Of a stretch of 64,000 bases of DNA, positions 1-64,000 are shown piece by piece. The notes beneath the pieces are model-generated. The model saw only the letters and a program-made list of their open reading frames with translations. It was not told where the DNA came from and searched no databases. How positions within the stretch are numbered: position 1 is the first letter of the stretch; every line of letters begins with the position of its first letter. Both the position numbers and the translations under genes were made by a program. The DNA is from Hyalangium ruber (GTDB lineage: Bacteria > Myxococcota > Myxococcia > Myxococcales > Myxococcaceae): contig NZ_JAXIVS010000016.1 in assembly GCF_034259325.1 (NCBI RefSeq), positions 162,248-226,247 of the forward strand. The letters are read 5' to 3'.

Positions 1-158
1 GTCCGGCATCGACCGCGTCTGGACACCGAGGCCGCCTTCGCCCCAGTGCCACCGCATCCATGTCCATCCCCCAGCAGCCGCGTCAAAGTAGGAGGCCGCC
101 CCATGAAGACCAACCGTCCGCCGGGAGGCGGGGATGGTTCAGCGCCTCACACCGAGCG

Positions 159-659
159 CTACTCCTCGCCGAAGGAGAGGGAGTGCGCCGAGGTCACATC
201 GAAGATGGAGGCCTGCATTCCGAAGCGCACCAGCCGCTTGCCCACGCGCGGGAAGTCGGCCACCTCCACCTCGCGGCGCTCGCCGCCGGAGATGTAGACG
301 AGCTCCTCCTCGAAGGGGTTGCGCAGGTGGTGCCCCACCGAGGGCGTGGGAAAGCCCATGAAGTCCCCGGGGCCCACCTCGAACTGCTCATCCCCGATCT
401 CGGCGATGCCCCGCCCCGAGAGGACGTAGAGGAACTCCTCCTCCGAGTGGTGGGAGTGGAAGATGAAGGATTCCTTGCCCGGGGCAATCCTCAGCAGGTG
501 GATGCCCAGGCGCTGCAGCCCCACCTGCTCGCTCAGCGAGACTCCCCGGACCTGGGAGTTCGGGTTCAGCGGGTGGGACTGCGACTCCACCTTCACCTTC
601 GCTTGGTCCGCGGCGCGGAAGAGGGTGGGCTTCGCGGGGGCGTCCTTCTTCGTCGTCAT
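159..659 (-). CDS. Cupin-domain protein
   Basis: A 166-residue single-domain cupin. The first cupin motif is seen as HSHHSEEEFLYVLSG (His, His and Glu metal ligands) and is followed by the GxGDFMGFP-type turn and the second motif with SVGHHLRN. It probably binds a metal ion and a small molecule in the cytoplasm, since there is no signal peptide. The N-terminal 35 residues are polar. The ATG at 659 is the only good start, and the stop is followed by non-coding sequence to the left window edge. The next gene on the same strand starts about 2 kb upstream and ends 97 bp before this one, so the two could be co-transcribed. The substrate cannot be told from the sequence. Confidence 0.85.
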   Translation of the reverse strand: MTTKKDAPAKPTLFRAADQAKVKVESQSHPLNPNSQVRGVSLSEQVGLQRLGIHLLRIAPGKESFIFHSHHSEEEFLYVLSGRGIAEIGDEQFEVGPGDFMGFPTPSVGHHLRNPFEEELVYISGGERREVEVADFPRVGKRLVRFGMQASIFDVTSAHSLSFGEE

Positions 660-756
660 GGCTGGCTCCTGGGTGGGCGCGGCGCGCTCTCACCCGAAGC
701 GGCCACGCGGGAAGGGCGCAGGATGCCCCCAGGCGCCCTCCCCGGCCAGTCTCCGG

Positions 757-2784
757 TTACAGCACGCGCAGGAACTCGACCAGGTCGTCGATCTCCGCGT
801 CGGACAGCAGGCTCGTCTTGCCGTGCTGATCCGTGAAGCGCGTCTGGAGGATGCGCTCCTTGAGCGTCATCGCGCTGCCGTCATGCAGGTACGGCGCGCT
901 GCGCGACAGGCCCAGCAGCGACGGGGTGTTGAGGCCCCGCTGGCGCACGGCGTCGATGTCCGGGTTGGCGCCGCTGAGGACGAAGGTGCCCACGTTGGCC
1001 TGCTTGTTGTTGGTGAGGGCCTCGCCCGTGTGGCACTCGTCGCACCTGGCCTTGAGGAACACCTGGGAGCCGCGGCGCTGGGGCTCGGACAGCTCCTCGC
1101 GCTTGTGGGGGTTGTCGGGCGCCTGCACCGAGTCGATGAAGGCCGACAGCTGGGTGGCCATCTGCGCGTCCACCACCCCGCCGCCCATGCGCTGGCGCAC
1201 GGTGACGTCCAGGAAGTCGCGCAGCGAGGGGAACTCGCCGCTCCAGTGGAACGGCCCGGTGCGCGTAATCATGCGGCCGGCGAGCATCGGCGTCTGGCGC
1301 GGGCCGTCCGGGAACATCCACACGTGGCCGTCATCCCGCGCGTCCGGGTGGCAGGTGTTGCAGGAGGCGCCCACCGAGGGGCTCGTCATGCGCGAGTCGA
1401 TGGCCGAGAAGAACAGCTTGCGGCCCATCACCGCCTCCGGCGACAGCACGTCGCCGGCCAGCTTCAACCGGGGCAGTTCCTCGCGGATGTTGAAGGAGCT
1501 GTTGCTCCCATCACCCACCAGCTTCGACACCGTGTGGTCGAACGCGTTGTACACGTACGCCCGGCGCCCATCGCGCGTCAGGGCGATGCCGGTGGGGCTG
1601 GCGCCCACGCGCACCAGCTGGCGCACGGAGGTGGCCGGGAAGCGACCCACTTCGATGTCATTTCCCGAGCGGCGGTTGGTGGGCATCACCGCGACGTTGT
1701 TCGTCTCGCGGTTCACCACGTAGAGCCACGCGCCCGTGGGGTCCACCGCGGACGCCACGGGGCCCTGGATCGGGTGGGAGAGGTCCGGGCTGACGATGGT
1801 GCTGGGCGGGAAGTCCCGGCCGTCGTTGCCGGGTTCGCCGCCGCAGCCGCCGCCGCTGATGTCGTCCACCACCGGGGTGGCCGTGTCCGCCTCGAAGGTG
1901 ATGACGCCCGGCGAGGCGATGGCGCCCGAGCCGCAGGGGCCGCCGCCACCATAGAGGCCATCGCCCGGAGGCGTCGGCGAGGGGATGCCGGGCCCCGGCG
2001 TGACGACCGGGTCTTCGCGCGACCACTGCGTGGTGGCGAAGGCGCGGCTCCCATCCGGCGTCACCACGATGTCCGACACGCTGCGGGCGTGGAACGAGGA
2101 CATGGTGGTGAAGCTGCGGTCGAACCCGGGCGTGTCCTGCTCCATGCCCAGGATGGTGGCGTTGGAGCGCTTGTACAGGTCCGTGCTCGCCTTGAGGACC
2201 TTGGGGTCGTCCCGATTCGACAGGTCCAGCTGGACGATGTCGCCTTGGCGGTGGAGGGTGACCAGCGCCTTGTCGTTCTCCAGCAGGGCGATGCCGCGGG
2301 GCTCGAAGCCCACCGGCAGCTCCCACAGCCGCTTGTTCGAGGAGGTATCGAAGGCTGTCACCGAGCCCTGCTCGGTGGAGTCGAGCATGGAGCTGTTCAC
2401 CACGAGGAGCGTCTTGCCATCGGCGGAGACGGCCAGGCCCATGGGCTCCACGCCGACCTCGAGGCGGGCGGCCTCCGTCCACTCGCCCCGGCGGATGACG
2501 GACACGCTGCGGCTGCCGCGGTTGGAGACGTACACGGTGTCGTCGGCGCCCACGGCGACACGCTCGGGCTCCCGGCCGACCTTCACCTCGGCCACCTTGG
2601 TGTGGCTGTCGGTGTCCACCACAGCGAGGATTCCGTTGTCGGCGTCCACCGCGTAGAGGAACTTGTCATCGCGGCTGAGCGCCAGCGAGCCCGCCGAGGG
2701 CGTATACGTGGCCGTCGGCTTCTGCTCACAGGCGGTGAGTCCAAGGACCGCTACCAGCGCCGCGGCTAGAATCTGCTTTCTCAT
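757..2784 (-). CDS. Beta-propeller / di-haem cytochrome c lipoprotein
   Basis: 675 residues. A lipoprotein signal (LAAALVAVLGLTACEQK) is followed by YVTN/NHL-like propeller blades over roughly residues 30-430, with repeated 'VAVGADDTVYVSN' and 'LAVSADGKTLLVVN' strands. The C-terminal third resembles the di-haem cytochrome-c peroxidase (MauG/CcpA) family, with two haem-binding sites, CNTCH and CDECH. It probably acts on the outer membrane or in the periplasm in electron transfer or peroxide reduction. An insert rich in Gly and Cys interrupts the propeller near residue 280. The ATG at 2784 is preceded by GGAGGAG and gives a proper lipobox; the open frame extends further upstream, but that part is not protein-like. 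Divergent from the histidine kinase at 3038. Confidence 0.8.
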   Translation of the reverse strand: MRKQILAAALVAVLGLTACEQKPTATYTPSAGSLALSRDDKFLYAVDADNGILAVVDTDSHTKVAEVKVGREPERVAVGADDTVYVSNRGSRSVSVIRRGEWTEAARLEVGVEPMGLAVSADGKTLLVVNSSMLDSTEQGSVTAFDTSSNKRLWELPVGFEPRGIALLENDKALVTLHRQGDIVQLDLSNRDDPKVLKASTDLYKRSNATILGMEQDTPGFDRSFTTMSSFHARSVSDIVVTPDGSRAFATTQWSREDPVVTPGPGIPSPTPPGDGLYGGGGPCGSGAIASPGVITFEADTATPVVDDISGGGCGGEPGNDGRDFPPSTIVSPDLSHPIQGPVASAVDPTGAWLYVVNRETNNVAVMPTNRRSGNDIEVGRFPATSVRQLVRVGASPTGIALTRDGRRAYVYNAFDHTVSKLVGDGSNSSFNIREELPRLKLAGDVLSPEAVMGRKLFFSAIDSRMTSPSVGASCNTCHPDARDDGHVWMFPDGPRQTPMLAGRMITRTGPFHWSGEFPSLRDFLDVTVRQRMGGGVVDAQMATQLSAFIDSVQAPDNPHKREELSEPQRRGSQVFLKARCDECHTGEALTNNKQANVGTFVLSGANPDIDAVRQRGLNTPSLLGLSRSAPYLHDGSAMTLKERILQTRFTDQHGKTSLLSDAEIDDLVEFLRVL

Positions 2785-3037
2785 CGGGAGTCTCCTCCTC
2801 GGCGCAGGGGCACGGGCCATGTCCGGCCCTGGGTGTCCCGGCTGCTCCTGCGCTTGGCGTGGGAAGGCGTCCGGCCCGGTCGCCTCTTCCCCTCTCGGCC
2901 ATGCATGGTGCCACCGGCGTCGACTGAAAGTCGAATGTTTCCCTACACTCCGTGTATGCCCTTGGACAGGAGAAGGGCACCCCGAGGGAAAAACGACACG
3001 CGCATACACCCCGAGGGAGGAGTAAAGGAGAGGAGTC

Positions 3038-4558
3038 GTGTCGCGAGCCTCCGCCCCCATCGTCCTGAGCTTCCGGCGCACCTTCGCGCTGCTCATCCTG
3101 CTGGTCGTGCTGCCCTCGGCGGGGCTGTCCGGCTTCGGGGTGGTGGCGATCATCAACGAGCGCGCGGCGGTGGAGAAGCGGCTGGAGGCGGCCTGGCACG
3201 GCACGCTGGAGGCGCTGGCGCAGGATCTTCCCCAGGTGCTGCGGCAGGCGCGCTTCGTGGAGCGGGGGGGCGCCTTCGAGCTGGTGACGCTGCAGGGGCA
3301 GGTGCTCTCGGAGACGCCCTTCTCGGTGCGCGAGGGGAAGGTGGAGTCGCCGGACGCGGCGCTGGCGGCGGCGCTCACCGCCGTGGTGGGGGACGTGCGC
3401 AACCTGCCTGCCGAGCGGACGGTGTTCTCCCTGCCGGTAGCGGGGCGGCCGGTGCTCCTGGCCACCGAGCGCGGGGGGGATGCGGTACACGGTGCCCGGC
3501 TGTCGGTGCCGACGGTGGAGGCGCTGCTGGAGGCCCGGGCCGAGCGCTACCTCAACTCTCCCGAGCCGGTGCGCTTCACCCTGCTGCCCGTCACGCGCGA
3601 GGGCGGCGAGGGGCTGGTGGGCCGGCTCGTGTCGGAGGTGGTGCAGGCGCGAGCCAATGCGCTGGGGCCTCCGGCGCTCGCCGAGCTGGTGCTCGCCCCG
3701 CCCCTGCAGGACTTCCGGCTGGTGGTGCTGCCCACGGGGGAGGACCCGGTGGCGCGCGCCTCCACGCGCAACCGGGTGGTGTACGCGGTGCTGCTGGGGC
3801 TGTTCTATCTGACGCTCACCTTCGGCGTGGTGTACACGGGGCGCGCGCTCTACCGGGAGGCGAAGCTGTCGCGCATGAAGACAGACTTCGTCTCGCTGGT
3901 GAGCCACGAGCTGCGCACCCCGCTCACCTCCATCCGCATGTTCATCGAGACGCTGGCCCTGGGGCGGCTGAAGGATCCGGCGCAGATGCAGGAGGTGCTC
4001 CAGTTGCTCACCCGGGAGACGGAGCGGCTGTCGACGCTCATCGAGCGGGTGCTGGACTGGGCGCGCATCGAGAGCGGGCGCAAGGAGTACCAGCGTGAGC
4101 CGCAGCCGGTGGACACGGTGGTGGAGGCGGCGGTGGCGGCCTTCCGCGCCCAGCGGCTGGAGGGCGGCATGGACCTGAAGGTGGACGTGCCAGGAGGCCT
4201 GCCCCGGGTGGAGGTGGACCGGGACGCGGTGGCCGGGGCGCTGCTCAACCTGCTGCAGAATGCCTACAAGTACAGCGGGCAGGACAAGCGCATCACCCTG
4301 AGCGCCCGAGCTGATGGCAAGTGGGTGGACCTCTCGGTGGAGGACAACGGGGTGGGCATCGCCCCCAAGGAGCGCAAGCGCATCTTCGAGCGCTTCTACC
4401 GGGTGGACAACCTGCTGACGCGCAAGACGGAGGGCAGCGGGTTGGGGCTGGCCATCTCCAAGCGCATCATCGAGGCGCACGGCGGACGCATCACCCTGCA
4501 GAGCGAGCCCGGCAAGGGCAGCCGCTTCACCATCCAGCTTCCGGCGAGCAAGGCATGA
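3038..4558 (+). CDS. Sensor histidine kinase (membrane)
   Basis: 506 residues. There are two transmembrane segments (about 12-34 and 247-270) flanking a roughly 210-residue extracytoplasmic sensor region with no recognisable domain. HisKA follows with [11 protein letters not shown] (phospho-accepting His290), then HATPase_c with the N box ([11 protein letters not shown]), G1 box (DNGVGI) and G2 box ([10 protein letters not shown]). The start is a GTG at 3038 behind a strong GGAGAGGAG site. The stop overlaps the response regulator start by four bases (ATGA), so the pair is translationally coupled. It autophosphorylates and passes phosphate to the OmpR-type partner. The signal is unknown; the divergent cytochrome/propeller lipoprotein is a plausible target or neighbour in function. 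Confidence 0.92.
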
Positions 4559-5244
4559 GCGAGCAGGCACGACGCATCCTGGTGGTGGAGGATGATTTGT
4601 CCATCCTCACGGGGCTCTCGATGAACCTGAAGTTCGAGGGCTACGAGGTGCTCCAGGCGCAGGACGGGCGCGCCGGGCTGGCCAAGGCACTGGACGAGTC
4701 GCCGGACCTGGTGGTGCTGGACCTCATGTTGCCGGAGGTGAACGGCTACGAGGTGCTCAAGGAGCTGCGGCGCCGGGGCCGGGACACGCCGGTGGTGGTG
4801 CTGTCGGCCAAGGGGCAGGAGCCGGACAAGATTCTCGGCCTGAACCTGGGCGCGGATGACTACGTGGTGAAGCCCTTCGGGCTGCAGGAGCTGCTGGCGC
4901 GCATCAAGGCGGTGCTGCGCCGGCGCTACCCTTCCGCGGGCACCCCGCCGGTGACGTTCGGGGACGTGGAGGTGGACATGGTGGGGCGCACGGTGGCGCG
5001 GGCGGGCAAGCCGGTGGAGCTGACGGCGCAGGAGTTCAAGCTGCTGGCGCACTTCCTGGCGCAGCCGGGGCGCACCTTCACCCGCGAGGAGCTGCTGTCG
5101 GGCGCGTGGGGATTCGACTACGAGGGCAGCGCACGCACGGTGGACAACTTCGTGCGCCAGCTGCGCTTGAAGTTCGAGCCGGACCCCGAGGCGCCCCGCC
5201 ACTTCCTGACAGTCCGAGGCCTGGGCTACCGCTTCGATCGCTGA
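4555..5244 (+). CDS. OmpR/PhoB-family response regulator
   Basis: 229 residues, a full-length member. The receiver domain shows the acidic pair (VVEDD, residues 12-14), the phospho-acceptor Asp56 in LVVLDLMLP, and the conserved Lys after VVVLSAK. The C-terminal winged helix carries the usual [21 protein letters not shown]-like and [12 protein letters not shown] stretches. Its ATG overlaps the stop of the kinase gene by four bases, so the two form one cognate pair. It likely binds DNA as a dimer. The divergent region 2785-3037 is the obvious place for its own operator; an inverted GTGTATGC/GCATACAC pair is present there at 2952-2959 and 3002-3009. Confidence 0.93.
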
Positions 5245-5276
5245 GACTTCACACCCTTTTGACAACCGAGGACACC

Positions 5277-5534
5277 ATGCGCCGCCGCTACACCATCCAC
5301 CGAGACGGAGACCTGCTCGTCGAGGAGCTCGACGCCGAGGGCAAGGCCATCGATCCGGAGCCCGTGCCGCCCGAGGATCGGCTCCCCGTGGAGCTGGTGG
5401 TGACTGCGCCGGACACCGAGGAGGGCCGGGCGCAGATGCTGGACCTGCTCGACCTGGCGCTGGGCATCGAGACCGAGGGGCCGCCGCCCAACCCGAACGG
5501 GCCGGCGAAGTTCAAGCTGCCCGTCATCAGCTGA
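5277..5534 (+). CDS. Small acidic hypothetical protein
   Basis: 85 residues, not recognised. It begins RRRYTIHRDGDLLVEELD and is rich in Asp, Glu and Pro, with no signal peptide or membrane segment. The ATG lies 32 bp after the response regulator stop on the same strand, with a modest GAGG site, so it is probably the third gene of the two-component operon. The frame shows the strong G/C third-position bias of its neighbours, which supports real coding. No function is proposed. Confidence 0.6.
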   Translation: MRRRYTIHRDGDLLVEELDAEGKAIDPEPVPPEDRLPVELVVTAPDTEEGRAQMLDLLDLALGIETEGPPPNPNGPAKFKLPVIS

Positions 5535-5546
5535 GCGCCCACGGGC

Positions 5547-6248
5547 CTACAGGCCCGCGACGCCGATCTGCCGTGAGTCCTTCAGGTCGAACGGCTTGCC
5601 ATCGAAGCGCCCGAAGCGCTCCCGAAGCGTGAGCCCGCCGGCGGTCAGCGCCTCTTCCAGCTCCTCTGGGGCGAAGTGGCGCAGCCGCAACCTGCGGATG
5701 GGCGCGGTGCCGCCGGGCAGCTTGCGCTCACGCAGGTGCAGGGCGAACAGCGGCCGACGCGGCTCCAGCGGCGCGGTGGGCGCATCCTCCTCATCGTCCC
5801 GGATGATGGCCTCGCGCGGCGGGTTGAGCACGTCGTAGATGAAGGTGCCCCCTGGCGAGAGGTGGTGACGCACCGTGGCGATGAACGCCTCCAGGTCATC
5901 CCGCGTCGCCATCAGCCCCATGGAGTGTTGCGGCGCGAGCACCAGCGGGAAGCGCTCCTCCAGGCGCAGCGCTCGCACGTCGGAGACCACGAAGCGCGCC
6001 CGCTCGGAGACCTCGACCGACTCGGTGGTGCGGCGCTCCTCGGCCGCGCGGACCATCGCCTCGGAGGCATCCACCCCCACCGCCGCGAAGCCATGCCCGG
6101 CAAGCGACCAGGGCACTCGCCCGTTGGCCGCACCCAGCACCAGCACCGGCCCCCCACGCTCACCCGCCTGGCGTGTGTAGAAGAGGAGGTCCGGCTCCTG
6201 GCCTACCAGCGAAAGTGGCGCGCGGCCGCGACCGTCGTTCCCGCTCAT
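5547..6248 (-). CDS. Class I SAM-dependent methyltransferase
   Basis: 233 residues from the ATG at 6248. Motif I is visible as VLVLGAANGRVPWSLA, followed by the acidic loop VGVDASEAMV and the motif IV region FPLVLAPQHSMGLM. A Rossmann-type methyltransferase fold is therefore likely, with S-adenosylmethionine as donor; the acceptor is unknown. The open frame continues upstream, but the residues before the chosen Met are not conserved-looking and there is no better ribosome site. It converges on the small acidic gene, with a 16-bp inverted repeat (CGGGCCT-AC-AGGCCCG, 5542-5557) over its stop codon. Confidence 0.8.
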   Translation of the reverse strand: MSGNDGRGRAPLSLVGQEPDLLFYTRQAGERGGPVLVLGAANGRVPWSLAGHGFAAVGVDASEAMVRAAEERRTTESVEVSERARFVVSDVRALRLEERFPLVLAPQHSMGLMATRDDLEAFIATVRHHLSPGGTFIYDVLNPPREAIIRDDEEDAPTAPLEPRRPLFALHLRERKLPGGTAPIRRLRLRHFAPEELEEALTAGGLTLRERFGRFDGKPFDLKDSRQIGVAGL

Positions 6249-6446
6249 CGTCCCGGGTGTAGCACGGTGTGCTGCAATCGGGGGCAGGAGGCTGCACTGC
6301 GTGGGAACTCCCGTACCCTCCACCTGTCTGGCAACCAACGGCGCGCTCTGCCCACGAGGCACCGGCCCCTGGCATCCCGCTTGCTCTGACTCCAAGTAGC
6401 ACGGGTGTCAGCGGACACACGTCTTTCCTCGTGGGGTAGGTGGCAT

Positions 6447-8117
6447 ATGAAGCGCGGGTGGCGGTGGGCGGGCTCGCTCGTCATGGCGAGTCTGGTGTGG
6501 ACGGCGGGCTGCACGAGCAGCAGCGGTAGTGACACTTCGGAGCAGGGCAATCCGGGTCTGGATGACCCGACTCCGCCAGAGGTGCTCCCTCCGGTGGTGA
6601 ACCCTCCGGCGACGAATCCTCCGGTGACGAATCCTCCGGAGCAGGAGGCGCCTCCGAGCAATCCTCCTCCGAGCAATCCTCCCCCCAGCAACCCGCCTCC
6701 GACGGATCCTCCTCCGACGGAGAACCCGCCTCCGCCTCCTCCGGTGGTCGTCCCGCCTCCGACGACGGCGGGCTGGGAGTTCTACGGCGTGAACGAGGGC
6801 GGCCCGAGCGTGGTGTACGGCGTGACGGCCGATGAGGGCGGCAACGTCTGGGTGGCCGGCGGCGAAGAGGGGCTCTTCCTGCTGAAGCCGGGGGCCACGA
6901 GCTTCCAGCGCTACACCATGACGGACGGCCTGAGGCCCTACGGCTACATGGCGGATGGCAGCATTCCGCAGGGCCTGCCGCCCTACCTCAAGGTCATCTC
7001 CGTGGCCGGTGGTCCGGCGGGCACCGTCTTCGTGGGCTACGAGGGCCAGCCGGGCACGGGCTATGACCACTGCGAGAACAACTGGGACGGCCCCAACCCC
7101 ATCCCGGCTCGGTACAAGAGCGGGGACGCGGACAAGGTGACGCTGTTGTCGGATGGCACCTTGAACGTGGTGCACTACGACATCTTCTCCGGTCCGAACG
7201 TCGTCGGGGACGAGCCGCAAGGCCGCGAGAAGCTCTGCAACGTGCTGCGCATCGCCTACGACAAGCGGACGCAGAGCGTGTGGTTCGGTGGCAACCACGG
7301 CTTTGCCCGGGGCGACGCGCTCTTCGAGGGCAACCCCGCCTGCAACGGGCAGCACTCGTGCGCCGGCCTCACCGAGCACGTCCACCCGGCCATCAACGCC
7401 TACGTCTACTCGCACCAGTCCGAGGACAAGGTGAAGTACCCGGATGACAAGTCGAAGTGGCGCGTCCGGGGCGCACTGCTAACCGACGCCTACTACGGCG
7501 TGGCGGTGGACCCGAGCGGCGATGCGTGGTTCGGCGGCGCGGACCGCTCCACCCGCTTCCGCTACGTCAGCAGCTCCGGCGACATCAACAAGCCGAACTA
7601 CTGGCGGGCGCAGGTGATGTCGGAGGGCAAGGAGTACGCCTGGAACCGCTACGACGTCTGGACGGACACGGTGGGCGAGCCGCAGATGTCCCGACCCGAG
7701 CAGCGCACGGGGGACCATGTCTCCGGCATCGCGCTCACGCGAGACGGCAGTGTGTGGATGGGCTCGTTCTCCAACGGCCTGGCGCAGATGACGCCCGAGG
7801 GCGTGGTGAAGCAGCGCATCAGCGCGCAGCTGGCGGACCGCAAGGGCCTGGTCTCCGCGGTGGCGGCCGACCCGCTGGATGACAGCGTGTGGGCGGGCAC
7901 GTACTGGGGTGGCGGCTTGAGCCGGGTGAAGGGCTCCACGGTGGCCCACTACGGCGTCCCGGTGTTCGGCATGGACCTGACCATGTCGCGCGTCTCGGAT
8001 GTCCAGGTGGACACCTCGGGCGACAAGCGCCGCATCCTGGTGGGCTTCATGGGCTACACGCGCACCAGTGACAACCGCTGGGTGGCCGGCTCCATCGGCA
8101 TCTACAAGGGCGACTGA
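6447..8117 (+). CDS. Lipoprotein with Pro-rich stalk and propeller domain
   Basis: 556 residues. A lipobox (MASLVWTAGCTSS) is followed by a stalk of about 80 residues made of PPxNPP and PPPTDPP repeats. A beta-propeller follows, with 'GVTADEGGNVWVAGGEEGLF', 'YGVAVDPSGDAWFGG' and 'GIALTRDGSVWMGS' strands, resembling the ligand-binding propellers (Reg_prop) of hybrid sensors but without any kinase part. It is probably exposed on the cell surface, held off by the rigid stalk. The ATG at 6447 follows a GGTAGG site; an upstream GTG at 6405 would spoil the signal peptide. The gene ends 31 bp before a very strong hairpin. Confidence 0.75.
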   Translation: MKRGWRWAGSLVMASLVWTAGCTSSSGSDTSEQGNPGLDDPTPPEVLPPVVNPPATNPPVTNPPEQEAPPSNPPPSNPPPSNPPPTDPPPTENPPPPPPVVVPPPTTAGWEFYGVNEGGPSVVYGVTADEGGNVWVAGGEEGLFLLKPGATSFQRYTMTDGLRPYGYMADGSIPQGLPPYLKVISVAGGPAGTVFVGYEGQPGTGYDHCENNWDGPNPIPARYKSGDADKVTLLSDGTLNVVHYDIFSGPNVVGDEPQGREKLCNVLRIAYDKRTQSVWFGGNHGFARGDALFEGNPACNGQHSCAGLTEHVHPAINAYVYSHQSEDKVKYPDDKSKWRVRGALLTDAYYGVAVDPSGDAWFGGADRSTRFRYVSSSGDINKPNYWRAQVMSEGKEYAWNRYDVWTDTVGEPQMSRPEQRTGDHVSGIALTRDGSVWMGSFSNGLAQMTPEGVVKQRISAQLADRKGLVSAVAADPLDDSVWAGTYWGGGLSRVKGSTVAHYGVPVFGMDLTMSRVSDVQVDTSGDKRRILVGFMGYTRTSDNRWVAGSIGIYKGD

Positions 8118-8148
8118 CGCCCCCAGGCCGCGCCACGGCCTGGAGCCC

Positions 8149-8193
8149 ACCGCGGCCGCGCTCCTTATATAAGGAGCGCGGCCGTGGTCTTTT
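8149..8193 (+). terminator. Strong hairpin with T-rich tail (intrinsic terminator)
   Basis: A perfect 32-bp DNA palindrome at 8153-8184 (arms CGGCCGCGCTCCTTAT and ATAAGGAGCGCGGCCG) extends on both sides to 8149-8188 if one G-U pair is allowed. It is followed by TCTTTT. It lies 31 bp after the lipoprotein stop and 25 bp before the next gene's ATG, so it should end transcription of the lipoprotein and insulate the ATPase gene. Confidence 0.8.
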
Positions 8194-8213
8194 GGGAGTG
8201 TTACGTTCCTCCC

Positions 8214-9764
8214 ATGCCGCGATGGTTCAACACCGCTGGCCCCTGCAACCCGGCCAACCACTACATGATCCCCGCCTCGCGGCGCCTGCCCGAGGTGCGG
8301 AGACTGATCGAGCAGGAGAACTACTTTGTCGTCCACGCCCCTCGGCAGGTGGGCAAGACGACCGCCCTGCTCTCGCTGGCCAGCGAACTCACCTCGGAAG
8401 GGCGGCATGTGGCCGTCCTGGTTTCCATGGAAGTTGGCGCCGCCTTCCCCAAGGATATTGGCGCCGCCGAGGCCGCCATGCTCGACAGCTGGCGCAGCGC
8501 GGCGCGTGCTCAGCTTCCCTCTGCGTCGACTCCTCCTGCCTTCCCGGATGCGCCACCCGGCCGTCGCATCGGCACCGCGCTCGAAACCTGGGCCCAGGCA
8601 GTCCCCACCGCCCTGGTCATCTTCCTGGATGAAATCGACGCGCTCCGCGATGAAGTGCTGGTGTCCGTCCTGCGCCAGCTGCGCGACGGCTACCGCAACC
8701 GCCCGAAGCTCTTTCCTTCTTCCCTGGCGCTCGTCGGACTGAGAGACGTGCGCGACTACAAGGTAGCCGCAGGCGGCGGCGACACGCTGGGCACCGCGAG
8801 CCCCTTCAACATCAAGGTCGAGTCGCTCACCCTGCGCAACTTCACCCGCGACGAGGTGGCCGAGCTCTACGCCCAGCACACGGCGGATACAGGCCAGCCC
8901 TTCCTCCCAGAGGCCGTGAACCGGGCCTTCTACTGGTCACAAGGCCAGCCCTGGCTGGTCAACGCCCTGGCCCGGCAGATGGTGGAGCAGTTGGTGCCCG
9001 ATCCGGCCCAGCCCCTCACAGCCGCCCACGCGGATGCGGCCAAGGAGATCCTCCTGCGCCGCCAGGACACGCACCTGGACAGCCTGACCGAGCGCCTGCG
9101 CGAACCACGCGTGCGCGGCATCCTCGAGCCCATTCTCGCGGGCCTCGTCCTGGGAGATGTGCCCAGCGATGATCTGCGCTTCGTCCAGGATCTGGGCCTG
9201 GTGCGCATGGCGGAGAAGGGAGGGTTGGAGATCGCCAACCCGCTGTACCGGGAGATCATCCCCCAGGTGCTGGCGAACACGGCCTTTGCCTCCCTGCCGC
9301 CTCAATCCGTCACCTGGCGCCGGGCCGACGGACGCTTGGACATGGAGCGCCTCATGGAGGCATTCCTCGCCTTCTGGCGGCAACACGGCCAACCCCTGCT
9401 GGGCACGGCCCCCTATCATGAGATCGCTCCGCACCTGGTGCTGATGGCCTTCCTGCACCGCGTGGCCAACGGAGGCGGCACGCTGGAGCGCGAGTACGCC
9501 ATCGGCACCGGGCGCATGGACTTGTGTCTGCGCTACGGCCCCGACACGTTGGCCCTAGAGCTGAAGGTATGGCGTGACGGGGAGAAGGACCCTCTGGACG
9601 ATGGGTTGGCCCAGCTCGACGGATACCTGGCCGGGCTGGGGCTCACTACGGGCTGGCTGGTCATCTTCGACCGACGCAGCGGGCAGCCCCCCATCGCCGA
9701 GCGCACCCAAGCCACCCAGGCGCTAACGCCCGCGGGACGGCGTGTCACCGTCCTGCGGGCCTGA
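8214..9764 (+). CDS. STAND-like ATPase with C-terminal PD-(D/E)XK domain
   Basis: 516 residues. The N-terminal P-loop domain shows Walker A as HAPRQVGKTT and Walker B as VIFLDEIDAL, in the layout of AAA_14/AAA_35-like ATPases. The middle is helical. The C-terminus carries a nuclease-like signature, RMDLCLRYG followed by LALELKVWRDG (D and ExK), as in PDDEXK domains attached to such ATPases. Relatives are often called 'AAA-like ATPase' and are linked to mobile or conflict functions, but the role is unproven. The ATG at 8214 is chosen because the alternative GTG at 8184 lies inside the terminator hairpin. It stands alone, convergent with the amidohydrolase. Confidence 0.75.
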   Translation: MPRWFNTAGPCNPANHYMIPASRRLPEVRRLIEQENYFVVHAPRQVGKTTALLSLASELTSEGRHVAVLVSMEVGAAFPKDIGAAEAAMLDSWRSAARAQLPSASTPPAFPDAPPGRRIGTALETWAQAVPTALVIFLDEIDALRDEVLVSVLRQLRDGYRNRPKLFPSSLALVGLRDVRDYKVAAGGGDTLGTASPFNIKVESLTLRNFTRDEVAELYAQHTADTGQPFLPEAVNRAFYWSQGQPWLVNALARQMVEQLVPDPAQPLTAAHADAAKEILLRRQDTHLDSLTERLREPRVRGILEPILAGLVLGDVPSDDLRFVQDLGLVRMAEKGGLEIANPLYREIIPQVLANTAFASLPPQSVTWRRADGRLDMERLMEAFLAFWRQHGQPLLGTAPYHEIAPHLVLMAFLHRVANGGGTLEREYAIGTGRMDLCLRYGPDTLALELKVWRDGEKDPLDDGLAQLDGYLAGLGLTTGWLVIFDRRSGQPPIAERTQATQALTPAGRRVTVLRA

Positions 9765-9778
9765 CGCTACCCGTCAGC

Positions 9779-12472
9779 TCACTTCGGCAGCGTGCGGTAC
9801 TTCTCGAAGAGGGCCTGCTGCCGGCTGGTGAGCGGCACCTGCTTGCCACCCAGCCACATGCCCAGCGGGCGGCTCGAGGACTCCAGCGGATCTCCGTTCC
9901 ACAGCACCAGGTCCGCCACCGCGCCCGGGGCCACGCGCCCACCGTCCACGCCGAACGCCTCCGCCACGTTCGAGGTGATGGCGCGCAGCGCCTCCGTGTG
10001 CGGCAGGCCCCACGCCACCGCGTTGCCCGCCTCCTGGGGCAGCGTACGCACCATGTGCGCCTCGCCCAGCGTGGAGAACAGCACCTTCACCCCCGCCGCG
10101 CTCAGCAGCGCCGCCGAGTCCAACCGGCTGCTCAGGCCGTCGAAGCTCTGGGGCAAGTTCTGCGTCGGGTGGATGATGACCGGCACCTTCGCCGCGGCCA
10201 GCTCCTTGGCCACCACCCACGCCTCATCGCCTCCCGCGAGGATGAGCTTGAGCCCGTACTCGCGCCCCAGCTCCAGCGCCGCGAGCATGTCCCCCGCCCG
10301 GTCCGCCGCCACCACCACTGGCAGCGTGCCCGCGAGCACCGGCTGCAGCGCCTCCAGGTCCAGCCGGCTCGCCGCCACCGGGCGCATGCGGTTCTGCTCG
10401 AACTCTCCCCTGCGCTTGCCGTACTCCCGCGCGTCGAAGAGCACCTCGCGCAGCCGCTCCAGCACCATGGAGCGCGAGCCCGCCACCGCGTAGCGCCCCC
10501 CCATGCCCAGGCTCACGTGGAGCGCCAGCTGCGAGCGCCGCAGGCTCCCATCCGTCGCCACCCACGCGCTCTGCCCCGACACCAGCCCGCCGCTCGGCAC
10601 CGCCCCCGCCGCCGTCACGCCGCCCAGCCGCGCCACCGGGAACAGCGCCGAGGCCGGGTTGATGCCATCCGACGCCCGCAGCGCCGCTCGAATCGGATCC
10701 TTCCCGGGCTCATCCCCCCGAGGCCCCACGTCGAACGTCGTCTCCTCCGCCATCACCTCCGTCAACCCCAGGCCCGAGAAGGCCTCCATGAAGCCCGGCG
10801 TCAGCAGCCGGCCCTTGCCCTCCACCACGCGGCACCCGGCCGGCAGCGTCCCCGCCGCCCCCGCCTGCACCCGCGACACCTTCCCGTTCTCCACGACGAC
10901 CGAGGCCTCCTTCACCCACTCGGTGCCCGTGAAGACCGTCACGCCCTGGAACGCCGTACACGCCTCGCCCTGCACCGGCAGGGGCTGGGCGCACGCGCGG
11001 TCCTTCGAGGCATCACACCGGGCCGCCAGCCCCAGGTCCTTCAGCGCCGGAACGGCCGCCGGCTGCGCCACCAGCCGCGCCGAGCCCAGCGCGCGCTCGC
11101 CCACCTCGAAGTCGCTCGGCTCCGCCGGGCCCGTGGCCGCGTCGAAGGTGAGCACGCCATCGGCCCACACGCGCTGCGCCCGGGCGTAGACGCTCAGCGG
11201 GTGCCCCTTCCACAGCACCACGTCCGCCATCTTCCCCGCCTCCAGCGAGCCGGTGCGGTCCTCCACCCCCATCACCCACGCGGCCTGCAGCGTCACCCAG
11301 CGCAGCGCCTCCTCCTCGGAGATGGGGATGCCGGACTCGCGCGCCCGCCACATCGCCTTGCCCGCCTCCTGGTTCAGCCGCTGGATGCCGTACGCCGAGT
11401 CCGAGTGGATGACGACGCGCGCCCCAGCCTGGCTGAGCAGGCCCGCGTTCTCCGGGATCCCGTCCCACGCCTCCATCTTGAAGCCCCACCAGTCGGCCCA
11501 CGTGGCGGAGGCCACATCCTTGGCCGCCAGCTTGTCGCGCAGCTTGTAGGACTCCAGCGCGTGGTGGAACGCGCGGATGGCGAAGCCGTTCTCCTCGGCC
11601 ACCTGGAGCATCACCTCCATCTCGTCGGCGCGGTAGCAGTGGTTCTGCACCAGGATCTCTCCGCGCAGCACCTGCGCCAGCGTCTCCAGCTTCAGGTCGC
11701 GCATGGGCGGCGGGCCCGCCTCCTCCGGCTTCTTCGACTTCTTCTTCTCGAAGTCCTCCAGCTTGTTGAGGTAGTCGCGCGCTTGCAGGAAGGCCTGCCG
11801 GTAGCCGGCCACGTTGGCCATGCGCGTGGAGGGCGCCATCTGGCGGCCCTGCCCGTAGACGCGGCGCGGATTCTCTCCGCACGCCATCTTCAGCACGTCC
11901 TTGGCCCCCGGAAAGCGCATCTCCACCGCCGAGCGGCCAAAGTGCAGCTTCACCGGGAAGCCCCGCCCGCCGATGAGGTTGGCGCTGCCCGGCAGCACCA
12001 GCAGGGAGGTGATTCCGCCCGCCGCCGCGCGGCGCAGGCCCGGGTCCTGCGGCCAGAAGCTGTGCTCGGCGTCCACCTCGGACGTCACCGGCGCGGTGGC
12101 CTCGTTGCCCTCATCATTGGCGAAGCTCGCGGGCGTGGAGTACACGCCCAGGTGGCTGTGCGCGTCGATGATGCCGGGCGTCACATAGAGGCCGGTGCCG
12201 TCGATCTCCTCGGCGCCCGGAGGCGAGGCCACCTCCGCGTTGCGCCCCACCGCGACGAGCTTCCCATCGGCGAAGGCCACCGCCCCGTCCTCGATGGCGG
12301 GCCCGGTGGCGGGCATCACCGTGGCGTGGCGGATGACGACGGCGCGGGACTGACTCCACGTCCGCCCCGCCTCGGTGGGAATGACGGGCAGGGAGGCGGA
12401 GGCCTCCGAGCTCGAGGTGGAGGAAGTGGTCGCGCAGGAGACCAGCAGGGGCAGCAGGGCAAGGTAGCGCAT
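9779..12472 (-). CDS. Tandem amidohydrolase lipoprotein
   Basis: 897 residues. A lipobox ([13 protein letters not shown]) precedes two amidohydrolase-like halves. The first half has the metal-site motif [10 protein letters not shown], further His residues ([18 protein letters not shown]) and a catalytic-type Asp in [10 protein letters not shown]. The second half has the same layout, but the HxH is replaced by MEAFSGLG and the Asp motif by [10 protein letters not shown], so it is probably non-catalytic. Family members are imidazolonepropionase-like metal hydrolases. It is likely periplasmic or surface-attached. ATG at 12472. It stands divergent from the FHA regulator; its substrate cannot be assigned. 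Confidence 0.8.
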
Positions 12473-12611
12473 ACGGCGCCCCCTCTATCACGCAAGGCCA
12501 CAGCGCGCGCGGGTTCACCCGCCACGGCTACACTGTGTGGGAGTGCCCGGCACAATGCGTCAACCGGGAAATCACCTCCGAGCCCAAAGCCCACTACAAT
12601 CCCCGCCGTTC

Positions 12612-13976
<1,365 letters not shown>

Positions 13977-14010
13977 CCCCGGTCCTCACCCTGGAGGGAA
14001 AACACACCGT

Positions 14011-14655
14011 ATGAACCGCACTTTCCGGCTGCTGATGGCGCTGAGCCTGACGATGATGTCGCTGCACGTATCGGCCTGCTTCGGCAAGTTCAACCTCACG
14101 CGGGCGATGTGGGACTTCAACAAGAACATCTCCGGCAACAAGTTCGTGCAGTGGGCGGTGTTCCTGGTGATGGTCATCGTCCCCGTGTACGGCGTGGGCG
14201 TGCTGGTGGACTCGCTGGTCATCAACAGCATCGAGTTCTGGACGGGGGAGAACCCCGTCTCGAGCGTGGGCGGCACGGACGGGAACACGCGCGTGGTGCG
14301 GGTGAGCCCGGAGGAGACGCTGCGACTGTCACGGGTGCCGGGCTCGGACGTGATGAAGGTGGAGGTGGAGCGCGCGGGCCAGGCGCCGGTGGTGCGCTAC
14401 TTCGAGCCGCTGGAGGACGGCATGGCGGTGCGTGACGACTCGGGCGCGCTGGTCATCCAGGCGCGGCAGCAGGCCGACGGCGCGGTGGCGGTGACGGATG
14501 GCACGGGCGCGACGATGGCGATGCACTCCTCCGAGGCGGTGGCGCACGCGCGGCAGATGCTCCTGAGCGATGGCCCGGTGGGGCTGGCGCAGTACGCGCG
14601 GCACCAGGGCGCGCTCTCCGAGAGCGTGGCCGAGCTCTGCACGAGCCCGCGGTAG
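14011..14655 (+). CDS. DUF3332-like membrane lipoprotein
   Basis: 214 residues. It begins with a signal peptide and lipobox (SLHVSACFGKF), then the characteristic stretch LTRAMWDFNKN, then a hydrophobic segment (about 48-75, FLVMVIVPVYGVGVLVDSLV) and NSIEFWTGENP. This order matches the DUF3332 family of small envelope proteins with unknown function. The rest is a hydrophilic beta-rich domain. A good GGAGGG site precedes the ATG. It lies 34 bp after the sigma54 activator and may be co-transcribed with it. The family name is from memory of this motif order. Confidence 0.75.
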   Translation: MNRTFRLLMALSLTMMSLHVSACFGKFNLTRAMWDFNKNISGNKFVQWAVFLVMVIVPVYGVGVLVDSLVINSIEFWTGENPVSSVGGTDGNTRVVRVSPEETLRLSRVPGSDVMKVEVERAGQAPVVRYFEPLEDGMAVRDDSGALVIQARQQADGAVAVTDGTGATMAMHSSEAVAHARQMLLSDGPVGLAQYARHQGALSESVAELCTSPR

Positions 14656-14750
14656 CCCGCGGGGTGGAGCTGGCCTCGCTTACCCTCTGATCGAGCAGGC
14701 CAGCGCCCCCTCGTTTTTGCGGTTCCCATTTTCCGCCGCTCCGCCAGTCT

Positions 14751-14768
14751 CTCTCCTCAAGAGGAGAG
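14751..14768. promoter_or_regulatory. Perfect inverted repeat upstream of the ECF sigma gene
   Basis: CTCTCCTC-AA-GAGGAGAG, an exact dyad 50 bp before the sigma factor start. It sits in the only promoter-bearing gap of the operon, so it is a candidate operator or leader hairpin. No T-tract follows it, which argues against an intrinsic terminator. Confidence 0.35.
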
Positions 14769-14818
14769 CGCCCTGAGTCCGCCCACCCCACAACCCCGCG
14801 CGTCCAGAGGCACGCGGT

Positions 14819-15325
14819 ATGGATGACGCCCAGCTGGCCCAGCTGTACGAGCGCTACGGCTTCCTCATCCATCGCCGGTGTCTGCAGCTGGTGCGCCGCC
14901 CCGAGGACGCGGAGGACGCGCTCCAGGAGACCTTCCTGCGGGTGAAGCGCTATGGCGCCCCGCGCGAGGGCGGCGCGACCCTGGCGTGGCTCTACACCAT
15001 CGCCCAGCGTTGCTGCTTCGACCTCATGCAGAAGCGCGGGCGCGAACCCGCCGCCGAGGAGGAGCAAATCGCGGCCCTGGAGGCCCAAGGCGAGGGCTCT
15101 CCCGAGGACGCCGACCGCCGGGCGCTGCTGGGATTGGCGCTGCGCCAGCTCGACGACAAGACACGCGACATTGGCGTGCTGCACTTCCTGGGCGGCTACA
15201 CCCAGGAAGAGGTGGCCGAGCAGACCGGCTATTCGCGCCGCACCATCGGCAAGAAGCTCCAGCAGTTCGAGGACCGCATCCGCCAGCTGTGGCAGTCGCG
15301 AGACCGCCTCCAGGAGAGACGATGA
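14819..15325 (+). CDS. ECF-type RNA polymerase sigma factor
   Basis: 168 residues. Region 2 is visible as YERYGFLIHRRC...RRPEDAEDALQETFLRV (the DAEDA-QE core), and region 4 as LHFLGGYTQEEVAEQTGYSRRTIGKKLQQF, a clear helix-turn-helix. No anti-sigma-type extension is present. The ATG at 14819 has a poor ribosome site. The stop overlaps the next start (ATGA), so this is gene 1 of a coupled three-gene operon with an anti-sigma-like membrane protein and a caspase-like protein. It would direct RNA polymerase to its own regulon when released from the anti-sigma factor. Confidence 0.88.
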   Translation: MDDAQLAQLYERYGFLIHRRCLQLVRRPEDAEDALQETFLRVKRYGAPREGGATLAWLYTIAQRCCFDLMQKRGREPAAEEEQIAALEAQGEGSPEDADRRALLGLALRQLDDKTRDIGVLHFLGGYTQEEVAEQTGYSRRTIGKKLQQFEDRIRQLWQSRDRLQERR

Positions 15326-16074
15326 ACTCCACCCCTCTGCCACCCTCCCCTCGCGGTCCCCACTGCCCGCCGGCGGCCCTGCTCGAGGCGATGAGCGCGG
15401 GAGAGGCCGCGCCCGAGTCCACCCGTGTCCACGTGGAGGGCTGTCCCGACTGCAGCGGGCAGCTCAAGGCGCTCACCGCCGGCAGCGAGGCCTTCATGCG
15501 CGCCCGTCCCCCCGAACTCTTCCTGCGGCAGGTGGAGCGGCGCGCGGCCTCCGCGCCTCGTCCCGGCCTGAGACGGTGGCTGCCCCTGCTCGGCGCCTGC
15601 GTGCCGGTGCTGGCGCTGCTCGTGCTCGTGCCGCGCCTGGTGGCGCAGAACGGCGTGCGCGAGAAGGGTGATGGCTTCCGCGTGGTGGCCGCCCGCGCGG
15701 GAGGGGCTCCGGAGTTGCTCGGCGCGGATGCCCAGGTGCGGCCGGGAGATGCGCTGCGCTTCGCCTATGAGGCTCCCGAGGCCGGACACCTGCTGGTGCT
15801 GGAGCTGGATGGACGAGGCGCCGCCAGCGTCTTCTACCCCTACGGCGCGGCCACCTCCGCTCCCCTGGGGGCCGGGCAGCGCGAGTTCCTCCCCGGCAGC
15901 GTGGTGCTCGATGACGCACCCGGCCCAGAGTGGCTCCTGGCCGTCTTCTCTCCCCGTCCCCTGGAGGCCGCGCCCCTGCTCGAGGCGCTGCGCACCCAGG
16001 CGGGCCGCGCCGAGCCCACCCTCTCCTGCCCCGACTGCCGCGTGAGTACGCTCCGCCTCCAGAAGCGCCCATGA
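15322..16074 (+). CDS. Anti-sigma-like zinc-finger membrane protein with DUF4384-like domain
   Basis: 250 residues. The N-terminus has an HVEGCPDC motif (H-x3-C-x2-C), the signature of zinc-binding anti-sigma domains. A single transmembrane helix (about 91-112, LLGACVPVLALLVLVPRLV) follows. The periplasmic part (GDALRFAYEAPEAGHLLVLE...ASVFYPYG) matches the DUF4384 type often attached to caspase-like or kinase proteins. It should hold the upstream sigma factor at the membrane and sense something outside. ATG overlaps the sigma stop, and its own stop overlaps the caspase start (ATGA), so all three are translated together. Confidence 0.78.
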   Translation: MNSTPLPPSPRGPHCPPAALLEAMSAGEAAPESTRVHVEGCPDCSGQLKALTAGSEAFMRARPPELFLRQVERRAASAPRPGLRRWLPLLGACVPVLALLVLVPRLVAQNGVREKGDGFRVVAARAGGAPELLGADAQVRPGDALRFAYEAPEAGHLLVLELDGRGAASVFYPYGAATSAPLGAGQREFLPGSVVLDDAPGPEWLLAVFSPRPLEAAPLLEALRTQAGRAEPTLSCPDCRVSTLRLQKRP

Positions 16075-17645
16075 CCCTGTCGCACCTGCTCCGATTCCTC
16101 CCCGCGGCGCTGTTGCTCCTGTCGCCCCTGCGGACCGATGCGGCCACCGTGCGCCTGCTGGTGGCCATCGGCGCCAACGTGGGGGACCCCGACGACGCCG
16201 TGCTGAGCTTCGCGGACGACGACGCCGAGCGCGTGCGGCAGCTCTTCGTCGAGCTGGGCGAGGTGCGCGCCGACCGCGCCTATCTGGTGGTGAACTCGCC
16301 GGCGGCGGTGGTGCGCCAGAAGCTGGCGGAGGTGGCCGGCCGCATCGCCGAGCTGCGCGCGGCGGGCGATGACGCGGTGCTCATCCTCTACGCCTCGGCG
16401 CACGCGAAGGGCGGCGTGCTGCACCTGGCGGGAAGCCACTTGGCCCTCTCCGAGCTGAGAGACAGCGCGCGCCAGGCGGGAGCCCGGCTCAGCGTGCTGC
16501 TGGTGGACGCATGCGAGAGCGGCACCCTGGCGCGGCGCAAGGGCGGCAGCGCGGGCCCGGAGTTCGCGGTGTCACTGGAGCAGCTGCCCCTGCACGGCCA
16601 GGTGATCATCTCCTCCAGCGGTCCGGGAGAGAGCTCCGAGGAGTGGGACTCGCTCAAGGGCTCGCTCTTCACCCACCACCTGCTCACGGGCCTGCGAGGA
16701 GACGCGGACGCGGAGGGAGACGGGCGGGTGTCGCTCTCCGAGGCCTACGCCTACGCCTACCGGCGCACGGTGGCGGGCGCGGCGGGCCCGGGCCAGCACC
16801 CGGCCTACGCGTGGGAGCTCTCGGGCACCGGCGAACTCATCCTCACCGAGCCGAAGGTGGCCCGCAGCGCGCTCATCTTCCCCGCGCAGCTCTCGGGCCG
16901 CTACGTGGTGGCGAGCCAGCCGAGGCCGGACGTGGTGGCCGAGGTGGACAAGGCCCCCGGGCGTCCCCTGCGCCTGGCCGTGCCGCCGGGCCGCTACCTG
17001 CTGCGCAAGCGCGCGGGCCAGAGCACCGGCCTGCTCGAGGTGGAGCTGCCCTACGGGGGCGAGCGCCAGGTGCGCGAGGAGGAGCTGACGTGGCGCCGCT
17101 ACACCGAGGTGGCGCTCAAGGGCGGCTACATGGAGCTGCGCAACTCGGCGCTGCTGGGCCTCGCGCGGCTGGAGAGCGCGCCCGTGCGAGACACGGGAAC
17201 GCGGCTGTCGGCAGGCCTGGGCTATCGCCATAGCTGGGGCCCCTGGTGGGCGCTGGGCACCGTCAGCTTCACCCAGGCCCGTTACCCCGCCGTGGAGCTC
17301 CAGGTACGCGAGCGCGCCCTTGGCGCCGGAGTGGCCGGCGGCTACCGCTGGCTGAGCTGGGCGCTGGTCCCCCACGTGGGCCTGGGCCTCGAGCTCACCG
17401 GGGTGGAGCAGCGGCTGCGAAGAGACCGGGAGGAGGAGATCCAGGACACCGTCGGCGAGCCGCTGCCCACGCGCCGGGCGCTGGGCGTGGGCGTGGGCCC
17501 GCTGCTGGGAGTGGAGGTTCCCCTGCCCGGCCAGGCCTTCGCGCTCCTTCAGGGGCAGGTGCTCCTGCGCTACCTGCCCAGCCAGGAGCAGTCCGCCCTG
17601 CGGCCCGCGGCACTCCTCTCCGCGGGAGCCGGCTGGCGTTTCTGA
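16071..17645 (+). CDS. Secreted caspase-family (C14) protein
   Basis: 524 residues. A signal peptide (LLLLSPLRTDA) is followed by a caspase-like domain: RLLVAIGANVGDPDD start, catalytic His in LILYASAHAKGG and catalytic Cys in LSVLLVDACESG, so the His/Cys dyad is intact. The C-terminal 250 residues are beta-rich and end in an aromatic residue (GAGWRF), as in outer-membrane barrel-like domains. It is probably a periplasmic or outer-membrane protease. Coupling by ATGA to the anti-sigma gene suggests it processes or monitors the same envelope signal, for example by cleaving a partner; this is inference. No inhibitor or pro-domain is recognisable. Confidence 0.78.
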   Translation: MTLSHLLRFLPAALLLLSPLRTDAATVRLLVAIGANVGDPDDAVLSFADDDAERVRQLFVELGEVRADRAYLVVNSPAAVVRQKLAEVAGRIAELRAAGDDAVLILYASAHAKGGVLHLAGSHLALSELRDSARQAGARLSVLLVDACESGTLARRKGGSAGPEFAVSLEQLPLHGQVIISSSGPGESSEEWDSLKGSLFTHHLLTGLRGDADAEGDGRVSLSEAYAYAYRRTVAGAAGPGQHPAYAWELSGTGELILTEPKVARSALIFPAQLSGRYVVASQPRPDVVAEVDKAPGRPLRLAVPPGRYLLRKRAGQSTGLLEVELPYGGERQVREEELTWRRYTEVALKGGYMELRNSALLGLARLESAPVRDTGTRLSAGLGYRHSWGPWWALGTVSFTQARYPAVELQVRERALGAGVAGGYRWLSWALVPHVGLGLELTGVEQRLRRDREEEIQDTVGEPLPTRRALGVGVGPLLGVEVPLPGQAFALLQGQVLLRYLPSQEQSALRPAALLSAGAGWRF

Positions 17646-17659
17646 AGTGGCTCTGGCGG

Positions 17660-18700
17660 TCAGCGCCCGGCTGCGGCGGGCGCGGCGCTCGCGCTCATGA
17701 CCGGCTCGAGGAAGCTCTCGAGGGTCGAGCGAATCTGCTGACGTGTCTCGGGCGGCACGCCCGTCCGCCCTTCGCCCAGGCTCTTCTGGTGGGCGTCCGC
17801 GAGCCCGAAGAGGAGCTCCGTGCGCGCCTTGCCGTCGACGCTGTCCTTCAACGTGAAGCCCGAGTGTGCCTGGAAGACGGCCTGCCATCCCTGGCGGACT
17901 TCACCCCAGAAGTCCTGGGCTTGCGTCCAGTAGGCGTCCGCCTCCGGCAAGCTCACCTCCTGGGGCTGGCGCGTGTAGAGGTTGACGCCCCGCTCTCGCG
18001 CCAGCGCATGCTGCGTGGGACCGAGCACCACCTTGAGGCTGTCCTGCTCGTGTACCCAGCCCGTGGGAGTCATCACATGCCGGTTGGTGCCGACCAGGGC
18101 GTCGTAGTCGCTGCGCTTGGTGTACTCACGGCGCGGCAGCGGCCGCCACGTCTCCCGAGACTCCCAGGCCGATAGGCCGCGGGAGTGGTTCCACCGCCCG
18201 GAGCCCTCATACCGAGGCCCATCATCCACTTCGAACACCGCCTGACTCCAGGTACACCGGGCCTCGTCCGAGGACAGGACGCGGCGCTCCCACGAGCGGC
18301 GTCCGCGGAACTCGAGCAGCTCGGTGTCCTCGAACGTCCAGTCCTGGCGCCAGTGCTTGAGGGGAGAGCGCTTGCCGTCCCGCTCCACCACCAGGATGTG
18401 CTGGAGCGATACCCGCCCCGGCGTGTCCTCCAGCACCAACACCTGCTCCGTCGCGTTGGCGCGGTAGGGCGCCCGAAGCGCGTAGCCCTCATGGAGGCTC
18501 ACGGTCTCGTCAAAGGCGAACTCCACCCGGTAGTTCCCCACCATTTTCAGAATGGCGGCCCTGTCCTGCTCCGGGTTGCACTCCACGGTGGGAACGATGT
18601 TCCTCGGGGCGCAGGCCACGGCCAATGCCAGCGTGGCCAGGGCAGGCCACGGGAAAGAGGTCCTCTCTCGGTGTCTCGGGACAGGGGCGAATGCGCTCAT
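17660..18700 (-). CDS. DUF6607-like lipoprotein, probably iron-regulated
   Basis: 346 residues from the ATG at 18700, which has a GAGGAG site; it starts with a signal peptide and lipobox (LALAVACAPRN). The conserved-looking opening MVGNYRVEFAFDETVSL and the later Trp-rich blocks (HWRQDWTFED, GRWNHSRGLSAWESRETWR) match what I recall of the DUF6607 family, whose function is unknown but which is found next to TonB/HmuY genes. A Fur-box-like sequence lies 38 bp upstream, shared with the divergent HmuY gene, so iron starvation probably induces it. It converges on the caspase gene with 14 bp between stops. Confidence 0.7.
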   Translation of the reverse strand: MSAFAPVPRHRERTSFPWPALATLALAVACAPRNIVPTVECNPEQDRAAILKMVGNYRVEFAFDETVSLHEGYALRAPYRANATEQVLVLEDTPGRVSLQHILVVERDGKRSPLKHWRQDWTFEDTELLEFRGRRSWERRVLSSDEARCTWSQAVFEVDDGPRYEGSGRWNHSRGLSAWESRETWRPLPRREYTKRSDYDALVGTNRHVMTPTGWVHEQDSLKVVLGPTQHALARERGVNLYTRQPQEVSLPEADAYWTQAQDFWGEVRQGWQAVFQAHSGFTLKDSVDGKARTELLFGLADAHQKSLGEGRTGVPPETRQQIRSTLESFLEPVMSASAAPAAAGR

Positions 18701-18737
18701 GCACGGTCTCCTCGGCGGAAAGGCGCACAGCAATATT

Positions 18738-18756
18738 GAAAATGCGAATCGTTATC
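18738..18756. promoter_or_regulatory. Fur box between divergent DUF6607-like and HmuY genes
   Basis: GAAAATGCGAATCGTTATC matches the classical 19-bp Fur consensus (GATAATGATAATCATTATC) at 15 of 19 positions by hand count. The surroundings are AT-rich compared with the GC-rich genome. It lies in the 112-bp gap between two divergent genes of an iron-acquisition-type locus and could repress both. Confidence 0.65.
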
Positions 18757-18812
18757 AACTACCTTGCGCGCACTGGGAAGGCATTCCCATGTCGAAAGAA
18801 AGGATCTGAACA

Positions 18813-19589
18813 ATGAGCACCCGTACCGAGGTTCGGTCGATGAAGCGCACGGCCCAGGCCATCTGGGCGTTGTCCGTGATGACGATGGGTCCCCTCGTGG
18901 TGGGCTGCGGCACCGATGAGCCCGAGCCCGTGCAGCGGTGTGAGGCCAGCGCGGTGCGCTGCACCGAGCAGAGCATCGACAAGCTGGATCTGCTCACCAC
19001 GGTGTCCACGGCGGAGATCCGCGAGGAGGGAACCGCCGCGGGCGAGTTCCACACCTATGTGGACGCGCGCGCGGGCGGCTCCGTGCCCAACCAGGCCTAT
19101 ACCTACGTCAGCTTCACGGAGCAGGGGCTGAACCGGGTGTCGGTGGATGACCAGGCGGCGCTCGCCTCGACGGACTGGGACATCGCCTTCCGCCGCTTCA
19201 TCATCCGGGTGAACAGCGGCGTGTCGGGGCCCTCGTGCATCGCCGTGGCCCGGGCGCCGCAAGGCACCTCCTTCGAGTCCGTGACGCGCGTGGACTCGGC
19301 GTGGGAGTTCCGCTCCGAGAGCTACTTCAACGAGACGTGTGAGTTCGTCGAGGACGACACGGGCATCGGCGCGCCGGCGGCGCAGATGGCCAGCTACTGG
19401 AGCTACCAGAGCTGCCTGGCCATGACGGGCAACGTCTTCGTGCTGCGGCTGGCGGACGGCCGCCATGTGAAGCTGCAGGTGACGAGCTACTACGAGCCCT
19501 CCGTGCAGACGGTCTGCAACCAGTCGGGGAGCGCGCCCCAGCCGAGCGGCGCCGCGCAGTTCCGCGTCAGGTGGGCCTTCCTGCCATGA
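18813..19589 (+). CDS. HmuY-family haem-binding lipoprotein (copy 1)
   Basis: 258 residues. Signal peptide with lipobox (GPLVVGCGTDE). The HmuY pattern is seen: YTYVSFTEQGLNRV, then WDIAFRRFIIRVNSGVSG, and late VFVLRLADGRHVKLQVTSYYE. Family members bind haem or sense it at the surface and pass it to a TonB-dependent receptor. ATG 18813 follows AAGGA; an internal ATG at 18840 would also leave a full signal peptide. The stop overlaps the start of the protease gene (ATGA). The Fur-like site just upstream and the nearby TonB receptor support an iron/haem role. Confidence 0.82.
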   Translation: MSTRTEVRSMKRTAQAIWALSVMTMGPLVVGCGTDEPEPVQRCEASAVRCTEQSIDKLDLLTTVSTAEIREEGTAAGEFHTYVDARAGGSVPNQAYTYVSFTEQGLNRVSVDDQAALASTDWDIAFRRFIIRVNSGVSGPSCIAVARAPQGTSFESVTRVDSAWEFRSESYFNETCEFVEDDTGIGAPAAQMASYWSYQSCLAMTGNVFVLRLADGRHVKLQVTSYYEPSVQTVCNQSGSAPQPSGAAQFRVRWAFLP

Positions 19590-21097
19590 GGTGGCTGGCA
19601 CTGCTGCTCCTGCCCGCCGTCGGGTGTGGGCCGGTGGGCGTCGAGCCTGACGCCCTTGGGCTGCACCACGGAGAACTGCTGGCGGGAGTGCGTCCCACGT
19701 CCCCCTCTGCCAGTCTTCCGCGCTTCGAACCGGACGAGCAGGTGGAGTCAGCAGTGTCACCGGGCGGAGGGTTCCGCATTCACTTCACCCGCGGCGGGCC
19801 CAATGCGGTGCCGGCAGCGGACGCGGACGGCAATGGCATCCCGGACGCGGTCGACGTCGTGGCCGGGACCTACGACCGGGTCTCGGCCTTCTACGCCTCC
19901 CTGGGCTACCTCCCGCCGCCAGGGGACTCCTGGCTGACGGAGGGAAACGGCGGCGATGGGCTCTTCGATGTCTACCTGGTGGACTTCGCGAGGCGGGCGG
20001 ACGGGGCGTTCCGGCTGGACGGCTGCCAGGAGCCGGAGACGCGCTGCACGGGGCACATGCTCCAGGAGAACGACTTCGCCGGCTACAGCTACCGCTCCTA
20101 TGCGGAGGCGGTGGACACGCTGGCCAGCCATGAGTTCTTCCATGCGGTGCAGGCCGCCTACCACCCCGGCCTTGGAAACATCGCGTCGGAGGGCACCGCG
20201 GTGTGGGCGACCGAGCGCTTCTCCCCGGCGCTGGAGGACCTGGAGCACTTCACCTCGGCGTACATGGAGCGCCCGGACCGCAGCCTGGTGGTGGATCCGG
20301 ACGGGCCGGGGACGTTCAGCTACGGCTCGTCGCTCTTCTTCCAGTTCTTGAGCGAGCGCTTCGGGGATCGGGTCATCCTCTCGATGTGGGAGGAGAGTAC
20401 CCGCACCCCGGCGGTCCTCTGGCCTTCGCTGGTGGACACGGTCCTGCGCCGCGAGTGGAGCGCTGACTTCGACGTCGCCTTCGCCGAGTTTGCCCAGTGG
20501 AACCTGGCCACCGGCTCACGCGCCCGCCAGGGCCAGGGCTACGCGCGTGGCGAGGGCTATGCCGAGCTCTCCCCCACCCCCAAATCCTTCCCGGTCGATG
20601 AGGCCTCGGTGCGGGTGGCTGCCGCCTCGACGCGGTACTTCGAGGTGGAGGGCGGAGCCGAGAGCGTCTCGGTGAGCTTCCAGCCCACGGAGGACGCGGA
20701 GCCGGGAGCGCTCCACCTGCTGGTGGCGGCGGAGGGCAACGGAGAGCTCCGGGTGGTCCGAGCGGACGGGCCCGGTCCTCTGGTGGCACAGGTGTCCGCC
20801 ACGGATGCCACCCGCGTGGTGGTGGCGGTCGTGGACGGACGTCACCAGGGCCTGGGGCGCTATGGGCGGCTGTGCATCGCCGACATCGCCACCAGCACCC
20901 CTTGCGAGCTCCCCTCGAATGAGCCGTCAGCGCCAGACGCGAGCGGGGGCTGTCAATCCGCCCCCGGTGGCGTGTCCTGGGCGCTGCCGCTGATCCTGCT
21001 GCTGGGGTGGCTCAGGAAGGCTGCACCCGCCCCCAGCGGACCTGCATCATCGCGGGAGTCCCCACCGCGTCGTAGTAGGAGACGATCTGGATCTTGA
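19586..21097 (+). CDS. Secreted zinc metalloprotease-like protein with MYXO-CTERM-like tail
   Basis: 503 residues. Lipobox-like signal (LLLLPAVGCGPVG), a DADGNGIPDAVD calcium-loop motif, then the zinc site ASHEFFHAVQ (HExxH) with a downstream Glu (NIASEGTAVWATE), matching the MXAN_6640-type putative protease family. Near the C-terminus GGCQSAPGG is followed by a hydrophobic helix and LRK, a MYXO-CTERM-like sorting signal. Unusually, about 30 more residues follow and overlap the convergent HmuY gene by 86 bp. It is coupled to HmuY copy 1, so it may release haem or iron from host or prey proteins. The protease function is inferred from the motif only. Confidence 0.72.
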   Translation: MRWLALLLLPAVGCGPVGVEPDALGLHHGELLAGVRPTSPSASLPRFEPDEQVESAVSPGGGFRIHFTRGGPNAVPAADADGNGIPDAVDVVAGTYDRVSAFYASLGYLPPPGDSWLTEGNGGDGLFDVYLVDFARRADGAFRLDGCQEPETRCTGHMLQENDFAGYSYRSYAEAVDTLASHEFFHAVQAAYHPGLGNIASEGTAVWATERFSPALEDLEHFTSAYMERPDRSLVVDPDGPGTFSYGSSLFFQFLSERFGDRVILSMWEESTRTPAVLWPSLVDTVLRREWSADFDVAFAEFAQWNLATGSRARQGQGYARGEGYAELSPTPKSFPVDEASVRVAAASTRYFEVEGGAESVSVSFQPTEDAEPGALHLLVAAEGNGELRVVRADGPGPLVAQVSATDATRVVVAVVDGRHQGLGRYGRLCIADIATSTPCELPSNEPSAPDASGGCQSAPGGVSWALPLILLLGWLRKAAPAPSGPASSRESPPRRSRRRSGS

Positions 21098-21650
21098 AGA
21101 AGGCGCCTTCGTCCGTGCGCAGCACGTAGACCTGGCTGCGGGGCGTGAGCAGGTGCGTCCTCGGGTCGTAGCTGTACCAGTTCTCTCCCGCCTCGAAGGC
21201 GGTGTCGGGCTGGGTGTTCTCGTCGTCACCGTCCTCCGCGTCGGTGACGTAGCCCGTCGCGGGCGCCTGTTGTACCTGCGCGAAGTCCACGCCAGTCAGC
21301 AAGGCCACCTGGACCCCTCCCCCGCCGTTCACGCCTCCCCGGGTGCGGATGTGGAAACGCTGGAAGGCCACATCCCACTTCATGTCCTGCGCGGCGTCCG
21401 CCTGGCGGCCTTGATCCAGGTCCAGGCCGATCCACACCTCGCTGCTCGTCGCGTCGACGGTGGTGGTGAAGGTGCCGTCGCCGTGGTCCACGTGCTTCAC
21501 GTTGGGATCCTGGGGCACCTGCTCCCCGGGATCTTCGTTGTCAGGGGGCTCTCCGGGGTCCGGCAGAAGATCCGGGCCGCAGGCCGCCATCCACCCCGCG
21601 AGGAGCAGACACGGAAGGAGGGGCAGGGAGCGAGAAGACGGAACACGCAT
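21012..21650 (-). CDS. HmuY-family lipoprotein (copy 2)
   Basis: 212 residues. Lipobox (LLAGWMAACGPDLL), a short acidic Pro-rich linker, then the HmuY core: TSSEVWIGLDLDQG, MKWDVAFQRFHIRTRGGVNG and VYVLRTDEGAFFKIQIVSYYD. It resembles copy 1 but lacks its extra Cys residues. The ATG at 21650 follows GGAG and lies 28 bp after the TonB receptor stop, so receptor and HmuY form an operon, the standard pairing for this family. Its 3' end overlaps the convergent protease gene. Confidence 0.82.
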   Translation of the reverse strand: MRVPSSRSLPLLPCLLLAGWMAACGPDLLPDPGEPPDNEDPGEQVPQDPNVKHVDHGDGTFTTTVDATSSEVWIGLDLDQGRQADAAQDMKWDVAFQRFHIRTRGGVNGGGGVQVALLTGVDFAQVQQAPATGYVTDAEDGDDENTQPDTAFEAGENWYSYDPRTHLLTPRSQVYVLRTDEGAFFKIQIVSYYDAVGTPAMMQVRWGRVQPS

Positions 21651-21678
21651 GAGAGACTCCTGTGAGCAGGGGGAGGCG

Positions 21679-23595
21679 TCAGAGCTGGGCGGAGATGCCG
21701 GCCTGGAACGTGCGCGGCAGGATGGGCAGGTCCTCCGGGTTGCCTGCCGCGGCCAGGTTGGTGCCCGCCACGAAGAGGCGGAGGCCCGCCGGGAGCTGCT
21801 GGGAGATCCGCGCGTCCACGGAGACGTACGGCTTGGCCTTGTAGGGATCGGCGACGCCATCCCCGTCCACGTCCGGGTAGAAGGGCCGGGAGCCCACGAG
21901 AGCGCCGCGCACCCACGCCTCCAGCCCCCAGGGCCGGAAGCGCCATGTCACCTGGCTCGTGAAGCGGTGGCGTGCCTGTCCCTCCAACGGTTGATCCGTC
22001 TCACGGTCCCGGCCATCGGTAAGCGTGTAGCTCGCGTCCACGGTGAAGCCGCCAGGAATCTTCTGGCGCAGCCCGAGCTCGCCACCCCGGACGCTCGCCC
22101 GCTCGAGGTTGGTGTAGACGAAGTTCTGCCCCTGCGCGTCCTGCCGGAGGGAGATGCTGATCATGTCTCGCAGGGAGTGCTGGAAGCCGCTCACCCACAG
22201 CAGCGAAGGCGCGGCGGGCCGGAACTCCACGGACAGGCTCAGACTGCGTGAGCGCTCGGGCTGCAGGTCCGGATTGCCGCGCACCGTGTAGCCGACCGAG
22301 GGGTTCTCGAAGTCGAGCAGCAGCTCCTGGAAGCTGGGCGCGCGCAGGCCCCAGCCATAGCTGGCCCGGAGCGTGAGCGCCGACAGCGGATCCAACCGCA
22401 GCGCGAGCCGAGGAGTCAGGGCCGGACCGAACTGCGAGTCCAGGTCGAGGCGTGCTCCAGGCACGAGGACCAGGCGCGGCTGGAGCAGCGCCGTCCAACT
22501 GTCCTGAGCGTAGAGCGACGCGCGCCCCCGCCGGCCGCGCCCTCCCTCCAGCCGGTCCGCCGCCAGGTGCTCTCCGAGGAACTCCACGCCCGAGACGAGC
22601 GCATGCCGCTCTCCCAGCCGGGTGTCGAGCTGTCCACCGAGCCGCGCGAGCTGATCCCGGGTGTCCTCCACCGAGTCGAGCGTGGAGGCGTTGCGCTGGT
22701 CGAGCACGTAGCGCCGCTTGAACCCCGTGTAGTTCGCCTCGGCGCGCAGGGACATCGCATCGCTGAGCTTCCATGAAGGCGCCAGCAGCACGGTGAGCGT
22801 GTCGTCCCGGCTGGCACGATCGAAGGTGGCGCCCGTCTCTCCCAGGTCCACGCCCCGCTGGACGCGGCGAGCGTAGGACACCGTGCTGGTGAGCCCCCGC
22901 TGCTCGCCGTTCAAGTCCCCGCGCGCCGAAACCTGGAAGCCCGCCAGGCTGCTGCCCGTGGTGCCGATGTCCGCGGGTTCCAGATCATAGGCGTCGCGGC
23001 GCTGGAGCCCTCCGCTCACCCGCACGCCCCAGCCCTCTCCCCGAGCCTCGCCCGTGCCATCCACGTCGATCTGCTGGAGACTTCCATAGGTGAGGCGGAT
23101 GTCGGCGCCGAGCGGCCGGCGGGCACGGCGGGTGATGAGGTTCACCACTCCCGCCACCGCGTCGCTTCCGTAGAGCACCGAGGACGGGCCCTTGACGATC
23201 TCCACCTGCTCGATGTCCTCGAGCGAGAGCCGGGACAGATCGACCGCGCCCCCTACCCGGCCGTTGACGCGCTCGCCATCCACCAGGATCAACGCGTACT
23301 CGGGACCGAGTCCCTGAACGCGCAGGGTCGAGCCCGAGAACGTGGACAGCACCTCCAGCCCCGGGTGGGCGGCAAGCAACTCGGCGGCGTTCTGGACCCC
23401 GCTCGCGACGATCTCGGCCCGGGTGATGACCTCGGTGGCGACCGGCGCATCCTCCAGCCGCTCCGGCGAGCGGCCAGCGGTGACCACCGTCTGCAAGGCG
23501 GGCTCGACGCCGGCATCCGGCGACGACGCGTCCTCGCCCCATGCCCACGTAGGCACGGCGCAAGCCGTGAAGAGAAGACACCAGCGCCACGGCAT
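21679..23595 (-). CDS. TonB-dependent outer-membrane receptor
   Basis: 638 residues. Signal peptide (LLFTACAVPTWAWG), plug domain (about 35-165) with TVVTAGRSPERLED as TonB-box-like region, RVQGLGPEYALILVDGERVNG, VEIVKGPSSVLYGSDAVAGVVNLITRR, and then a 22-strand-type barrel ending in TFQAGISAQL. The size is typical of haem or siderophore receptors. A good GGAGG site precedes the ATG at 23595. A Fur-box-like dyad lies about 36 bp upstream. The HmuY partner gene follows 28 bp downstream. Substrate: haem is favoured by the HmuY partners; this is inferred. Confidence 0.92.
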   Translation of the reverse strand: MPWRWCLLFTACAVPTWAWGEDASSPDAGVEPALQTVVTAGRSPERLEDAPVATEVITRAEIVASGVQNAAELLAAHPGLEVLSTFSGSTLRVQGLGPEYALILVDGERVNGRVGGAVDLSRLSLEDIEQVEIVKGPSSVLYGSDAVAGVVNLITRRARRPLGADIRLTYGSLQQIDVDGTGEARGEGWGVRVSGGLQRRDAYDLEPADIGTTGSSLAGFQVSARGDLNGEQRGLTSTVSYARRVQRGVDLGETGATFDRASRDDTLTVLLAPSWKLSDAMSLRAEANYTGFKRRYVLDQRNASTLDSVEDTRDQLARLGGQLDTRLGERHALVSGVEFLGEHLAADRLEGGRGRRGRASLYAQDSWTALLQPRLVLVPGARLDLDSQFGPALTPRLALRLDPLSALTLRASYGWGLRAPSFQELLLDFENPSVGYTVRGNPDLQPERSRSLSLSVEFRPAAPSLLWVSGFQHSLRDMISISLRQDAQGQNFVYTNLERASVRGGELGLRQKIPGGFTVDASYTLTDGRDRETDQPLEGQARHRFTSQVTWRFRPWGLEAWVRGALVGSRPFYPDVDGDGVADPYKAKPYVSVDARISQQLPAGLRLFVAGTNLAAAGNPEDLPILPRTFQAGISAQL

Positions 23596-23630
23596 GCCGC
23601 TTCCTCCAATCCTCGGGAACCGGTTCGATA

Positions 23631-23647
23631 TTGAGATTCATTCTCAA
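23631..23647. promoter_or_regulatory. Fur-box-like dyad upstream of TonB receptor
   Basis: TTGAGATTCATTCTCAA, an inverted repeat with 6-bp arms (TTGAGA/TCTCAA) of the form typical of Fur sites (GAGAATGA-TCTCA on the other strand). It sits 36 bp before the receptor ATG in AT-rich sequence and pairs logically with the Fur-like site at 18738. Confidence 0.65.
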
Positions 23648-23760
23648 AGTCAAATGACAAGCCCAAAAAAGGCGGTTCCCAATTTCCGGTGCTGAACCGG
23701 TCTCCCTGAACGAGCACCCATTCAGGGCCGCTCCACTTCGCTTCCCCTGGAGGGGACACC

Positions 23761-25026
23761 TTGCTTCGACAACTCCGCGGCTTCCCGTTCCTCTTGCTCA
23801 CCCTGCTCCTCACCCTCACCGGCTGCGGCGACGTGGTCAGCCCCGAGCACCCGGGTGAGCCCCTGGTCACGATTACGGGCCAGATGATGCCCACCCCGGA
23901 CGCCCAGCTCACCGGCGAGATCCGCCTGGCGTTGGTGTGGTACCCGCAGTGGCTGGCCGCGGACGACCGGGAGGGCCCTCCGGGCGTGCTCCAGGAGGTC
24001 ATCACCGAGGACGTGGTCTACCAGGGGAGCTTTCCGGCCAACTACCGCTTCCACATCTACCGCCCGCCGCCGGAGGAGGCGCTCGCGGAGCTCGGCGAGG
24101 GGCTCCAGGGCAAGGGCGCCTTCGGCATCCTCCTGGCGTACAAGGATGGCAACGGCAACGGGAAGCTGGACCCCATCGCGATGCACGGGGCGCCGGTGGA
24201 CCGGGTCATCGGCTCCTCGCTGCTGGGGGGCGAGCGCTCCACCTTCGCCGTGGTCTACGTGAGCACGGAGCAGCCGGCGGCGACGGGCCTGAAGCCGGGC
24301 TTCAACCTCATCCAGGGAGTGAACTCGGAGTCGTCCGCGGTGGTGCCGCCCTCCACGTCGCTGCCGCTGAGCCTCACCTCGGGCGGGCCCTTCTTCGACG
24401 CGTTCGTCTGCGAGGCGGGCTGGCTGACCTTCCTGGCGCTCGACGTGTGCGGCCTGGACGGGGGCGACGTCATCGAGCAGGGCAAGCTCACGGTGGAGGG
24501 CCGGGTGGGGCTCAATGGCACGGAGGCGAAGGTGGAGCTGGAGGTGCGCTACGAGAACCAGGCTCGCCAGGACGCGACGGTGACGCTCAATGGCCGCTCC
24601 ATTCCGTATGACACGAGGTTCGCGGCCTACTCCTTCTCGGAGCCGAACTCGGCGCAACTGACGCCGGGAAGCAGCTTCGAGATCGCGGTGACCCTGGGCC
24701 AGGACTCCTTGCGCCGCACGTTCCGGATGCCGGGCGAGTTCGCCATCACCGCCCCCACGGCGGACACGCAGGCGCGCTCGGGTGAGCCGCTCACGCTGCG
24801 GTGGACGGCCTCCGAGGGAGCCACGGCCTACTTCGCGGGCTTCGGCGCCGGCCAGGCGGGCATGGGCATCATCGTGGAGGATGGCTCACTGGCGTACACC
24901 TTCGACACCACGAACGCGAGCGGCCAGGGGGAGGCCTATGTGGAGGCCCGCATCACCCCCACGGACGTGGAGTCCTGGGTGACGACGGCACTGTCGCGGG
25001 AGCGGACGTTCTCCTTCGTGCCGTAG
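23761..25026 (+). CDS. Large secreted lipoprotein, unknown function
   Basis: 421 residues from a TTG start at 23761, supported by a GGAGGGG site and an immediate signal peptide with lipobox (LTLTGCGDVV). It is not recognised. Visible features: a YKDGNGNGKLDP calcium-loop-like motif near residue 130, and a C-terminal Ig-like section beginning EFAITAPTADTQARSGEPLTLRWTASEGA. It stands alone, divergent from the TonB receptor; the Fur-like dyad lies about 115 bp upstream, so iron control is possible. No enzymatic motif is seen. Confidence 0.65.
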   Translation: MLRQLRGFPFLLLTLLLTLTGCGDVVSPEHPGEPLVTITGQMMPTPDAQLTGEIRLALVWYPQWLAADDREGPPGVLQEVITEDVVYQGSFPANYRFHIYRPPPEEALAELGEGLQGKGAFGILLAYKDGNGNGKLDPIAMHGAPVDRVIGSSLLGGERSTFAVVYVSTEQPAATGLKPGFNLIQGVNSESSAVVPPSTSLPLSLTSGGPFFDAFVCEAGWLTFLALDVCGLDGGDVIEQGKLTVEGRVGLNGTEAKVELEVRYENQARQDATVTLNGRSIPYDTRFAAYSFSEPNSAQLTPGSSFEIAVTLGQDSLRRTFRMPGEFAITAPTADTQARSGEPLTLRWTASEGATAYFAGFGAGQAGMGIIVEDGSLAYTFDTTNASGQGEAYVEARITPTDVESWVTTALSRERTFSFVP

Positions 25027-25029
25027 CGC

Positions 25030-26367
25030 TCAGCGCTTCTTCACCTTCTTGCCGGCGTTGGTGGCGTCGGCCTTGAGGCTGAGCACGGAGTAGAGGTTCA
25101 TCATGTACACGCTGTTGTCCGGCTCCAGGTCCGCCGCCTTCTGGAAGAGCTTGGTGGACCGGGTGTAGTCGCGCCGCTGGTTGAGGAGGATCATCCCCAG
25201 CCGGTTGTAGAGCGGCGCCGGGTTGGAGAGCCGGGAGATTCCGCCCTCGAGCAGCTCTACGGCCTCTTCGATCCGACCGCTGCGCTCCAGCCGGACGACG
25301 CGCTGGAGGATGTCATCGGCGGGGTCCGCGACCTTCGCCTCGGGAGGAGGCACCTTCTCCCGAACCGGAGCCTGGGCCGGAGCCGGAGCCGGAGCCGGCG
25401 GGGCCGGAGCCGCGGGGGGTGCGCGCTTCGACTCCGCGGCTTTCGCCACGGCGGCCCGCTTCTCCTCACCGTTCGACACCCGGGTGATGCCTCGCTCGCA
25501 CAGTGACTCGAAGACGGCACGCAGCTCCACCTCGGCCAGCGCGGTGATGCGCGCGAGGTCCGCGACCGAGGTGCGCCCATCCACGAAGGACAGGATGTAG
25601 GCCTCGAACGGGGTGAGTGTCTTCTGCGCGATGTCGAGGCCGCCGGTGATAGCCGGAACGGCCGGAGGGCCTCCCGCCACCGCCTGCGCGTACGAGGAGA
25701 TCCGGGTCTTCTCCTGCTGCGGAGGCGAGGGAACGCCCCGGCTGCCGGTGCGGTCGGGAGCTGCGAGGAGCGCCCGCACCACGGAGACATTGTCCCGGGG
25801 TGGCAGATCCTCGGGGCTGCGGACGAGGAGCAACTCGCAGCGAGCGCACTGGAAGTCGCCCGGAGCAGTCGGCGCGCCGCAATGGGGACACGCATCATCG
25901 TCCACCATGTGCTCGAAGGCCTGGGAGTCGGAGTAGTAGTGCTTGCGGATCGCCGCCCGGATGGAGCGGCGCAGCGCCACGAAGGGCAGCACGCGCGCCA
26001 CGCCCACGGTGCGTGCAATCTCCTCGATGGCCCGCTCCCGCTGGGGCTCGGCCATGACGCCATAGAGGCTCTGCGCCGCCTCATCCAGGCGCAGGGGCAT
26101 GAAGTCGAAGCCCTCGGCGAGCCGGACGGGGACGCGCTCGAGCAGCGCGGAGTCCACCGGCGCCTGGGCCAGCTTGGCGGTCGACACGAAGCGCGTCTTG
26201 AGCTCCTGGGCGAGCAGGCGCAGCACCGGAGTCTCATCCAGGCCGAGCCGCACCAGACACTCGCCCAGCTTCTGCCCCGTCTCCTTCTGCCGCTCGAGCG
26301 CCCGGGCCAGCATTTCCTGCGTCACGACACCGTCCGAGAGCAGCTGCTCGCCGAGCTTGCGCGCCAT
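25030..26367 (-). CDS. GspE-N-like / zinc-ribbon / TPR protein
   Basis: 445 residues. Residues 1-130 look like the GspE/PilB N-terminal (MshEN-type) domain (LGEQLLSDGVVTQEMLARAL, LAQELKTRFV). Next comes a zinc ribbon with CPHCGAP and CARCELLL, a domain with a helix-turn-helix-like stretch (SVADLARITALAEVELRAVF), an Ala/Pro linker (PAPPAPAPAPAQAP) and two or three TPR-like helices at the C-terminus. No ATPase domain is present, so it is not a motor itself; it may bind cyclic-di-GMP or act as an adaptor. The ATG at 26367 follows the membrane protein gene by 3 bp. Confidence 0.7.
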   Translation of the reverse strand: MARKLGEQLLSDGVVTQEMLARALERQKETGQKLGECLVRLGLDETPVLRLLAQELKTRFVSTAKLAQAPVDSALLERVPVRLAEGFDFMPLRLDEAAQSLYGVMAEPQRERAIEEIARTVGVARVLPFVALRRSIRAAIRKHYYSDSQAFEHMVDDDACPHCGAPTAPGDFQCARCELLLVRSPEDLPPRDNVSVVRALLAAPDRTGSRGVPSPPQQEKTRISSYAQAVAGGPPAVPAITGGLDIAQKTLTPFEAYILSFVDGRTSVADLARITALAEVELRAVFESLCERGITRVSNGEEKRAAVAKAAESKRAPPAAPAPPAPAPAPAQAPVREKVPPPEAKVADPADDILQRVVRLERSGRIEEAVELLEGGISRLSNPAPLYNRLGMILLNQRRDYTRSTKLFQKAADLEPDNSVYMMNLYSVLSLKADATNAGKKVKKR

Positions 26368-26370
26368 GGC

Positions 26371-27120
26371 TCACGGCCTCCAGTAGTGGAGGAGCAGCCG
26401 CGCGGGGATGCTCAGCGAGAAGAAGATCAGGGCGCCGACCAGGGGCTTGAGGTTGATCCCAGGTATGCGCTGGTGCAGGGACCGCAGGACGAAGATGCCG
26501 CCGACACACATCACGGCGCCGCACGCCATGGCCAGGCGGATGTCGGGGCTCCAGCCCACGCCGACCCACAGGGCGATGAACACGAGCGACAGACCGATGC
26601 CCGTGAGTCCCGCGAGCTGCTGCTGGCGCTGGACCTTGCGCCCTGACAGCGCCTCGATGTCGCGCCAGACGGCCAGCTGGGAGCGCACCTCGTCATAGCC
26701 CTGCAGATGGGGCGAGACGACGATGACGTCGCCGGGTTTGCGGCCACGGACGACGAGCCCCAGGAGGGAGGACTCCTCGATGCGCGCCACCTCGCCACGG
26801 CCCAGCTGCTTCGCCGGGAGGATGGCGCTGTGGTGGGACAGCCCCCGGTCGTCCAGTTCGAGCGAATAGGTCTCGAAGTGCTGGGCGAACTGGTACTCGG
26901 CCTTGCGCAGCCCGCTCCAGACGCTGAAGACCATGACTCCCAGACCGATGACCCCCAGCACACTCAAGGTAACCGGGGACAAGGGCATGCCAGCGAGCGG
27001 CGGAATGGCGATGCCCACGCCGAGGGCCACGACCATGAGGGGAATGCGCCCGTACACCATGCGGCGGTGGTCCCTCATCATCAGGGCCATGCCCTCGGGG
27101 CGGAGTCGATAGGTGCTCAT
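26371..27120 (-). CDS. Four-helix integral membrane protein, unknown
   Basis: 249 residues. Four hydrophobic segments in two pairs (about 25-66 and 170-245) flank a cytoplasmic domain of about 95 residues (YSLELDDRGLSHHSAILPAKQLGRGEVARIEE...GDVIVVSPHLQGYDEVRSQL). The middle part resembles PH-like or YcxB-like domains of membrane proteins, but the match is weak. It is 3 bp upstream of the zinc-ribbon/TPR gene and so is its operon partner. No function is assigned. Confidence 0.6.
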   Translation of the reverse strand: MSTYRLRPEGMALMMRDHRRMVYGRIPLMVVALGVGIAIPPLAGMPLSPVTLSVLGVIGLGVMVFSVWSGLRKAEYQFAQHFETYSLELDDRGLSHHSAILPAKQLGRGEVARIEESSLLGLVVRGRKPGDVIVVSPHLQGYDEVRSQLAVWRDIEALSGRKVQRQQQLAGLTGIGLSLVFIALWVGVGWSPDIRLAMACGAVMCVGGIFVLRSLHQRIPGINLKPLVGALIFFSLSIPARLLLHYWRP

Positions 27121-27197
27121 GCGAGGCCCCTAGCCTACGTCACAACGCCACTCCCGCGTGACGTTCGTCTAGAGTTACCGCTTCCGGGAGGGACAGA

Positions 27198-27695
27198 ATG
27201 GCAACGAAGAAGGCCCCAGCGAAAAAGAGTCCGGCGAAGAAGGCTCCCGCCAAGAAGGCCGCGGCTCCCAAGAAGCCCTCGAGCTCCAGCGGCCTCGGAA
27301 CGCGAGAGCGCCCCTGGGTGCTCAAGACTCCGCCCGGAACATCGGAGTTCGAGGCCTTCCGAGACGACACGCTCGACCCTCCCGCGCTCGTGGTGCGCGT
27401 GGGCAAGACCGAGCTGCGCTACCACCTTCGCTGCATCGAGGATCTGCGCGCCATGCTGGCCGCTCACGGAGATTGGATGCCGCTCGGCGGCGCGGATGAG
27501 CAGAAGCCCGCCGCCGAGGGCAGCGTGGAGTCCTGGGGGCGCTCATCGAAGAACCCCGTGGGAGGCTGGTACGGCCTCAAGAAGGGGCTCCGGGGACGCT
27601 TCGGAGTGTATGTGCCGCCCGTGCTCGAAGCGCTCGGGCTCGCCGAGCTCGAGCATCAGCCCAAGAACAATCGGATGCGCGCGCGCGCCCCATAG
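27198..27695 (+). CDS. Protein with histone-H1-like Lys-Ala-Pro tail
   Basis: 165 residues. The first 30 residues are KAPAKK/KSPAKK repeats like the DNA-binding tails of bacterial histone-H1-like proteins. A globular domain follows (PWVLKTPPGTSEFEAFRD, LRYHLRCIEDLRAML, GGWYGLKKGLRGRFGVYVPP) that I do not recognise with certainty. The tail suggests binding to DNA or another polyanion. It is divergent from the membrane protein gene with a 77-bp gap; ATG after GGGAGGG. Confidence 0.6.
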   Translation: MATKKAPAKKSPAKKAPAKKAAAPKKPSSSSGLGTRERPWVLKTPPGTSEFEAFRDDTLDPPALVVRVGKTELRYHLRCIEDLRAMLAAHGDWMPLGGADEQKPAAEGSVESWGRSSKNPVGGWYGLKKGLRGRFGVYVPPVLEALGLAELEHQPKNNRMRARAP

Positions 27696-27814
27696 CCCGT
27701 GCGCCCCCCTGCGCGTCCAGGCGATACCTTTGTTGAGTTATGGGGCGATCGCCTGGACTGGCTTGAAGGGTCCGGCCGCGAGGAACTAGAGCCAAGCTAT
27801 TCCCTGGGGGGCTC

Positions 27815-28447
27815 ATGCAAGGCTTGTTTCTATACGGCTCGGGAGGCCACGCCTCCGTGGTCGCCGACCTGGTACGCGCGAATGGCCAGTACGCGATTCT
27901 CGGGTTGATCGACGATGATCCACTCCTGGCTGGCGGGGAACGCTTCGGACACCGGGTGCTGGGGGATCGCCATGCGCTCACGAGCGAACGGACGGACAAC
28001 CTCTTCCTCGGCATCGGCGACAATCACACGCGCCAACGCCTCTCCGCTCAGCTCGCCGGGTGGCGCTTCCCCACGCTCATCCATCCCACCGCCGTCATCG
28101 GAGAGAACGTCTCCATCGGCGCGGGCACGGCCGTGATGCCCTTCGCGGTCATCGAGCATGGCGCCACCATTGGCGAGCACTGCATCATCAACAACGGCGC
28201 GGTGATCGGGCACGGGAGCCGCATCGGCGCCTACTGCCATGTCAGCGGCAAGAGCGCGCTGGGGGGTGGGGTCACGCTCGAGCCCTTCGTGTTCGTGGGC
28301 ATGGGGGCCGTCGTTACGCCCGGCGTCACGGTCGCGAAGAACTGTCTGTTGTCGGCCGGCTCCATGACGTCGAGAGACATCGGCGAAGGCGCCACGGTCG
28401 TCGGCAATCCCGGGCGTCCCTTCTTCAACCGGCGCGGAATGGGCTAG
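27815..28447 (+). CDS. NeuD-type sugar O-acyltransferase (left-handed beta-helix)
   Basis: 210 residues. The N-terminal Rossmann-like part has LYGSGGHASVVADLV and the C-terminal part has hexapeptide repeats (IHPTAVIGENVSIGAGTAVMPFAVIEHG..., NNGAVIGHGSRIGAYCHVSG) that build a left-handed beta-helix, as in the NeuD/PglD family. Such enzymes acetylate sugar nucleotides for surface polysaccharide or glycan synthesis; the His of SGGHAS and the one in the coil are the usual ligands. No glycan cluster is visible around it. The start at 27815 has a GGGGG-rich site. Confidence 0.85.
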   Translation: MQGLFLYGSGGHASVVADLVRANGQYAILGLIDDDPLLAGGERFGHRVLGDRHALTSERTDNLFLGIGDNHTRQRLSAQLAGWRFPTLIHPTAVIGENVSIGAGTAVMPFAVIEHGATIGEHCIINNGAVIGHGSRIGAYCHVSGKSALGGGVTLEPFVFVGMGAVVTPGVTVAKNCLLSAGSMTSRDIGEGATVVGNPGRPFFNRRGMG

Positions 28448-28587
28448 CACACAACAGCCGCCCATCTTGGAATGATCGGCACTGCCAGCTTCACCCTATC
28501 CAGGTAGAACTCGTCCAGCATTGCTGTCTGGGACACGGGCTCCCAGCCACTGCATGAGGAGACGAGGATGTTCTCGTTGTCGAGTCC

Positions 28588-29658
28588 ATGAGACTCCCGC
28601 GCGTCGCGTCGCAGAGTGCCTTGCTGGTGGGCCTCCTGCTCACAGGCTGCCTCCATGCGCCGCGACTCGCGTACAGCCTCGATGTCCCCGCCCAGGCGCT
28701 CACCGTGGCGGGGGCTCCCCCCATTCAGGATGGGCGCGTGCGCTTCCGGGAGATCTTCTGCGCGCTGCTCGACCGCGCGCCCGGCACCGGGGTTCGGCCG
28801 TGTGCGGAGCTGCTCCATCGCTTGAGCGATGAAGCTCCTGGAGTCCCCTCCCCCCAGGCCATGCCCGCGCATGCGCCGAGCCTCGCGCTGCTCTTCGTCC
28901 CCGGGCTTCCGGGCGAGTGCGTACCCGGGCTCTCCCGACCGCTGGAGCCTGCCGTGGAGCACATGCAGCGCTTGGGCTACGAGGCGCGGCTCGTGCCCGT
29001 GAGTTGCCTGGCGAACAGCCAGACCAATGCAGCGCAGCTCGCGCGCGCCATCGCGGCGACCCGGGCCGAGGACGTCATCCTCGTCGGACACTCCAAGGGA
29101 GCGGTCGACATCCTGGAGCTGCTCGTGACGGCTCCAGCCGAGGCCGCGCGGGTGCGAGCAGTATTGAGCGTGGCGGGTGCCATCAACGGCTCCCCGCTCG
29201 CGGAGGCACGAGAGGGCCCCGCGGGGCTGCTCCCTCGAAAGATGGCCTCCCGCTGTGAAGCCGTGGAGCGGAGTGCCCTGGCGGAGCTGAGGCGGACGGC
29301 GCGCTTCCGCTGGCTCTCTTCCCATTCCCTACCCGCGCAGACGCATTACTTTTCGCTCGTGGCCTTCACACCGCCAGAGACGATCTCCGCCCCGCTGCGC
29401 CCGTCCGCGAACGCGCTGGCCCGGTTCGACCCACGCAACGACGGGCAACTGCTGTTCTTCGACCAGGTGATTCCGGGCTCGGCGCTGCTCGGCTACGTGC
29501 GCGCCGACCACTGGTCCGTGGCCACCCGACCGACGGAGCCAGGGGCTTCCAGGAGCACGGCATGGAAGCACTGGCGCCCGTTTCCCCAGGAGTTGCTGAT
29601 CGAAGCAGCCATCCTCCACATCATCGAAGCGCTCGAGCATGCCGGTGCCACTCGATGA
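28588..29658 (+). CDS. Alpha/beta-hydrolase-like lipoprotein (tandem copy 1)
   Basis: 356 residues. Lipobox (LLVGLLLTGCLHAP). The fold signature is VILVGHSKGAVDILELL, a nucleophile elbow with Ser (GHSKG), and a late DHWSVA that could supply the catalytic His. It lacks other lipase family motifs I know. Copy 2 follows directly with overlapping stop/start (ATGA), sharing the block VRFREIFCALL, the SKG elbow, the INGSPLAE-type block and DQVIPGSALLGYVRADHW. Both are likely anchored in the envelope and act on an ester or similar bond; the substrate is unknown. Confidence 0.65.
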   Translation: MRLPRVASQSALLVGLLLTGCLHAPRLAYSLDVPAQALTVAGAPPIQDGRVRFREIFCALLDRAPGTGVRPCAELLHRLSDEAPGVPSPQAMPAHAPSLALLFVPGLPGECVPGLSRPLEPAVEHMQRLGYEARLVPVSCLANSQTNAAQLARAIAATRAEDVILVGHSKGAVDILELLVTAPAEAARVRAVLSVAGAINGSPLAEAREGPAGLLPRKMASRCEAVERSALAELRRTARFRWLSSHSLPAQTHYFSLVAFTPPETISAPLRPSANALARFDPRNDGQLLFFDQVIPGSALLGYVRADHWSVATRPTEPGASRSTAWKHWRPFPQELLIEAAILHIIEALEHAGATR

Positions 29659-30743
29659 GGCCTCCCGCGCTCCCCTTCTTGGCGCTCCTCGCGAGCCTCC
29701 TCGTGGGAGGACCGAGGTGTACCCCCCCGCGGCTTCCGTACAACCCGGACCTGCCAGCGCTCCAGCTCTCCGTGGTGGGGCAGCCGCCGGTGCGAGATGG
29801 ACGCGCCCGCTTCCGCGAACTCTTCTGTGCCCTGCTGGAGCGAGAAAGTACGGCCGGCCTGGATTGCGAGTCCCTGCTCGTCCGCTTCACGGATGAACCG
29901 GTGGTGCCTGCCGAGACACGAGCGCTACCTGCGCATGACCCACGACTGCACCTGTTGCTGGTGGCAGGCTCGTTCGCGGAGTGCTTCGACGCGGCGCGCA
30001 TGTACCCGGGGGCGGTGCGCAAGCTGAGCTCGCTGGGCTACGCGATCCGCGAGGTGCGCGTCAGCGGTCGCTCGAGCAGCGCGTACAACACCCCGCGCAT
30101 CGCCCGTGCCGTGGCACGAGAGCTGCGGGTCGCCGAGGGCCCGCTGGTGCTCGTGGGCTACTCGAAGGGGGTCACGGACATCCTCGAGTTCCTCATCCAA
30201 TACCCATCCCTGGCCGCGAAGGTTCAGGCGGTGGTCAGCATCGCGGGCAGCGTGAACGGCTCTCCCATGGCGGAGCGCTTCGCCGGTCCCTACCGTCCCT
30301 TCGCCTCCTGGCCAGTGGACGCCTGCCCCCCCGGAGACAGCCATGTCATCGAGGACCTGCGACGCGAGACGCGGATGAACTGGCTGGCCCGGCACCGGCT
30401 GCCTGGGCACATCCGCTACTTCTCGGTGGGGGCGAGCGCGCCCGCGCCCGAGGTCGGCCGGGCGATGTTCCCCATCGAGGGCCCGATGCGCCGCCTCGAG
30501 CCCTACATCGACGGCCAGCTGCCTTTCTACGATCAGCTCGTCCCAGGGAGTGAGCTGCTCGGCTATGCGCGCGCCGACCATTGGGCGGTCGCCCTGCCCT
30601 TGCAGGAGCACTGGCCGGTAATCGCCGGCAACCCCAGGGGCGCAATCTACCCGCGTGACCTGCTCTTCGAGGCCATCGTGCTGCGCACGGCCGAAGCCCT
30701 GCGAGAGACGCTCTCTCCAGAGCGTCCGACGCCGCTACATTGA
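29655..30743 (+). CDS. Alpha/beta-hydrolase-like lipoprotein (tandem copy 2)
   Basis: 362 residues from the ATG at 29655, which overlaps the stop of copy 1. The signal sequence (LLASLLVGGPRCTPP) has a weaker lipobox (GPRC). The nucleophile elbow is GYSKGVTDILEFL, and the block DQLVPGSELLGYARADHWAVA matches copy 1 closely. The upstream GTG at 29562 would extend into copy 1 and is rejected. The pair is a tandem duplication that has diverged to roughly one-third identity by eye. Confidence 0.65.
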   Translation: MRPPALPFLALLASLLVGGPRCTPPRLPYNPDLPALQLSVVGQPPVRDGRARFRELFCALLERESTAGLDCESLLVRFTDEPVVPAETRALPAHDPRLHLLLVAGSFAECFDAARMYPGAVRKLSSLGYAIREVRVSGRSSSAYNTPRIARAVARELRVAEGPLVLVGYSKGVTDILEFLIQYPSLAAKVQAVVSIAGSVNGSPMAERFAGPYRPFASWPVDACPPGDSHVIEDLRRETRMNWLARHRLPGHIRYFSVGASAPAPEVGRAMFPIEGPMRRLEPYIDGQLPFYDQLVPGSELLGYARADHWAVALPLQEHWPVIAGNPRGAIYPRDLLFEAIVLRTAEALRETLSPERPTPLH

Positions 30744-30867
30744 CCGTGAAGGGCACCGCCTGGACAAACCGGCTCGGTTTTCGGGGCACACGATGTAACC
30801 CGTTCTGGGTGAGGCGCGTATCCAGGGTACGTCGCTACGACATGACCCTCGAATCGGAGCTGTTCCC

Positions 30868-31962
30868 ATGCTCGACTCCCTCCTTCGCCGCCTCGCCCCG
30901 ACCGTTCCCACCGTCTCCACGACGGCCACGCAGACGGCCTCTGCCACGCCCGCGGTGACCACACCGGCGGTAACCACGCCCTCGCCAGCCTCCTACTTCC
31001 GGGACGGCTTCGACCTCCCGCGGGCCACCCCCGTAAGCCTCAACGGCGGTGGGAACGCGGCCTCGATCGACCTTCCGCCGTTCCTCAAGCGCCTGCTGCC
31101 CGATCCCGTGGGCCCGAAGCTGCTGCACCTGGACGATGGGTTGACGCCGCAGGGCCAGGGCTACGACGCCAAGCGCGGCGAGGTGCTCACGACCTACTAC
31201 GACGACAGCGGCGTGCTGCTCTCGATCCAGGACAAGAAGGACGGGAGCGAGACGCTCAATGTGCGCCTGGGAGGCAAGGACTCGGTCCCGCCGCCCTCAC
31301 ATGGTGGAGGCGTCTCGGTGGACGGCGACAACGTCTACGTCTCGGACACGGACTTCATCTACGTCTACAGCCGCGAGGCCATCGAGAAGGCGGAGAGAGA
31401 GGGGACCGTCGCCGAGCCGTCCCAGGTGATCGACGTGCCCGCTGACAGGATCGACCCCGAGACGGGCACCGGGCTGGTCTCGAACGGCAGCTACATGACG
31501 GTGAAGGACGGCTACGCCTACGTCGGCGGGTACAGCAAGGACGGCGACGGCAAGGCGGGCGCGGTCTGGCGGTACAAGCTCGACGAGCGCACGGGCGAGC
31601 TCATCCAGAACGAGCACTCGCCGCAGGGGCCCATCCGCGCGCCCGACCGGGCTCAGGGGATCGCGGTCGTGGACGGCGCGCTGCTGTTCACCACCGGCGA
31701 CCACAAGCTGGTGTACCAGCCGTTCGACACGGAGAAGTTCAAGGCAGACATCGACGACCGGACCGACATCAGCAACGGGAAGATCGACCCGTACGCGCAG
31801 GGGCTGAACATCATCGATGGTGAACTCTGGGTGACGTACGAGAGCGGCTCGGACAAGTACAAGGACGACGTCGATCACCCCCGGGAGCACATCCAGCGCA
31901 TTCCACTGGATGAGCTGGACCTCGACGCGGCAGGCCTGACGCCGGAGGATCTGCAGGGCTGA
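30868..31962 (+). CDS. Propeller-like protein of unknown function
   Basis: 364 residues. A short N-terminus is followed by a Thr/Ala/Pro-rich segment (ATQTASATPAVTTPAVTTP), then a beta-rich domain with repeated short strands (GVSVDGDNVYVSDTDFIYVY, GYAYVGGYSKDGDGKAGAVWRY, GIAVVDGALLFTTGDHKLVY, IIDGELWVTY) like a propeller. There is no classical signal peptide, yet the composition suggests export. The DGDGKA motif may bind calcium. It stands alone, convergent with the next gene. I do not recognise a family. Confidence 0.6.
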   Translation: MLDSLLRRLAPTVPTVSTTATQTASATPAVTTPAVTTPSPASYFRDGFDLPRATPVSLNGGGNAASIDLPPFLKRLLPDPVGPKLLHLDDGLTPQGQGYDAKRGEVLTTYYDDSGVLLSIQDKKDGSETLNVRLGGKDSVPPPSHGGGVSVDGDNVYVSDTDFIYVYSREAIEKAEREGTVAEPSQVIDVPADRIDPETGTGLVSNGSYMTVKDGYAYVGGYSKDGDGKAGAVWRYKLDERTGELIQNEHSPQGPIRAPDRAQGIAVVDGALLFTTGDHKLVYQPFDTEKFKADIDDRTDISNGKIDPYAQGLNIIDGELWVTYESGSDKYKDDVDHPREHIQRIPLDELDLDAAGLTPEDLQG

Positions 31963-32117
31963 GCGGTCAGCGCACGAGGACAGCTGCCGTTGAAGAGGGA
32001 TGGCGCCCCCATCCCTCGAATCCCCCACTGCCCTGGAAGCGCACGAGCGCCATCGCCCTTGCGAGCCCTGCGAACAGGTGTTGGAAGCACCTCACAGGGC
32101 CCGCAGGGACGGGGGGT

Positions 32118-32690
32118 TTACGGGCAGGTGCGGTTGATGAGCGTGCCGCCAAACCGGGTCTGCCAGAACGTCACGTAGTGGTACGTGTACGGCCCCGACA
32201 GATACGGAGAGCTGTCGCCGGTGCAGGTCTCGATGTAGACCGTCTGTCCCCAGGTCCCCGAGTTCCACTGGTACAGCGAGCCATCGAGGTAGACCCGCGA
32301 GTCCGGACTCGAGAACAGCGAGAGCAGCGAGCCGTCCCACCACGGAGCCGCCGAGTATTGATCCCAGCACTGGAAGCGATACTTATTGTCACTGCAGCGG
32401 AAGTACTCCGTGATTTCGCACGGACCGAAGCCGAGCAGATACTGCACCTGCGAGCCGTCCACGAACGTCACTTTGCACCCTGAGTCCTGGGTGGCCGCGT
32501 CGTAGTTCTTGATGTCCTGGATCGTATTGAAGGGGCCGCTCCCCTGCATGATGGAGATGTCGCCCGCCCCCTCCGCGCCCTGCGCTGGCTGCTCGGTCTT
32601 GGCCGCCGCTTCATCGGCCTCGGTTCCTGCCAGGGCGGAGCTCGCCAGCAAGGTCGTCAGGGTGATGCTCGCGATAATCGTTGCTCTCAT
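32118..32690 (-). CDS. Small secreted Cys-containing protein
   Basis: 190 residues. A clear signal peptide (ITLTTLLASSALAGTEA, cleavage after SALA) and an AAAKTEQPAQG linker precede a domain with six Cys residues (DSGCKV, FGPCEI, YFRCSD, FQCWDQ, IETCTG, NRTCP) and many Tyr/Trp, fitting a disulfide-bonded extracellular protein. The ATG at 32690 follows AAAGGA; the longer open frame upstream is not protein-like. No family recognised. Confidence 0.65.
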   Translation of the reverse strand: MRATIIASITLTTLLASSALAGTEADEAAAKTEQPAQGAEGAGDISIMQGSGPFNTIQDIKNYDAATQDSGCKVTFVDGSQVQYLLGFGPCEITEYFRCSDNKYRFQCWDQYSAAPWWDGSLLSLFSSPDSRVYLDGSLYQWNSGTWGQTVYIETCTGDSSPYLSGPYTYHYVTFWQTRFGGTLINRTCP

Positions 32691-32906
32691 CCGATGGTTT
32701 CCTTTCAAGGGACTTCTGTCTGGTTGCTCGGCGCCCCGGTTGGGCTCTTGGAGCGCACGAGATTCCCCCCAGAGCAGGGAGACCCGGGATGAGCGGGCTA
32801 TGCAGAAAGACCCCATCTTTCGTTTAGAGCAAAAATTTGCGGCGCGATTGCGGTGTGCTCGCCTCTTGTTCTTTCGGCTCTGCCTCCGCCATGGGGCCCC
32901 AGCCCC

Positions 32907-33050
32907 GGTGAGAGCGGCCGGCCCGAGGGCATCACCTTCTTCGCCCAGGACATCACTGCCCGCAAGCAGGCCGAGGCCCGCCTGGGAGAGATGCACCGCA
33001 CCCTGGTGGATGTCTCGCGCCAGGCGGGCATGGCGGAGGTGGCCACCGGC
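32907..33050 (+). pseudogene. Remnant of PAS-containing histidine kinase
   Basis: One frame reads RPEGITFFAQDITARKQAEA followed by RLGEMHRTLVDVSRQAGMAE and VATG, the end of a PAS/PAC domain and the linker into the dimerisation helix of myxobacterial hybrid kinases. Both ends stop abruptly: there is no start and nothing kinase-like follows in that frame. It is a gene fragment left at a recombination hotspot beside the attachment-site repeats. Confidence 0.6.
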
Positions 33051-33060
33051 TGCGCACCGG

Positions 33061-33429
33061 CTCGATCGGCTGGCTGCGCGCGGGCGTCAGTCCTCTGCTT
33101 CCGAGGTGCCCGATGCGGGCACTGCCGCCGTGGGGGACTCCGCGCCCACGGCGCCCCTGGCCATCCATGTCCCCGCAAAGACAGAGACCATGGCCCGAGA
33201 CATGCCGCCAAAGCCTGTTCCCGGGCAGACCCGACCCGACGAGAAGGGCCGCTGTCCCGGCCGCAAGCTGGTGGCCCTCAACGGAGGCTGCTGGGTGGAG
33301 ACTCTTCCGATGAGCGCCGAGGAGTGCGCGGAGAACGGCTGGGTGTACAGCCAAGGCCGGTGCTACGCACCTGCCCTCAGTCCACCCAGCAAGCCGCCGC
33401 CCACGTCGGGTCCGCCGGACTCCCGCTGA
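33061..33429 (+). pseudogene. Remnant of a kinase-type C-terminus
   Basis: A different frame from the PAS fragment reads EKGRCPGRKLVALNGGCWVE, then MSAEECAENGWVYSQGRCYA and PALSPPSKPPPTS before the stop. I recall this Cys-containing tail as the conserved C-terminus of many myxobacterial serine/threonine kinase proteins, but the kinase domain is absent. A short product starting at ATG 33190 (MARDMPPKP) is possible, so it might be a small independent gene rather than debris. Confidence 0.45.
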
Positions 33430-33524
33430 GCTTATGACTGGCTGCCTCTGGCGGCTTCAGGGGAAACGAAAACCCCGGCTCGCCTGATAGCTGCCGGTGC
33501 CTTGCTACAGCTTTCGCTGCGTTG

Positions 33525-33549
33525 TGGAGGCGGCGGGAATCGAACCCGC
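33525..33549 (-). repeat. tRNA/tmRNA 3'-end repeat R1 (attachment-site core)
   Basis: On the minus strand this reads GCGGGTTCGATTCCCGCC followed by GCCTCCA: a T-arm (stem GCGGG/CCCGC, loop TTCGATT) and the 3' acceptor strand of a tRNA or tmRNA. No matching 5' acceptor strand or anticodon arm is seen next to it, so it is a displaced 3' end of the kind left by integration. Same orientation as R2 and R3. It lies 22 bp after the DUF5953 stop. Confidence 0.7.
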
Positions 33550-33571
33550 CGTAAGGCGGAAGCAAAACCCT

Positions 33572-34330
33572 TTAGCTCGGAGCTGCCCGACCGCCAATCT
33601 TCGGGAAGCGCTCATAAGCCCACATGAGCGCCTCAAGGTGAGCTGGGTTGTCGAGGTCGAGCGGGGCCTCTGTGAGCTGAACCACCCACCCGCCCGTGGT
33701 TGTGCGCCGCGCACGAGAGAGCAGATCGGCATCTCGCGAGGGGTCCGGGAACCCAATGGACTCTGCTGCCGCGGCGGACCAGTAGTTCAGCCACCCTAGA
33801 TACTGCGGAATCGCAGGCGAGCGGATTTTCTCTGGAAACCTGAGCGCTGGCAGCCCTCGTGGCGGGGTTCCTGGCTTATGCACTGGATCTCGCGTCTGCC
33901 GCGCAATCTCGACGGCCGCGCTGAAAGGCGTCGCACGTCCCCAGAATGCACGCGCGCCCTCTGCCATTTCCGCCAGCACATCCGCTGCCGCCGCGCGAAT
34001 AGTCGTGTCGAGAGGCAGGTCCGCATGGACATCGAGCAACGGTTGCCCGCCCGCCGCTTGGCTCGCGGGGATTGCCAATCCGCTCAGCGTTATGGGGGAG
34101 CTCTCGTCGCCATTGCAGAGCAGCGGGAACTTCCCGCGGGCCACCGCCTCGGCGAGCCACGTATCTCGCTGGGGCAATGCGATGGGCTGTCCCTCCTGAG
34201 AGACTTTCCACTCCAGGCGCAGGCCGGGAAGCGCCCGCTCCAGCCTGTGGACAACAGCGAGCGGGCGGCTGTCATTGCCTACGAGTGCAGGCGCGTAAAC
34301 GAGGAGGGTCAGGCGGCCATGCACGGTCAT
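33572..34330 (-). CDS. DUF5953-like protein, probable immunity protein
   Basis: 252 residues from the ATG at 34330 (a GTG at 34339 is also possible). No signal peptide, so cytoplasmic. Features: MTVHGRLTLLVYAPALVG at the N-terminus, a Trp/Tyr-rich middle (IPQYLGWLNYWSAAAAESIG) and PAHLEALMWAYERFPKIGGR at the end. I recall this pattern as DUF5953, regularly found behind DUF6310 in myxobacteria. Its start overlaps the DUF6310 stop by four bases, giving the order and coupling expected for effector then immunity. The immunity role is inferred from this context. Confidence 0.65.
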   Translation of the reverse strand: MTVHGRLTLLVYAPALVGNDSRPLAVVHRLERALPGLRLEWKVSQEGQPIALPQRDTWLAEAVARGKFPLLCNGDESSPITLSGLAIPASQAAGGQPLLDVHADLPLDTTIRAAAADVLAEMAEGARAFWGRATPFSAAVEIARQTRDPVHKPGTPPRGLPALRFPEKIRSPAIPQYLGWLNYWSAAAAESIGFPDPSRDADLLSRARRTTTGGWVVQLTEAPLDLDNPAHLEALMWAYERFPKIGGRAAPS

Positions 34331-34971
34331 CGTGGGCACCCTGTGACAACGATGGTGAGGGTCCGGTCCCGCTCCTCTAACGCGGCCCTGTGAGCCTCGC
34401 TGCTCACGCCAACGGTAAACCCATAGTCACAGGCCTGCGCGATGGCACGCTCGTCCCGAAACTCCTCTACTTGATCTGAGAGCACCTGATTTTGGAGAAA
34501 GAGCGAGTACGTCTCGAAGCGGTCGGTCTTGATCTCCCATAGCATGCGCACGCCGACCTGCAGCGCGTCGAAGCGCTTGCCATTCACGAGGACGTCCCTG
34601 CCGGGGTAGCGGTTGGGCGGGAACGTGTCCGCACACTTGTTATGTGCGTCATCTCCACCCCGGTGAGGCACCGGGATGGGCGCACACTCCGGGCGGCGCT
34701 CGGCTGTCACAGGGGCTGAGGGGCCTCTGTTCGAGCGGGAGCTATCCGGAGATGGGGCCGCTTCCGGCTCCAGCTGGGTCCCTGGGTCCACCATGACGGT
34801 GACTGGGGGAGTCAGTCCCACAGGCGATGGCAGAACAATGGGCTTCGGACCGGCGAGCGGCGCTGCCCAGGGAACGGCGATCTGGTTGTGCTGCTTCGTC
34901 GGCTGCTGCGGCGCTGTCGCCGCGCAGCCGACGAGAAGCAACAGGAGCGCGCTGCAAGCTCGGAAGCTCAT
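34327..34971 (-). CDS. DUF6310-like lipoprotein, probable nuclease-type effector
   Basis: 214 residues. Lipobox (LLLLLVGCAATAP), a Pro/Ser-rich stretch of about 90 residues, then the conserved domain KCADTFPPNRYPGRDVLVNG, KRFDALQVGVRMLWEIKTDR, and VGVSSEAHRAAL near the end. The FDAL...WEIK spacing looks like a PD-(D/E)XK nuclease core (D, then ExK), though this is by eye. The combination of export signal, toxin-like C-terminus and coupled DUF5953 gene suggests a delivered toxin with its immunity protein. The pair is exactly bracketed by repeats R1 and R2. Confidence 0.65.
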   Translation of the reverse strand: MSFRACSALLLLLVGCAATAPQQPTKQHNQIAVPWAAPLAGPKPIVLPSPVGLTPPVTVMVDPGTQLEPEAAPSPDSSRSNRGPSAPVTAERRPECAPIPVPHRGGDDAHNKCADTFPPNRYPGRDVLVNGKRFDALQVGVRMLWEIKTDRFETYSLFLQNQVLSDQVEEFRDERAIAQACDYGFTVGVSSEAHRAALEERDRTLTIVVTGCPR

Positions 34972-35044
34972 TCGATATCCGGTCAGTCACGAGCCGGGGG
35001 CGGCCCAGGCCCGTTTTACCCTCAGAGCAACCTTCACAGCCATC

Positions 35045-35068
35045 GGAGGCGGCGGGAATCGAACCCGC
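35045..35068 (-). repeat. tRNA/tmRNA 3'-end repeat R2 (left end of the 16-kb island)
   Basis: Identical to R1 over 24 bases (GGAGGCGGCGGGAATCGAAC plus CCGC on the plus strand). Identity stops at both ends: the bases after the acceptor strand differ from those at R1 and R3, as expected when different elements recombine at one core. It lies 74 bp upstream of the DUF6310 start and 1.52 kb from R1. Confidence 0.7.
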
Positions 35069-35194
35069 GCCGGGCGGTGCGAAACCTCTAGCAGAATCGC
35101 GCCCTTACCTCGTAACCGCCCGGAATGCTTAGGAGTCGATATCCCGCCGCGTCCCGTCTCGTCCCGTCTTGTTCCAGCCCGTTCCGCACGTTCC

Positions 35195-35212
35195 TGCGAC
35201 ATACGTGCAACA
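35195..35212 (+). repeat. 18-bp direct repeat, left copy (possible integrase arm site)
   Basis: TGCGACATACGTGCAACA occurs here, 127 bp inside R2, and again at 51102-51119, 48 bp inside R3, in the same orientation. The right copy lies within the 3' end of the integrase gene. Exact short direct repeats inside both ends of an element fit arm-type binding sites of a tyrosine recombinase; the left copy could also be debris of a related integrase gene end. Confidence 0.5.
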
Positions 35213-35252
35213 TGACGGAGGACCCGACCGCATAGCGGGTGCTCCCCGGGCT

Positions 35253-35636
35253 TCAGGATTGGCCCCCTGCCGTCCATGCAGTGAAGAGTTCGCGGAGATC
35301 CCGCACCCGCATCTCCACGTTCGCGCCGATGGTGGCCAACTTCGCTTGTTCCTCTGTCGTCATGGCGGCCCTGTCTTCGAGCATGCTGATCAGCACCACG
35401 TTAAGGCACTCGGCCAGAGTCACCGCCGCTCCGAGCTTGTCCGCCACGGCGGCGCGGCCCTCCCCGGTGAACGCCTGGGAAGGATGGGCTAGGAGCCGCG
35501 CCCGGAGTTCGCCAGCTCGCTGCACAAGCGGCCCCATCTTGTCGGCGCTCACAGGCTCGCGCTTGCACTCGGGAAAGTCGATGCAGGCGCCCCCAGGGCC
35601 GCGAAGATGGCCGCAGAGGTTCAGCGGGTAGAACAT
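35253..35636 (-). CDS. Small hypothetical protein of the island
   Basis: 127 residues from the ATG at 35636, behind an AGCAGGA site. The N-terminus has three Cys (NLCGHLRGPGGACIDFPECK) and the rest is helical with ADKLGAAVTLAECLNVVLIS. Not recognised. The open frame extends far upstream but only as the shadow of the XRE gene, which ends 29 bp before this start; the two are probably co-transcribed. A zinc-binding N-terminus is possible. Confidence 0.5.
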   Translation of the reverse strand: MFYPLNLCGHLRGPGGACIDFPECKREPVSADKMGPLVQRAGELRARLLAHPSQAFTGEGRAAVADKLGAAVTLAECLNVVLISMLEDRAAMTTEEQAKLATIGANVEMRVRDLRELFTAWTAGGQS

Positions 35637-35665
35637 CGTGGGGGCGTCCTGCTGCGGGGGCGTGA

Positions 35666-36163
35666 TTATCTCCGGTTCCTCTTCTGGCTCCGGGGGCGCC
35701 GGGGCTCCGTCAGGAAGGCCAGCACAAGGCGCAAGATCAGCTTGAGCTGGAGCCCTTGCAGGCGTCCCATCAGCCGCAACAGGCGCCGCGTCTCGGGCGT
35801 GTCTGCCAGTTCGGGCGGCACTTGACGCTGTGCCGCTTGGGGCAGACTGGCCGGGGGGACAAAGCCCATCAGCTCGTGCGGGCCACTGCGCAGGGCCACG
35901 CACAACCGGAACAGAGTGGGCACACTGGGAAGCATCTTCCCGCGCTCCATCCGCCCGAACACCTCCGGAGTAATGCCGACGCTCGCGGCGATCTCGGCCT
36001 GAGTGAGCCCCGCACGCATCCGTGCGGCCCGCATCGTCTGTCCAAGCGTTGCCCCAAGTCGCCGCTCTTGGCTCTTCGCGCCCCGAGGAAGTAACGGAGG
36101 CCGTCTGCGGGCCCTGCTTCGAGGGGGACCCTTCCCGGGCCGTGCCGTTGGGTAGCCTTTCAT
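35666..36163 (-). CDS. XRE-family transcriptional regulator
   Basis: 165 residues. A very basic N-terminus (RSRARRRPPLLPRG) precedes the helix-turn-helix: MRAARMRAGLTQAEIAASVG followed by ITPEVFGRMERGKMLPSVPT and LFRLCVAL. The C-terminal part is helical and ends in a basic tail. It likely represses its own cluster; three CCGA-N5-7-TCGG dyads lie upstream at 36317-36407. Divergent control of the kinase-like gene is not possible, since both are on the minus strand, but that gene lies just upstream and reads into this region. Confidence 0.8.
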   Translation of the reverse strand: MKGYPTARPGKGPPRSRARRRPPLLPRGAKSQERRLGATLGQTMRAARMRAGLTQAEIAASVGITPEVFGRMERGKMLPSVPTLFRLCVALRSGPHELMGFVPPASLPQAAQRQVPPELADTPETRRLLRLMGRLQGLQLKLILRLVLAFLTEPRRPRSQKRNRR

Positions 36164-36315
36164 CTGGGGAACCTCGCGCGCCGCGCCAGCGTGAACGACC
36201 CACGCCGGGGGCGCATGGACAGGAGAGAGGGAGGAAGCGGATCACCGGGGGCAACTGCCGCGACCAGGGGCGCCCCCAGGATGCGGGGCGCCCCCAGTCG
36301 CTTCGCACCGACCAC

Positions 36316-36407
36316 GCCGATCCCCCTCGGTGTAGCCAGTGGAGCGCACTCCGAGGGGATCGGCCTGCCCTCCCTCCCAGGTTAGAGGCAAGCCGATCCC
36401 CTCTCGG
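36316..36407. promoter_or_regulatory. Cluster of three CCGA..TCGG dyads upstream of XRE gene
   Basis: GCCGATCCCCCTCGG (36316-36330), its inverse CCGAGGGGATCGGC (36351-36364) and GCCGATCCCCTCTCGG (36392-36407). Each is an imperfect dyad CCGA-N5 to N7-TCGG; together they also form a large inverted repeat. Their place in the 294-bp gap before the XRE regulator makes them candidate operators for it; a processed hairpin between the pseudokinase and XRE genes is the alternative. Confidence 0.5.
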
Positions 36408-36457
36408 CGCGATGCCGATGCAGGGCTGCGGGGCTGAGTGCGGGAAGAGGGGGCGCG

Positions 36458-37648
36458 CTAGGCGGAGCTACCCGGCGACGTGATGACGTGATCAGCGGAC
36501 AGCTTGCGCGTCGTGGACGCGGAATCTTGAGCAGTCGGGCCGCCTACGTCCTTATGCATGCGGGCCGCTCGCGCTATACGCCGCACCTCCGCGATAGCTT
36601 CGGGGGCTCCGTAAGGAGCGCCCAACGCAGCCAGCCCTTTGCGTAGATCGTCCTCAAGGGCTGCCGCTGATGGGTAGCGGTCTTCCGGGCGCCGCTGGAG
36701 CAACGTTCGGAGGATGGAGCGCAGAGGGGGGAAAACGTTCGCCGTCAGTTCCTCCACCTCTCGGGCGGTGTACGTAGCGGCCCGCAGGATGTAGTCGTCT
36801 ACTTGCTCGGGCAGTTCGACAATCGTCGCGAGGTTGTGAGCGGCTACCACCTTGGCGCGCACCTCGGGCGTTAGGGCTTCCTCTACGTCAGCCGCGCGCA
36901 CCGTGAGCGTGCCGTAGAGCCCTCTACCCGTGGCGATCTCCAGCATCACCAAGCCCAGCGCGAACAGGTCCGAGCGCGAATCCATCGGTTCGCCTAGAAG
37001 TGCCTCGGGGGCGCCGTAGAAGGCATCCCCCTGCGGGCGGGGCACCGTGGTCGCCACCCGGCCCGGTAGGAGCGAGCGGGCAAGCGCAAAGTCCGTAAGC
37101 CTCACGGAGCCATCCGCCTTCAGGTAGATGCGGGCGGGGTTCACGTCTCGGTGAATGATGCCCAGCGGGCGGCCCTTCTCGTCCGTGCGCGTGTGCGCGT
37201 GGTGGAGAGCGCTCGCCACTTCGGCGCCCACGTAGAGCGCAAAGCCAGCAGACAGGCAGACGCCGCGCATGCACGCGGCGGTAACGTAGGTGTCGAGCCG
37301 CGTTCCTGAAACGCGCTCGCAGAGGATGTAGAGGGCGCCGTGAGACTCGGCCCGTCCCAGAACCCGGGCGATGTTGGGGTGATCCAGGTAGGTGGCTAGC
37401 CGCGCCTCCTCCTCAAGCCGAGCGCGGATCCTGGCCAGCGATTCAGGGTCATGCTTGGGCGAGGTGGGCAGCACTCGCCGCGCGATGTAGTTTCCTTCCG
37501 GCCCGAGGCGTGAACGCTGCTGCACGATCATCACCGTTTCGCCGTGGTTGGTCGTCTCCAGGACACGGAGGAACGCATACGAGAAATCACCGAGGGAGAA
37601 GAGGATCAGCCCCTCCTCGGGTATCTGGGGGCCTGTAACGGTAGCCAT
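36458..37648 (-). CDS. Serine/threonine kinase-like protein, probable pseudokinase
   Basis: 396 residues with a whole kinase fold: glycine loop region degenerate, the beta3 Lys replaced by Arg (IARRV, 55-59), catalytic loop HRDVNPAR (166-173) with the usual Asn replaced by Arg, and the metal-binding DFG changed to DFA (186-188). The Asp of HRD and the APE-like GAPEAL are kept. Loss of three of the core catalytic elements points to a binding or scaffold pseudokinase. No transmembrane segment; the tail after the fold is short. ATG at 37648. It reads toward the XRE and small-protein genes, which may form one module with it. Confidence 0.8.
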   Translation of the reverse strand: MATVTGPQIPEEGLILFSLGDFSYAFLRVLETTNHGETVMIVQQRSRLGPEGNYIARRVLPTSPKHDPESLARIRARLEEEARLATYLDHPNIARVLGRAESHGALYILCERVSGTRLDTYVTAACMRGVCLSAGFALYVGAEVASALHHAHTRTDEKGRPLGIIHRDVNPARIYLKADGSVRLTDFALARSLLPGRVATTVPRPQGDAFYGAPEALLGEPMDSRSDLFALGLVMLEIATGRGLYGTLTVRAADVEEALTPEVRAKVVAAHNLATIVELPEQVDDYILRAATYTAREVEELTANVFPPLRSILRTLLQRRPEDRYPSAAALEDDLRKGLAALGAPYGAPEAIAEVRRIARAARMHKDVGGPTAQDSASTTRKLSADHVITSPGSSA

Positions 37649-37836
37649 GGCTGGAGGCTCCTAGATGCGCGCGAGCAGGGCGCCGCGAGACAGGAGGGGA
37701 AACTACCCGGCACATGGGGGCGGGGGGAACGACGGGCAAGGTTGGACGGGCACGCTCAAAAACCGCCGAATTTCCAGCGGTGCCGCACAAATGCACTCTG
37801 TCGCGCTCGGGAGTCTTCGTCAGACGGGCGCCACCG

Positions 37837-38020
37837 GGCTGAGCTGGAGCGCTTCGAGGTGGCGCGCCTCGGGCCGAGGTGGAGCTGTCGGACGCGCGCC
37901 CCGGTGCCGAGGTGGAGCTGTCGGACGCGCGCCACGGTGCCGAGCTGGAGCTGTCAGACGTGCGCCACGGTGCCGAGCTGGAGCGCTTCGAGGTAGCGCG
38001 CCTCGGGCCGAGCTGGAGGT
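37837..38020. repeat. Minisatellite array A (33-35 bp units)
   Basis: Six units with the core GAGCTGGAG or GAGGTGGAG at 37841, 37876, 37909, 37942, 37975 and 38010 (spacing 35, 33, 33, 33, 35). Each unit is followed either by CTGTCGGACGCGCG or by CGCTTCGAGGTGGCGCG, then CCTCGGGCC or CCACGGTGC. Units are contiguous, with no unique spacers. The array fills the gap between the kinase-like gene promoter and the end of the next module. Confidence 0.8.
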
Positions 38021-38087
38021 AATTGATCGTCGTGCCCTGACCAAGAAGAGAAGGACGCGAGACTGAAGCTGTGTCAGCGTCCTGCGC

Positions 38088-38117
38088 GCCCTGTTTCCGC
38101 TCTGAGTGAAACAGGGC
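38088..38117 (-). terminator. Hairpin downstream of the Lys-Pro repeat gene
   Basis: GCCCTGTTTC and GAAACAGGGC form a perfect 10-bp stem with a 10-nt loop, 65 bp beyond the stop of the gene on the minus strand. No T-run follows, so termination would be factor-assisted, or the hairpin may serve to protect the mRNA end. Confidence 0.4.
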
Positions 38118-38181
38118 TGTCTATCTGGCAACTCATGGGCGGTGGCCACCCTAACACTACGGAGCAGGGCCAACACTTGCC

Positions 38182-39117
38182 TTACTGTTTATCTTCAGCC
38201 ATCGGCTTGGAGTCAGCAGCTTTCGGCTTGTCTTCAGTTCTCGGCTTATCTTCAACCTTCGGATTGGTCTCAGCAGCCTTCGGCTTGTCTTCAGCCTTCG
38301 GCTTGGTGTCTGCAACTTTCGGCTTGTCTTCAGCCTTCGGCTTGGTCTCAGCAGTCTTCGGCTTGTCTTCGGCCTTCGGATTGGTCTCAGCAGCCTTCGG
38401 CTTGTCTTCGGCCTTCGGCTTGGCCTCAGCAGCCTTCGGCTTGTCTTCGGCCTTCGGCTTGGTCTCAGCAGCCTTCGGCTTGGCCTCAGCAGCCTTTGGC
38501 TTGGTCTCAGCAGCCTTCGGCTTGTCTTCAGCCTTTGGCTTGGTGTCTGCAACTTTCGGCTTGTCTTCAGCCTTCGGCTTGGTCTCAGCAGCCTTCGGCT
38601 TGTCAGTGGCCTTTGGATCCTCTTCAACCTTCGACTTGTTATCAACGGCCTTCGACTCGTCGTCGGTCTTCGGCTCGTCTTCGCTCCCTTGGAGAGGCAA
38701 AGCAAGGGTCTGCCGATCTCTTGCGGTTTCCTTCACTAGAGAGTCAATTTTTGCATTGAGCAAAGCCACCTCGCGACTCAGTTTGCCAATCGTTGCCTCG
38801 GCTTTGCTGATTTCAGAAACCTTCTTGTTTAGCTCGGCGCTGTTACTCTCAAGGCGATGCAGTGTGACCTTGAGTTCGGCCAAACCTTCGATCCCGCCAA
38901 TAGTTGGCTTGGCGCGCAATTTATTAAGAATCAGCAGGCTTACCGAAACCGAACTCATGGACAGCAAGAGCACAGCAATCAGCAAATAGCGCTCCACCCC
39001 TCTCTGTTTCGACTTGGCTTTCTCTTTTGATGTGGGAAGGGCAGGGACTTCTACAAATACATCCGAGCGCCGGGGTAATTGCAGGTCTTCTGGTGTAGGA
39101 TCTCGCCAATTACCCAT
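38182..39117 (-). CDS. Membrane coiled-coil protein with Lys-Pro repeat tail
   Basis: 311 residues. Short cytoplasmic N-terminus, one transmembrane helix (about 44-68, YLLIAVLLLSMSSVSVSLLI), a coiled coil (about 80-130, LHRLESNSAELNKKVSEISK and LSREVALLNAKIDSLVKE), then about 170 residues of heptads KPKAAET / KPKAEDK / KPKVADT to the end. The tail is charged, disordered and could span the wall. The ATG at 39117 overlaps the GTPase stop by 8 bp, so the two proteins are made together. Base composition is less GC-rich than the flanks. No family known to me; partner function with the GTPase is inferred. Confidence 0.7.
   Translation of the reverse strand: MGNWRDPTPEDLQLPRRSDVFVEVPALPTSKEKAKSKQRGVERYLLIAVLLLSMSSVSVSLLILNKLRAKPTIGGIEGLAELKVTLHRLESNSAELNKKVSEISKAEATIGKLSREVALLNAKIDSLVKETARDRQTLALPLQGSEDEPKTDDESKAVDNKSKVEEDPKATDKPKAAETKPKAEDKPKVADTKPKAEDKPKAAETKPKAAEAKPKAAETKPKAEDKPKAAEAKPKAEDKPKAAETNPKAEDKPKTAETKPKAEDKPKVADTKPKAEDKPKAAETNPKVEDKPRTEDKPKAADSKPMAEDKQ
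38200..38625 (-). repeat. 21/42-bp coding tandem repeat (KPKAAET/KPKAEDK)
   Basis: About 20 imperfect 21-bp units, often alternating in 42-bp pairs, encode the Lys-Pro tail of the coiled-coil protein. The units keep the reading frame, unlike the non-coding arrays around the module. Length variation between strains is likely. Confidence 0.85.
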
Positions 39118-40171
39118 GACGCGATTTCCTAGCACCGCCCGCCTGCGACACTCGGCGAGAACCTGTGGGGGCATGCACAATCGCAGAATGTCCCTCCTCG
39201 GCATCTACCGCAGTCGCCATGAGGTCTTCTTCAAGATGAACAACCTGATCCCCCTCCTTGACCGAGCCAACATACACCTGAAACTTTATGCCCAGATTTC
39301 GACAGCGTGACTGCAACCGGAGTTCAAGCTCTTTGAACATCCCTCGGACAGACTGTGGGCTGCGCGCCGAGAGCAAATCTGCCTTGTTTATAAAGAGGCA
39401 CACATACTTAAGCCCATCAGCCGTTAAGAATCCAAAAATAGCATCGAGGGCGGTGTCACTCCATTGCGCGAGATGCCCTCTGATACGGTTCTCGTTCGGC
39501 TCTTTGATTTCTGTTTTCTCGGGCTCCCCTTCCTTGGTCGGGGGTTCCTCAATATCAACGAGAACGATCAGTGAATTCACATAACCATACGCCATAGGCG
39601 AATATGGTACTTTTTGCAGCTGAATGAATGCGCGAACGAGAGCGCCAACATTCTGACCCTTGTAGTCTGAAATATATAGATGATGCAGGGACTGATCCCC
39701 GTCATCCTCCGTATGCGCAGGATTGAGGTAGTCTTTCTCTTTGTAATGGAGATTGCGCTCTCCATGATAGAGTCTGTAGTTTTCAGTCTTCTTTTCGGGA
39801 TTGGCTTGCGGATTATGCAACAGACTACGAATTAGCGTTGTTTTCCCGGTGCCGCCCAAGCCAATCATGATCACGGAATTGCGCTTGGCTGGAGGAGGAA
39901 GTTTGACAGGCCTGTTGTATGATCTCGCAACTTCCTGTCTGGCTTCTTCGAGCTTGTGCTTGATGTACTGCTTGATGACCCATGCAATGAGTCCAATGAC
40001 AGTAGTCCCCGCTGCACCAGCTATACCTGTTGCCCCTGCGCATGAAACTGCGTCCGCTCCAGACTCCTGTGCATTTGCAGATGCGCTAACCAGCACTGCA
40101 ATCAGGAAACTGACGTGTCCACGGGCCCCCCAGTAGTACCGTTCCTGTGAAATCATGCGATACAGAGGCAT
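39110..40171 (-). CDS. Membrane-anchored P-loop GTPase of unknown family
   Basis: 353 residues from the ATG at 40171, preceded by the strong site AAGGAGGGTG. N-terminus: hydrophobic segment (about 20-34) and a second one (about 48-67, GIAGAAGTTVIGLIAWVIKQ), then a basic linker. The GTPase core shows the P-loop GLGGTGKTTL (104-113), a switch-II-like SDYKGQN and the guanine-specificity motif NKAD (in CLFINKADLL). The Asn-Lys-x-Asp motif argues for GTP. The domain should lie in the cytoplasm. It is coupled to the coiled-coil gene. Less GC-rich than surrounding genes, suggesting transfer. Membrane GTPases of this layout occur in bacterial conflict systems, but no specific family is claimed. Confidence 0.75.
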   Translation of the reverse strand: MPLYRMISQERYYWGARGHVSFLIAVLVSASANAQESGADAVSCAGATGIAGAAGTTVIGLIAWVIKQYIKHKLEEARQEVARSYNRPVKLPPPAKRNSVIMIGLGGTGKTTLIRSLLHNPQANPEKKTENYRLYHGERNLHYKEKDYLNPAHTEDDGDQSLHHLYISDYKGQNVGALVRAFIQLQKVPYSPMAYGYVNSLIVLVDIEEPPTKEGEPEKTEIKEPNENRIRGHLAQWSDTALDAIFGFLTADGLKYVCLFINKADLLSARSPQSVRGMFKELELRLQSRCRNLGIKFQVYVGSVKEGDQVVHLEEDLMATAVDAEEGHSAIVHAPTGSRRVSQAGGARKSRHG

Positions 40172-40529
40172 TTTCACCCTCCTTTCAGGCTTGCCAGGAA
40201 AGCTGGCTAAGTTTTTTGTTGTTCCTTCCAAGGCTGAGGATCACTCTTCATCCAATGGAGGAACCCTACCATGAAGATCTGGAACGCATGCCCATAGGGA
40301 CTCTGCCCCGCTGTTGGTCTCTAAACTAATTCGGTCCAAAGCTAGTTGCCCTGTCCACATCTCGGTCAGCTGCATCTGGGCTCGGTGGGGCTTTGAGTAT
40401 CGAGGTCCGTCTGATGGGCCCGTGGAGTCCTTTCTCTCTGGATGGATGCATCGGGCGCTGTGGAGCCCTTGCTCATTGGAGGGGTGCAGCCGAACGGCCC
40501 TGTCGCTGTGGTGAGACGGGGCACGGCGA

Positions 40530-40930
40530 ACTCCTACAGCTGGAGCGCTTCGAGGTGGCGCGCCTCGGGCCGAGCTGGAGCGCTTCGAGGTGGCACGCCA
40601 CGGGCCCGAGCTGGAGCTGTCCACGCGCGCACCACCGGGCCCGAGCTGGAGCGGTCGGACGTAGGCGCCTCGGGCCGAGCTGGAGCGCTTCGAGGTGGCC
40701 GCCCCTCGGGCCGAGCTGAAGCTGTCCGGCGCGCGCCACCAGGCCCGAGCTGGAGCTATCGGCCGCGCGCGCCACTGGGCCGAGCTGGAGCCGTCCACGC
40801 GCACCACCGGGCCCGAGCTGGAGCGCTTCGAGGTGGCGCCCCTCGGGCCGAGCTGGAGCTGTCCGATGCGGGCGCCACCGGGCCCGAGCTGGAGCTGTCC
40901 GACGCGCGCCACCGTGCCGAACTGGGCGCC
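40530..40930. repeat. Minisatellite array B (33-36 bp units)
   Basis: Twelve contiguous units of the same family as array A, with GAGCTGGAG cores at 40537, 40572, 40608, 40643, 40677, 40713, 40747, 40782, 40815, 40850, 40886 and 40919 (steps 33-36, mean about 35). Steps are not multiples of three, so no reading frame is kept. Unit halves CTGTCCGACGCGCGC and CGCTTCGAGGTGGC alternate irregularly. The 300 bp between the GTPase gene and the array hold no gene that I can support. Confidence 0.85.
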
Positions 40931-40943
40931 GCTAGCGCTGGCC

Positions 40944-42812
40944 CTAGTAGCGCGGCGGCTCCCAACTCGTAACGGGGCGTCCGCCCACGTTGTTACCAGT
41001 CGTCGCCTTGTCGTCTTTCAGTTCCTGAATCCTGGCTGGGGTGGAGACGACGCACACCGGGTACTTTCCTTTGCCGGGGATCTCTACGTGGTCGTAGATG
41101 ACAAACAGTGTTCCGAGGGGATCGCCTGAGACTCCATCGGTCTTGTAGGCCCTGCCATACAAGAGGGCGCCGCCTTCCGGGACCTCCCAAAAACGGGCGC
41201 CCTCAATACGGCCGGTCACTGGGGCCCCCAGAGTGAACGTCCACAAGCCACGTTCCCCGCCTCTCTCGTCGAGTCTCACGGCCAAGTCTGCATCAGGTTT
41301 CCCAGGCACGCGGATCCATCCTAGTTTCTCCATGGCTTCTTGCGCCCCGGGTGGGCACTCGAAGGGCTCGGCCTTGGTGCGGACGGACGCGCATCCTTCA
41401 GTAGCCATGGCGACCGCCAGCGGTAGCGCCTTGCACCACGCCGGGAAGCCGGGATCACTCTGGGCGGGGGGGGCTTTCGTCGCGCGTGCGCTACGGGACG
41501 ACTTGGGAGCATCGGGCGGCTTGGGCTTCACGGTGGATCCTTCCTTCGGTGCAGTTGCGGGAGCGGGAGAAGACACAGGCGGGAACTTCTCAGGGGGAAG
41601 CGCCGGAGCAGTCGGGACGGGTGGCGCGGTAGCCTCTTTCAGCGCGGGCGCCGATACAGGCCCGGGGCGTTCTCCATGCGTCAGCCACGCGGCACCAGCA
41701 GCAGCCACTGCGACGGCGCCCACCGTGGCCGCGAGTGCCAGGGGCCTGCGCCTGTGCTGGCGGGAGGGAGCCGACTGGAGTCGGCCCCGGAAGCGGGCGG
41801 CCTGCTTGTCAGCCAGTGCCAGCACCTTGCGCCAACCCTGTTTCCCCTGTGCCGCGAGTCCGGCTGCCTGGGCCCCGTCTCCGGGCGGTGGCTGGCGCTG
41901 TACCGAGGGCGGGTGTACCTCTGCCGCGTATTCTGGCCCCGGGTGCTTGGCCAACTCTTCCAGCCTGCGCCGTAGCGCCTTGAAGTTCACCGGCCTTTGC
42001 GCTGGGTCGTGCGCTAACAAGTCCTCCACCAGCGCGCTCAAGGCTTCCGGCACACGCGGGTTCACGTCTCGGGCTGCGGGCAGGTCCCCCACGCGATCCG
42101 AGAAGTCCAGCCGAGGCGGTTCCCTCGACGGCAGCGGAGCGGTGAGCATTTCGTAGAGCATGACCCCCACGGCGAAAAGTTCATCCGTCACCTTGAACGG
42201 GTAACGCCCTCCGTGCTTGCGGCCCTGCTGGTAGTAGAAATCCCATGCCTCATAGGAGCGGTAGCGATCCGTGCCTGGGCCCAGTGGTGTTGTCGTCAAC
42301 TCCTCGGCGTTCTCGTAGGTCGCACAGCCCAGATCGATGATCACTGGCTCGCCGTTGCTGCTACGGATCATCACGTTCGCCAACTTCAAGTCACGGTGAA
42401 ACACCTTGGCCTTGCGCTTGTGCATGTACTCGACGGCCCCGGCGATCTTGGCGAACACGCTACAAACCTCGCGGAAGGTGGGAAACGTGCGCTCCTTCCA
42501 CTCTCCCAGCGTCCAGCCGTCCACGTACTCCAGCACGCAATACACGCGCCCATCGGGCAGGTATCCGAAGCCGCGCGGCTTGATGATGTTGGGATGATCC
42601 AGCGTGAGCAGGAGTGACACCTCCTGGAGAGCGCGCGTGTGCGTCTTCCCCGTGTCGCCGCTCTGCTCCCGGTGGACTGCGACTTTGATCGCGAACGCCT
42701 TGCCGTGTTGCTCGGCATGGTGAACGGCACCAAAGCCGCCCGTGCGAAGGGCGCGGACGATCTGCCAACCGTCAACGAGCGTGCCGGGTTGAAGTTCAAC
42801 CGCTCCGATCAT
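40944..42812 (-). CDS. Serine/threonine protein kinase, membrane-anchored
   Basis: 622 residues. Kinase domain 16-290: glycine loop RTGGFGAVH, ATP Lys43 in FAIKVA, catalytic loop FHRDLKLANVMI and DLG in place of DFG (common in this group), so it should be active. Then a linker, a transmembrane helix (about 365-388, ALAATVGAVAVAAAGAAWL), a Pro/Lys-rich stretch and a C-terminal extracytoplasmic domain of about 200 residues with Cys and a KGKYPVCVV block. Its ATG overlaps the DUF2381 stop (ATGA). The DUF2381-kinase pair is recurrent in myxobacteria. The last codons run into the edge of array B. Confidence 0.85.
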   Translation of the reverse strand: MIGAVELQPGTLVDGWQIVRALRTGGFGAVHHAEQHGKAFAIKVAVHREQSGDTGKTHTRALQEVSLLLTLDHPNIIKPRGFGYLPDGRVYCVLEYVDGWTLGEWKERTFPTFREVCSVFAKIAGAVEYMHKRKAKVFHRDLKLANVMIRSSNGEPVIIDLGCATYENAEELTTTPLGPGTDRYRSYEAWDFYYQQGRKHGGRYPFKVTDELFAVGVMLYEMLTAPLPSREPPRLDFSDRVGDLPAARDVNPRVPEALSALVEDLLAHDPAQRPVNFKALRRRLEELAKHPGPEYAAEVHPPSVQRQPPPGDGAQAAGLAAQGKQGWRKVLALADKQAARFRGRLQSAPSRQHRRRPLALAATVGAVAVAAAGAAWLTHGERPGPVSAPALKEATAPPVPTAPALPPEKFPPVSSPAPATAPKEGSTVKPKPPDAPKSSRSARATKAPPAQSDPGFPAWCKALPLAVAMATEGCASVRTKAEPFECPPGAQEAMEKLGWIRVPGKPDADLAVRLDERGGERGLWTFTLGAPVTGRIEGARFWEVPEGGALLYGRAYKTDGVSGDPLGTLFVIYDHVEIPGKGKYPVCVVSTPARIQELKDDKATTGNNVGGRPVTSWEPPRY

Positions 42813-43654
42813 GGCTTGGGCTCCTTTGCTGGCGGCAGTTTCACTTCAGGAATCGAGAGGGACGGCGCCCCCTGCGCGCCGTTCAGGTGCAAGGTGAAAT
42901 CAAGCCCCGCGCTTGGCAGTGGCACGTCCGTTGTCACGAGCACCCGCACCGCGTTCGGTTGCTTGCCCGGTTTCACCGTCACTGCCCGCACCCCCACCTC
43001 TCCGGTCTTGCTCGTCAACGTGGCTCCGGTTGGCCTCCACGCTGGCTGCCTAGGCGGGGGGATGATCTCCGCGTCCACCAGCACCCAGCCCCCCGCGCGA
43101 TAGGTCACGCCCTCTTTCAACTCGAAGCCGCTCGCGGCGTCCGTGAAGAAGCCAAGCGGTCGGGTTCCTACTCCGCCGCTGTCGATGAAGCCGGAAGCGA
43201 TGGCATCCGCCGCACTCAGGGCGGCGCACGGCGCGCACGTCGGGCAGGCTGTAGGCGATTCTTCGGGCCGTGCAACGTCGATCTCTGTGTCCACCTCGGA
43301 GGGGTGCGCGACTAGCGAGAACTCGGCTACTTCGGACGCCTTCCCATCAGCCAACGGGACACGCAACGTCCAACATTCACCGGGGCGGGGTTCGCTCAAC
43401 GGCTCGAACGCAAGGATCGCGTCACCCGACGCAACGACCTTGATCCGCGTCGGGTCCACTTCCACGGCCTTTCCACGGATGGGGACTGAGAAGACAAGGA
43501 ACGTGCGGATCCCCGTGGCGATGCGTGCCTCTAGGGGGGCGCCGGTCAGCGTGAAGGAGCGGCGGCGCGGCTCGCGGGTAGGCGCCGGTTGTGCTTGCGC
43601 CAACGTCCCCCCGAGGAGGAGCAGCGCAAGAGCCAGAGTCGCGGGTGAGAGCAA
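42809..43654 (-). CDS. DUF2381-like secreted protein
   Basis: 281 residues from a TTG start at 43654, chosen because GGAGG sits 10 bases before it and a clean signal peptide follows (LALALLLLGGTLAQAQP). A GTG at 43681 would add nine residues without a ribosome site. The body fits DUF2381: RSFTLTGAPLEARIATGIRT, PLSEPRPGECWTLRVPLADG, a CPTCAPC cluster and VLVDAEIIPP. It is a periplasmic or surface protein coupled to the membrane kinase, whose extracytoplasmic domain it may contact. The function is unknown. Confidence 0.75.
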   Translation of the reverse strand: MLSPATLALALLLLGGTLAQAQPAPTREPRRRSFTLTGAPLEARIATGIRTFLVFSVPIRGKAVEVDPTRIKVVASGDAILAFEPLSEPRPGECWTLRVPLADGKASEVAEFSLVAHPSEVDTEIDVARPEESPTACPTCAPCAALSAADAIASGFIDSGGVGTRPLGFFTDAASGFELKEGVTYRAGGWVLVDAEIIPPPRQPAWRPTGATLTSKTGEVGVRAVTVKPGKQPNAVRVLVTTDVPLPSAGLDFTLHLNGAQGAPSLSIPEVKLPPAKEPKP

Positions 43655-43681
43655 GGGGGCGTTACCTCCGAGGTAGGCCAC

Positions 43682-44150
43682 CCTAGCAGACCCGGCGCGG
43701 GCGCTGTGAGCGCTCGACGGGGCCGCGCTTCACGAATCAGGCGCGCCGTGCCGGGGTGCCTGGCGCCAAGCACCCCCGCAGCAGTGGGCTGGGCCCGCGT
43801 GGCCCCCGTATCCCTGCTTCCGTGCTTCACCGTACCGGACCGATGTTCGCCGGGGCGCGCTCGGTTGCTACCTAGGCTGGGCGCGCTGCCTGAGTTGTGC
43901 GCTTGCCTGCCGGGCGTGGAAGGCATGCCGCGCGCGTTCCTGCTCCGCCTGCGGGCGGCACTGTCGGCGGGTCCCCTGTGGCGCACGTACGTAAAGGGCC
44001 CGCCATGCGTTCAAGAGGCGTAGGCGCGGATTCGGCCGCATCCGCCAGGGCGCCGCCGCTTCTAGAGCCTCCAGGACTGGTTAGCGCGCTGCTTCGCTGG
44101 CGCGCTCCCCTGCCCGGTTTCCGCACTGCCAAGCTGCGGGCGTGCTCCAC
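43682..44150. other. Gap without a supported gene
   Basis: About 470 bp between the DUF2381 gene and array C. It must hold the promoter of the DUF2381-kinase operon. The open frames here are short or are shadows and show no protein-like composition. Nothing else is recognised. Confidence 0.5.
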
Positions 44151-44154
44151 GGCC

Positions 44155-44675
44155 CGGGTTGGAGCTGTCCGCGCGCGCACCACGGGGCCGAGTTGGAGCG
44201 CTTCGAGGTGGCGCCCTCGGGCCGAGCTGGAGCTGTCGGACGCGGGCGCCACCGGGCCCGAGCTGTCGGACGGGGCGCCCTCGGGGTGAGCTGAAGCTGT
44301 CCGACGCGCGCACGACCGGGCCGAGCTGGAGCTGTCCACGGTGCCGAGGTGGATCTGTCGGACGCGCGCGCCACGGCCCGAGGTGGAGCTGTCTGACGCG
44401 CGCACCACCGGGCCGAGGTGGAACCGTCCGATGCGCGCCACGGTGCCGAAGTGGAGCTGTTGGACGCGCGCACCACCAAGCCGAGCTGGCGCTGTCCGAC
44501 GCGCGCACCACCGGGCCCGAGCTGGAACGCTTCGAGGTGGCGGCACGGTGCCGAGGTGGAGCTGTCCAACGCGGCGCCTCGGGCCGAGCTGGAGCTGTCC
44601 GACGTGCGCGCCACGGGCCCGAGCTGGAGCTGTCCACGCGCACACCACCGGGCCGAGCTGGAGCTGTCCGACGTA
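44155..44675. repeat. Minisatellite array C (about 16 units)
   Basis: The longest array of the family. Cores vary (GAGCTGGAG, GAGGTGGAG, GAGTTGGAG, GAAGTGGAG), and steps run from about 24 to 38 bp, mostly 33-36. Some units have lost half (GAGCTGTCGG at 44258). The typical unit reads CGAGCTGGAGCTGTCCGACG followed by CGCGCACCACCGGGC. It separates the DUF2381-kinase operon from the NTPase module. Confidence 0.85.
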
Positions 44676-44726
44676 CTACGCGGGAAGGCTGATGCCCGAG
44701 GCGGCTGCTACCGCCCGAGCCTTAAA

Positions 44727-44801
44727 GCCTATGTCGGTAGGCCCTATCCCTGGTATCCCGCTCCTCGTGCGGGGAAGTGTCGGGAAGGCCTACCAGAACA
44801 G
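44727..44801. repeat. 75-bp hairpin repeat F, left copy
   Basis: Starts GCCTATGTCGGTAGG and ends GGCCTACCAGAACAG. The arms GGTAGGCC and GGCCTACC are exact inverted repeats around an inner hairpin (CCCGC..GCGGG). A second direct copy lies at 47180-47253 (about 84 percent alike by eye, one indel). The copies bracket the NTPase gene at about 80 bp from its start and 54 bp from its stop. Confidence 0.75.
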
Positions 44802-44879
44802 TGCAGAGGTCCGCGTAGGTCAGGTGCGGTAGAACTCCCTCTGTTACAGCAGCCAGAGAAGTGGTAACTGGGAAATACC

Positions 44880-47126
44880 ATGGCCGACCCTCAAGAGCTT
44901 TCTCTAAAGAACATTGCAGACCTACTTGGCAAGCGTGCGCGCCGCATGCCGTGCCCGCAGCCTGATCATAAGTATTGCGCGGCTCACGGGATAGAACTGC
45001 ATGCCCCAGAGCCCGAATTCTATGTGCCACCCAGTTTGGCGGAACTCTCCTCTTCCCAGAATGGAGAGGCCGTCTTTCTCTTCTCTGCCCCCGCCGCAGT
45101 GGGCAAGACCAGTCTGGCCCGCGAACTCCAACGGCAGCTTGCCGCTTCTGATCGCCAAGTCGTCTATATCCCACTTAAAAAGGCTGTCATTGGGCATCAC
45201 TTTTTTTCAGGCCTATTGTCTGGGCTGTTTCCCAATGCCTCCCGCAAAGAAATCCTGGAGACCCTCTTTTCGGGGAATCTTGTACTCATCTTTGACGGCT
45301 ATGACGAGATTTCGCTTTCCTCTGAGCAACTTGAACTTAACCTGCTGTTCACCAAAGAAATTGCCGACGCCTATCACGAGTTTGTCTCTGCTCAGGGGCA
45401 ACAAGGCGAAGTAGTGCCTTGCATGCTCTTTCTCTTTAGGTCTGTCTTTTTTCATTTCGGGATTTTCAATCCTCTGGAGACATTTGCGCGTCATTTCAAT
45501 GTGAACTTCTTTAACTCAGGACAGCGCTCAGAGTATTTGACACGCTATCTTGCTGTTAATGCTGAGGGACCATACAATCCAAAGCACCTAGCCACCCCCT
45601 TTTTGGAGGCTTTCGAGAAACAATTAGCAGCCGCCAGTGCCGAGGCTGAAGCATTCTTTGGTCATGCCATCGTGCTGTCCGCATTCGGCGACTATCTGCT
45701 CAATCAAGAAGAAGCCAACGCAATGCGCTTGGCCAACTCTCTCCAAAAAGCTGGCATCAACGACACGGTATCGACAGAGGTGCTTCAACAGATTGTTAAA
45801 ACCATACTCACTCGCGAGATTTCAAAATTCCCTAACGAACCTATTGCAAAGGCTCTGCCGGGATTTGAGGGATATGGCGTAGACCTCCAAGAAGAACTGT
45901 TGCGGCGGACTGCTTACCTCCTCGCGAAGAACGGAGCAACTGCTGCTGACTTGTCCAACGCAGCGACAGAGTTGGCTACCCAGCGGTTGCAAGCACATCC
46001 AGGATTCTCAGCGCTCTCTCCGTCTGAGCAGGTCGATCTTCGCATCCAATATCAGGAGGAGTTGCTACGTAAGTTTGAGCATCATCCATTTCTGGATGTC
46101 ACTGCTGAGTCGGGCTACGTATTCAGGAATCCAATCTATCAAGAGTACTATCTAGCCCAGTTTATAACCTCAACCCCCAAGGTACTTCCTAGTTCGCTCC
46201 TTGCCCGGGGCCAATCGTCGCACTATCTAGCCCTCTTTATTCTTGCATTGCTCCCGGATCGTGAGTTCGCCAGAGCATCCCCTGAGTTGCTGTACTACAC
46301 CCTCAAGCTTCTCTCGGCCGCTACTTCTGGGAGCGAATTCGAGTTTGTAATCGAGTGGCTAGACAAGCAGCGGCACTGGCAGTGCTTGGTCTTGGGTGAA
46401 AACATCCAGATTGCACCTTTCAAGTACTCAAATGAAATTCTTGACCTGCAACTGCCGCGCGACGCGGTCTTTGAGAATTGCAACATAATCGCTGAGTGGG
46501 AGAGCGAATCTTCAAGTGCCATGGTCAGCATTCGTGGTGCTGAGGGCTTCGATGAGCGCTCAAGCACGTTCGTTCTCCGAAACGCATCCATTGCAACGAA
46601 AGAGCTTGAGTTGGATGCGGTTCGAATCCGCTTTGATACGGTATATTTGGACTGCGCCACACTGTCCTTGTCTCAGCGCGTTGCCCGTATTGATGGGATC
46701 CACACTGTGACCGCATGTCCTCAGCACCCCCTGCAGCTCAGTGCAAGCGAGTACGCTGTTAGGTCAAAATGGGGTGAGCAGTTGAGTGCCCTGCGCAGCC
46801 CGCAGGGAGACGGCTTGGACTCTCTCAAGGAGAGACTGGATCGAGTATTCCTGTGGTTCCGGAAGCATGGGAGAGTTGATTACGGTGTTTATGACAAGCG
46901 CTTTGACACTGTAGTGTTGAAGAAAGGCCGAGATGCTGATGCTAAGCGCTTGGTTGACTTTCTTTTTTCTGCCGATTTCTTGTCCAAGGATGGCCAACTC
47001 ATTGTGCTCAACCAAGGCAAGTTGGCCCAGTATGGTATTTTTTACAAACAGCAGAATGAACTCCAGGTAGATAAAGACAAGTTCTCGCGGCTCCATGAAG
47101 AGTGGCTTGAGTACATCAAAGATTAA
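44880..47126 (+). CDS. NACHT-like STAND NTPase with N-terminal Cys/His cluster
   Basis: 748 residues. A C-x4-H-x2-C-x2-H cluster lies at 25-36 (CPQPDHKYCAAH), possibly zinc-binding. Walker A is SAPAAVGKT (69-77) and Walker B is LVLIFDGYDE (134-143); DGxDE with small residues is typical of NACHT ATPases. A helical middle follows (about 250-480), then a beta-rich section (500-620) and a C-terminal domain (about 650-748) that may be winged-helix. No known effector (nuclease, TIR, protease) is seen, so the mode of action is open. Much less GC-rich and with different codon use from its neighbours, so horizontally acquired. Lone gene between repeats; an anti-phage sensor is a fair guess, not shown. 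Confidence 0.75.
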   Translation: MADPQELSLKNIADLLGKRARRMPCPQPDHKYCAAHGIELHAPEPEFYVPPSLAELSSSQNGEAVFLFSAPAAVGKTSLARELQRQLAASDRQVVYIPLKKAVIGHHFFSGLLSGLFPNASRKEILETLFSGNLVLIFDGYDEISLSSEQLELNLLFTKEIADAYHEFVSAQGQQGEVVPCMLFLFRSVFFHFGIFNPLETFARHFNVNFFNSGQRSEYLTRYLAVNAEGPYNPKHLATPFLEAFEKQLAAASAEAEAFFGHAIVLSAFGDYLLNQEEANAMRLANSLQKAGINDTVSTEVLQQIVKTILTREISKFPNEPIAKALPGFEGYGVDLQEELLRRTAYLLAKNGATAADLSNAATELATQRLQAHPGFSALSPSEQVDLRIQYQEELLRKFEHHPFLDVTAESGYVFRNPIYQEYYLAQFITSTPKVLPSSLLARGQSSHYLALFILALLPDREFARASPELLYYTLKLLSAATSGSEFEFVIEWLDKQRHWQCLVLGENIQIAPFKYSNEILDLQLPRDAVFENCNIIAEWESESSSAMVSIRGAEGFDERSSTFVLRNASIATKELELDAVRIRFDTVYLDCATLSLSQRVARIDGIHTVTACPQHPLQLSASEYAVRSKWGEQLSALRSPQGDGLDSLKERLDRVFLWFRKHGRVDYGVYDKRFDTVVLKKGRDADAKRLVDFLFSADFLSKDGQLIVLNQGKLAQYGIFYKQQNELQVDKDKFSRLHEEWLEYIKD

Positions 47127-47179
47127 GCCTTGAGTTGCGGCTGAACCCGCCCCTTGCTCTCTCTGGCCTCTATCGAGGA

Positions 47180-47253
47180 GCCTATGTCGGTAGGTTCTAT
47201 CCCTGGCACCCCGCTCCTCGGACGGGAGGTGTCGGGGAGGCCTACCGGAACAG
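47180..47253. repeat. 75-bp hairpin repeat F, right copy
   Basis: Direct copy of the element at 44727-44801: same start (GCCTATGTCGGTAGG), same inner CCCGCTCCTCG and same end (GGCCTACCGGAACAG). The inverted arms are CGGTAGG and CCTACCG. Both copies adjoin a minisatellite array on their outer side. Confidence 0.75.
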
Positions 47254-47294
47254 GCTGTTAGCCGACCAACGCACAAGGGCGGGTCAGGTCGCGC

Positions 47295-47640
47295 ACGGCC
47301 TGGAGCTGTCGGACGCGCGCACCTCCGGGCCGCGCTGGAGCTGTCAGACGCGCGCCACGGTGCCGAGCTGGCGCCACGGTGCCGAGTTGGAGCTGTCAGA
47401 CGCGCGCACCACAGGGCCGCGCTGGAGCTATCCACACGGACGCCAAGGCGCCAAGCTGGAGCTGTCCACGAGGACGCTAAGGCGCCGAGCTGGAGCGTTT
47501 CGAGCGGGCTCCCTCGGGCCCGAGCTGGCTCTGTCGGACGCGGGCGCCTCGGGCCCGAACTGGAGCTATCCGCGCGCCACGGTGCCGAGCTGGAGCTGTC
47601 CGAACGGGCTCCACGCGCCCCGAGCTGGGCGCAGCGATGG
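47295..47640. repeat. Minisatellite array D (about 11 units)
   Basis: Same family as arrays A-C, more diverged: GGAGCTGTCGGACGCGCGCA, then cores GCGCTGGAG, GAGCTGGCG, GAGTTGGAG, GCGCTGGAG, AAGCTGGAG, GAGCTGGAG and GAGCTGGCT at steps of about 19-37 bp. It starts about 40 bp after repeat F and merges into the type-E repeats at 47694. Confidence 0.8.
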
Positions 47641-47693
47641 CCGCTGCGTGGAGCGCCACCGGGCCGGGCCCGAGCGCCAACTATGGTGCCGCG

Positions 47694-47975
47694 TTGCCAT
47701 TCGCGCCGCCGTTCCGAAAGGCGCCGCGCTGCCAATTCCGCCGCCGTTCCGCAAGGGCGCCACGCTGCCCGAGCTGGGCGCGGCAATGGCCGCTGCCATG
47801 GAGTGCTCCGGCGCTGAGCTGGAGCCGCAACGATGGCGCCGCGCTGCCCGCCGCGCTGCCATTCGCGCCGCCGTCCGAAAGGCGCCGCGCTGCCAATTCC
47901 GCCGCCATTCCGCGAGGGTGCCACGCTGCCATTCGCGCCGCCGTCCGAAAGGCGCCGCGCTGCCGGAACCGGGCG
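47694..47975. repeat. Type-E alternating 34-36 bp repeats
   Basis: Two alternating units: GCCATTCGCGCCGCCGTCCG (then AAAGGCGCCGCGCT) and GCCAATTCCGCCGCCGTTCC (then GCAAGGGCGCCACGCT). The order is E1-E2, an interruption carrying two array-D-like cores, then E1-E2-E1. Several copies are nearly identical over 34 bp, so they are recent duplications or are homogenised. Not coding by composition. Confidence 0.7.
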
Positions 47976-48000
47976 CGGCGGGTTTGGCGCCGGGTTGCAT

Positions 48001-49704
48001 CTAGCGGGCTGCTCCACGTCGCCGCGTCGGAGCGCTCCACCGACCTAGCAGGCGAGCGGGGATGCGGGCGGGGATTCCGGGCCCCATCAGCCAACCGGGA
48101 TGCGGGAAGGCTTCACCGGGCGCCCCGGTGGCGCCACTCGTGACGATCCCGCCTTGGCGCCGGGACGGGGGCTCCGGCGATGGCGCGGTGGGCGCCGTGG
48201 TGGGGCGTCATGGGCTCCAATTGCGCCGGGGCGGGGCCGTCATGGGCTCCGGTGGCGCCGGGGTGGCGCCGGAGGTGGCCCCGGACGTGGCTCCGGGGTG
48301 GCCCCGGACGTGGCTCCGGAGAAAGTCCCGCAGAAGTCCCGTTCTCAGCCCCGCATCAGCGCCGCGCCCGCGACACGGTCCACCTCTGCCGCCGCGCCGC
48401 GCAGGGGTTGATCCGCCCACGCGCATGGGCCCTTGGCTGCCCGGCTGTACGCTTGCCGATCTCCTGTCACGCTCCGTGCGCGGCCTGGACACCCGCCGTT
48501 GTCCTATGTCACTTCTGCCCGGGTTGTTGTGGGCTGTTCGGTTTGTCGGAGAGGCGGGTTAGGTGATGGTGGGAATCGAATCCCAGGAGGGGCAACCCTC
48601 CGTGTGTGGCGCATTCGTGCGCCGTGGCTGGCTGGCGAGTGACAACGCCGGAAAGACCGGTGACAACGCCGACAAGAACGCCGGAAACACCGGTGACAAC
48701 GCCGGGAGCAACGCCAAGAGAAACACCAGCGAAAGCGCCAGGGCGCGCCGCTGGTCACTCCAGGCGGCGCCGGTAGTCACGCCAGAGCGCCCCGCGCGTT
48801 CTCGCGCTTTCGGTGTCTCCCTTCTGCTTTGCCTGTGTGCAGGGCTGGCGAGCGGGAACACTGCCCAGTGTCCCAGCCTGATCAACGCACCGGAGCGGCG
48901 CCTGTCCGACGCGCGCGCTCTCCTCTGGGCGAGCACTCACGCCGCGACCATGTCCGCAGCCCGTGCGCCCGTCACCGTGCCGCGTGGGCCCCTCCTTCAC
49001 GCGCCCTCATGGACTCCACCGAGGCGGGCCAATCCTCGCGCCCTTGCTCGCTCTACCGTGAAACGCGGAGATCGTCGGGATCTGCCGGGGTTCGTCGGTA
49101 TACGCCTGCATTCGCCCGGATTCGCCCAATGTCCAAGCGCGCGGCGATTGGGCACCGTGGGCGCCATGATTCACGCCACACAGAACGCCCGGGAGCGGAC
49201 GCGATTGGCCCCCGCGCTTTCCAGGAGCACCGCACGCGCCCGCACCTGTCCAGAGGTGGCCAGCTCTGCCCAGGAGTGTCCAACGCGGACAGTCGCGTTG
49301 ACGGTGCAAGGCGGGACGCGAGACAACGCGGCCCATGCAGTGAGGCACGAAGGCGGCCCCCGGTACGCGGGGCGGCTCGACGTGGACAGCACCCGCAGCG
49401 CAGCGTTCCCCCTCCGCCCCCCGGATGCGCTCGGGTTGCCGCACAGCTTCGAGCTGGGCGGCTCCTCTCGCCTCACGGCATGGCGCCGCGCGTCCTGGCT
49501 ACGGGTGCGCAGCGTCGGACACTCGGCAGCCGGGAGCGTTTCACCCATGCAGGGGCAACATGAAGCACACAACCATTACCCACGGGCCAGCGGCGGGGGA
49601 CGGAGGGAACCTCGCGCGTCCGTGGCCAAGAGGCGCGGCTCTCTCAGGAGTGCGGCCCTTCCTCAAACCGAGAGAGCAGCGCCAGTGCGGGAGGGGAGCC
49701 AGCC
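48001..49704. other. 1.7-kb region without a supported gene
   Basis: Open frames here are long only because stop codons are rare in GC-rich DNA; none shows protein-like composition or a ribosome site. Visible content: GGCGCC-rich degenerate repeats (48110-48320), a tRNA-like T-arm remnant on the minus strand (48565-48590), a small GGCGCA-TTCG-TGCGCC hairpin (about 48608-48623), and a 33-bp-type minisatellite AACGCCGGAAACACCGGTGA (48642-48730). The stretch just before 49705 should contain the promoter of the excisionase-integrase operon. Confidence 0.5.
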
Positions 49705-49929
49705 ATGAGCACGCCCCCCGTTGCTGCCGTTGCTGCGCCCGCGTTTCTCACGGTGGAGGAAGCCGCCGAATTGCTCCGCGTGAACAGGAAAACTCTCTAC
49801 GAAGCGATCCGGCTGGAGCAAATCCCCGGCGTTGCTCGCATCGGCAAAACCCTACGCATCCGCCGCGCTGCCTTGCTAGAGTGGACAGCCGGTAAGGGCC
49901 GTGATTCTGCGCTTGGGAGTCGCAAATGA
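49705..49929 (+). CDS. Excisionase-like MerR/AlpA-type DNA-binding protein
   Basis: 74 residues. The whole protein is one winged helix-turn-helix: LTVEEAAELLRVNRKTLYEA followed by IRLEQIPGVARIGKTLRIRR, the 'DNA-binding protein, excisionase family' pattern. A strong GGGAGGGG site precedes the ATG. The stop overlaps the integrase start (ATGA). It probably sets the direction of recombination or regulates the integrase of this island. Confidence 0.88.
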   Translation: MSTPPVAAVAAPAFLTVEEAAELLRVNRKTLYEAIRLEQIPGVARIGKTLRIRRAALLEWTAGKGRDSALGSRK

Positions 49930-51149
49930 GCGTCAGATCGCGGAAGTGGCAGAACAAGGCAGGGAAGGCTGAGGAGGCTTGGCAAGTGGATTTCATCTTC
50001 CACCACCCGGACGGACGGCGGCAGCGAGTCGTGAAGTTCTCGCCTGTCCAGACGCGCCGGGGTGCCGAGCAGTACGAGCGCGAACTCCGCGCCTCTCTCC
50101 TCAATGGGACCTTCGGAAAGGAGAACACAGGGGAGCGCCGTATGACGTTGGCGGATTTTGCGCCGCGCTTCCTCACCTACAGCGAGAACAACAACAAACA
50201 CTCAAGCGTCGTCACCAAGCGGCAACTTCTGGATGATCACTTGCTCCCGTTCTTCGGGCAGATGGCGCTGTCTGCCATTGGTCCGGCACAGATCGAGGAC
50301 TTCAAAGCGCACATGCGCAAGAAGAAGTCCGCAGCGCGCGCCCGCAAGGAGGCCCCCACGAGGGCCGCCCTTCTCAAGCGCGGCGACGTGGAGCCCAAGC
50401 CCTTGAGCCTCAAGACGATCAACAACGTGCTCTCGGCGTTGAGCAAGCTGCTGGCACTGGCACAGGAACAAGGGGAGATCGCGCAGGCTCCGCGCGTGAA
50501 GCTGTTCGGCAAGCTGCCCAAGCCCACGTTCGATTTCCTCAGCTTCGAGGAAGCCGCGCGGCTGATCGACGCAGCCGAGCCGGAATGGCGCGCGATGCTG
50601 CTGGTGGCACTGAAGACGGGGCTTCGCCAGGGAGAGTTGATCGGGCTCCAGTGGAGTGATCTGGACTTGGCACAGGGACGGCTCAACGTGCGGCGTACCA
50701 TCTGGCGCGGGGTGACGGACTTGCCCAAGGGTGGACGTGAAAGGACCGTGGATCTGCCCGCGTCGGCGGTGGATGCGCTCAAGGGGCACCGGCACCTGCG
50801 GGGCCGCTTCGTCTTCTGTCAGGAGGACGGACAGCCGCTCACGGAAGGCAAGATGAAGCAGCCGCTTCGCCGCGCCCTCAACCGTGCGGGCATCAGCCGC
50901 GAGGAAGGGCGGATCGGGTGGCACGACCTACGCCACACCTACGCCAGCCACCTCGCGATGCGGGGCGTTCCGCTCAAGGTGATCCAGGAGTTGATGGGAC
51001 ACGTCACGATCGAGATGACCGAGCGCTACGCCCACCTGAGCCCCGACACGCGGCGAGAGGCGGTCGGTGTTCTTGACCGGCCCCTGCCGCTTGCGCCCGC
51101 ATGCGACATACGTGCAACACGGATGGAGGGCGCCGCTAACCATCCGTAA
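49926..51149 (+). CDS. Tyrosine recombinase / site-specific integrase
   Basis: 407 residues, full length. Arm-binding-like N-terminus, SAM-like core-binding domain (about 75-205), then the catalytic domain: Arg234 in TGLRQGEL, Lys in LPKGGRERTV, H333-x-x-R336 in WHDLRHTYASH, a His in GHVTIEMTERYAH, and the nucleophile Tyr368. All catalytic residues are present, so it should be active. The 3' end contains the 18-bp repeat TGCGACATACGTGCAACA and stops 17 bp before repeat R3, the classical layout of an integrase next to its attachment site. It should move the segment R2-R3. Confidence 0.93.
   Translation: MSVRSRKWQNKAGKAEEAWQVDFIFHHPDGRRQRVVKFSPVQTRRGAEQYERELRASLLNGTFGKENTGERRMTLADFAPRFLTYSENNNKHSSVVTKRQLLDDHLLPFFGQMALSAIGPAQIEDFKAHMRKKKSAARARKEAPTRAALLKRGDVEPKPLSLKTINNVLSALSKLLALAQEQGEIAQAPRVKLFGKLPKPTFDFLSFEEAARLIDAAEPEWRAMLLVALKTGLRQGELIGLQWSDLDLAQGRLNVRRTIWRGVTDLPKGGRERTVDLPASAVDALKGHRHLRGRFVFCQEDGQPLTEGKMKQPLRRALNRAGISREEGRIGWHDLRHTYASHLAMRGVPLKVIQELMGHVTIEMTERYAHLSPDTRREAVGVLDRPLPLAPACDIRATRMEGAANHP
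51102..51119 (+). repeat. 18-bp direct repeat, right copy (possible integrase arm site)
   Basis: TGCGACATACGTGCAACA, an exact match to 35195-35212, inside the last codons of the integrase gene and 48 bp before R3. Confidence 0.5.
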
Positions 51150-51166
51150 AGACGTACTGAAAAAGT

Positions 51167-51191
51167 GGAGGCGGCGGGAATCGAACCCGCT
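51167..51191 (-). repeat. tRNA/tmRNA 3'-end repeat R3 (right end of the island)
   Basis: Plus strand GGAGGCGGCGGGAATCGAAC plus CCGC, the same T-arm/acceptor core as R1 and R2, preceded by GT as at R1. It lies 17 bp after the integrase stop. The sequence beyond it (CCGTCCCGCTTCGTCCCG) is not a tRNA body. The intact RNA gene is not in this window. Confidence 0.7.
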
Positions 51192-51575
51192 CCGTCCCGC
51201 TTCGTCCCGTTCGATTCCCCGCTGGAGGGTTACGCTGAGGGCACATGCGGCCCCCAGCCCTCCAATGGGCAGCGTCCACGACGGCGCGATGCGCGCCGAA
51301 GGGCGCGCCGACACATGGAAGCGGCAGGAGAGCGCGCCTGCGTCGGACACGCGGCCCACCTCGGAACAACCGGCTGACGAGCACTCTTCCTCGACGACCG
51401 CACGCACTGCCACGCTTCATCGTGAGAGGAGCGCCATCCTCGGCGGAGGAATGGCCTCGCTCTCGGCCGCCTTGATTTCGTCATGGAGTCAGGGCGCGAG
51501 ATCTTCCGCACAGATGGGCAGAGGCGCTCCGCTCGTTAGGCCAAACAGCCAACCAAGGGCCGGGCCAGGCCGCGC
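51192..51575. other. Gap between island end and TetR gene
   Basis: About 380 bp. It begins with short GTCCCG/TTCGTCCCG repeats next to R3, similar to the CCGTCTCGTCCCGTCTTGTT sequence found at 35149-35172 inside the left end. No gene can be supported. Confidence 0.45.
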
Positions 51576-52154
51576 TCAGGTCAGGACCTTGTCGAAGGTG
51601 ATGCTCATGAAGGCATCAAGGGCCGCCCGGCTCCTGTCGACCCTGCTGCGCAGCACCGCGCCCTCCCAGGCGTTGATGAGGAAGACAGCCAGGGCGGCGG
51701 GAGCCATGGACGCGGAGATCTCACCCGCGGCCTGCGCCTGCTGAATCACCTTCTCGAGCTCGCGTGACCACTCGGCGAAAGCCACTGCCACGCGCTCGCG
51801 GATGAGCTGGCTGTGATCCGACATCTCCGCGGCAAGATTCCCTAGAAGACAGCCACGCTCGTAGTTCCACTCGATGAGCGCCTCCACCTGCGAGGTGAAA
51901 CAGCGGTGCAGCCGCTCCAGGGGAGCGAGCGATGAGTCCCGCAGAAGGGAGAGCCGAGAGCTGGAGCTCCGCCAGTAGCGCTCGACGACTTCGACACCGA
52001 GAGCCTCTTTGCTCTCGAAGTGGTTGTAGAACGAGCCCTTCGGGACCCCGGCGGCCGAGGTGATGTCTTGAACGCCGCACCCGTTGAAGCCCTGCTGGAG
52101 CAGGGTCTTCATCCCTGCGACGACGATCTGTTCACGGACGCTCGCTCGTGCCAT
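51576..52154 (-). CDS. TetR-family repressor
   Basis: 192 residues, normal length. The N-terminal helix-turn-helix reads GFNGCGVQDITSAAGVPKGS followed by FYNHFESKEAL, textbook TetR. The ligand domain is helical with an RGCLLGNLAAEMSD stretch typical of the YxaF/LmrA-like subgroup. It is divergent from the NmrA-family gene; two exact copies of a GACCGGTC-centred site lie between them. Likely represses the NmrA-family gene and itself until an inducer binds. Confidence 0.9.
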   Translation of the reverse strand: MARASVREQIVVAGMKTLLQQGFNGCGVQDITSAAGVPKGSFYNHFESKEALGVEVVERYWRSSSSRLSLLRDSSLAPLERLHRCFTSQVEALIEWNYERGCLLGNLAAEMSDHSQLIRERVAVAFAEWSRELEKVIQQAQAAGEISASMAPAALAVFLINAWEGAVLRSRVDRSRAALDAFMSITFDKVLT

Positions 52155-52160
52155 AGCGCG

Positions 52161-52177
52161 AATATGACCGGTCGTCT
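52161..52177. promoter_or_regulatory. TetR operator, copy 1
   Basis: AATATGACCGGTCGTCT, centred on the palindrome GACCGGTC, 7 bp upstream of the TetR start codon. An identical 17-bp copy lies at 52230. The motif is typical of operators for this kind of repressor. Confidence 0.65.
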
Positions 52178-52229
52178 GAGTCCGTCAATGGAGCCACTCA
52201 ACCATCTGTACTAACTAGTCTTTTCCATT

Positions 52230-52246
52230 AATATGACCGGTCGTCT
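52230..52246. promoter_or_regulatory. TetR operator, copy 2
   Basis: A second exact AATATGACCGGTCGTCT, 60 bp upstream of the NmrA-family ATG. With one copy next to each divergent gene, the repressor can control both. Confidence 0.65.
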
Positions 52247-52305
52247 TGACCTTCATGGTGCGGCTCGCCTACAGAGCGAGCAAGGGGGCACTTGAGAGGA
52301 GCACC

Positions 52306-53190
52306 ATGAGCAACGCAGACAAGGTCGTTGTCGTGATCGGACCCACAGGGCAGCAAGGCGGAGCGACAGCGAAGCACTTGGCGGCAAGCGGATGGCGCGT
52401 GCGCGCACTGGTTCGCGGCCCCGAGAGTGCGAAGGCCCGAGTGCTCGCGGATGCGGGCGTGGAGCTGGCTCCCGGGGACATGGGTGATCGCGCGTCGCTT
52501 GAGGCGGCGATGCGCGGCGCCTACGGCGTCTTCAGCGTTCAGCCAAGCGCAGGCCCGGCGGGCTCGGGCGTCATGTGGGAGGACGAGGCTCGCCTTGGAA
52601 GGAACGTCGCGGACGCGGCCAAGGCAGCGGGAGTCAAGCACCTCATCTACACCTCTGTCGGCGGCGCGGAGCGGAACACGGGCATCGGCCACTTCGAGAG
52701 CAAGTGGAAGATCGAGCAGTACATCCGCTCGCTCGGGGTGCCCGCGACGATCATCCGCCCTAACGCGTTCATGGAGATCCTCACGTGGCCGGACTTCGGA
52801 ATCCCTCGGGGCGTTCTCTCCTTCTTCAGCGCACCGCAGAGCCGCCTCCAGCTCATTGCCGTGGATGACATTGGTCGGTTCGTCGCCCTCGCCTTCAGCG
52901 ATCCGGAGACGTACGTGGGCAAGTCGATCGAGCTCGCGGGCGATTCGCTGTCGGGAGTGCAGCTCGCGGAGGCCATCAGTCGCGCGACGAACCGGTCCAT
53001 TCCGTACGTCCAGATTCCGGGGGAGATCCTTCGTCAGAACCCCAGCCTCGAGCGCCTCGCCGTGTTCGCGAGTGAAGACGGCGGCAAGGCCGACATCGCC
53101 GCGCTCCGCAAGCTGCACCCGGGCTTGCTGACGTTCGATGAGTGGCTTGCCAGGAGCGGCAAGGCGCTATTCCAGGCTCTGCTCCAGTAG
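52306..53190 (+). CDS. NmrA-family NAD(P)-binding protein
   Basis: 294 residues. The Rossmann start is VVVIGPTGQQGGATAKHLAA (GxxGxxG), followed by VRALVRGPESAK and, later, HLIYTSVGGAERNTGIGHFE and IIRPNAFMEIL, the pattern of NmrA-like and atypical short-chain reductases (QOR2/azoreductase-like). It probably reduces a quinone-like or other electrophile, or senses the NADP redox state. A GAGAGGAG site precedes the ATG at 52306. The repressor gene and operators upstream suggest induction by a toxic compound. Confidence 0.85.
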   Translation: MSNADKVVVVIGPTGQQGGATAKHLAASGWRVRALVRGPESAKARVLADAGVELAPGDMGDRASLEAAMRGAYGVFSVQPSAGPAGSGVMWEDEARLGRNVADAAKAAGVKHLIYTSVGGAERNTGIGHFESKWKIEQYIRSLGVPATIIRPNAFMEILTWPDFGIPRGVLSFFSAPQSRLQLIAVDDIGRFVALAFSDPETYVGKSIELAGDSLSGVQLAEAISRATNRSIPYVQIPGEILRQNPSLERLAVFASEDGGKADIAALRKLHPGLLTFDEWLARSGKALFQALLQ

Positions 53191-53341
53191 GATGGCGCCA
53201 TGAAATGGGACCCACTGGACAAGCTCGGCTGCCACGCGGTCAAGTCCCGAATCGTGTGGAGTTGGTCCGGAGGGGGTACGGGGGAGGAAGGCGCCTTGGC
53301 TGCATCACTCAGCGGTGTCTGGGTTTGAAGTCAGACTGCGC

Positions 53342-53425
53342 GTGCTGCGGGCGGCGGGAATCAGCCGCGAGCAAGGGCGCATCGGCTGGCACGACCTGCG
53401 GGAGGTAGAGCGGGTGTTGAGGTAG
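53342..53425 (+). pseudogene. Fragment of a tyrosine recombinase
   Basis: One frame reads VLRAAGISREQGRIGWHDLR, then a frame end seven residues later. It matches the integrase of the island (AGISREEGRIGWHDLRHTY) around its HxxR motif almost residue for residue and then breaks off before the second catalytic His and Tyr. It marks an older, decayed element to the right of the island. The surrounding 320 bp between the NmrA and deacetylase genes hold no other supported gene. Confidence 0.75.
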
Positions 53426-53517
53426 CATCACATCCACTGGATGTATCGATGGCGGCTCACCTGCCGCTGCGCCCTCGAACAGCATAGGCCCGCAGCCTAC
53501 CCCAAGGACCGTGTCCC

Positions 53518-54726
53518 ATGACCTCCATCCCTGGAGCGCCGTACTCACTTGCCCCGTTCCTCCTGGCTCCCGCCCTGCTCCTGGCGTGCGGCAGCGGCTC
53601 ACAAGGCGGCACCCCGTGCGGGAACACGCTCGCCCCTCCCACCACGGTCTATGCCTTCACCGACAACGTGGCACCTTCCGCCAACCCGCCGCGAGGGCTC
53701 CAGCCCAGCCAGGTGCCACAGTTCGTGAGCATCAGCTGGGACGACAACAGCCGCGTGGATGGCATGGCATGGGCACTCGAGCTGGCCGCGGCGCGGAAGA
53801 ACCCGGATGGGACTCCCGTGAACATGACGTTCTTCATGACCACGAAGTTCATCGCGAGGGACGCCATCACCGATCCGAAGGCGCTCAAGAAGGTCTGGCG
53901 CGAGGCCCTGGCCGCGGGCCACGAGGTGGCGCTCCACGGCGTGACCCACGAGACGAGCAAGAGCACGGACACGAACCGTTGGACCGAAGAGCTCCTCGGC
54001 ACCATTGACGCGCTCACGAAGGACTACGACGCGAACGAGGAGCCTTGGGACACGTCGCTGAGGAGTGGTCCGGGGCTCCCAAGAGCGCAGTTGGTCGGCT
54101 GGCGCACGCCGTCGCTCGCGACGAACGATCTGCTCATGCCCGTCCTGAAGGCCCACGGGGTCTGGTACGACTCCAGCCTGGAGGAGGGCTTCCAGGACGA
54201 CCAGGATGGGACCGACTTCCTCTGGCCCTACACGCTGGACAGCGGCTCTCCGGGGGACGCGTTCCTGGCGGCGCGGGGCCTCCAGGACACGAAGGCCCCC
54301 ATCACCCGGCATGCGGGCCTCTGGGAACTGCCGGTCTACACCTTCATCACCCCGCCGGAGATCCGGGCGGCGCTCAAATACCGCGTGAACTGGTTCGACG
54401 ACCAGAGCGGAAAGATCACGGGCTTCGACTTCAACCTGCTCACCCACTCCATGTTCCAGATGAACAAGGCAGAGTTCCTGGCGACGCTGAAATACACGCT
54501 GGATCAGCGGCTCCGGGGCAACCGCGCGCCCTTCCTCATCACCTTGCACTCGGACTACTACTCGCCCGAGTTCACGTATGCGCCCAACATCACCAGCGCT
54601 GAGCGCCGGGCCGCGATCGAGGAGTTCCTCGACTACGCGCTCAGCAAACCGGAAGTCCGGGTCCGCTCCTACAAGGAGATCTTCGACTGGATGCGCAGCC
54701 CCGCTGCGATGGAGTGTCACCAGTGA
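53518..54726 (+). CDS. Polysaccharide-deacetylase-like lipoprotein
   Basis: 402 residues. Lipobox (LLAPALLLACGSGSQ). The NodB-like motifs are present: FVSISWDDN (motif 1 Asp pair), HEVALHGVTHE (motif 2, metal His) and GWRTPS (motif 3 Arg). The C-terminal LITLHSDYYSPE fits motif 5. It likely acts on an N-acetylated polysaccharide at the envelope, although the first motif differs from the usual TFDDG. The next gene starts within its stop codon, so the two are co-translated. Confidence 0.75.
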   Translation: MTSIPGAPYSLAPFLLAPALLLACGSGSQGGTPCGNTLAPPTTVYAFTDNVAPSANPPRGLQPSQVPQFVSISWDDNSRVDGMAWALELAAARKNPDGTPVNMTFFMTTKFIARDAITDPKALKKVWREALAAGHEVALHGVTHETSKSTDTNRWTEELLGTIDALTKDYDANEEPWDTSLRSGPGLPRAQLVGWRTPSLATNDLLMPVLKAHGVWYDSSLEEGFQDDQDGTDFLWPYTLDSGSPGDAFLAARGLQDTKAPITRHAGLWELPVYTFITPPEIRAALKYRVNWFDDQSGKITGFDFNLLTHSMFQMNKAEFLATLKYTLDQRLRGNRAPFLITLHSDYYSPEFTYAPNITSAERRAAIEEFLDYALSKPEVRVRSYKEIFDWMRSPAAMECHQ

Positions 54727-55163
54727 TGACCTCATCGAAGCTCCTCGCGCTGATCTCCACGCTGGCTGCAAGCCGCCCCTTCGTGCCCGAAGAGGTGAAC
54801 CGGCTCATGGCGACCTCGCTCAAGCCCGAGGTCTCTGTCTCCAATGAGTACTTCACGGTCTACCGCGCCAGGGACACGGCCAAAGCGCCCCTCCAGAACG
54901 TCGAACTGCGCGTGCCGACCTCCCGGTCCCACCGCAAGGATGGCTTGCTTCTGTTCGAGATCGCCCCCTCCACATGCGTGACCCAGGAGGAAGCCCGGCG
55001 CTCCTTTGGGCCTTCCCCTGAGCTCTCCTTTCCCACGCCTCACCAGCCCCCGGACTCTCCGCTCTATCTGAGCTACTCCCAGCCCTGGGGCAGCCTCCGT
55101 CTGGGCTTCTCGCGCAACGACAAGGCCTGCCTTGTCTCGGTGGTCCTCGACGCTGACAAGTAG
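54726..55163 (+). CDS. Small protein coupled to deacetylase gene
   Basis: 145 residues from the ATG at 54726, one base of which is shared with the upstream stop (TGATG). No signal peptide; about half the residues are polar. Visible text: FVPEEVNRLMATSLKPEVSV, CVTQEEARRSFGPSPELSFP, and YLSYSQPWGSLRLGFSRNDK near the end. I do not recognise a family. A GTG at 54714 would lie inside the deacetylase gene and is less likely. Confidence 0.55.
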   Translation: MTSSKLLALISTLAASRPFVPEEVNRLMATSLKPEVSVSNEYFTVYRARDTAKAPLQNVELRVPTSRSHRKDGLLLFEIAPSTCVTQEEARRSFGPSPELSFPTPHQPPDSPLYLSYSQPWGSLRLGFSRNDKACLVSVVLDADK

Positions 55164-55331
55164 GGACTCCGTTGCCCCTGCCCTCCCCCCCTCCCCGGAG
55201 ACAGTCTTGCACTCGGATGAGGTGCTCCAGAATGGCACGCACCCCACGGGGAGCCATCAGGTCGTTGAGGCAATGGCGGGGTCGAGTCGTAGAGCTCCAA
55301 TGGCTCGGGTTCGACGACGCGTGAGGGCGTG

Positions 55332-56219
55332 CTAGTGCTTCCGGTCCCGCCGCCACATCGCGGGCGTTGTGCCATGCGCCCGTCGGAAGGCCTTGCCGAA
55401 ATGCACCGCGTCGGCGAAGCCTGTCGCCTCGGCGACCTGCTCCAGCGAGGCGGACGTCGTCACCAGCATCTCCTGCGCACGCTTGAGCCGGGCCTGCAGT
55501 TGCCATTGATACGGCGCTACGCCGGTGGAAGCCTTGAAGGCCCGGCTGAAGTGCGCTTGAGACAGGCCCACCAGCGCGGCCAACCTCGACAACTCGACCC
55601 GCTCGGGCAGGCGCGACTCCAGGAAGTCGATGATCCGCCGCAGCTGCCAAGGCGCCAGCCCCTTGCGAGCCGCTGGGCTTTCTTCACGACGAGAACCCAA
55701 CAAGGCGAAGATGGCGGTCGTCAGCCCGTCACCGTAGAGCTGGGTGGAGGGGTCCTGGGTCTCCACCGCTCCGGCCAGCAGGCGCATCAGCGTCCAGAGA
55801 CGGTCGTCGGCGAAGCGCAGGCGCGGCGCGGTCAGGGCGTCCGAGCTCAACGCCTGCCCCAGGCGTTCACCCAAGCCTGGCAGGTCGAAGGCGAGCACGA
55901 CATCACGCACCAGCCGGGAGCGGGCGCTGTAGCCCCACAGCGGCATGCCGGCGGGCATGATGTTCAACTGACGGGGGACGTAGCCGATGGCACAAGGCCG
56001 CCCCGCGCGCAGGCGGGGCTCGCATGGGGTCCCTACCTCCTCCAGCAGCGCGCTCAATCGCGTGTGGTCCGCCAGGAACAAGGGGAGCTCGGTGGGGCCC
56101 GAACAGCGAATCTCGTTCACATCCGCGCAGACCCCGTTCCATTCCCTTCGAGCAACGGAAGCGTAAATCACATTCTCCGGCAGCGGGCTCAGTCGCTCCG
56201 CGCGTGTCTCCACGGACAT
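55332..56219 (-). CDS. AraC-family transcriptional regulator
   Basis: 295 residues. The C-terminal 100 residues carry both helix-turn-helix motifs: VELSRLAALVGLSQAHFSRA followed by FKASTGVAPYQW, and ASLEQVAEATGFADAVHFGK followed by AFRRAHGTTPAMW. The N-terminal 190 residues are an unrecognised sensor domain. It ends 14 bases left of the small-protein gene region's end and faces it; upstream lies the isochorismatase gene, also on the minus strand, 95 bp away. It may regulate the alpha/beta hydrolase-isochorismatase pair. Confidence 0.9.
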   Translation of the reverse strand: MSVETRAERLSPLPENVIYASVARREWNGVCADVNEIRCSGPTELPLFLADHTRLSALLEEVGTPCEPRLRAGRPCAIGYVPRQLNIMPAGMPLWGYSARSRLVRDVVLAFDLPGLGERLGQALSSDALTAPRLRFADDRLWTLMRLLAGAVETQDPSTQLYGDGLTTAIFALLGSRREESPAARKGLAPWQLRRIIDFLESRLPERVELSRLAALVGLSQAHFSRAFKASTGVAPYQWQLQARLKRAQEMLVTTSASLEQVAEATGFADAVHFGKAFRRAHGTTPAMWRRDRKH

Positions 56220-56314
56220 CGCCCTCCTGAGTCTCCCTGAAGGAAATGGAACTCAGGAGGACGATATCAATAGAACGGAGGAGCGCCATCCCCGAACAGG
56301 GGAAGACCGCTTGC

Positions 56315-57031
56315 TCACCTGCCCCGGTTGGCCCGCCCTGCCGCCAGCAGTTGCATCTCCCAGGCGAAGGCCACGGAGCTGCCGCCTCCATGGTCGCCGA
56401 CGACGCTGGCGAGCGCAGCGACACTGGCCTCGCGGGCCCAGTCGCGCTGCCACTCGGAGATGACCGCCATCCAGGTGATGGGCGTCACGCCCGCCATCTG
56501 CATGCGCCGCACCGCCATGTCGTGCGCCTCGGCGCTGACGCCGCCCGAGGCGTCCGTGACCACGTAGACCTCGAAGCCTTCGCCCGCGGCCTGAATGGCG
56601 GGCATGGCCAGGCAGATCTCCGTCCACAGCGCGGCGAGCAGCAGCTTCTTCCTCCCGGTCTTCTTCACCGCGTCCACGACGCGGCTGTCCTCCCAGGTGT
56701 TGATGAACGTGCGGTCGATGGGCTTCTGCTCGGGGAAGACGTCCTGCAGGCCCTTCACGAGGTAGCCGCCGCGCTCCTCGAGGACCGTGGTGAGGATGGT
56801 CGGCACGTTGAAGGCCTTGGCGCCCTTGGCCAGCCCAATCACGTTGTTCAGCACCATCGTCGGCTCGTGGCTGTGCAGGTTGGCGAACTGGAAGGGCTGA
56901 TGGTCGATGAGCACCAGCACGGTGTTCTCGGGCGTCAGCAGCGCATCGAGTCCGGCAACTCCAACGAAGCCGCGTTCGCCTTTGCCTGCCCCAAGCTGCT
57001 CTGCCGGTTCGCCCTCACGGTCGCGCTGCAC
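56315..57031 (-). CDS. Isochorismatase-family hydrolase
   Basis: 238 residues if the GTG at 57031 is used. The cysteine-hydrolase core is clear: VLVLIDHQPFQFANLHSHEP (catalytic Asp), a Lys in the GAKAFNVPTIL region, and a catalytic-type Cys in ALWTEICLAMPAIQAAG. Relatives are called 'hydrolase, isochorismatase family' (YcaC-like). The expected start before GLDALLTPENTVL has no ATG, GTG or TTG in frame; the first usable one is a GTG inside the end of the alpha/beta hydrolase gene, giving an odd 30-residue leader (VQRDREGEPAEQLGAGKGER). The gene is therefore coupled to the upstream hydrolase, or its native start has been lost. Confidence 0.8.
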   Translation of the reverse strand: MQRDREGEPAEQLGAGKGERGFVGVAGLDALLTPENTVLVLIDHQPFQFANLHSHEPTMVLNNVIGLAKGAKAFNVPTILTTVLEERGGYLVKGLQDVFPEQKPIDRTFINTWEDSRVVDAVKKTGRKKLLLAALWTEICLAMPAIQAAGEGFEVYVVTDASGGVSAEAHDMAVRRMQMAGVTPITWMAVISEWQRDWAREASVAALASVVGDHGGGSSVAFAWEMQLLAAGRANRGR

Positions 57032-57896
57032 CCGCCATGAAGGCGAGCACCGCTTCGAGCACGGCCCGCGGGGCTTCGACCATGGGGTAGTGCCCGATGC
57101 CCTCCAGCGAGACGATGTCCGGGTGGGGCACGAGCTCACGGTAGCGCGCCGCCATGTGCGCGCCAGAGACCGGGTCCGCCGCTCCATTCACCATCCGCAA
57201 GGGGACACGCGTGCGCTGGAGCGCATCGGTCCAGCGTTCCCGGTAGCGATGCCGCTCCTCCATGAAGCGGATGTGCCGGTGGGCAATCCGCGAGCCGCCG
57301 TTGTGGGTGATGACCTCCCAGAACTCCTGCAGCTCCTGCTTCGAGGGCCGGGTCCTCTCGCCGAAGATGGAGGTGAAGCTTCGCTCGAAGGAGCGCTGGG
57401 TGACGAGCCGCGAGACGAGCGCACCCACCGGGCTTGCCAGGAGCCGCTGAATCACTCGGGGCTGATAGACCTCGGGGAAGAGGCCCCCGTTGAGGAAGCA
57501 CGAGGAGCGAAGCACCAGCCCCGTCAGGCCCGCCTTCTCCTGCTCCAGCTGGCGTGCGAGGAGTTCCTGGACGATGGAGACCCCGAAGTCATGGGAGAGC
57601 ACATGGACGTGGGTGATTCCGAGAGACGCCAGCAGCCGCTCGGTGAGCGTCGCCTGGTCCAGGAGGGAATAGCCGTGTCGCGGGGGCTTGTCCGAGAAGC
57701 CGTAGCCGAGCAGGTCCGGGGCAATCACCCGGAACCGAGGGATGAGCCCAGGCCAGAGGCGGGACCAGTCCCACGAGGAAGTAGGAAAGCCGTGGAGGCA
57801 CAGCAGCACCTCCCCCACGCCCTCGTCGCGGTAGAAGATGCGGTGCCCTTCGAAAGAGAAGAACCTTCCTTCACGCTTCCAGTCGCTGAGCTGCAT
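57015..57896 (-). CDS. Alpha/beta hydrolase with Asp nucleophile
   Basis: 293 residues from the ATG at 57896. LLCLHGFPTSSWDWSRLWPG (oxyanion HG motif), RVIAPDLLGYGFSDKP, nucleophile elbow VLSHDFGVSIV with Asp in the nucleophile position (H-D-x-G), a second Asp in NGAADPVSG and the catalytic His in GIGHYPMVE. An Asp nucleophile is typical of haloalkane dehalogenases and epoxide hydrolases, so it probably opens or dehalogenates a small substrate. It overlaps the isochorismatase-family gene by 17 bp, indicating an operon. Confidence 0.82.
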   Translation of the reverse strand: MQLSDWKREGRFFSFEGHRIFYRDEGVGEVLLCLHGFPTSSWDWSRLWPGLIPRFRVIAPDLLGYGFSDKPPRHGYSLLDQATLTERLLASLGITHVHVLSHDFGVSIVQELLARQLEQEKAGLTGLVLRSSCFLNGGLFPEVYQPRVIQRLLASPVGALVSRLVTQRSFERSFTSIFGERTRPSKQELQEFWEVITHNGGSRIAHRHIRFMEERHRYRERWTDALQRTRVPLRMVNGAADPVSGAHMAARYRELVPHPDIVSLEGIGHYPMVEAPRAVLEAVLAFMAGAARP

Positions 57897-58053
57897 GGCA
57901 CGAGGCCCCCTCGAAGAAACATGAACACGTGCGAAGCCCTGGTGGCGGGTTTGCGCACCCAACAGAGCGCCCGCGTCCATCCCACAATCATGCTAGTGCC
58001 GAGCAGCAGGGAGTACAGTGCATGCGACTTAGACGCGTCCAGGAGCGGTCACC

Positions 58054-58719
58054 ATGAACAACGCCGGCCCGAAGACCCACGACCCCGGCACCCCGCTCGA
58101 GGTCCGGTACGCCTCGCGTCGCGCCCTGCTCTCCGCCTCGAAGACCGAGCGCGGCACGCTGAAGCTCTTCGTGCCGACCTCCCGCCGGATCTTCGAAGGC
58201 ACCCGCGTGCTCCTCACGATCAGCTTCGAGGATGAAGATGCGCGCTTCGAGCTCGAGGCACTCGCGGAGACCACCACGCGGGTGCTCGGCCGCGATGGCA
58301 TGGGCGGCTTCGTGGCGAACTTCCTCGGGGACCACAAGCGCCGGGCCGCGGAGATGATCGCCTTCTGCGCGCGGCGACCGCTGTCCATGGGCACGGCCTC
58401 GCGCGAGCGCTTCCCCATCCGCAAGAGCTGCCAGCTCAAGCTGCCCAACCGACAGGTGTCCGGGGAACTCCGGGACTTGTCGCAGTCGGGTGCGTTCGTC
58501 GTCGGCCGCGACCTCGGCAAGCTCAAGGAGGGCGAGACGGTGTGGCTGAAGGTGGAAAACGGACTGTTCGGCCTGGGTGGGGTGTGGCTCGAGGCGCGGG
58601 TGGTCTGGCAGGGCGAAAAAGGGGAAGAGCGGGGCCTGGGCATGCGCTTCACGGGCAACGAGGCGCGGCAGACCTCGGCCATTCAACGCCTCTTGGATCG
58701 CGCCGCCTCCGACCGCTGA
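58054..58719 (+). CDS. Double PilZ-domain protein
   Basis: 221 residues. The second domain has the cyclic-di-GMP motifs RERFPIRKSCQL (RxxxR) and LRDLSQSGAFV (D/NxSxxG); the first domain (about 10-95) has a similar fold pattern but lacks the RxxxR motif. Likely a cytoplasmic c-di-GMP receiver affecting motility or surface polysaccharide. The ATG at 58054 has an AGGAG site. It converges on the DNA polymerase gene, 18 bp between stops. Confidence 0.85.
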   Translation: MNNAGPKTHDPGTPLEVRYASRRALLSASKTERGTLKLFVPTSRRIFEGTRVLLTISFEDEDARFELEALAETTTRVLGRDGMGGFVANFLGDHKRRAAEMIAFCARRPLSMGTASRERFPIRKSCQLKLPNRQVSGELRDLSQSGAFVVGRDLGKLKEGETVWLKVENGLFGLGGVWLEARVVWQGEKGEERGLGMRFTGNEARQTSAIQRLLDRAASDR

Positions 58720-58737
58720 AGCCTCGCAGCAGGTACT

Positions 58738-61155
58738 TCACCGTGACAGCTCCGAGGGGAGCTGCGTCAGGATCGGCCGGGCCTGGGTCAGTGAAGAAGC
58801 AAAGAGGGAGGGCTGCCCGGGATCCGCGAACACCGCCGCGAAGTCCTCGGGAGTCAGCGCACGCACCAGTCGAGCCGCGAACGTCTCGCGCACCAGCCGG
58901 ACGTAGTAGTCCGCGTCGTAGTCTCGCGGATCATTCTCCGTGCCTTTCGAATCTTCTTCTCCCCGCGCCTCCTGGGAGTTGTCGTCGTCCTCATGCGGGG
59001 TGGGCAGCAGCCGTGCTTGCCCTCTCACGGCCCGATAGAGCCGCACGTGCTCGCCGACAGCCCACTGGTCTCGCCCGCTCGACAGCATGGCCTCGTAGGG
59101 CAGTTCGCGCCTGCGTGAGCGCGTGGCAAGGTACTGCTCCGGAGCCTTCGTCAGCCGGACCTGCGCCGCCACCTCAGCGGTGGGGACCTGCCGCCGGCGC
59201 AGCGCCATGACGACTTCGACATAGGCCTGCCGCACACCCGGAATGTCGCCCTCCAGGAGGCAACCCAGCGCCCGACGCAGGAAGCTCTCGCCAAAGGGCT
59301 CTGCCCGGCTGGAGCGGAACGCCACGCCGCGCAGAACGAGGGCCCCGTCGTAGGACCGCAGCACGTAGTTCTTCGGTTCATGCGAGAGCATCGCCGCATA
59401 GCGCCCGTCGAACTCGAGTTGAACCCGGGGTGGCAACAGGGCCGCCACCTCGGAGACCACCCGGCGCTCGTCTGTCTCGCTCCAGTCCTCCGGCACGGCG
59501 AAGTACACCCCGTCCGTATCGGCCTCCAGCAGAGTGACACCGCGCCGGGCCAGCTCCTGGCACAGCAACTCCAGCACCTCGCGCCCGCGTCGGGTCACCT
59601 CGTTGGCGGCGTGTACATCCGCGAAGCGTGTGAGGCCCGAGGCACCCAGGTAGCCGTAGGCTGAGTTGACGACGATCTTCATCGCCGCGGAGAGCGCCTC
59701 CTGACTGTGCCGCTCCGGTGAGCCGGGCGCCGCGGCCCGCGCCCGTGCCTTGGCCGCCAGCCGTTGCTCCACGAGCCGGTCGACCAGGGCGAGCAAGGCG
59801 CCAAGCCGATCGCGCTTCGGTCCGATCCGGTACTCTCGCATCAGCGAGGGATACAGGCTGGCCACGTCCGCCTTCACGATGTGCCGTGCGACGCCCGTGG
59901 CGAACAGGTGAAGCGCCGCCCCGCTGTGGGGTGTGCCGTCACTGCCCTCGTGCGCCGGAAGCGCGGCCCCCGCCCGGAGGTAGGCGCGCACCAGGAGCGG
60001 GTCGAGCACGCCAGTCGCGGGCCCCGCGTCCGCGAGGCGCTCGTAGCGGCGGGGCGCCATGCGGGCCAGCGCGAAGGCTGCCCCGCCCAACATGCGAGCC
60101 AGCCCCGCGGCCTCCGTCACATCGTCACGCGCGTAGCGCCGGACACGCTCGGGATCGCTGCGGAAGAACTCGTATACCCGGGCGCCCGGAATGTGCTCTC
60201 GCGAGGGGCTGGCAAGCCCGAGGTGCCGAGCCACCGCCTTGAGCCCATGGCCCGGCAAATCTCTCGCGGCGAAGTCGTGCCGGAGGACGGCATCCATCGT
60301 GTCGATCAACTCGCGGCCAGGCACCGTGTACCGCATGCGGCGCAGGGCCTTCTGGGGACCACGTCCCAGCGAGGCTCCCCGCGCGGCCGGGCGCTCTCGT
60401 AGCCCCGGCGCACCGGCCCGCCCCAGGGCGAGCGGGACGCCGAGCAGCCGTGCGCGGTGCGCGAGGAATGGCAGATCGAAGCCATGCAGGTTGTGGTTCT
60501 CGATGACGTCTGGATCGTGGGCCCGCACGCGCGCGACCAGCCGGTGGAGGAGCTCGGCCTCGGCGGCGCCATCCTCGCCATGAGCCTCGAGCACCTCGGT
60601 CTCGCCTTTGGGGTCGCGCAGTGCCACGAGGAAGATCCGCTCCTGGCTGGGATCGAGCCCCGTGGTCTCGAGATCCAGCTGCAGGCGGTGCAGCGCGTCG
60701 AAGCCAAGCTCGCGAAAATACGTGCGGCCCGAGGCGATGAGGTACTGCTCCTCCGGAGGGAGTGCGAGCACCGTGTCGGCGCCCAGCTCACGCAGGTGCC
60801 CCAAAGAGCGGCCGATGCGACGCGAGGCGCCATGCAGCACCGCCGCGCCGAGCGCGCGTCCATCGTCCGCGCGCACGAGGTAGCGAAGCGCGCCAGGCCC
60901 CGTGAGTTCCTGCCAGGTCACGCGGTTGGGAGCAGGCCCCTCATGCTCGGGACGGAGCCTCGCGCCCAGGTGGGCAAGGTCCTCCAGGCCAGCGAGGAGC
61001 AGCCACGGGCGAAAGCGCACATCCTCTCGCACGAGCACGCCGGTGCTGGGAATCCGCCGCCAGACGAAGGCACGACCATCGGGCTCCGCCCACACGGAGA
61101 TGATTCCCGGCGTCGGATCCCACCCCCAGAGCCATTCGTCCTCCATCGTGCCCAT
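58738..61155 (-). CDS. Family-B DNA polymerase (Pol II-like)
   Basis: 805 residues. The 3'-5' exonuclease has LQLDLETTGLD (Exo I, DxE) and ENHNLHGFDLPFL (Exo II). The polymerase has motif A (DVASLYPSLM), motif B (KIVVNSAYGYLGAS) and motif C (EADTDGVYF, the DTD metal site). All catalytic motifs are intact. It is longer in the N-terminal domain than minimal family-B enzymes and ends shortly after the thumb. Likely a repair or bypass polymerase. Two ATGs (61155, 61146) are equally possible. It stands alone. Confidence 0.9.
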   Translation of the reverse strand: MGTMEDEWLWGWDPTPGIISVWAEPDGRAFVWRRIPSTGVLVREDVRFRPWLLLAGLEDLAHLGARLRPEHEGPAPNRVTWQELTGPGALRYLVRADDGRALGAAVLHGASRRIGRSLGHLRELGADTVLALPPEEQYLIASGRTYFRELGFDALHRLQLDLETTGLDPSQERIFLVALRDPKGETEVLEAHGEDGAAEAELLHRLVARVRAHDPDVIENHNLHGFDLPFLAHRARLLGVPLALGRAGAPGLRERPAARGASLGRGPQKALRRMRYTVPGRELIDTMDAVLRHDFAARDLPGHGLKAVARHLGLASPSREHIPGARVYEFFRSDPERVRRYARDDVTEAAGLARMLGGAAFALARMAPRRYERLADAGPATGVLDPLLVRAYLRAGAALPAHEGSDGTPHSGAALHLFATGVARHIVKADVASLYPSLMREYRIGPKRDRLGALLALVDRLVEQRLAAKARARAAAPGSPERHSQEALSAAMKIVVNSAYGYLGASGLTRFADVHAANEVTRRGREVLELLCQELARRGVTLLEADTDGVYFAVPEDWSETDERRVVSEVAALLPPRVQLEFDGRYAAMLSHEPKNYVLRSYDGALVLRGVAFRSSRAEPFGESFLRRALGCLLEGDIPGVRQAYVEVVMALRRRQVPTAEVAAQVRLTKAPEQYLATRSRRRELPYEAMLSSGRDQWAVGEHVRLYRAVRGQARLLPTPHEDDDNSQEARGEEDSKGTENDPRDYDADYYVRLVRETFAARLVRALTPEDFAAVFADPGQPSLFASSLTQARPILTQLPSELSR

Positions 61156-61409
61156 CTCTCAGAGTGATGAGGCGGGGAAGGTTGTCAACCCACCCGCGGC
61201 AAATCCGTGTCGCCCTCCGCCACGACATCGAATGTGTCGCCGGGAGGCAAGCGGTACTGCCCCGTCCATGGCTCCGGTGGGCCCGGCGCTGACCGCGCTG
61301 CAGGACGGCGGGCGGCACCCTGGCCCGCCCCCCCCAAGCCGGGCCGCCTTGACGCAGCGCAACAAGCCCGGCCTCGAACCGAAGCAACTCCCGCACGCGG
61401 CGGACGAGA

Positions 61410-62453
61410 ATGGACAACACCATGCGAACCAAGGCCCACCGTCCCCCCCTCCACGTCGGCTCCACCGGTAACCGCGTTCAGAAGGTGGAAGAGCGCCTGA
61501 AGTCGCTCGGCTACCTCAAGGGTGCCGCCGACAACCGCTTCGACGCCAGCACCGCCAAAGCGGTGGTCGACTACAAGCGCGACCACGGCTGGGAGGAGAA
61601 GCCACAGGGGGTCGTCGGAGAGCGGATGGCCCGCTCGCTGAAGCGCGCTGCCACCACCACCACCACCAGCACCGCCACCACCACCCAGGCCAGCCAGACC
61701 AGCGGCAGCGGCGGCAAGAACAGAACCCCGTCGACGCTCAAGGGCGCGACCTACAACGTCGAGCGCGACCGCAACCCCCAGGAGGTGCAGAAGAAGCTGG
61801 GCAACTTCGCCAAGAGCCACGACCTCGACTTCATCCAGCTCCAGGAGATCAACGGCTACCACAAGGCCCTGGAGAAGATTCCCGGCTACCACCTGGTGAC
61901 CTTCCCCAAGTCCAAGGACCACGGCGAGTCGGGCATCCTCGTCAAGGATGACCTGCTCACCAAGCACGCCCAGTACATCCAGGGCGAGGGCGGCTGGACC
62001 ACCGTGCGCGGCGGCCACGCCCCTCCGCGGGCGGCCACGGCGGTCCAGGTCGCGGGCTGGCTGAAGGTGGTCTCGGTCCACCAGCCCCCCTCGGTCGACT
62101 GGAAGAACGGGCAACCCGTCGGGCCGGAGAACCGGGTGGATACCTACAAGTCGCTCTCCGAGAAGCTGCTCGCCTTCGCGAAGCGGCAGCTCAAGAACAA
62201 CCCCGACCAGGCCCTGCTCATCGGCGGCGACTGGAACGAGCCGGAGTCGACCCGGGGGAAGTGGTCGCCCCACTGGCTCGCCCAGCAGGCGGGCATGAAC
62301 ACCCACGGCGGCGTGAAGACCCACGGCAACGGCCGCATCGACTACGAGATGTCCACGGGCTGCCGGGTCTCGAACGTCAAGGCCGGCCCGACCCTCGGCT
62401 CGGATCACAACATCGTCACCTTCACCGTGAGCCGTCCGAAGGGCAATCGCTGA
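61410..62453 (+). CDS. Endonuclease/exonuclease/phosphatase-fold protein with PG-binding-like N-terminus
   Basis: 347 residues. Residues 12-75 match a peptidoglycan_binding_1-like fold (HVGSTGNRVQKVEERLKSLG, FDASTAKAVVDYKRDHG). A Thr/Ser linker (TTTTTSTATTTQASQTSGSG) leads into the EEP domain: ATYNVERD, FIQLQEINGY (metal Glu), LIGGDWNEPEST (Asp, Asn) and GSDHNIVTF (SDH). The catalytic set is intact. There is no signal peptide, yet the N-domain and linker suggest action outside the cell, so secretion by another route, perhaps as a nuclease toxin, is possible. Confidence 0.75.
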   Translation: MDNTMRTKAHRPPLHVGSTGNRVQKVEERLKSLGYLKGAADNRFDASTAKAVVDYKRDHGWEEKPQGVVGERMARSLKRAATTTTTSTATTTQASQTSGSGGKNRTPSTLKGATYNVERDRNPQEVQKKLGNFAKSHDLDFIQLQEINGYHKALEKIPGYHLVTFPKSKDHGESGILVKDDLLTKHAQYIQGEGGWTTVRGGHAPPRAATAVQVAGWLKVVSVHQPPSVDWKNGQPVGPENRVDTYKSLSEKLLAFAKRQLKNNPDQALLIGGDWNEPESTRGKWSPHWLAQQAGMNTHGGVKTHGNGRIDYEMSTGCRVSNVKAGPTLGSDHNIVTFTVSRPKGNR

Positions 62454-62581
62454 AGCGCGACCTGGGCTGGTTCGAGCGCTCGACCGCATGAGTGGACATG
62501 CGGCGTCACCTGCAAGGCCGAGCCGAAGAACTTATCGACCGGGTTCGCCCCATGACTGTCCGCTCGAACGAGGCTGTGCGC

Positions 62582-64000
62582 TCAGGGCACGTACGCCTCC
62601 GCCGTGGCGAGGGACTGGGTGCCATCTTCGCCGCCCACGACGAGAACCCTGCCTGAGGTCAGCAGCGTCGCGGTGTGAGCTCCACGGGACGTGGCCATGG
62701 AGGGGGTTGCGGACCAGGAAGGGGTGGTTGGGTCGTACAACTCCGCGGTGTTGTAATAGCTGCTGCCGTCGCCCCCCGCGACAAGCACCTGGCCCGAATC
62801 GAGCCGCGTGGCGGTGTGGCGGGAGCGGCCTTCGACCATGGAGCCCGCTGTGGACCAGACGTTGGTGCTTGGATCATACAACTCAGAGGAAGAGGGCTCG
62901 GTGAGCGATGTTCCCCCTGAGATGAGCACCTTCCCCGAGGAGAGCAGCGTAGCGGTGTGAAGGCTATGGCGCGTCACCATGGTGGCCACTGGAGCCCACG
63001 AATTGGTGGCCGGGTCGTACACCTCGGCGCTGCTCAAGCTCCCAGAACCATTGGCCCCCCCTGAGACGAGGACCTTGCCCGAAGAGAGCAATGTGGCCGT
63101 GTGGTTGGCGCGGGCGGTGCTCATGGTGCTGGAACTCACCCAGATGTTGGCGAGCGGCTCGAACACCTCCGCGGTGGCTACAGTGTTGTTGCCATTGTGG
63201 CCGCCGGTGACGAGGACCTGACCCGAGGCAAGCAGCGTCATGGTGTGACCGGAGCGGCCCCCGCTCATGGGGCTGACCTCATACCAGGCGTCGTTCTCCG
63301 GATCATACAACTCCGAGCTGGTAAGGGCGCCGACGCCCCCAGTGACGAACACGTAACCACCGTCGAGCAATACGGCGGCGTGAGCGAAGCGGCCCTTGGA
63401 CATGGCAGCGGCTGGAGACCAGGAGTTGGTAGCTGGGTCGTACAACTCCGCACTGCTCAGGGTGGTCGTCCCATTGCGCCCCCCTGCGATGAGCACCCGG
63501 CCCGAGTCGAGCCGCGTGGCGGTGTGGTTGGAGCGGCTCGTGGACATGGACCCTGCGGACGTCCACCCAGTGACGCTGAGTTGAGCCATGCCGCTCACGC
63601 CACCCAGGGTAGCGGTGAGGGTGACGGGCCCACCCCCAGCCACGCCGGTGCCCAGACCTGTGCTGCTCACGGTGGCAAGGTCGGTGTTGCCCGAGGTCCA
63701 CGTCGCGCTGTTCGTCACGTCGTTCGTGGTGCCATCGCTGTAGCTGCCTTGCGCGGTGAACTGCTGTGTCGAGCCCTGGCGAACCGAAGCCGTCGCGGGG
63801 GTGAGCGTGATGGAGGTGAGCACGGGCGGGGGAGCGGTGATGGTGAATTGAGCCGTGCCGCTCACGCCACCCAGGGTAGCGGTGAGGGTGACGGGCCCAC
63901 CCGCAGCCACACCGGTGGCCAGGCCCGTGCTGCTCACGGTGGCAAGGTCGGTGTTGCTCGAGGTCCACGTCGCGCTGTTCGTCACGTCGCTCGTGGTGCC
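62582..64000 (-). CDS. Big_2-like / kelch repeat protein (5' end beyond window)
   Basis: At least 473 codons, open to the right edge. At least two Big_2-like Ig domains (each about 89 residues, with TLTATLGGVSG and DVTNSATWTS blocks) are followed by kelch repeats: RSNHTATRLDSGRVLIAGG, RSGHTMTLLASGQVLVTGG, HSLHTATLLSSGKVLISGG and others, about seven blades. The C-terminus ends in the last blade with no sorting signal. It is a surface or secreted adhesin-type protein. The start codon lies outside the window. Confidence 0.85.
   Translation of the reverse strand, partial: GTTSDVTNSATWTSSNTDLATVSSTGLATGVAAGGPVTLTATLGGVSGTAQFTITAPPPVLTSITLTPATASVRQGSTQQFTAQGSYSDGTTNDVTNSATWTSGNTDLATVSSTGLGTGVAGGGPVTLTATLGGVSGMAQLSVTGWTSAGSMSTSRSNHTATRLDSGRVLIAGGRNGTTTLSSAELYDPATNSWSPAAAMSKGRFAHAAVLLDGGYVFVTGGVGALTSSELYDPENDAWYEVSPMSGGRSGHTMTLLASGQVLVTGGHNGNNTVATAEVFEPLANIWVSSSTMSTARANHTATLLSSGKVLVSGGANGSGSLSSAEVYDPATNSWAPVATMVTRHSLHTATLLSSGKVLISGGTSLTEPSSSELYDPSTNVWSTAGSMVEGRSRHTATRLDSGQVLVAGGDGSSYYNTAELYDPTTPSWSATPSMATSRGAHTATLLTSGRVLVVGGEDGTQSLATAEAYVP
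63591..64000 (-). repeat. Near-identical 267-bp tandem repeat encoding Big_2 domains
   Basis: Two copies about 267 bp apart (63591 onward and 63858 onward) differ at only a few positions over 140 bp. Both encode the Ig-like domain. The second copy runs off the right edge, so more copies are likely. High identity suggests recent expansion or gene conversion. Confidence 0.8.

Follow-up and report, generated by a model that had tools for sequence, protein, structure and literature searches.

Strains of myxobacteria differ in the sets of toxin-immunity cassettes that they carry. To our knowledge, it has not been settled how single cassettes enter and leave a chromosome. The window (the whole 64,000-nucleotide stretch of Hyalangium ruber DNA analyzed here) raises this question in a concrete form, as four arrays of one degenerate repeat unit lie in the gaps between the genes of a putative island. 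What do such arrays do there? Our leading but tentative reading, to which we assign a probability of roughly 0.45, is that they form the edges of small cassettes within islands of myxobacteria and, most probably, provide the shared homology for homologous recombination between arrays running in the same direction.

Four arrays of one repeat unit in a putative tmRNA-gene island

A preliminary description of this DNA, made from the sequence alone, reported four arrays of one contiguously repeated unit with two alternative halves, placed between genes and free of unique spacers. All of this was confirmed (Table 1), with 40 HMM-scored units that all lie on the plus strand. Read directly from the sequence, the unit is ~33 to 36 bp long, G+C rich, and built on a GAGCTGGAG core that is followed by either CTGTC[C/G]GACGCGCGC or CGCTTCGAGGTGGCGCGC. 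Between 37 and 48 kb, the longest chain of unit anchors at 30- to 40-bp steps has 11 members, compared with a maximum of 3 in 200 dinucleotide shuffles, and the arrays are therefore not due to chance. All four are intergenic relative to the recognized genes; 9 bp separate the end of array B from the kinase 2 stop codon, and array D runs into a second repeat family.

Table 1. Positions of the features discussed, numbered from the first nucleotide of the window
Feature	Position	Strand	Remarks
Kinase 1, Ser/Thr protein kinase, shared part of the island	36458-37648	-	Pfam Pkinase, 2.5e-23; same place in L009 and L010
Array A	37841-38018	+	5 HMM-scored units
8-bp direct repeat AGCTGGAG, left copy	38011-38018	+	Lies within a 43-bp repeat (1 mismatch)
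Cargo between A and B	38019-40537		Absent from the corresponding place in L009 and L010
Membrane/coiled protein, predicted by eye; 39-bp coding repeats	38182-39204	-	No significant family
GTPase-like protein, low G+C	39110-40231	-	In 1/96 genomes of the family
Array B	40537-40935	+	11 HMM-scored units
8-bp direct repeat AGCTGGAG, right copy	40538-40545	+	Frames the GTPase insert
Kinase 2, Ser/Thr protein kinase	40944-42812	-	Pfam Pkinase, 1.3e-30; in L009, L010, and L264
DUF2381 protein	42809-43681	-	Pfam, 7.9e-32
Leader, ~75 bp, directly 5' of array C	44082-44157	+	12 copies in 8/96 genomes of the family
Array C	44156-44680	+	15 HMM-scored units
76-bp direct repeat around the NTPase gene, left copy	44726-44801	+	87% identical to the right copy
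Predicted P-loop NTPase, cargo between C and D, low G+C	44880-47126	+	Weak AAA/NACHT matches only, below cutoff; in 1/96 genomes of the family
76-bp direct repeat, right copy	47179-47253	+	Long hairpin fold, z = -2.41
Array D	47297-47640	+	9 HMM-scored units
Second repeat family after array D (right-hand region)	47688-47964	+	Similar sequence after array 2 in L083 and L095
Island tyrosine integrase	49926-51149	+	Pfam Phage_integrase, 1.4e-35; phrog_1
att core, like the tmRNA 3' end	51160-51192	+	Shorter copies at 33524-33549 and 35045-35068

The earlier conclusion that the arrays do not encode a protein repeat also stands, although the argument given for it, that steps of 33 to 36 bp are not multiples of three, needs amending: 33 and 36 are divisible by three, and it is the mixture of steps that matters. 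Steps of 28 to 42 bp, 110 in all from 62 arrays, comprise 46 multiples of three and 64 others, and a constant reading frame is therefore not maintained. A coding repeat is thereby ruled out, though some of the six frames remain free of stops (four in A, two in B, and three each in C and D). A CRISPR array can be set aside as well, as the units are contiguous, with a mean similarity score of 0.71, and have no spacers between them. No unusual RNA fold was found in four stretches (z from +0.04 to +1.36), which speaks against an array of structured RNAs or of terminators.

The surrounding DNA qualifies as an integrative island of the tmRNA gene, with a tyrosine integrase beside a tmRNA 3'-end repeat and a further core at the other end, both ends being putative. 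The full tmRNA gene is outside the island, at C6:560311-560672 of the same genome. That genome holds 29 further sub-threshold tmRNA-like matches, possibly the remains of many tmRNA-targeting islands, some of which may be tRNA-like chance matches.

Both cargoes between arrays have a G+C content of 50 to 55%, compared with mostly 63 to 70% in the region, and a search of the other 95 genomes of the family at an E value of 1e-20 gave no match to the GTPase or the NTPase. The relatives of the GTPase are metagenomic proteins (best, 52%). For the NTPase, one metagenomic protein reaches 91%, and the other relatives include proteins of Burkholderia, Ralstonia, Achromobacter, and Ideonella at 35 to 37%; comparison of the NTPase with solved structures gave nothing significant. 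The two kinases match the PADLOC kinase models PD-T4-6 and mad6, but kinases in general may do so, and we do not regard the two as defense genes.

Distribution of the array family

A search with the unit consensus (E value of 1e-7) found the array family in 11 of the 96 genomes of the family: the source genome, which is the sole representative of its genus among the 96, all 7 genomes of genus g15, 2 of 27 in g23 (G108 and G114), and 1 of 16 in g26. The genus totals were counted from the result rows of this query, nine candidates were scored per genome, so that the count may be too low, and weaker matches in other relatives were treated as background. When other bacteria were scanned with the unit pattern, the matches listed were mostly single ones in unrelated bacteria, which we take to be chance.

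Several arrays lie within ~4 kb of a contig end (C10, C1, C24, C6, and C26 of the source genome, G000, and C105, C354, C144, C116, and C337 of G088). Draft assemblies may break at arrays, which may explain their ending at such places.

Arrays accompany four kinds of module

We grouped arrays within 6 kb of each other into clusters in the source genome and ten others. Four modules recur beside them: SitA5 with Imm11, a DUF6310 lipoprotein with DUF5953, a second lipoprotein with a 173-amino-acid (173-aa) protein, and DUF2381 with kinase 2 or a relative. One of the four was found within 3 kb of 34 of the 41 clusters (34/40 in the scripted count, plus L269, which has one unit and no module); clusters were counted only from fetched places, and L092, L263, L273, and L276 were omitted as having no unit over the score cutoff. 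The arrays thus lie at the borders of cargo modules and not in ordinary genes, and on this point the preliminary description was largely right. A module stands between arrays in 16 of the 19 multi-array clusters. For the source genome alone, 9 of 10 clusters are near a module, versus an expectation of ~4.8% of the genome, estimated from 15 DUF5953, 20 DUF2381, and 41 SitA5 matches with the second-lipoprotein pair not included.

The clusters without a module are L014, L082, and the G088 contigs L266, L267, L268, L269, and L275. L267 begins in an array, and the contigs of L268 and L275 begin within about 600 bp of one; in these three, the module partner may have been lost at the contig end. Modules with an array are the minority in the source genome (4/15 for DUF5953, 1/41 for SitA5, and 3/20 for DUF2381, among the loci fetched), which shows that arrays are not needed for such cassettes.

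The SitA5 protein of L084 has the escort domain (NF050093; 300.6 bits, with a cutoff of 160) and a C-terminal AHH nuclease (1.8e-19), and an Imm11 gene is adjacent (2e-9). SitA5 in L017, L089, and L098 was recognized by 76 to 90% tblastn identity to L084. The module at these four loci is probably of the SitAI cassette type, with a predicted role in TraAB-dependent delivery and killing. The DUF6310/DUF5953 and second-lipoprotein pairs have no NCBIfam match (E value of 0.01), and not all Sit families need have a model. We infer that both are probably toxin-immunity pairs, from a lipoprotein signal recognized by eye and from the predicted fold of the DUF6310 domain, which resembles those of the nuclease effectors TseT and PA3907; the structure model of the second lipoprotein was unusable (mean pLDDT of 45).

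In L274 (G088), positions 1107 to 1490 hold an array unit that comes directly after DUF5953 and borders on fragments of an integrase gene of the window type and on an att core.

Homologous islands hold different cargo at the same array

The source genome has two further places with kinase 1 and kinase 2, which are separated in both by a single array, of 21 units in L010 (C26) and of 9 units in L009 (C22). In the window, the same flanks enclose array A, the GTPase cargo, and array B; on the A and B sides, respectively, they are 93.0% and 84.3% identical to those of L010 and 85.1% and 82.5% identical to those of L009. Judged from these alignments, the single array and the array pair around the GTPase cargo are putatively an empty and a filled state of one slot. 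The next slot follows DUF2381 and the leader and holds the second-lipoprotein pair in C22 but the NTPase in the window; L264 (G088) shows the same order of kinase 2, DUF2381, and leader. Copies of the island therefore differ in content at the same array, in support of the earlier interpretation, and the difference may have arisen by gain or by loss. Border arrays are a concrete, searchable tag for the gain and loss of cassettes, naming the junctions to be compared in sister strains. The C22 stretches (L009 and L263) have att-like cores and no match to the window integrase.

A search of the 96 genomes with the joined flanks of three loci gave no junction-spanning hit and hence no empty chromosomal site. 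In many genomes, the gene to which the left flank of L093 belongs stands in a different context; for L095 and L096, the flanks matched only themselves or gave short partial hits.

The ends of the GTPase cargo match each other in inverted orientation at 15 of 21 positions, and 5 of 200,000 random end pairs were as good, in a test chosen post hoc on one insert. The insert is framed by an 8-bp direct repeat, which can also arise inside a tandem array. Its two recognized genes, one GTPase-like and one without a family, include no transposase of its own. The insert fits either transposition into an array or a crossover between units.

Alignments of shared modules go little beyond the arrays

We aligned 33 pairs of loci that share a module, drawn from 14 loci in 6 genomes, several of them from one genus. 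The alignment never extended more than 74 bp before array 1 or more than 80 bp past array 2. It reached the arrays on both sides in 16 pairs and on one side in 17, where it stopped inside the module on the other; 15 of these 17 stopped on the left, where the DUF6310 lipoproteins differ. Collinear similarity farther out, within 3 kb, was seen in only 2 of the 33 pairs, so we take the pairs to lie at different chromosomal places. With all 33 alignments ending within 80 bp past the arrays, the part of the earlier proposal (that the arrays serve to insert, shuffle, or insulate modules) that concerns the marking of borders holds.

The identity of shared modules varied. The copies in G086 (g15) and G108 (g23) are 92 to 93% identical. 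Among the copies of the source genome, identity is high for L013 with L086 (94.7% over 981 bp) and for L015 with L095 (90.9%, compared with 77.9 to 87.2% for syntenic DNA of these two genomes). Other module copies of the source genome are 66 to 89% identical to those of other genomes.

In 18 of the 19 multi-array clusters (the exception is L091), all arrays are on the same strand, whatever the strand of the genes. Among genes no more than 700 bp from an array, DUF5953 (13/14) and DUF6310 (10/11) share the strand of the array. The opposite strand carries the second lipoprotein (6/6) and its 173-aa partner (5/5), SitA5 (4/4), Imm11 (4/4), kinase 2 or its relative (6/6), and DUF2381 (3/3). Such a nearly constant orientation of each module would fit the pairing of same-direction arrays; it would also fit common descent.

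All 12 copies of the leader are followed by array units, no more than about 80 bp on. The leader precedes array 1 only, with none at array 2 in the loci blasted, and the fullest loci read leader, array 1, one or two genes, array 2. Five copies (L221, L223, L224, L227, and L229) begin at the same base (TAGCG) with unrelated DNA upstream; the L229 copy adjoins DNA near-identical to copies in L082 and L084, and the L224 copy adjoins a frame that is transposase-like by eye. Six others have 47 bp to 1.5 kb of upstream sequence in common, and one further copy has diverged. Alignment of 18 loci on the right revealed no fixed right end: similarity fades after the last unit or after a GACGCGGCGACGATGGC motif, and some right sides seem to be cut by IS-like DNA.

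Recombination between arrays and its alternatives

If the arrays act as shared homology, cassettes would be gained, lost, and swapped through homologous recombination between same-direction arrays, with RecA-type exchange between arrays as the driver. The need for the arrays to align would hold each module in its orientation, and transport of the modules between strains would fall to islands that have a tmRNA-type integrase. The arrays of the window have exact stretches of up to 37 bp in common (A and B). For arrays of at least two units, the median exact shared stretch falls from 24.5 for arrays of one cluster to 19 for different clusters in the same genome and 17 for different genomes, compared with 9 for unrelated 400-bp pieces. 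Shared stretches of this length come close to the minimum that is commonly given for RecA-type pairing.

Several observations weigh against recombination between arrays. Long exact stretches are scarce with units so degenerate, and homogenization of the arrays, looked for through unit similarity, was not found: the score is equal within arrays, between arrays, and between genomes (0.709 to 0.712), which gives no sign of frequent exchange. These uniform scores, together with some transposition-like edges, weaken the earlier suggestion that the arrays are recombination substrates. Since G108 and G114 are the only genomes among the 27 of g23 in which arrays were found at the cutoff used, a cassette arriving there probably met no resident array with which to recombine. 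Most such modules of the source genome have no array, many of its module copies are much less similar (66 to 89%) to those of other genomes, and the search for an empty chromosomal site was negative. Finally, the identical start of the leader in five contexts and the ends of the GTPase insert look like transposition.

This last point is the core of the explanation that we rank close behind, and which we regard as possible but rather less probable, namely, that the block of leader, array, module, and array is a nonautonomous transposable element served by some recombinase in trans, the leader being its fixed left end and the arrays its enzyme-binding end repeats. Such an element would account for the common first base of 5 of the 12 leader copies amid unrelated upstream DNA, but six others have upstream sequence in common over 47 bp to 1.5 kb, and two of the five sharp edges (L229 and L224) adjoin IS-like DNA and may be IS junctions. 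It would likewise account for the leader standing only before the first array in two-array loci that have one, for modules in unrelated surroundings in related genomes, and for a GTPase cargo with imperfect inverted ends and an 8-bp direct repeat. Yet no recombinase was recognized inside the mapped blocks, both arrays run in the same direction, unlike inverted ends, and no fixed right end was found.

An arrangement that we consider unlikely is a cassette system in its own right, in which the leader and direct arrays would be the recognized ends of toxin-immunity cassettes. The cassettes would be mobile, stacked in islands that target the tmRNA gene, and moved as units by a putative recombinase. 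If true, this would be a device for rewriting the myxobacterial kin-recognition barcode.

Alternatively, the arrays could be passive: neutral minisatellites with one origin beside a toxin-immunity module, carried along by islands or IS elements and changing in size by slippage. The degenerate units, the lack of homogenization and of an RNA fold, the IS-like repeated DNA beside several loci, the many modules without arrays, and the confinement, at the cutoff used, to four genera of the family are all in keeping with passive arrays. Passivity alone, however, explains neither why four unrelated module types go with one array family nor why two arrays surround the cargo of the window where two sister islands have a single one, and we hold it to be unlikely. 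Regulation or insulation of neighboring genes by terminator, promoter, or silencer arrays would suit an intergenic position beside toxin-type genes but is very improbable, given that array A lies 5' of kinase 1 and array B 9 bp past kinase 2, that folding is ordinary (z of +0.04 to +1.36 in four stretches), and that the strand of a module relative to the arrays depends on the module type. The insulating role proposed earlier likewise has no support, as the arrays are found both 5' and 3' of genes and fold in no special way.

Relation to known systems

Integrons hold many unrelated small cassettes with related repeats in one direction between them; each attC is one folded site, on which IntI acts as the recombinase. 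The myxobacterial arrays, unlike attC, consist of several units and have no unusual folding. They suggest a short-repeat alternative to integron sites and to the homology of flanking genes. Swapping of cassettes through arrays, the likeliest reading, would help explain the different weapons of related strains.

In a mostly nonsubscription literature, no title or abstract beginning among the matches listed mentions arrays of this sort in myxobacteria. Among the passages compared (PMC3898611, PMC5562445, PMC8546572, PMC10047993, PMC4033161, and PMC8538405), the nearest precedent is that of the neisserial repeat arrays (PMC3898611). The passages on these neisserial intergenic mosaic elements (NIMEs) describe intergenic repeat arrays of 200 to 2,700 bp that flank variable genes and are proposed to promote exchange of neighboring loci, and propose identical dRS3 copies as the site of a pilC1 insertion or deletion (PMC3898611). 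The arrays studied here are similarly intergenic and flank variable genes. As described there, NIMEs are mosaics of 20-bp repeats with terminal inverted repeats (dRS3) and RS families of 30 to 160 bp, some of them targets of a phage integrase (PMC3898611), whereas the myxobacterial arrays have one direct 33- to 36-bp unit, a single direction, a leader, and a place around toxin-immunity or kinase cassettes. The dRS3 pattern given in that source, ATTCCC(N8)GGGAAT (PMC3898611), is absent from the GAGCTGGAG unit.

SitAI cassettes are described in the relevant passages as numerous per genome and often near mobile elements (PMC5562445, PMC8546572, and PMC10047993). One array-bounded module is of this kind, with a SitA5-family protein and an Imm11 gene; the DUF6310 and second-lipoprotein pairs match no NCBIfam model. 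Those passages mention prophages and mobile elements and, as far as they extend, no repeat arrays at cassette edges (PMC5562445, PMC8546572, and PMC10047993); the sole "tandem repeat" in the passages of PMC5562445 refers to whole Mx-alpha units. Flexible genomic islands, as outlined in passages of PMC4033161, hold different cargo at the same place, with homologous recombination as the proposed cause. There the evidence lies in shared bordering regions (PMC4033161), whereas in the myxobacterial case short repeat arrays lie between the modules.

Other repeats in the window

Inside arrays C and D, the NTPase gene is itself framed by the 76-bp direct repeats, a putative second layer of cargo boundary; no copy of this repeat was found in the other 29 loci blasted. 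At 33524 to 35068, a DUF6310/DUF5953 pair lies between two tmRNA-type att cores without arrays and is an array-free version of the module that elsewhere has them. Positions 48317 to 48542 hold a piece of a dispersed repeat, also present in C1 and C11 of the source genome and in G085 and G086, which adjoins array 2 in L093 and may be a further right-hand part of the cassette.
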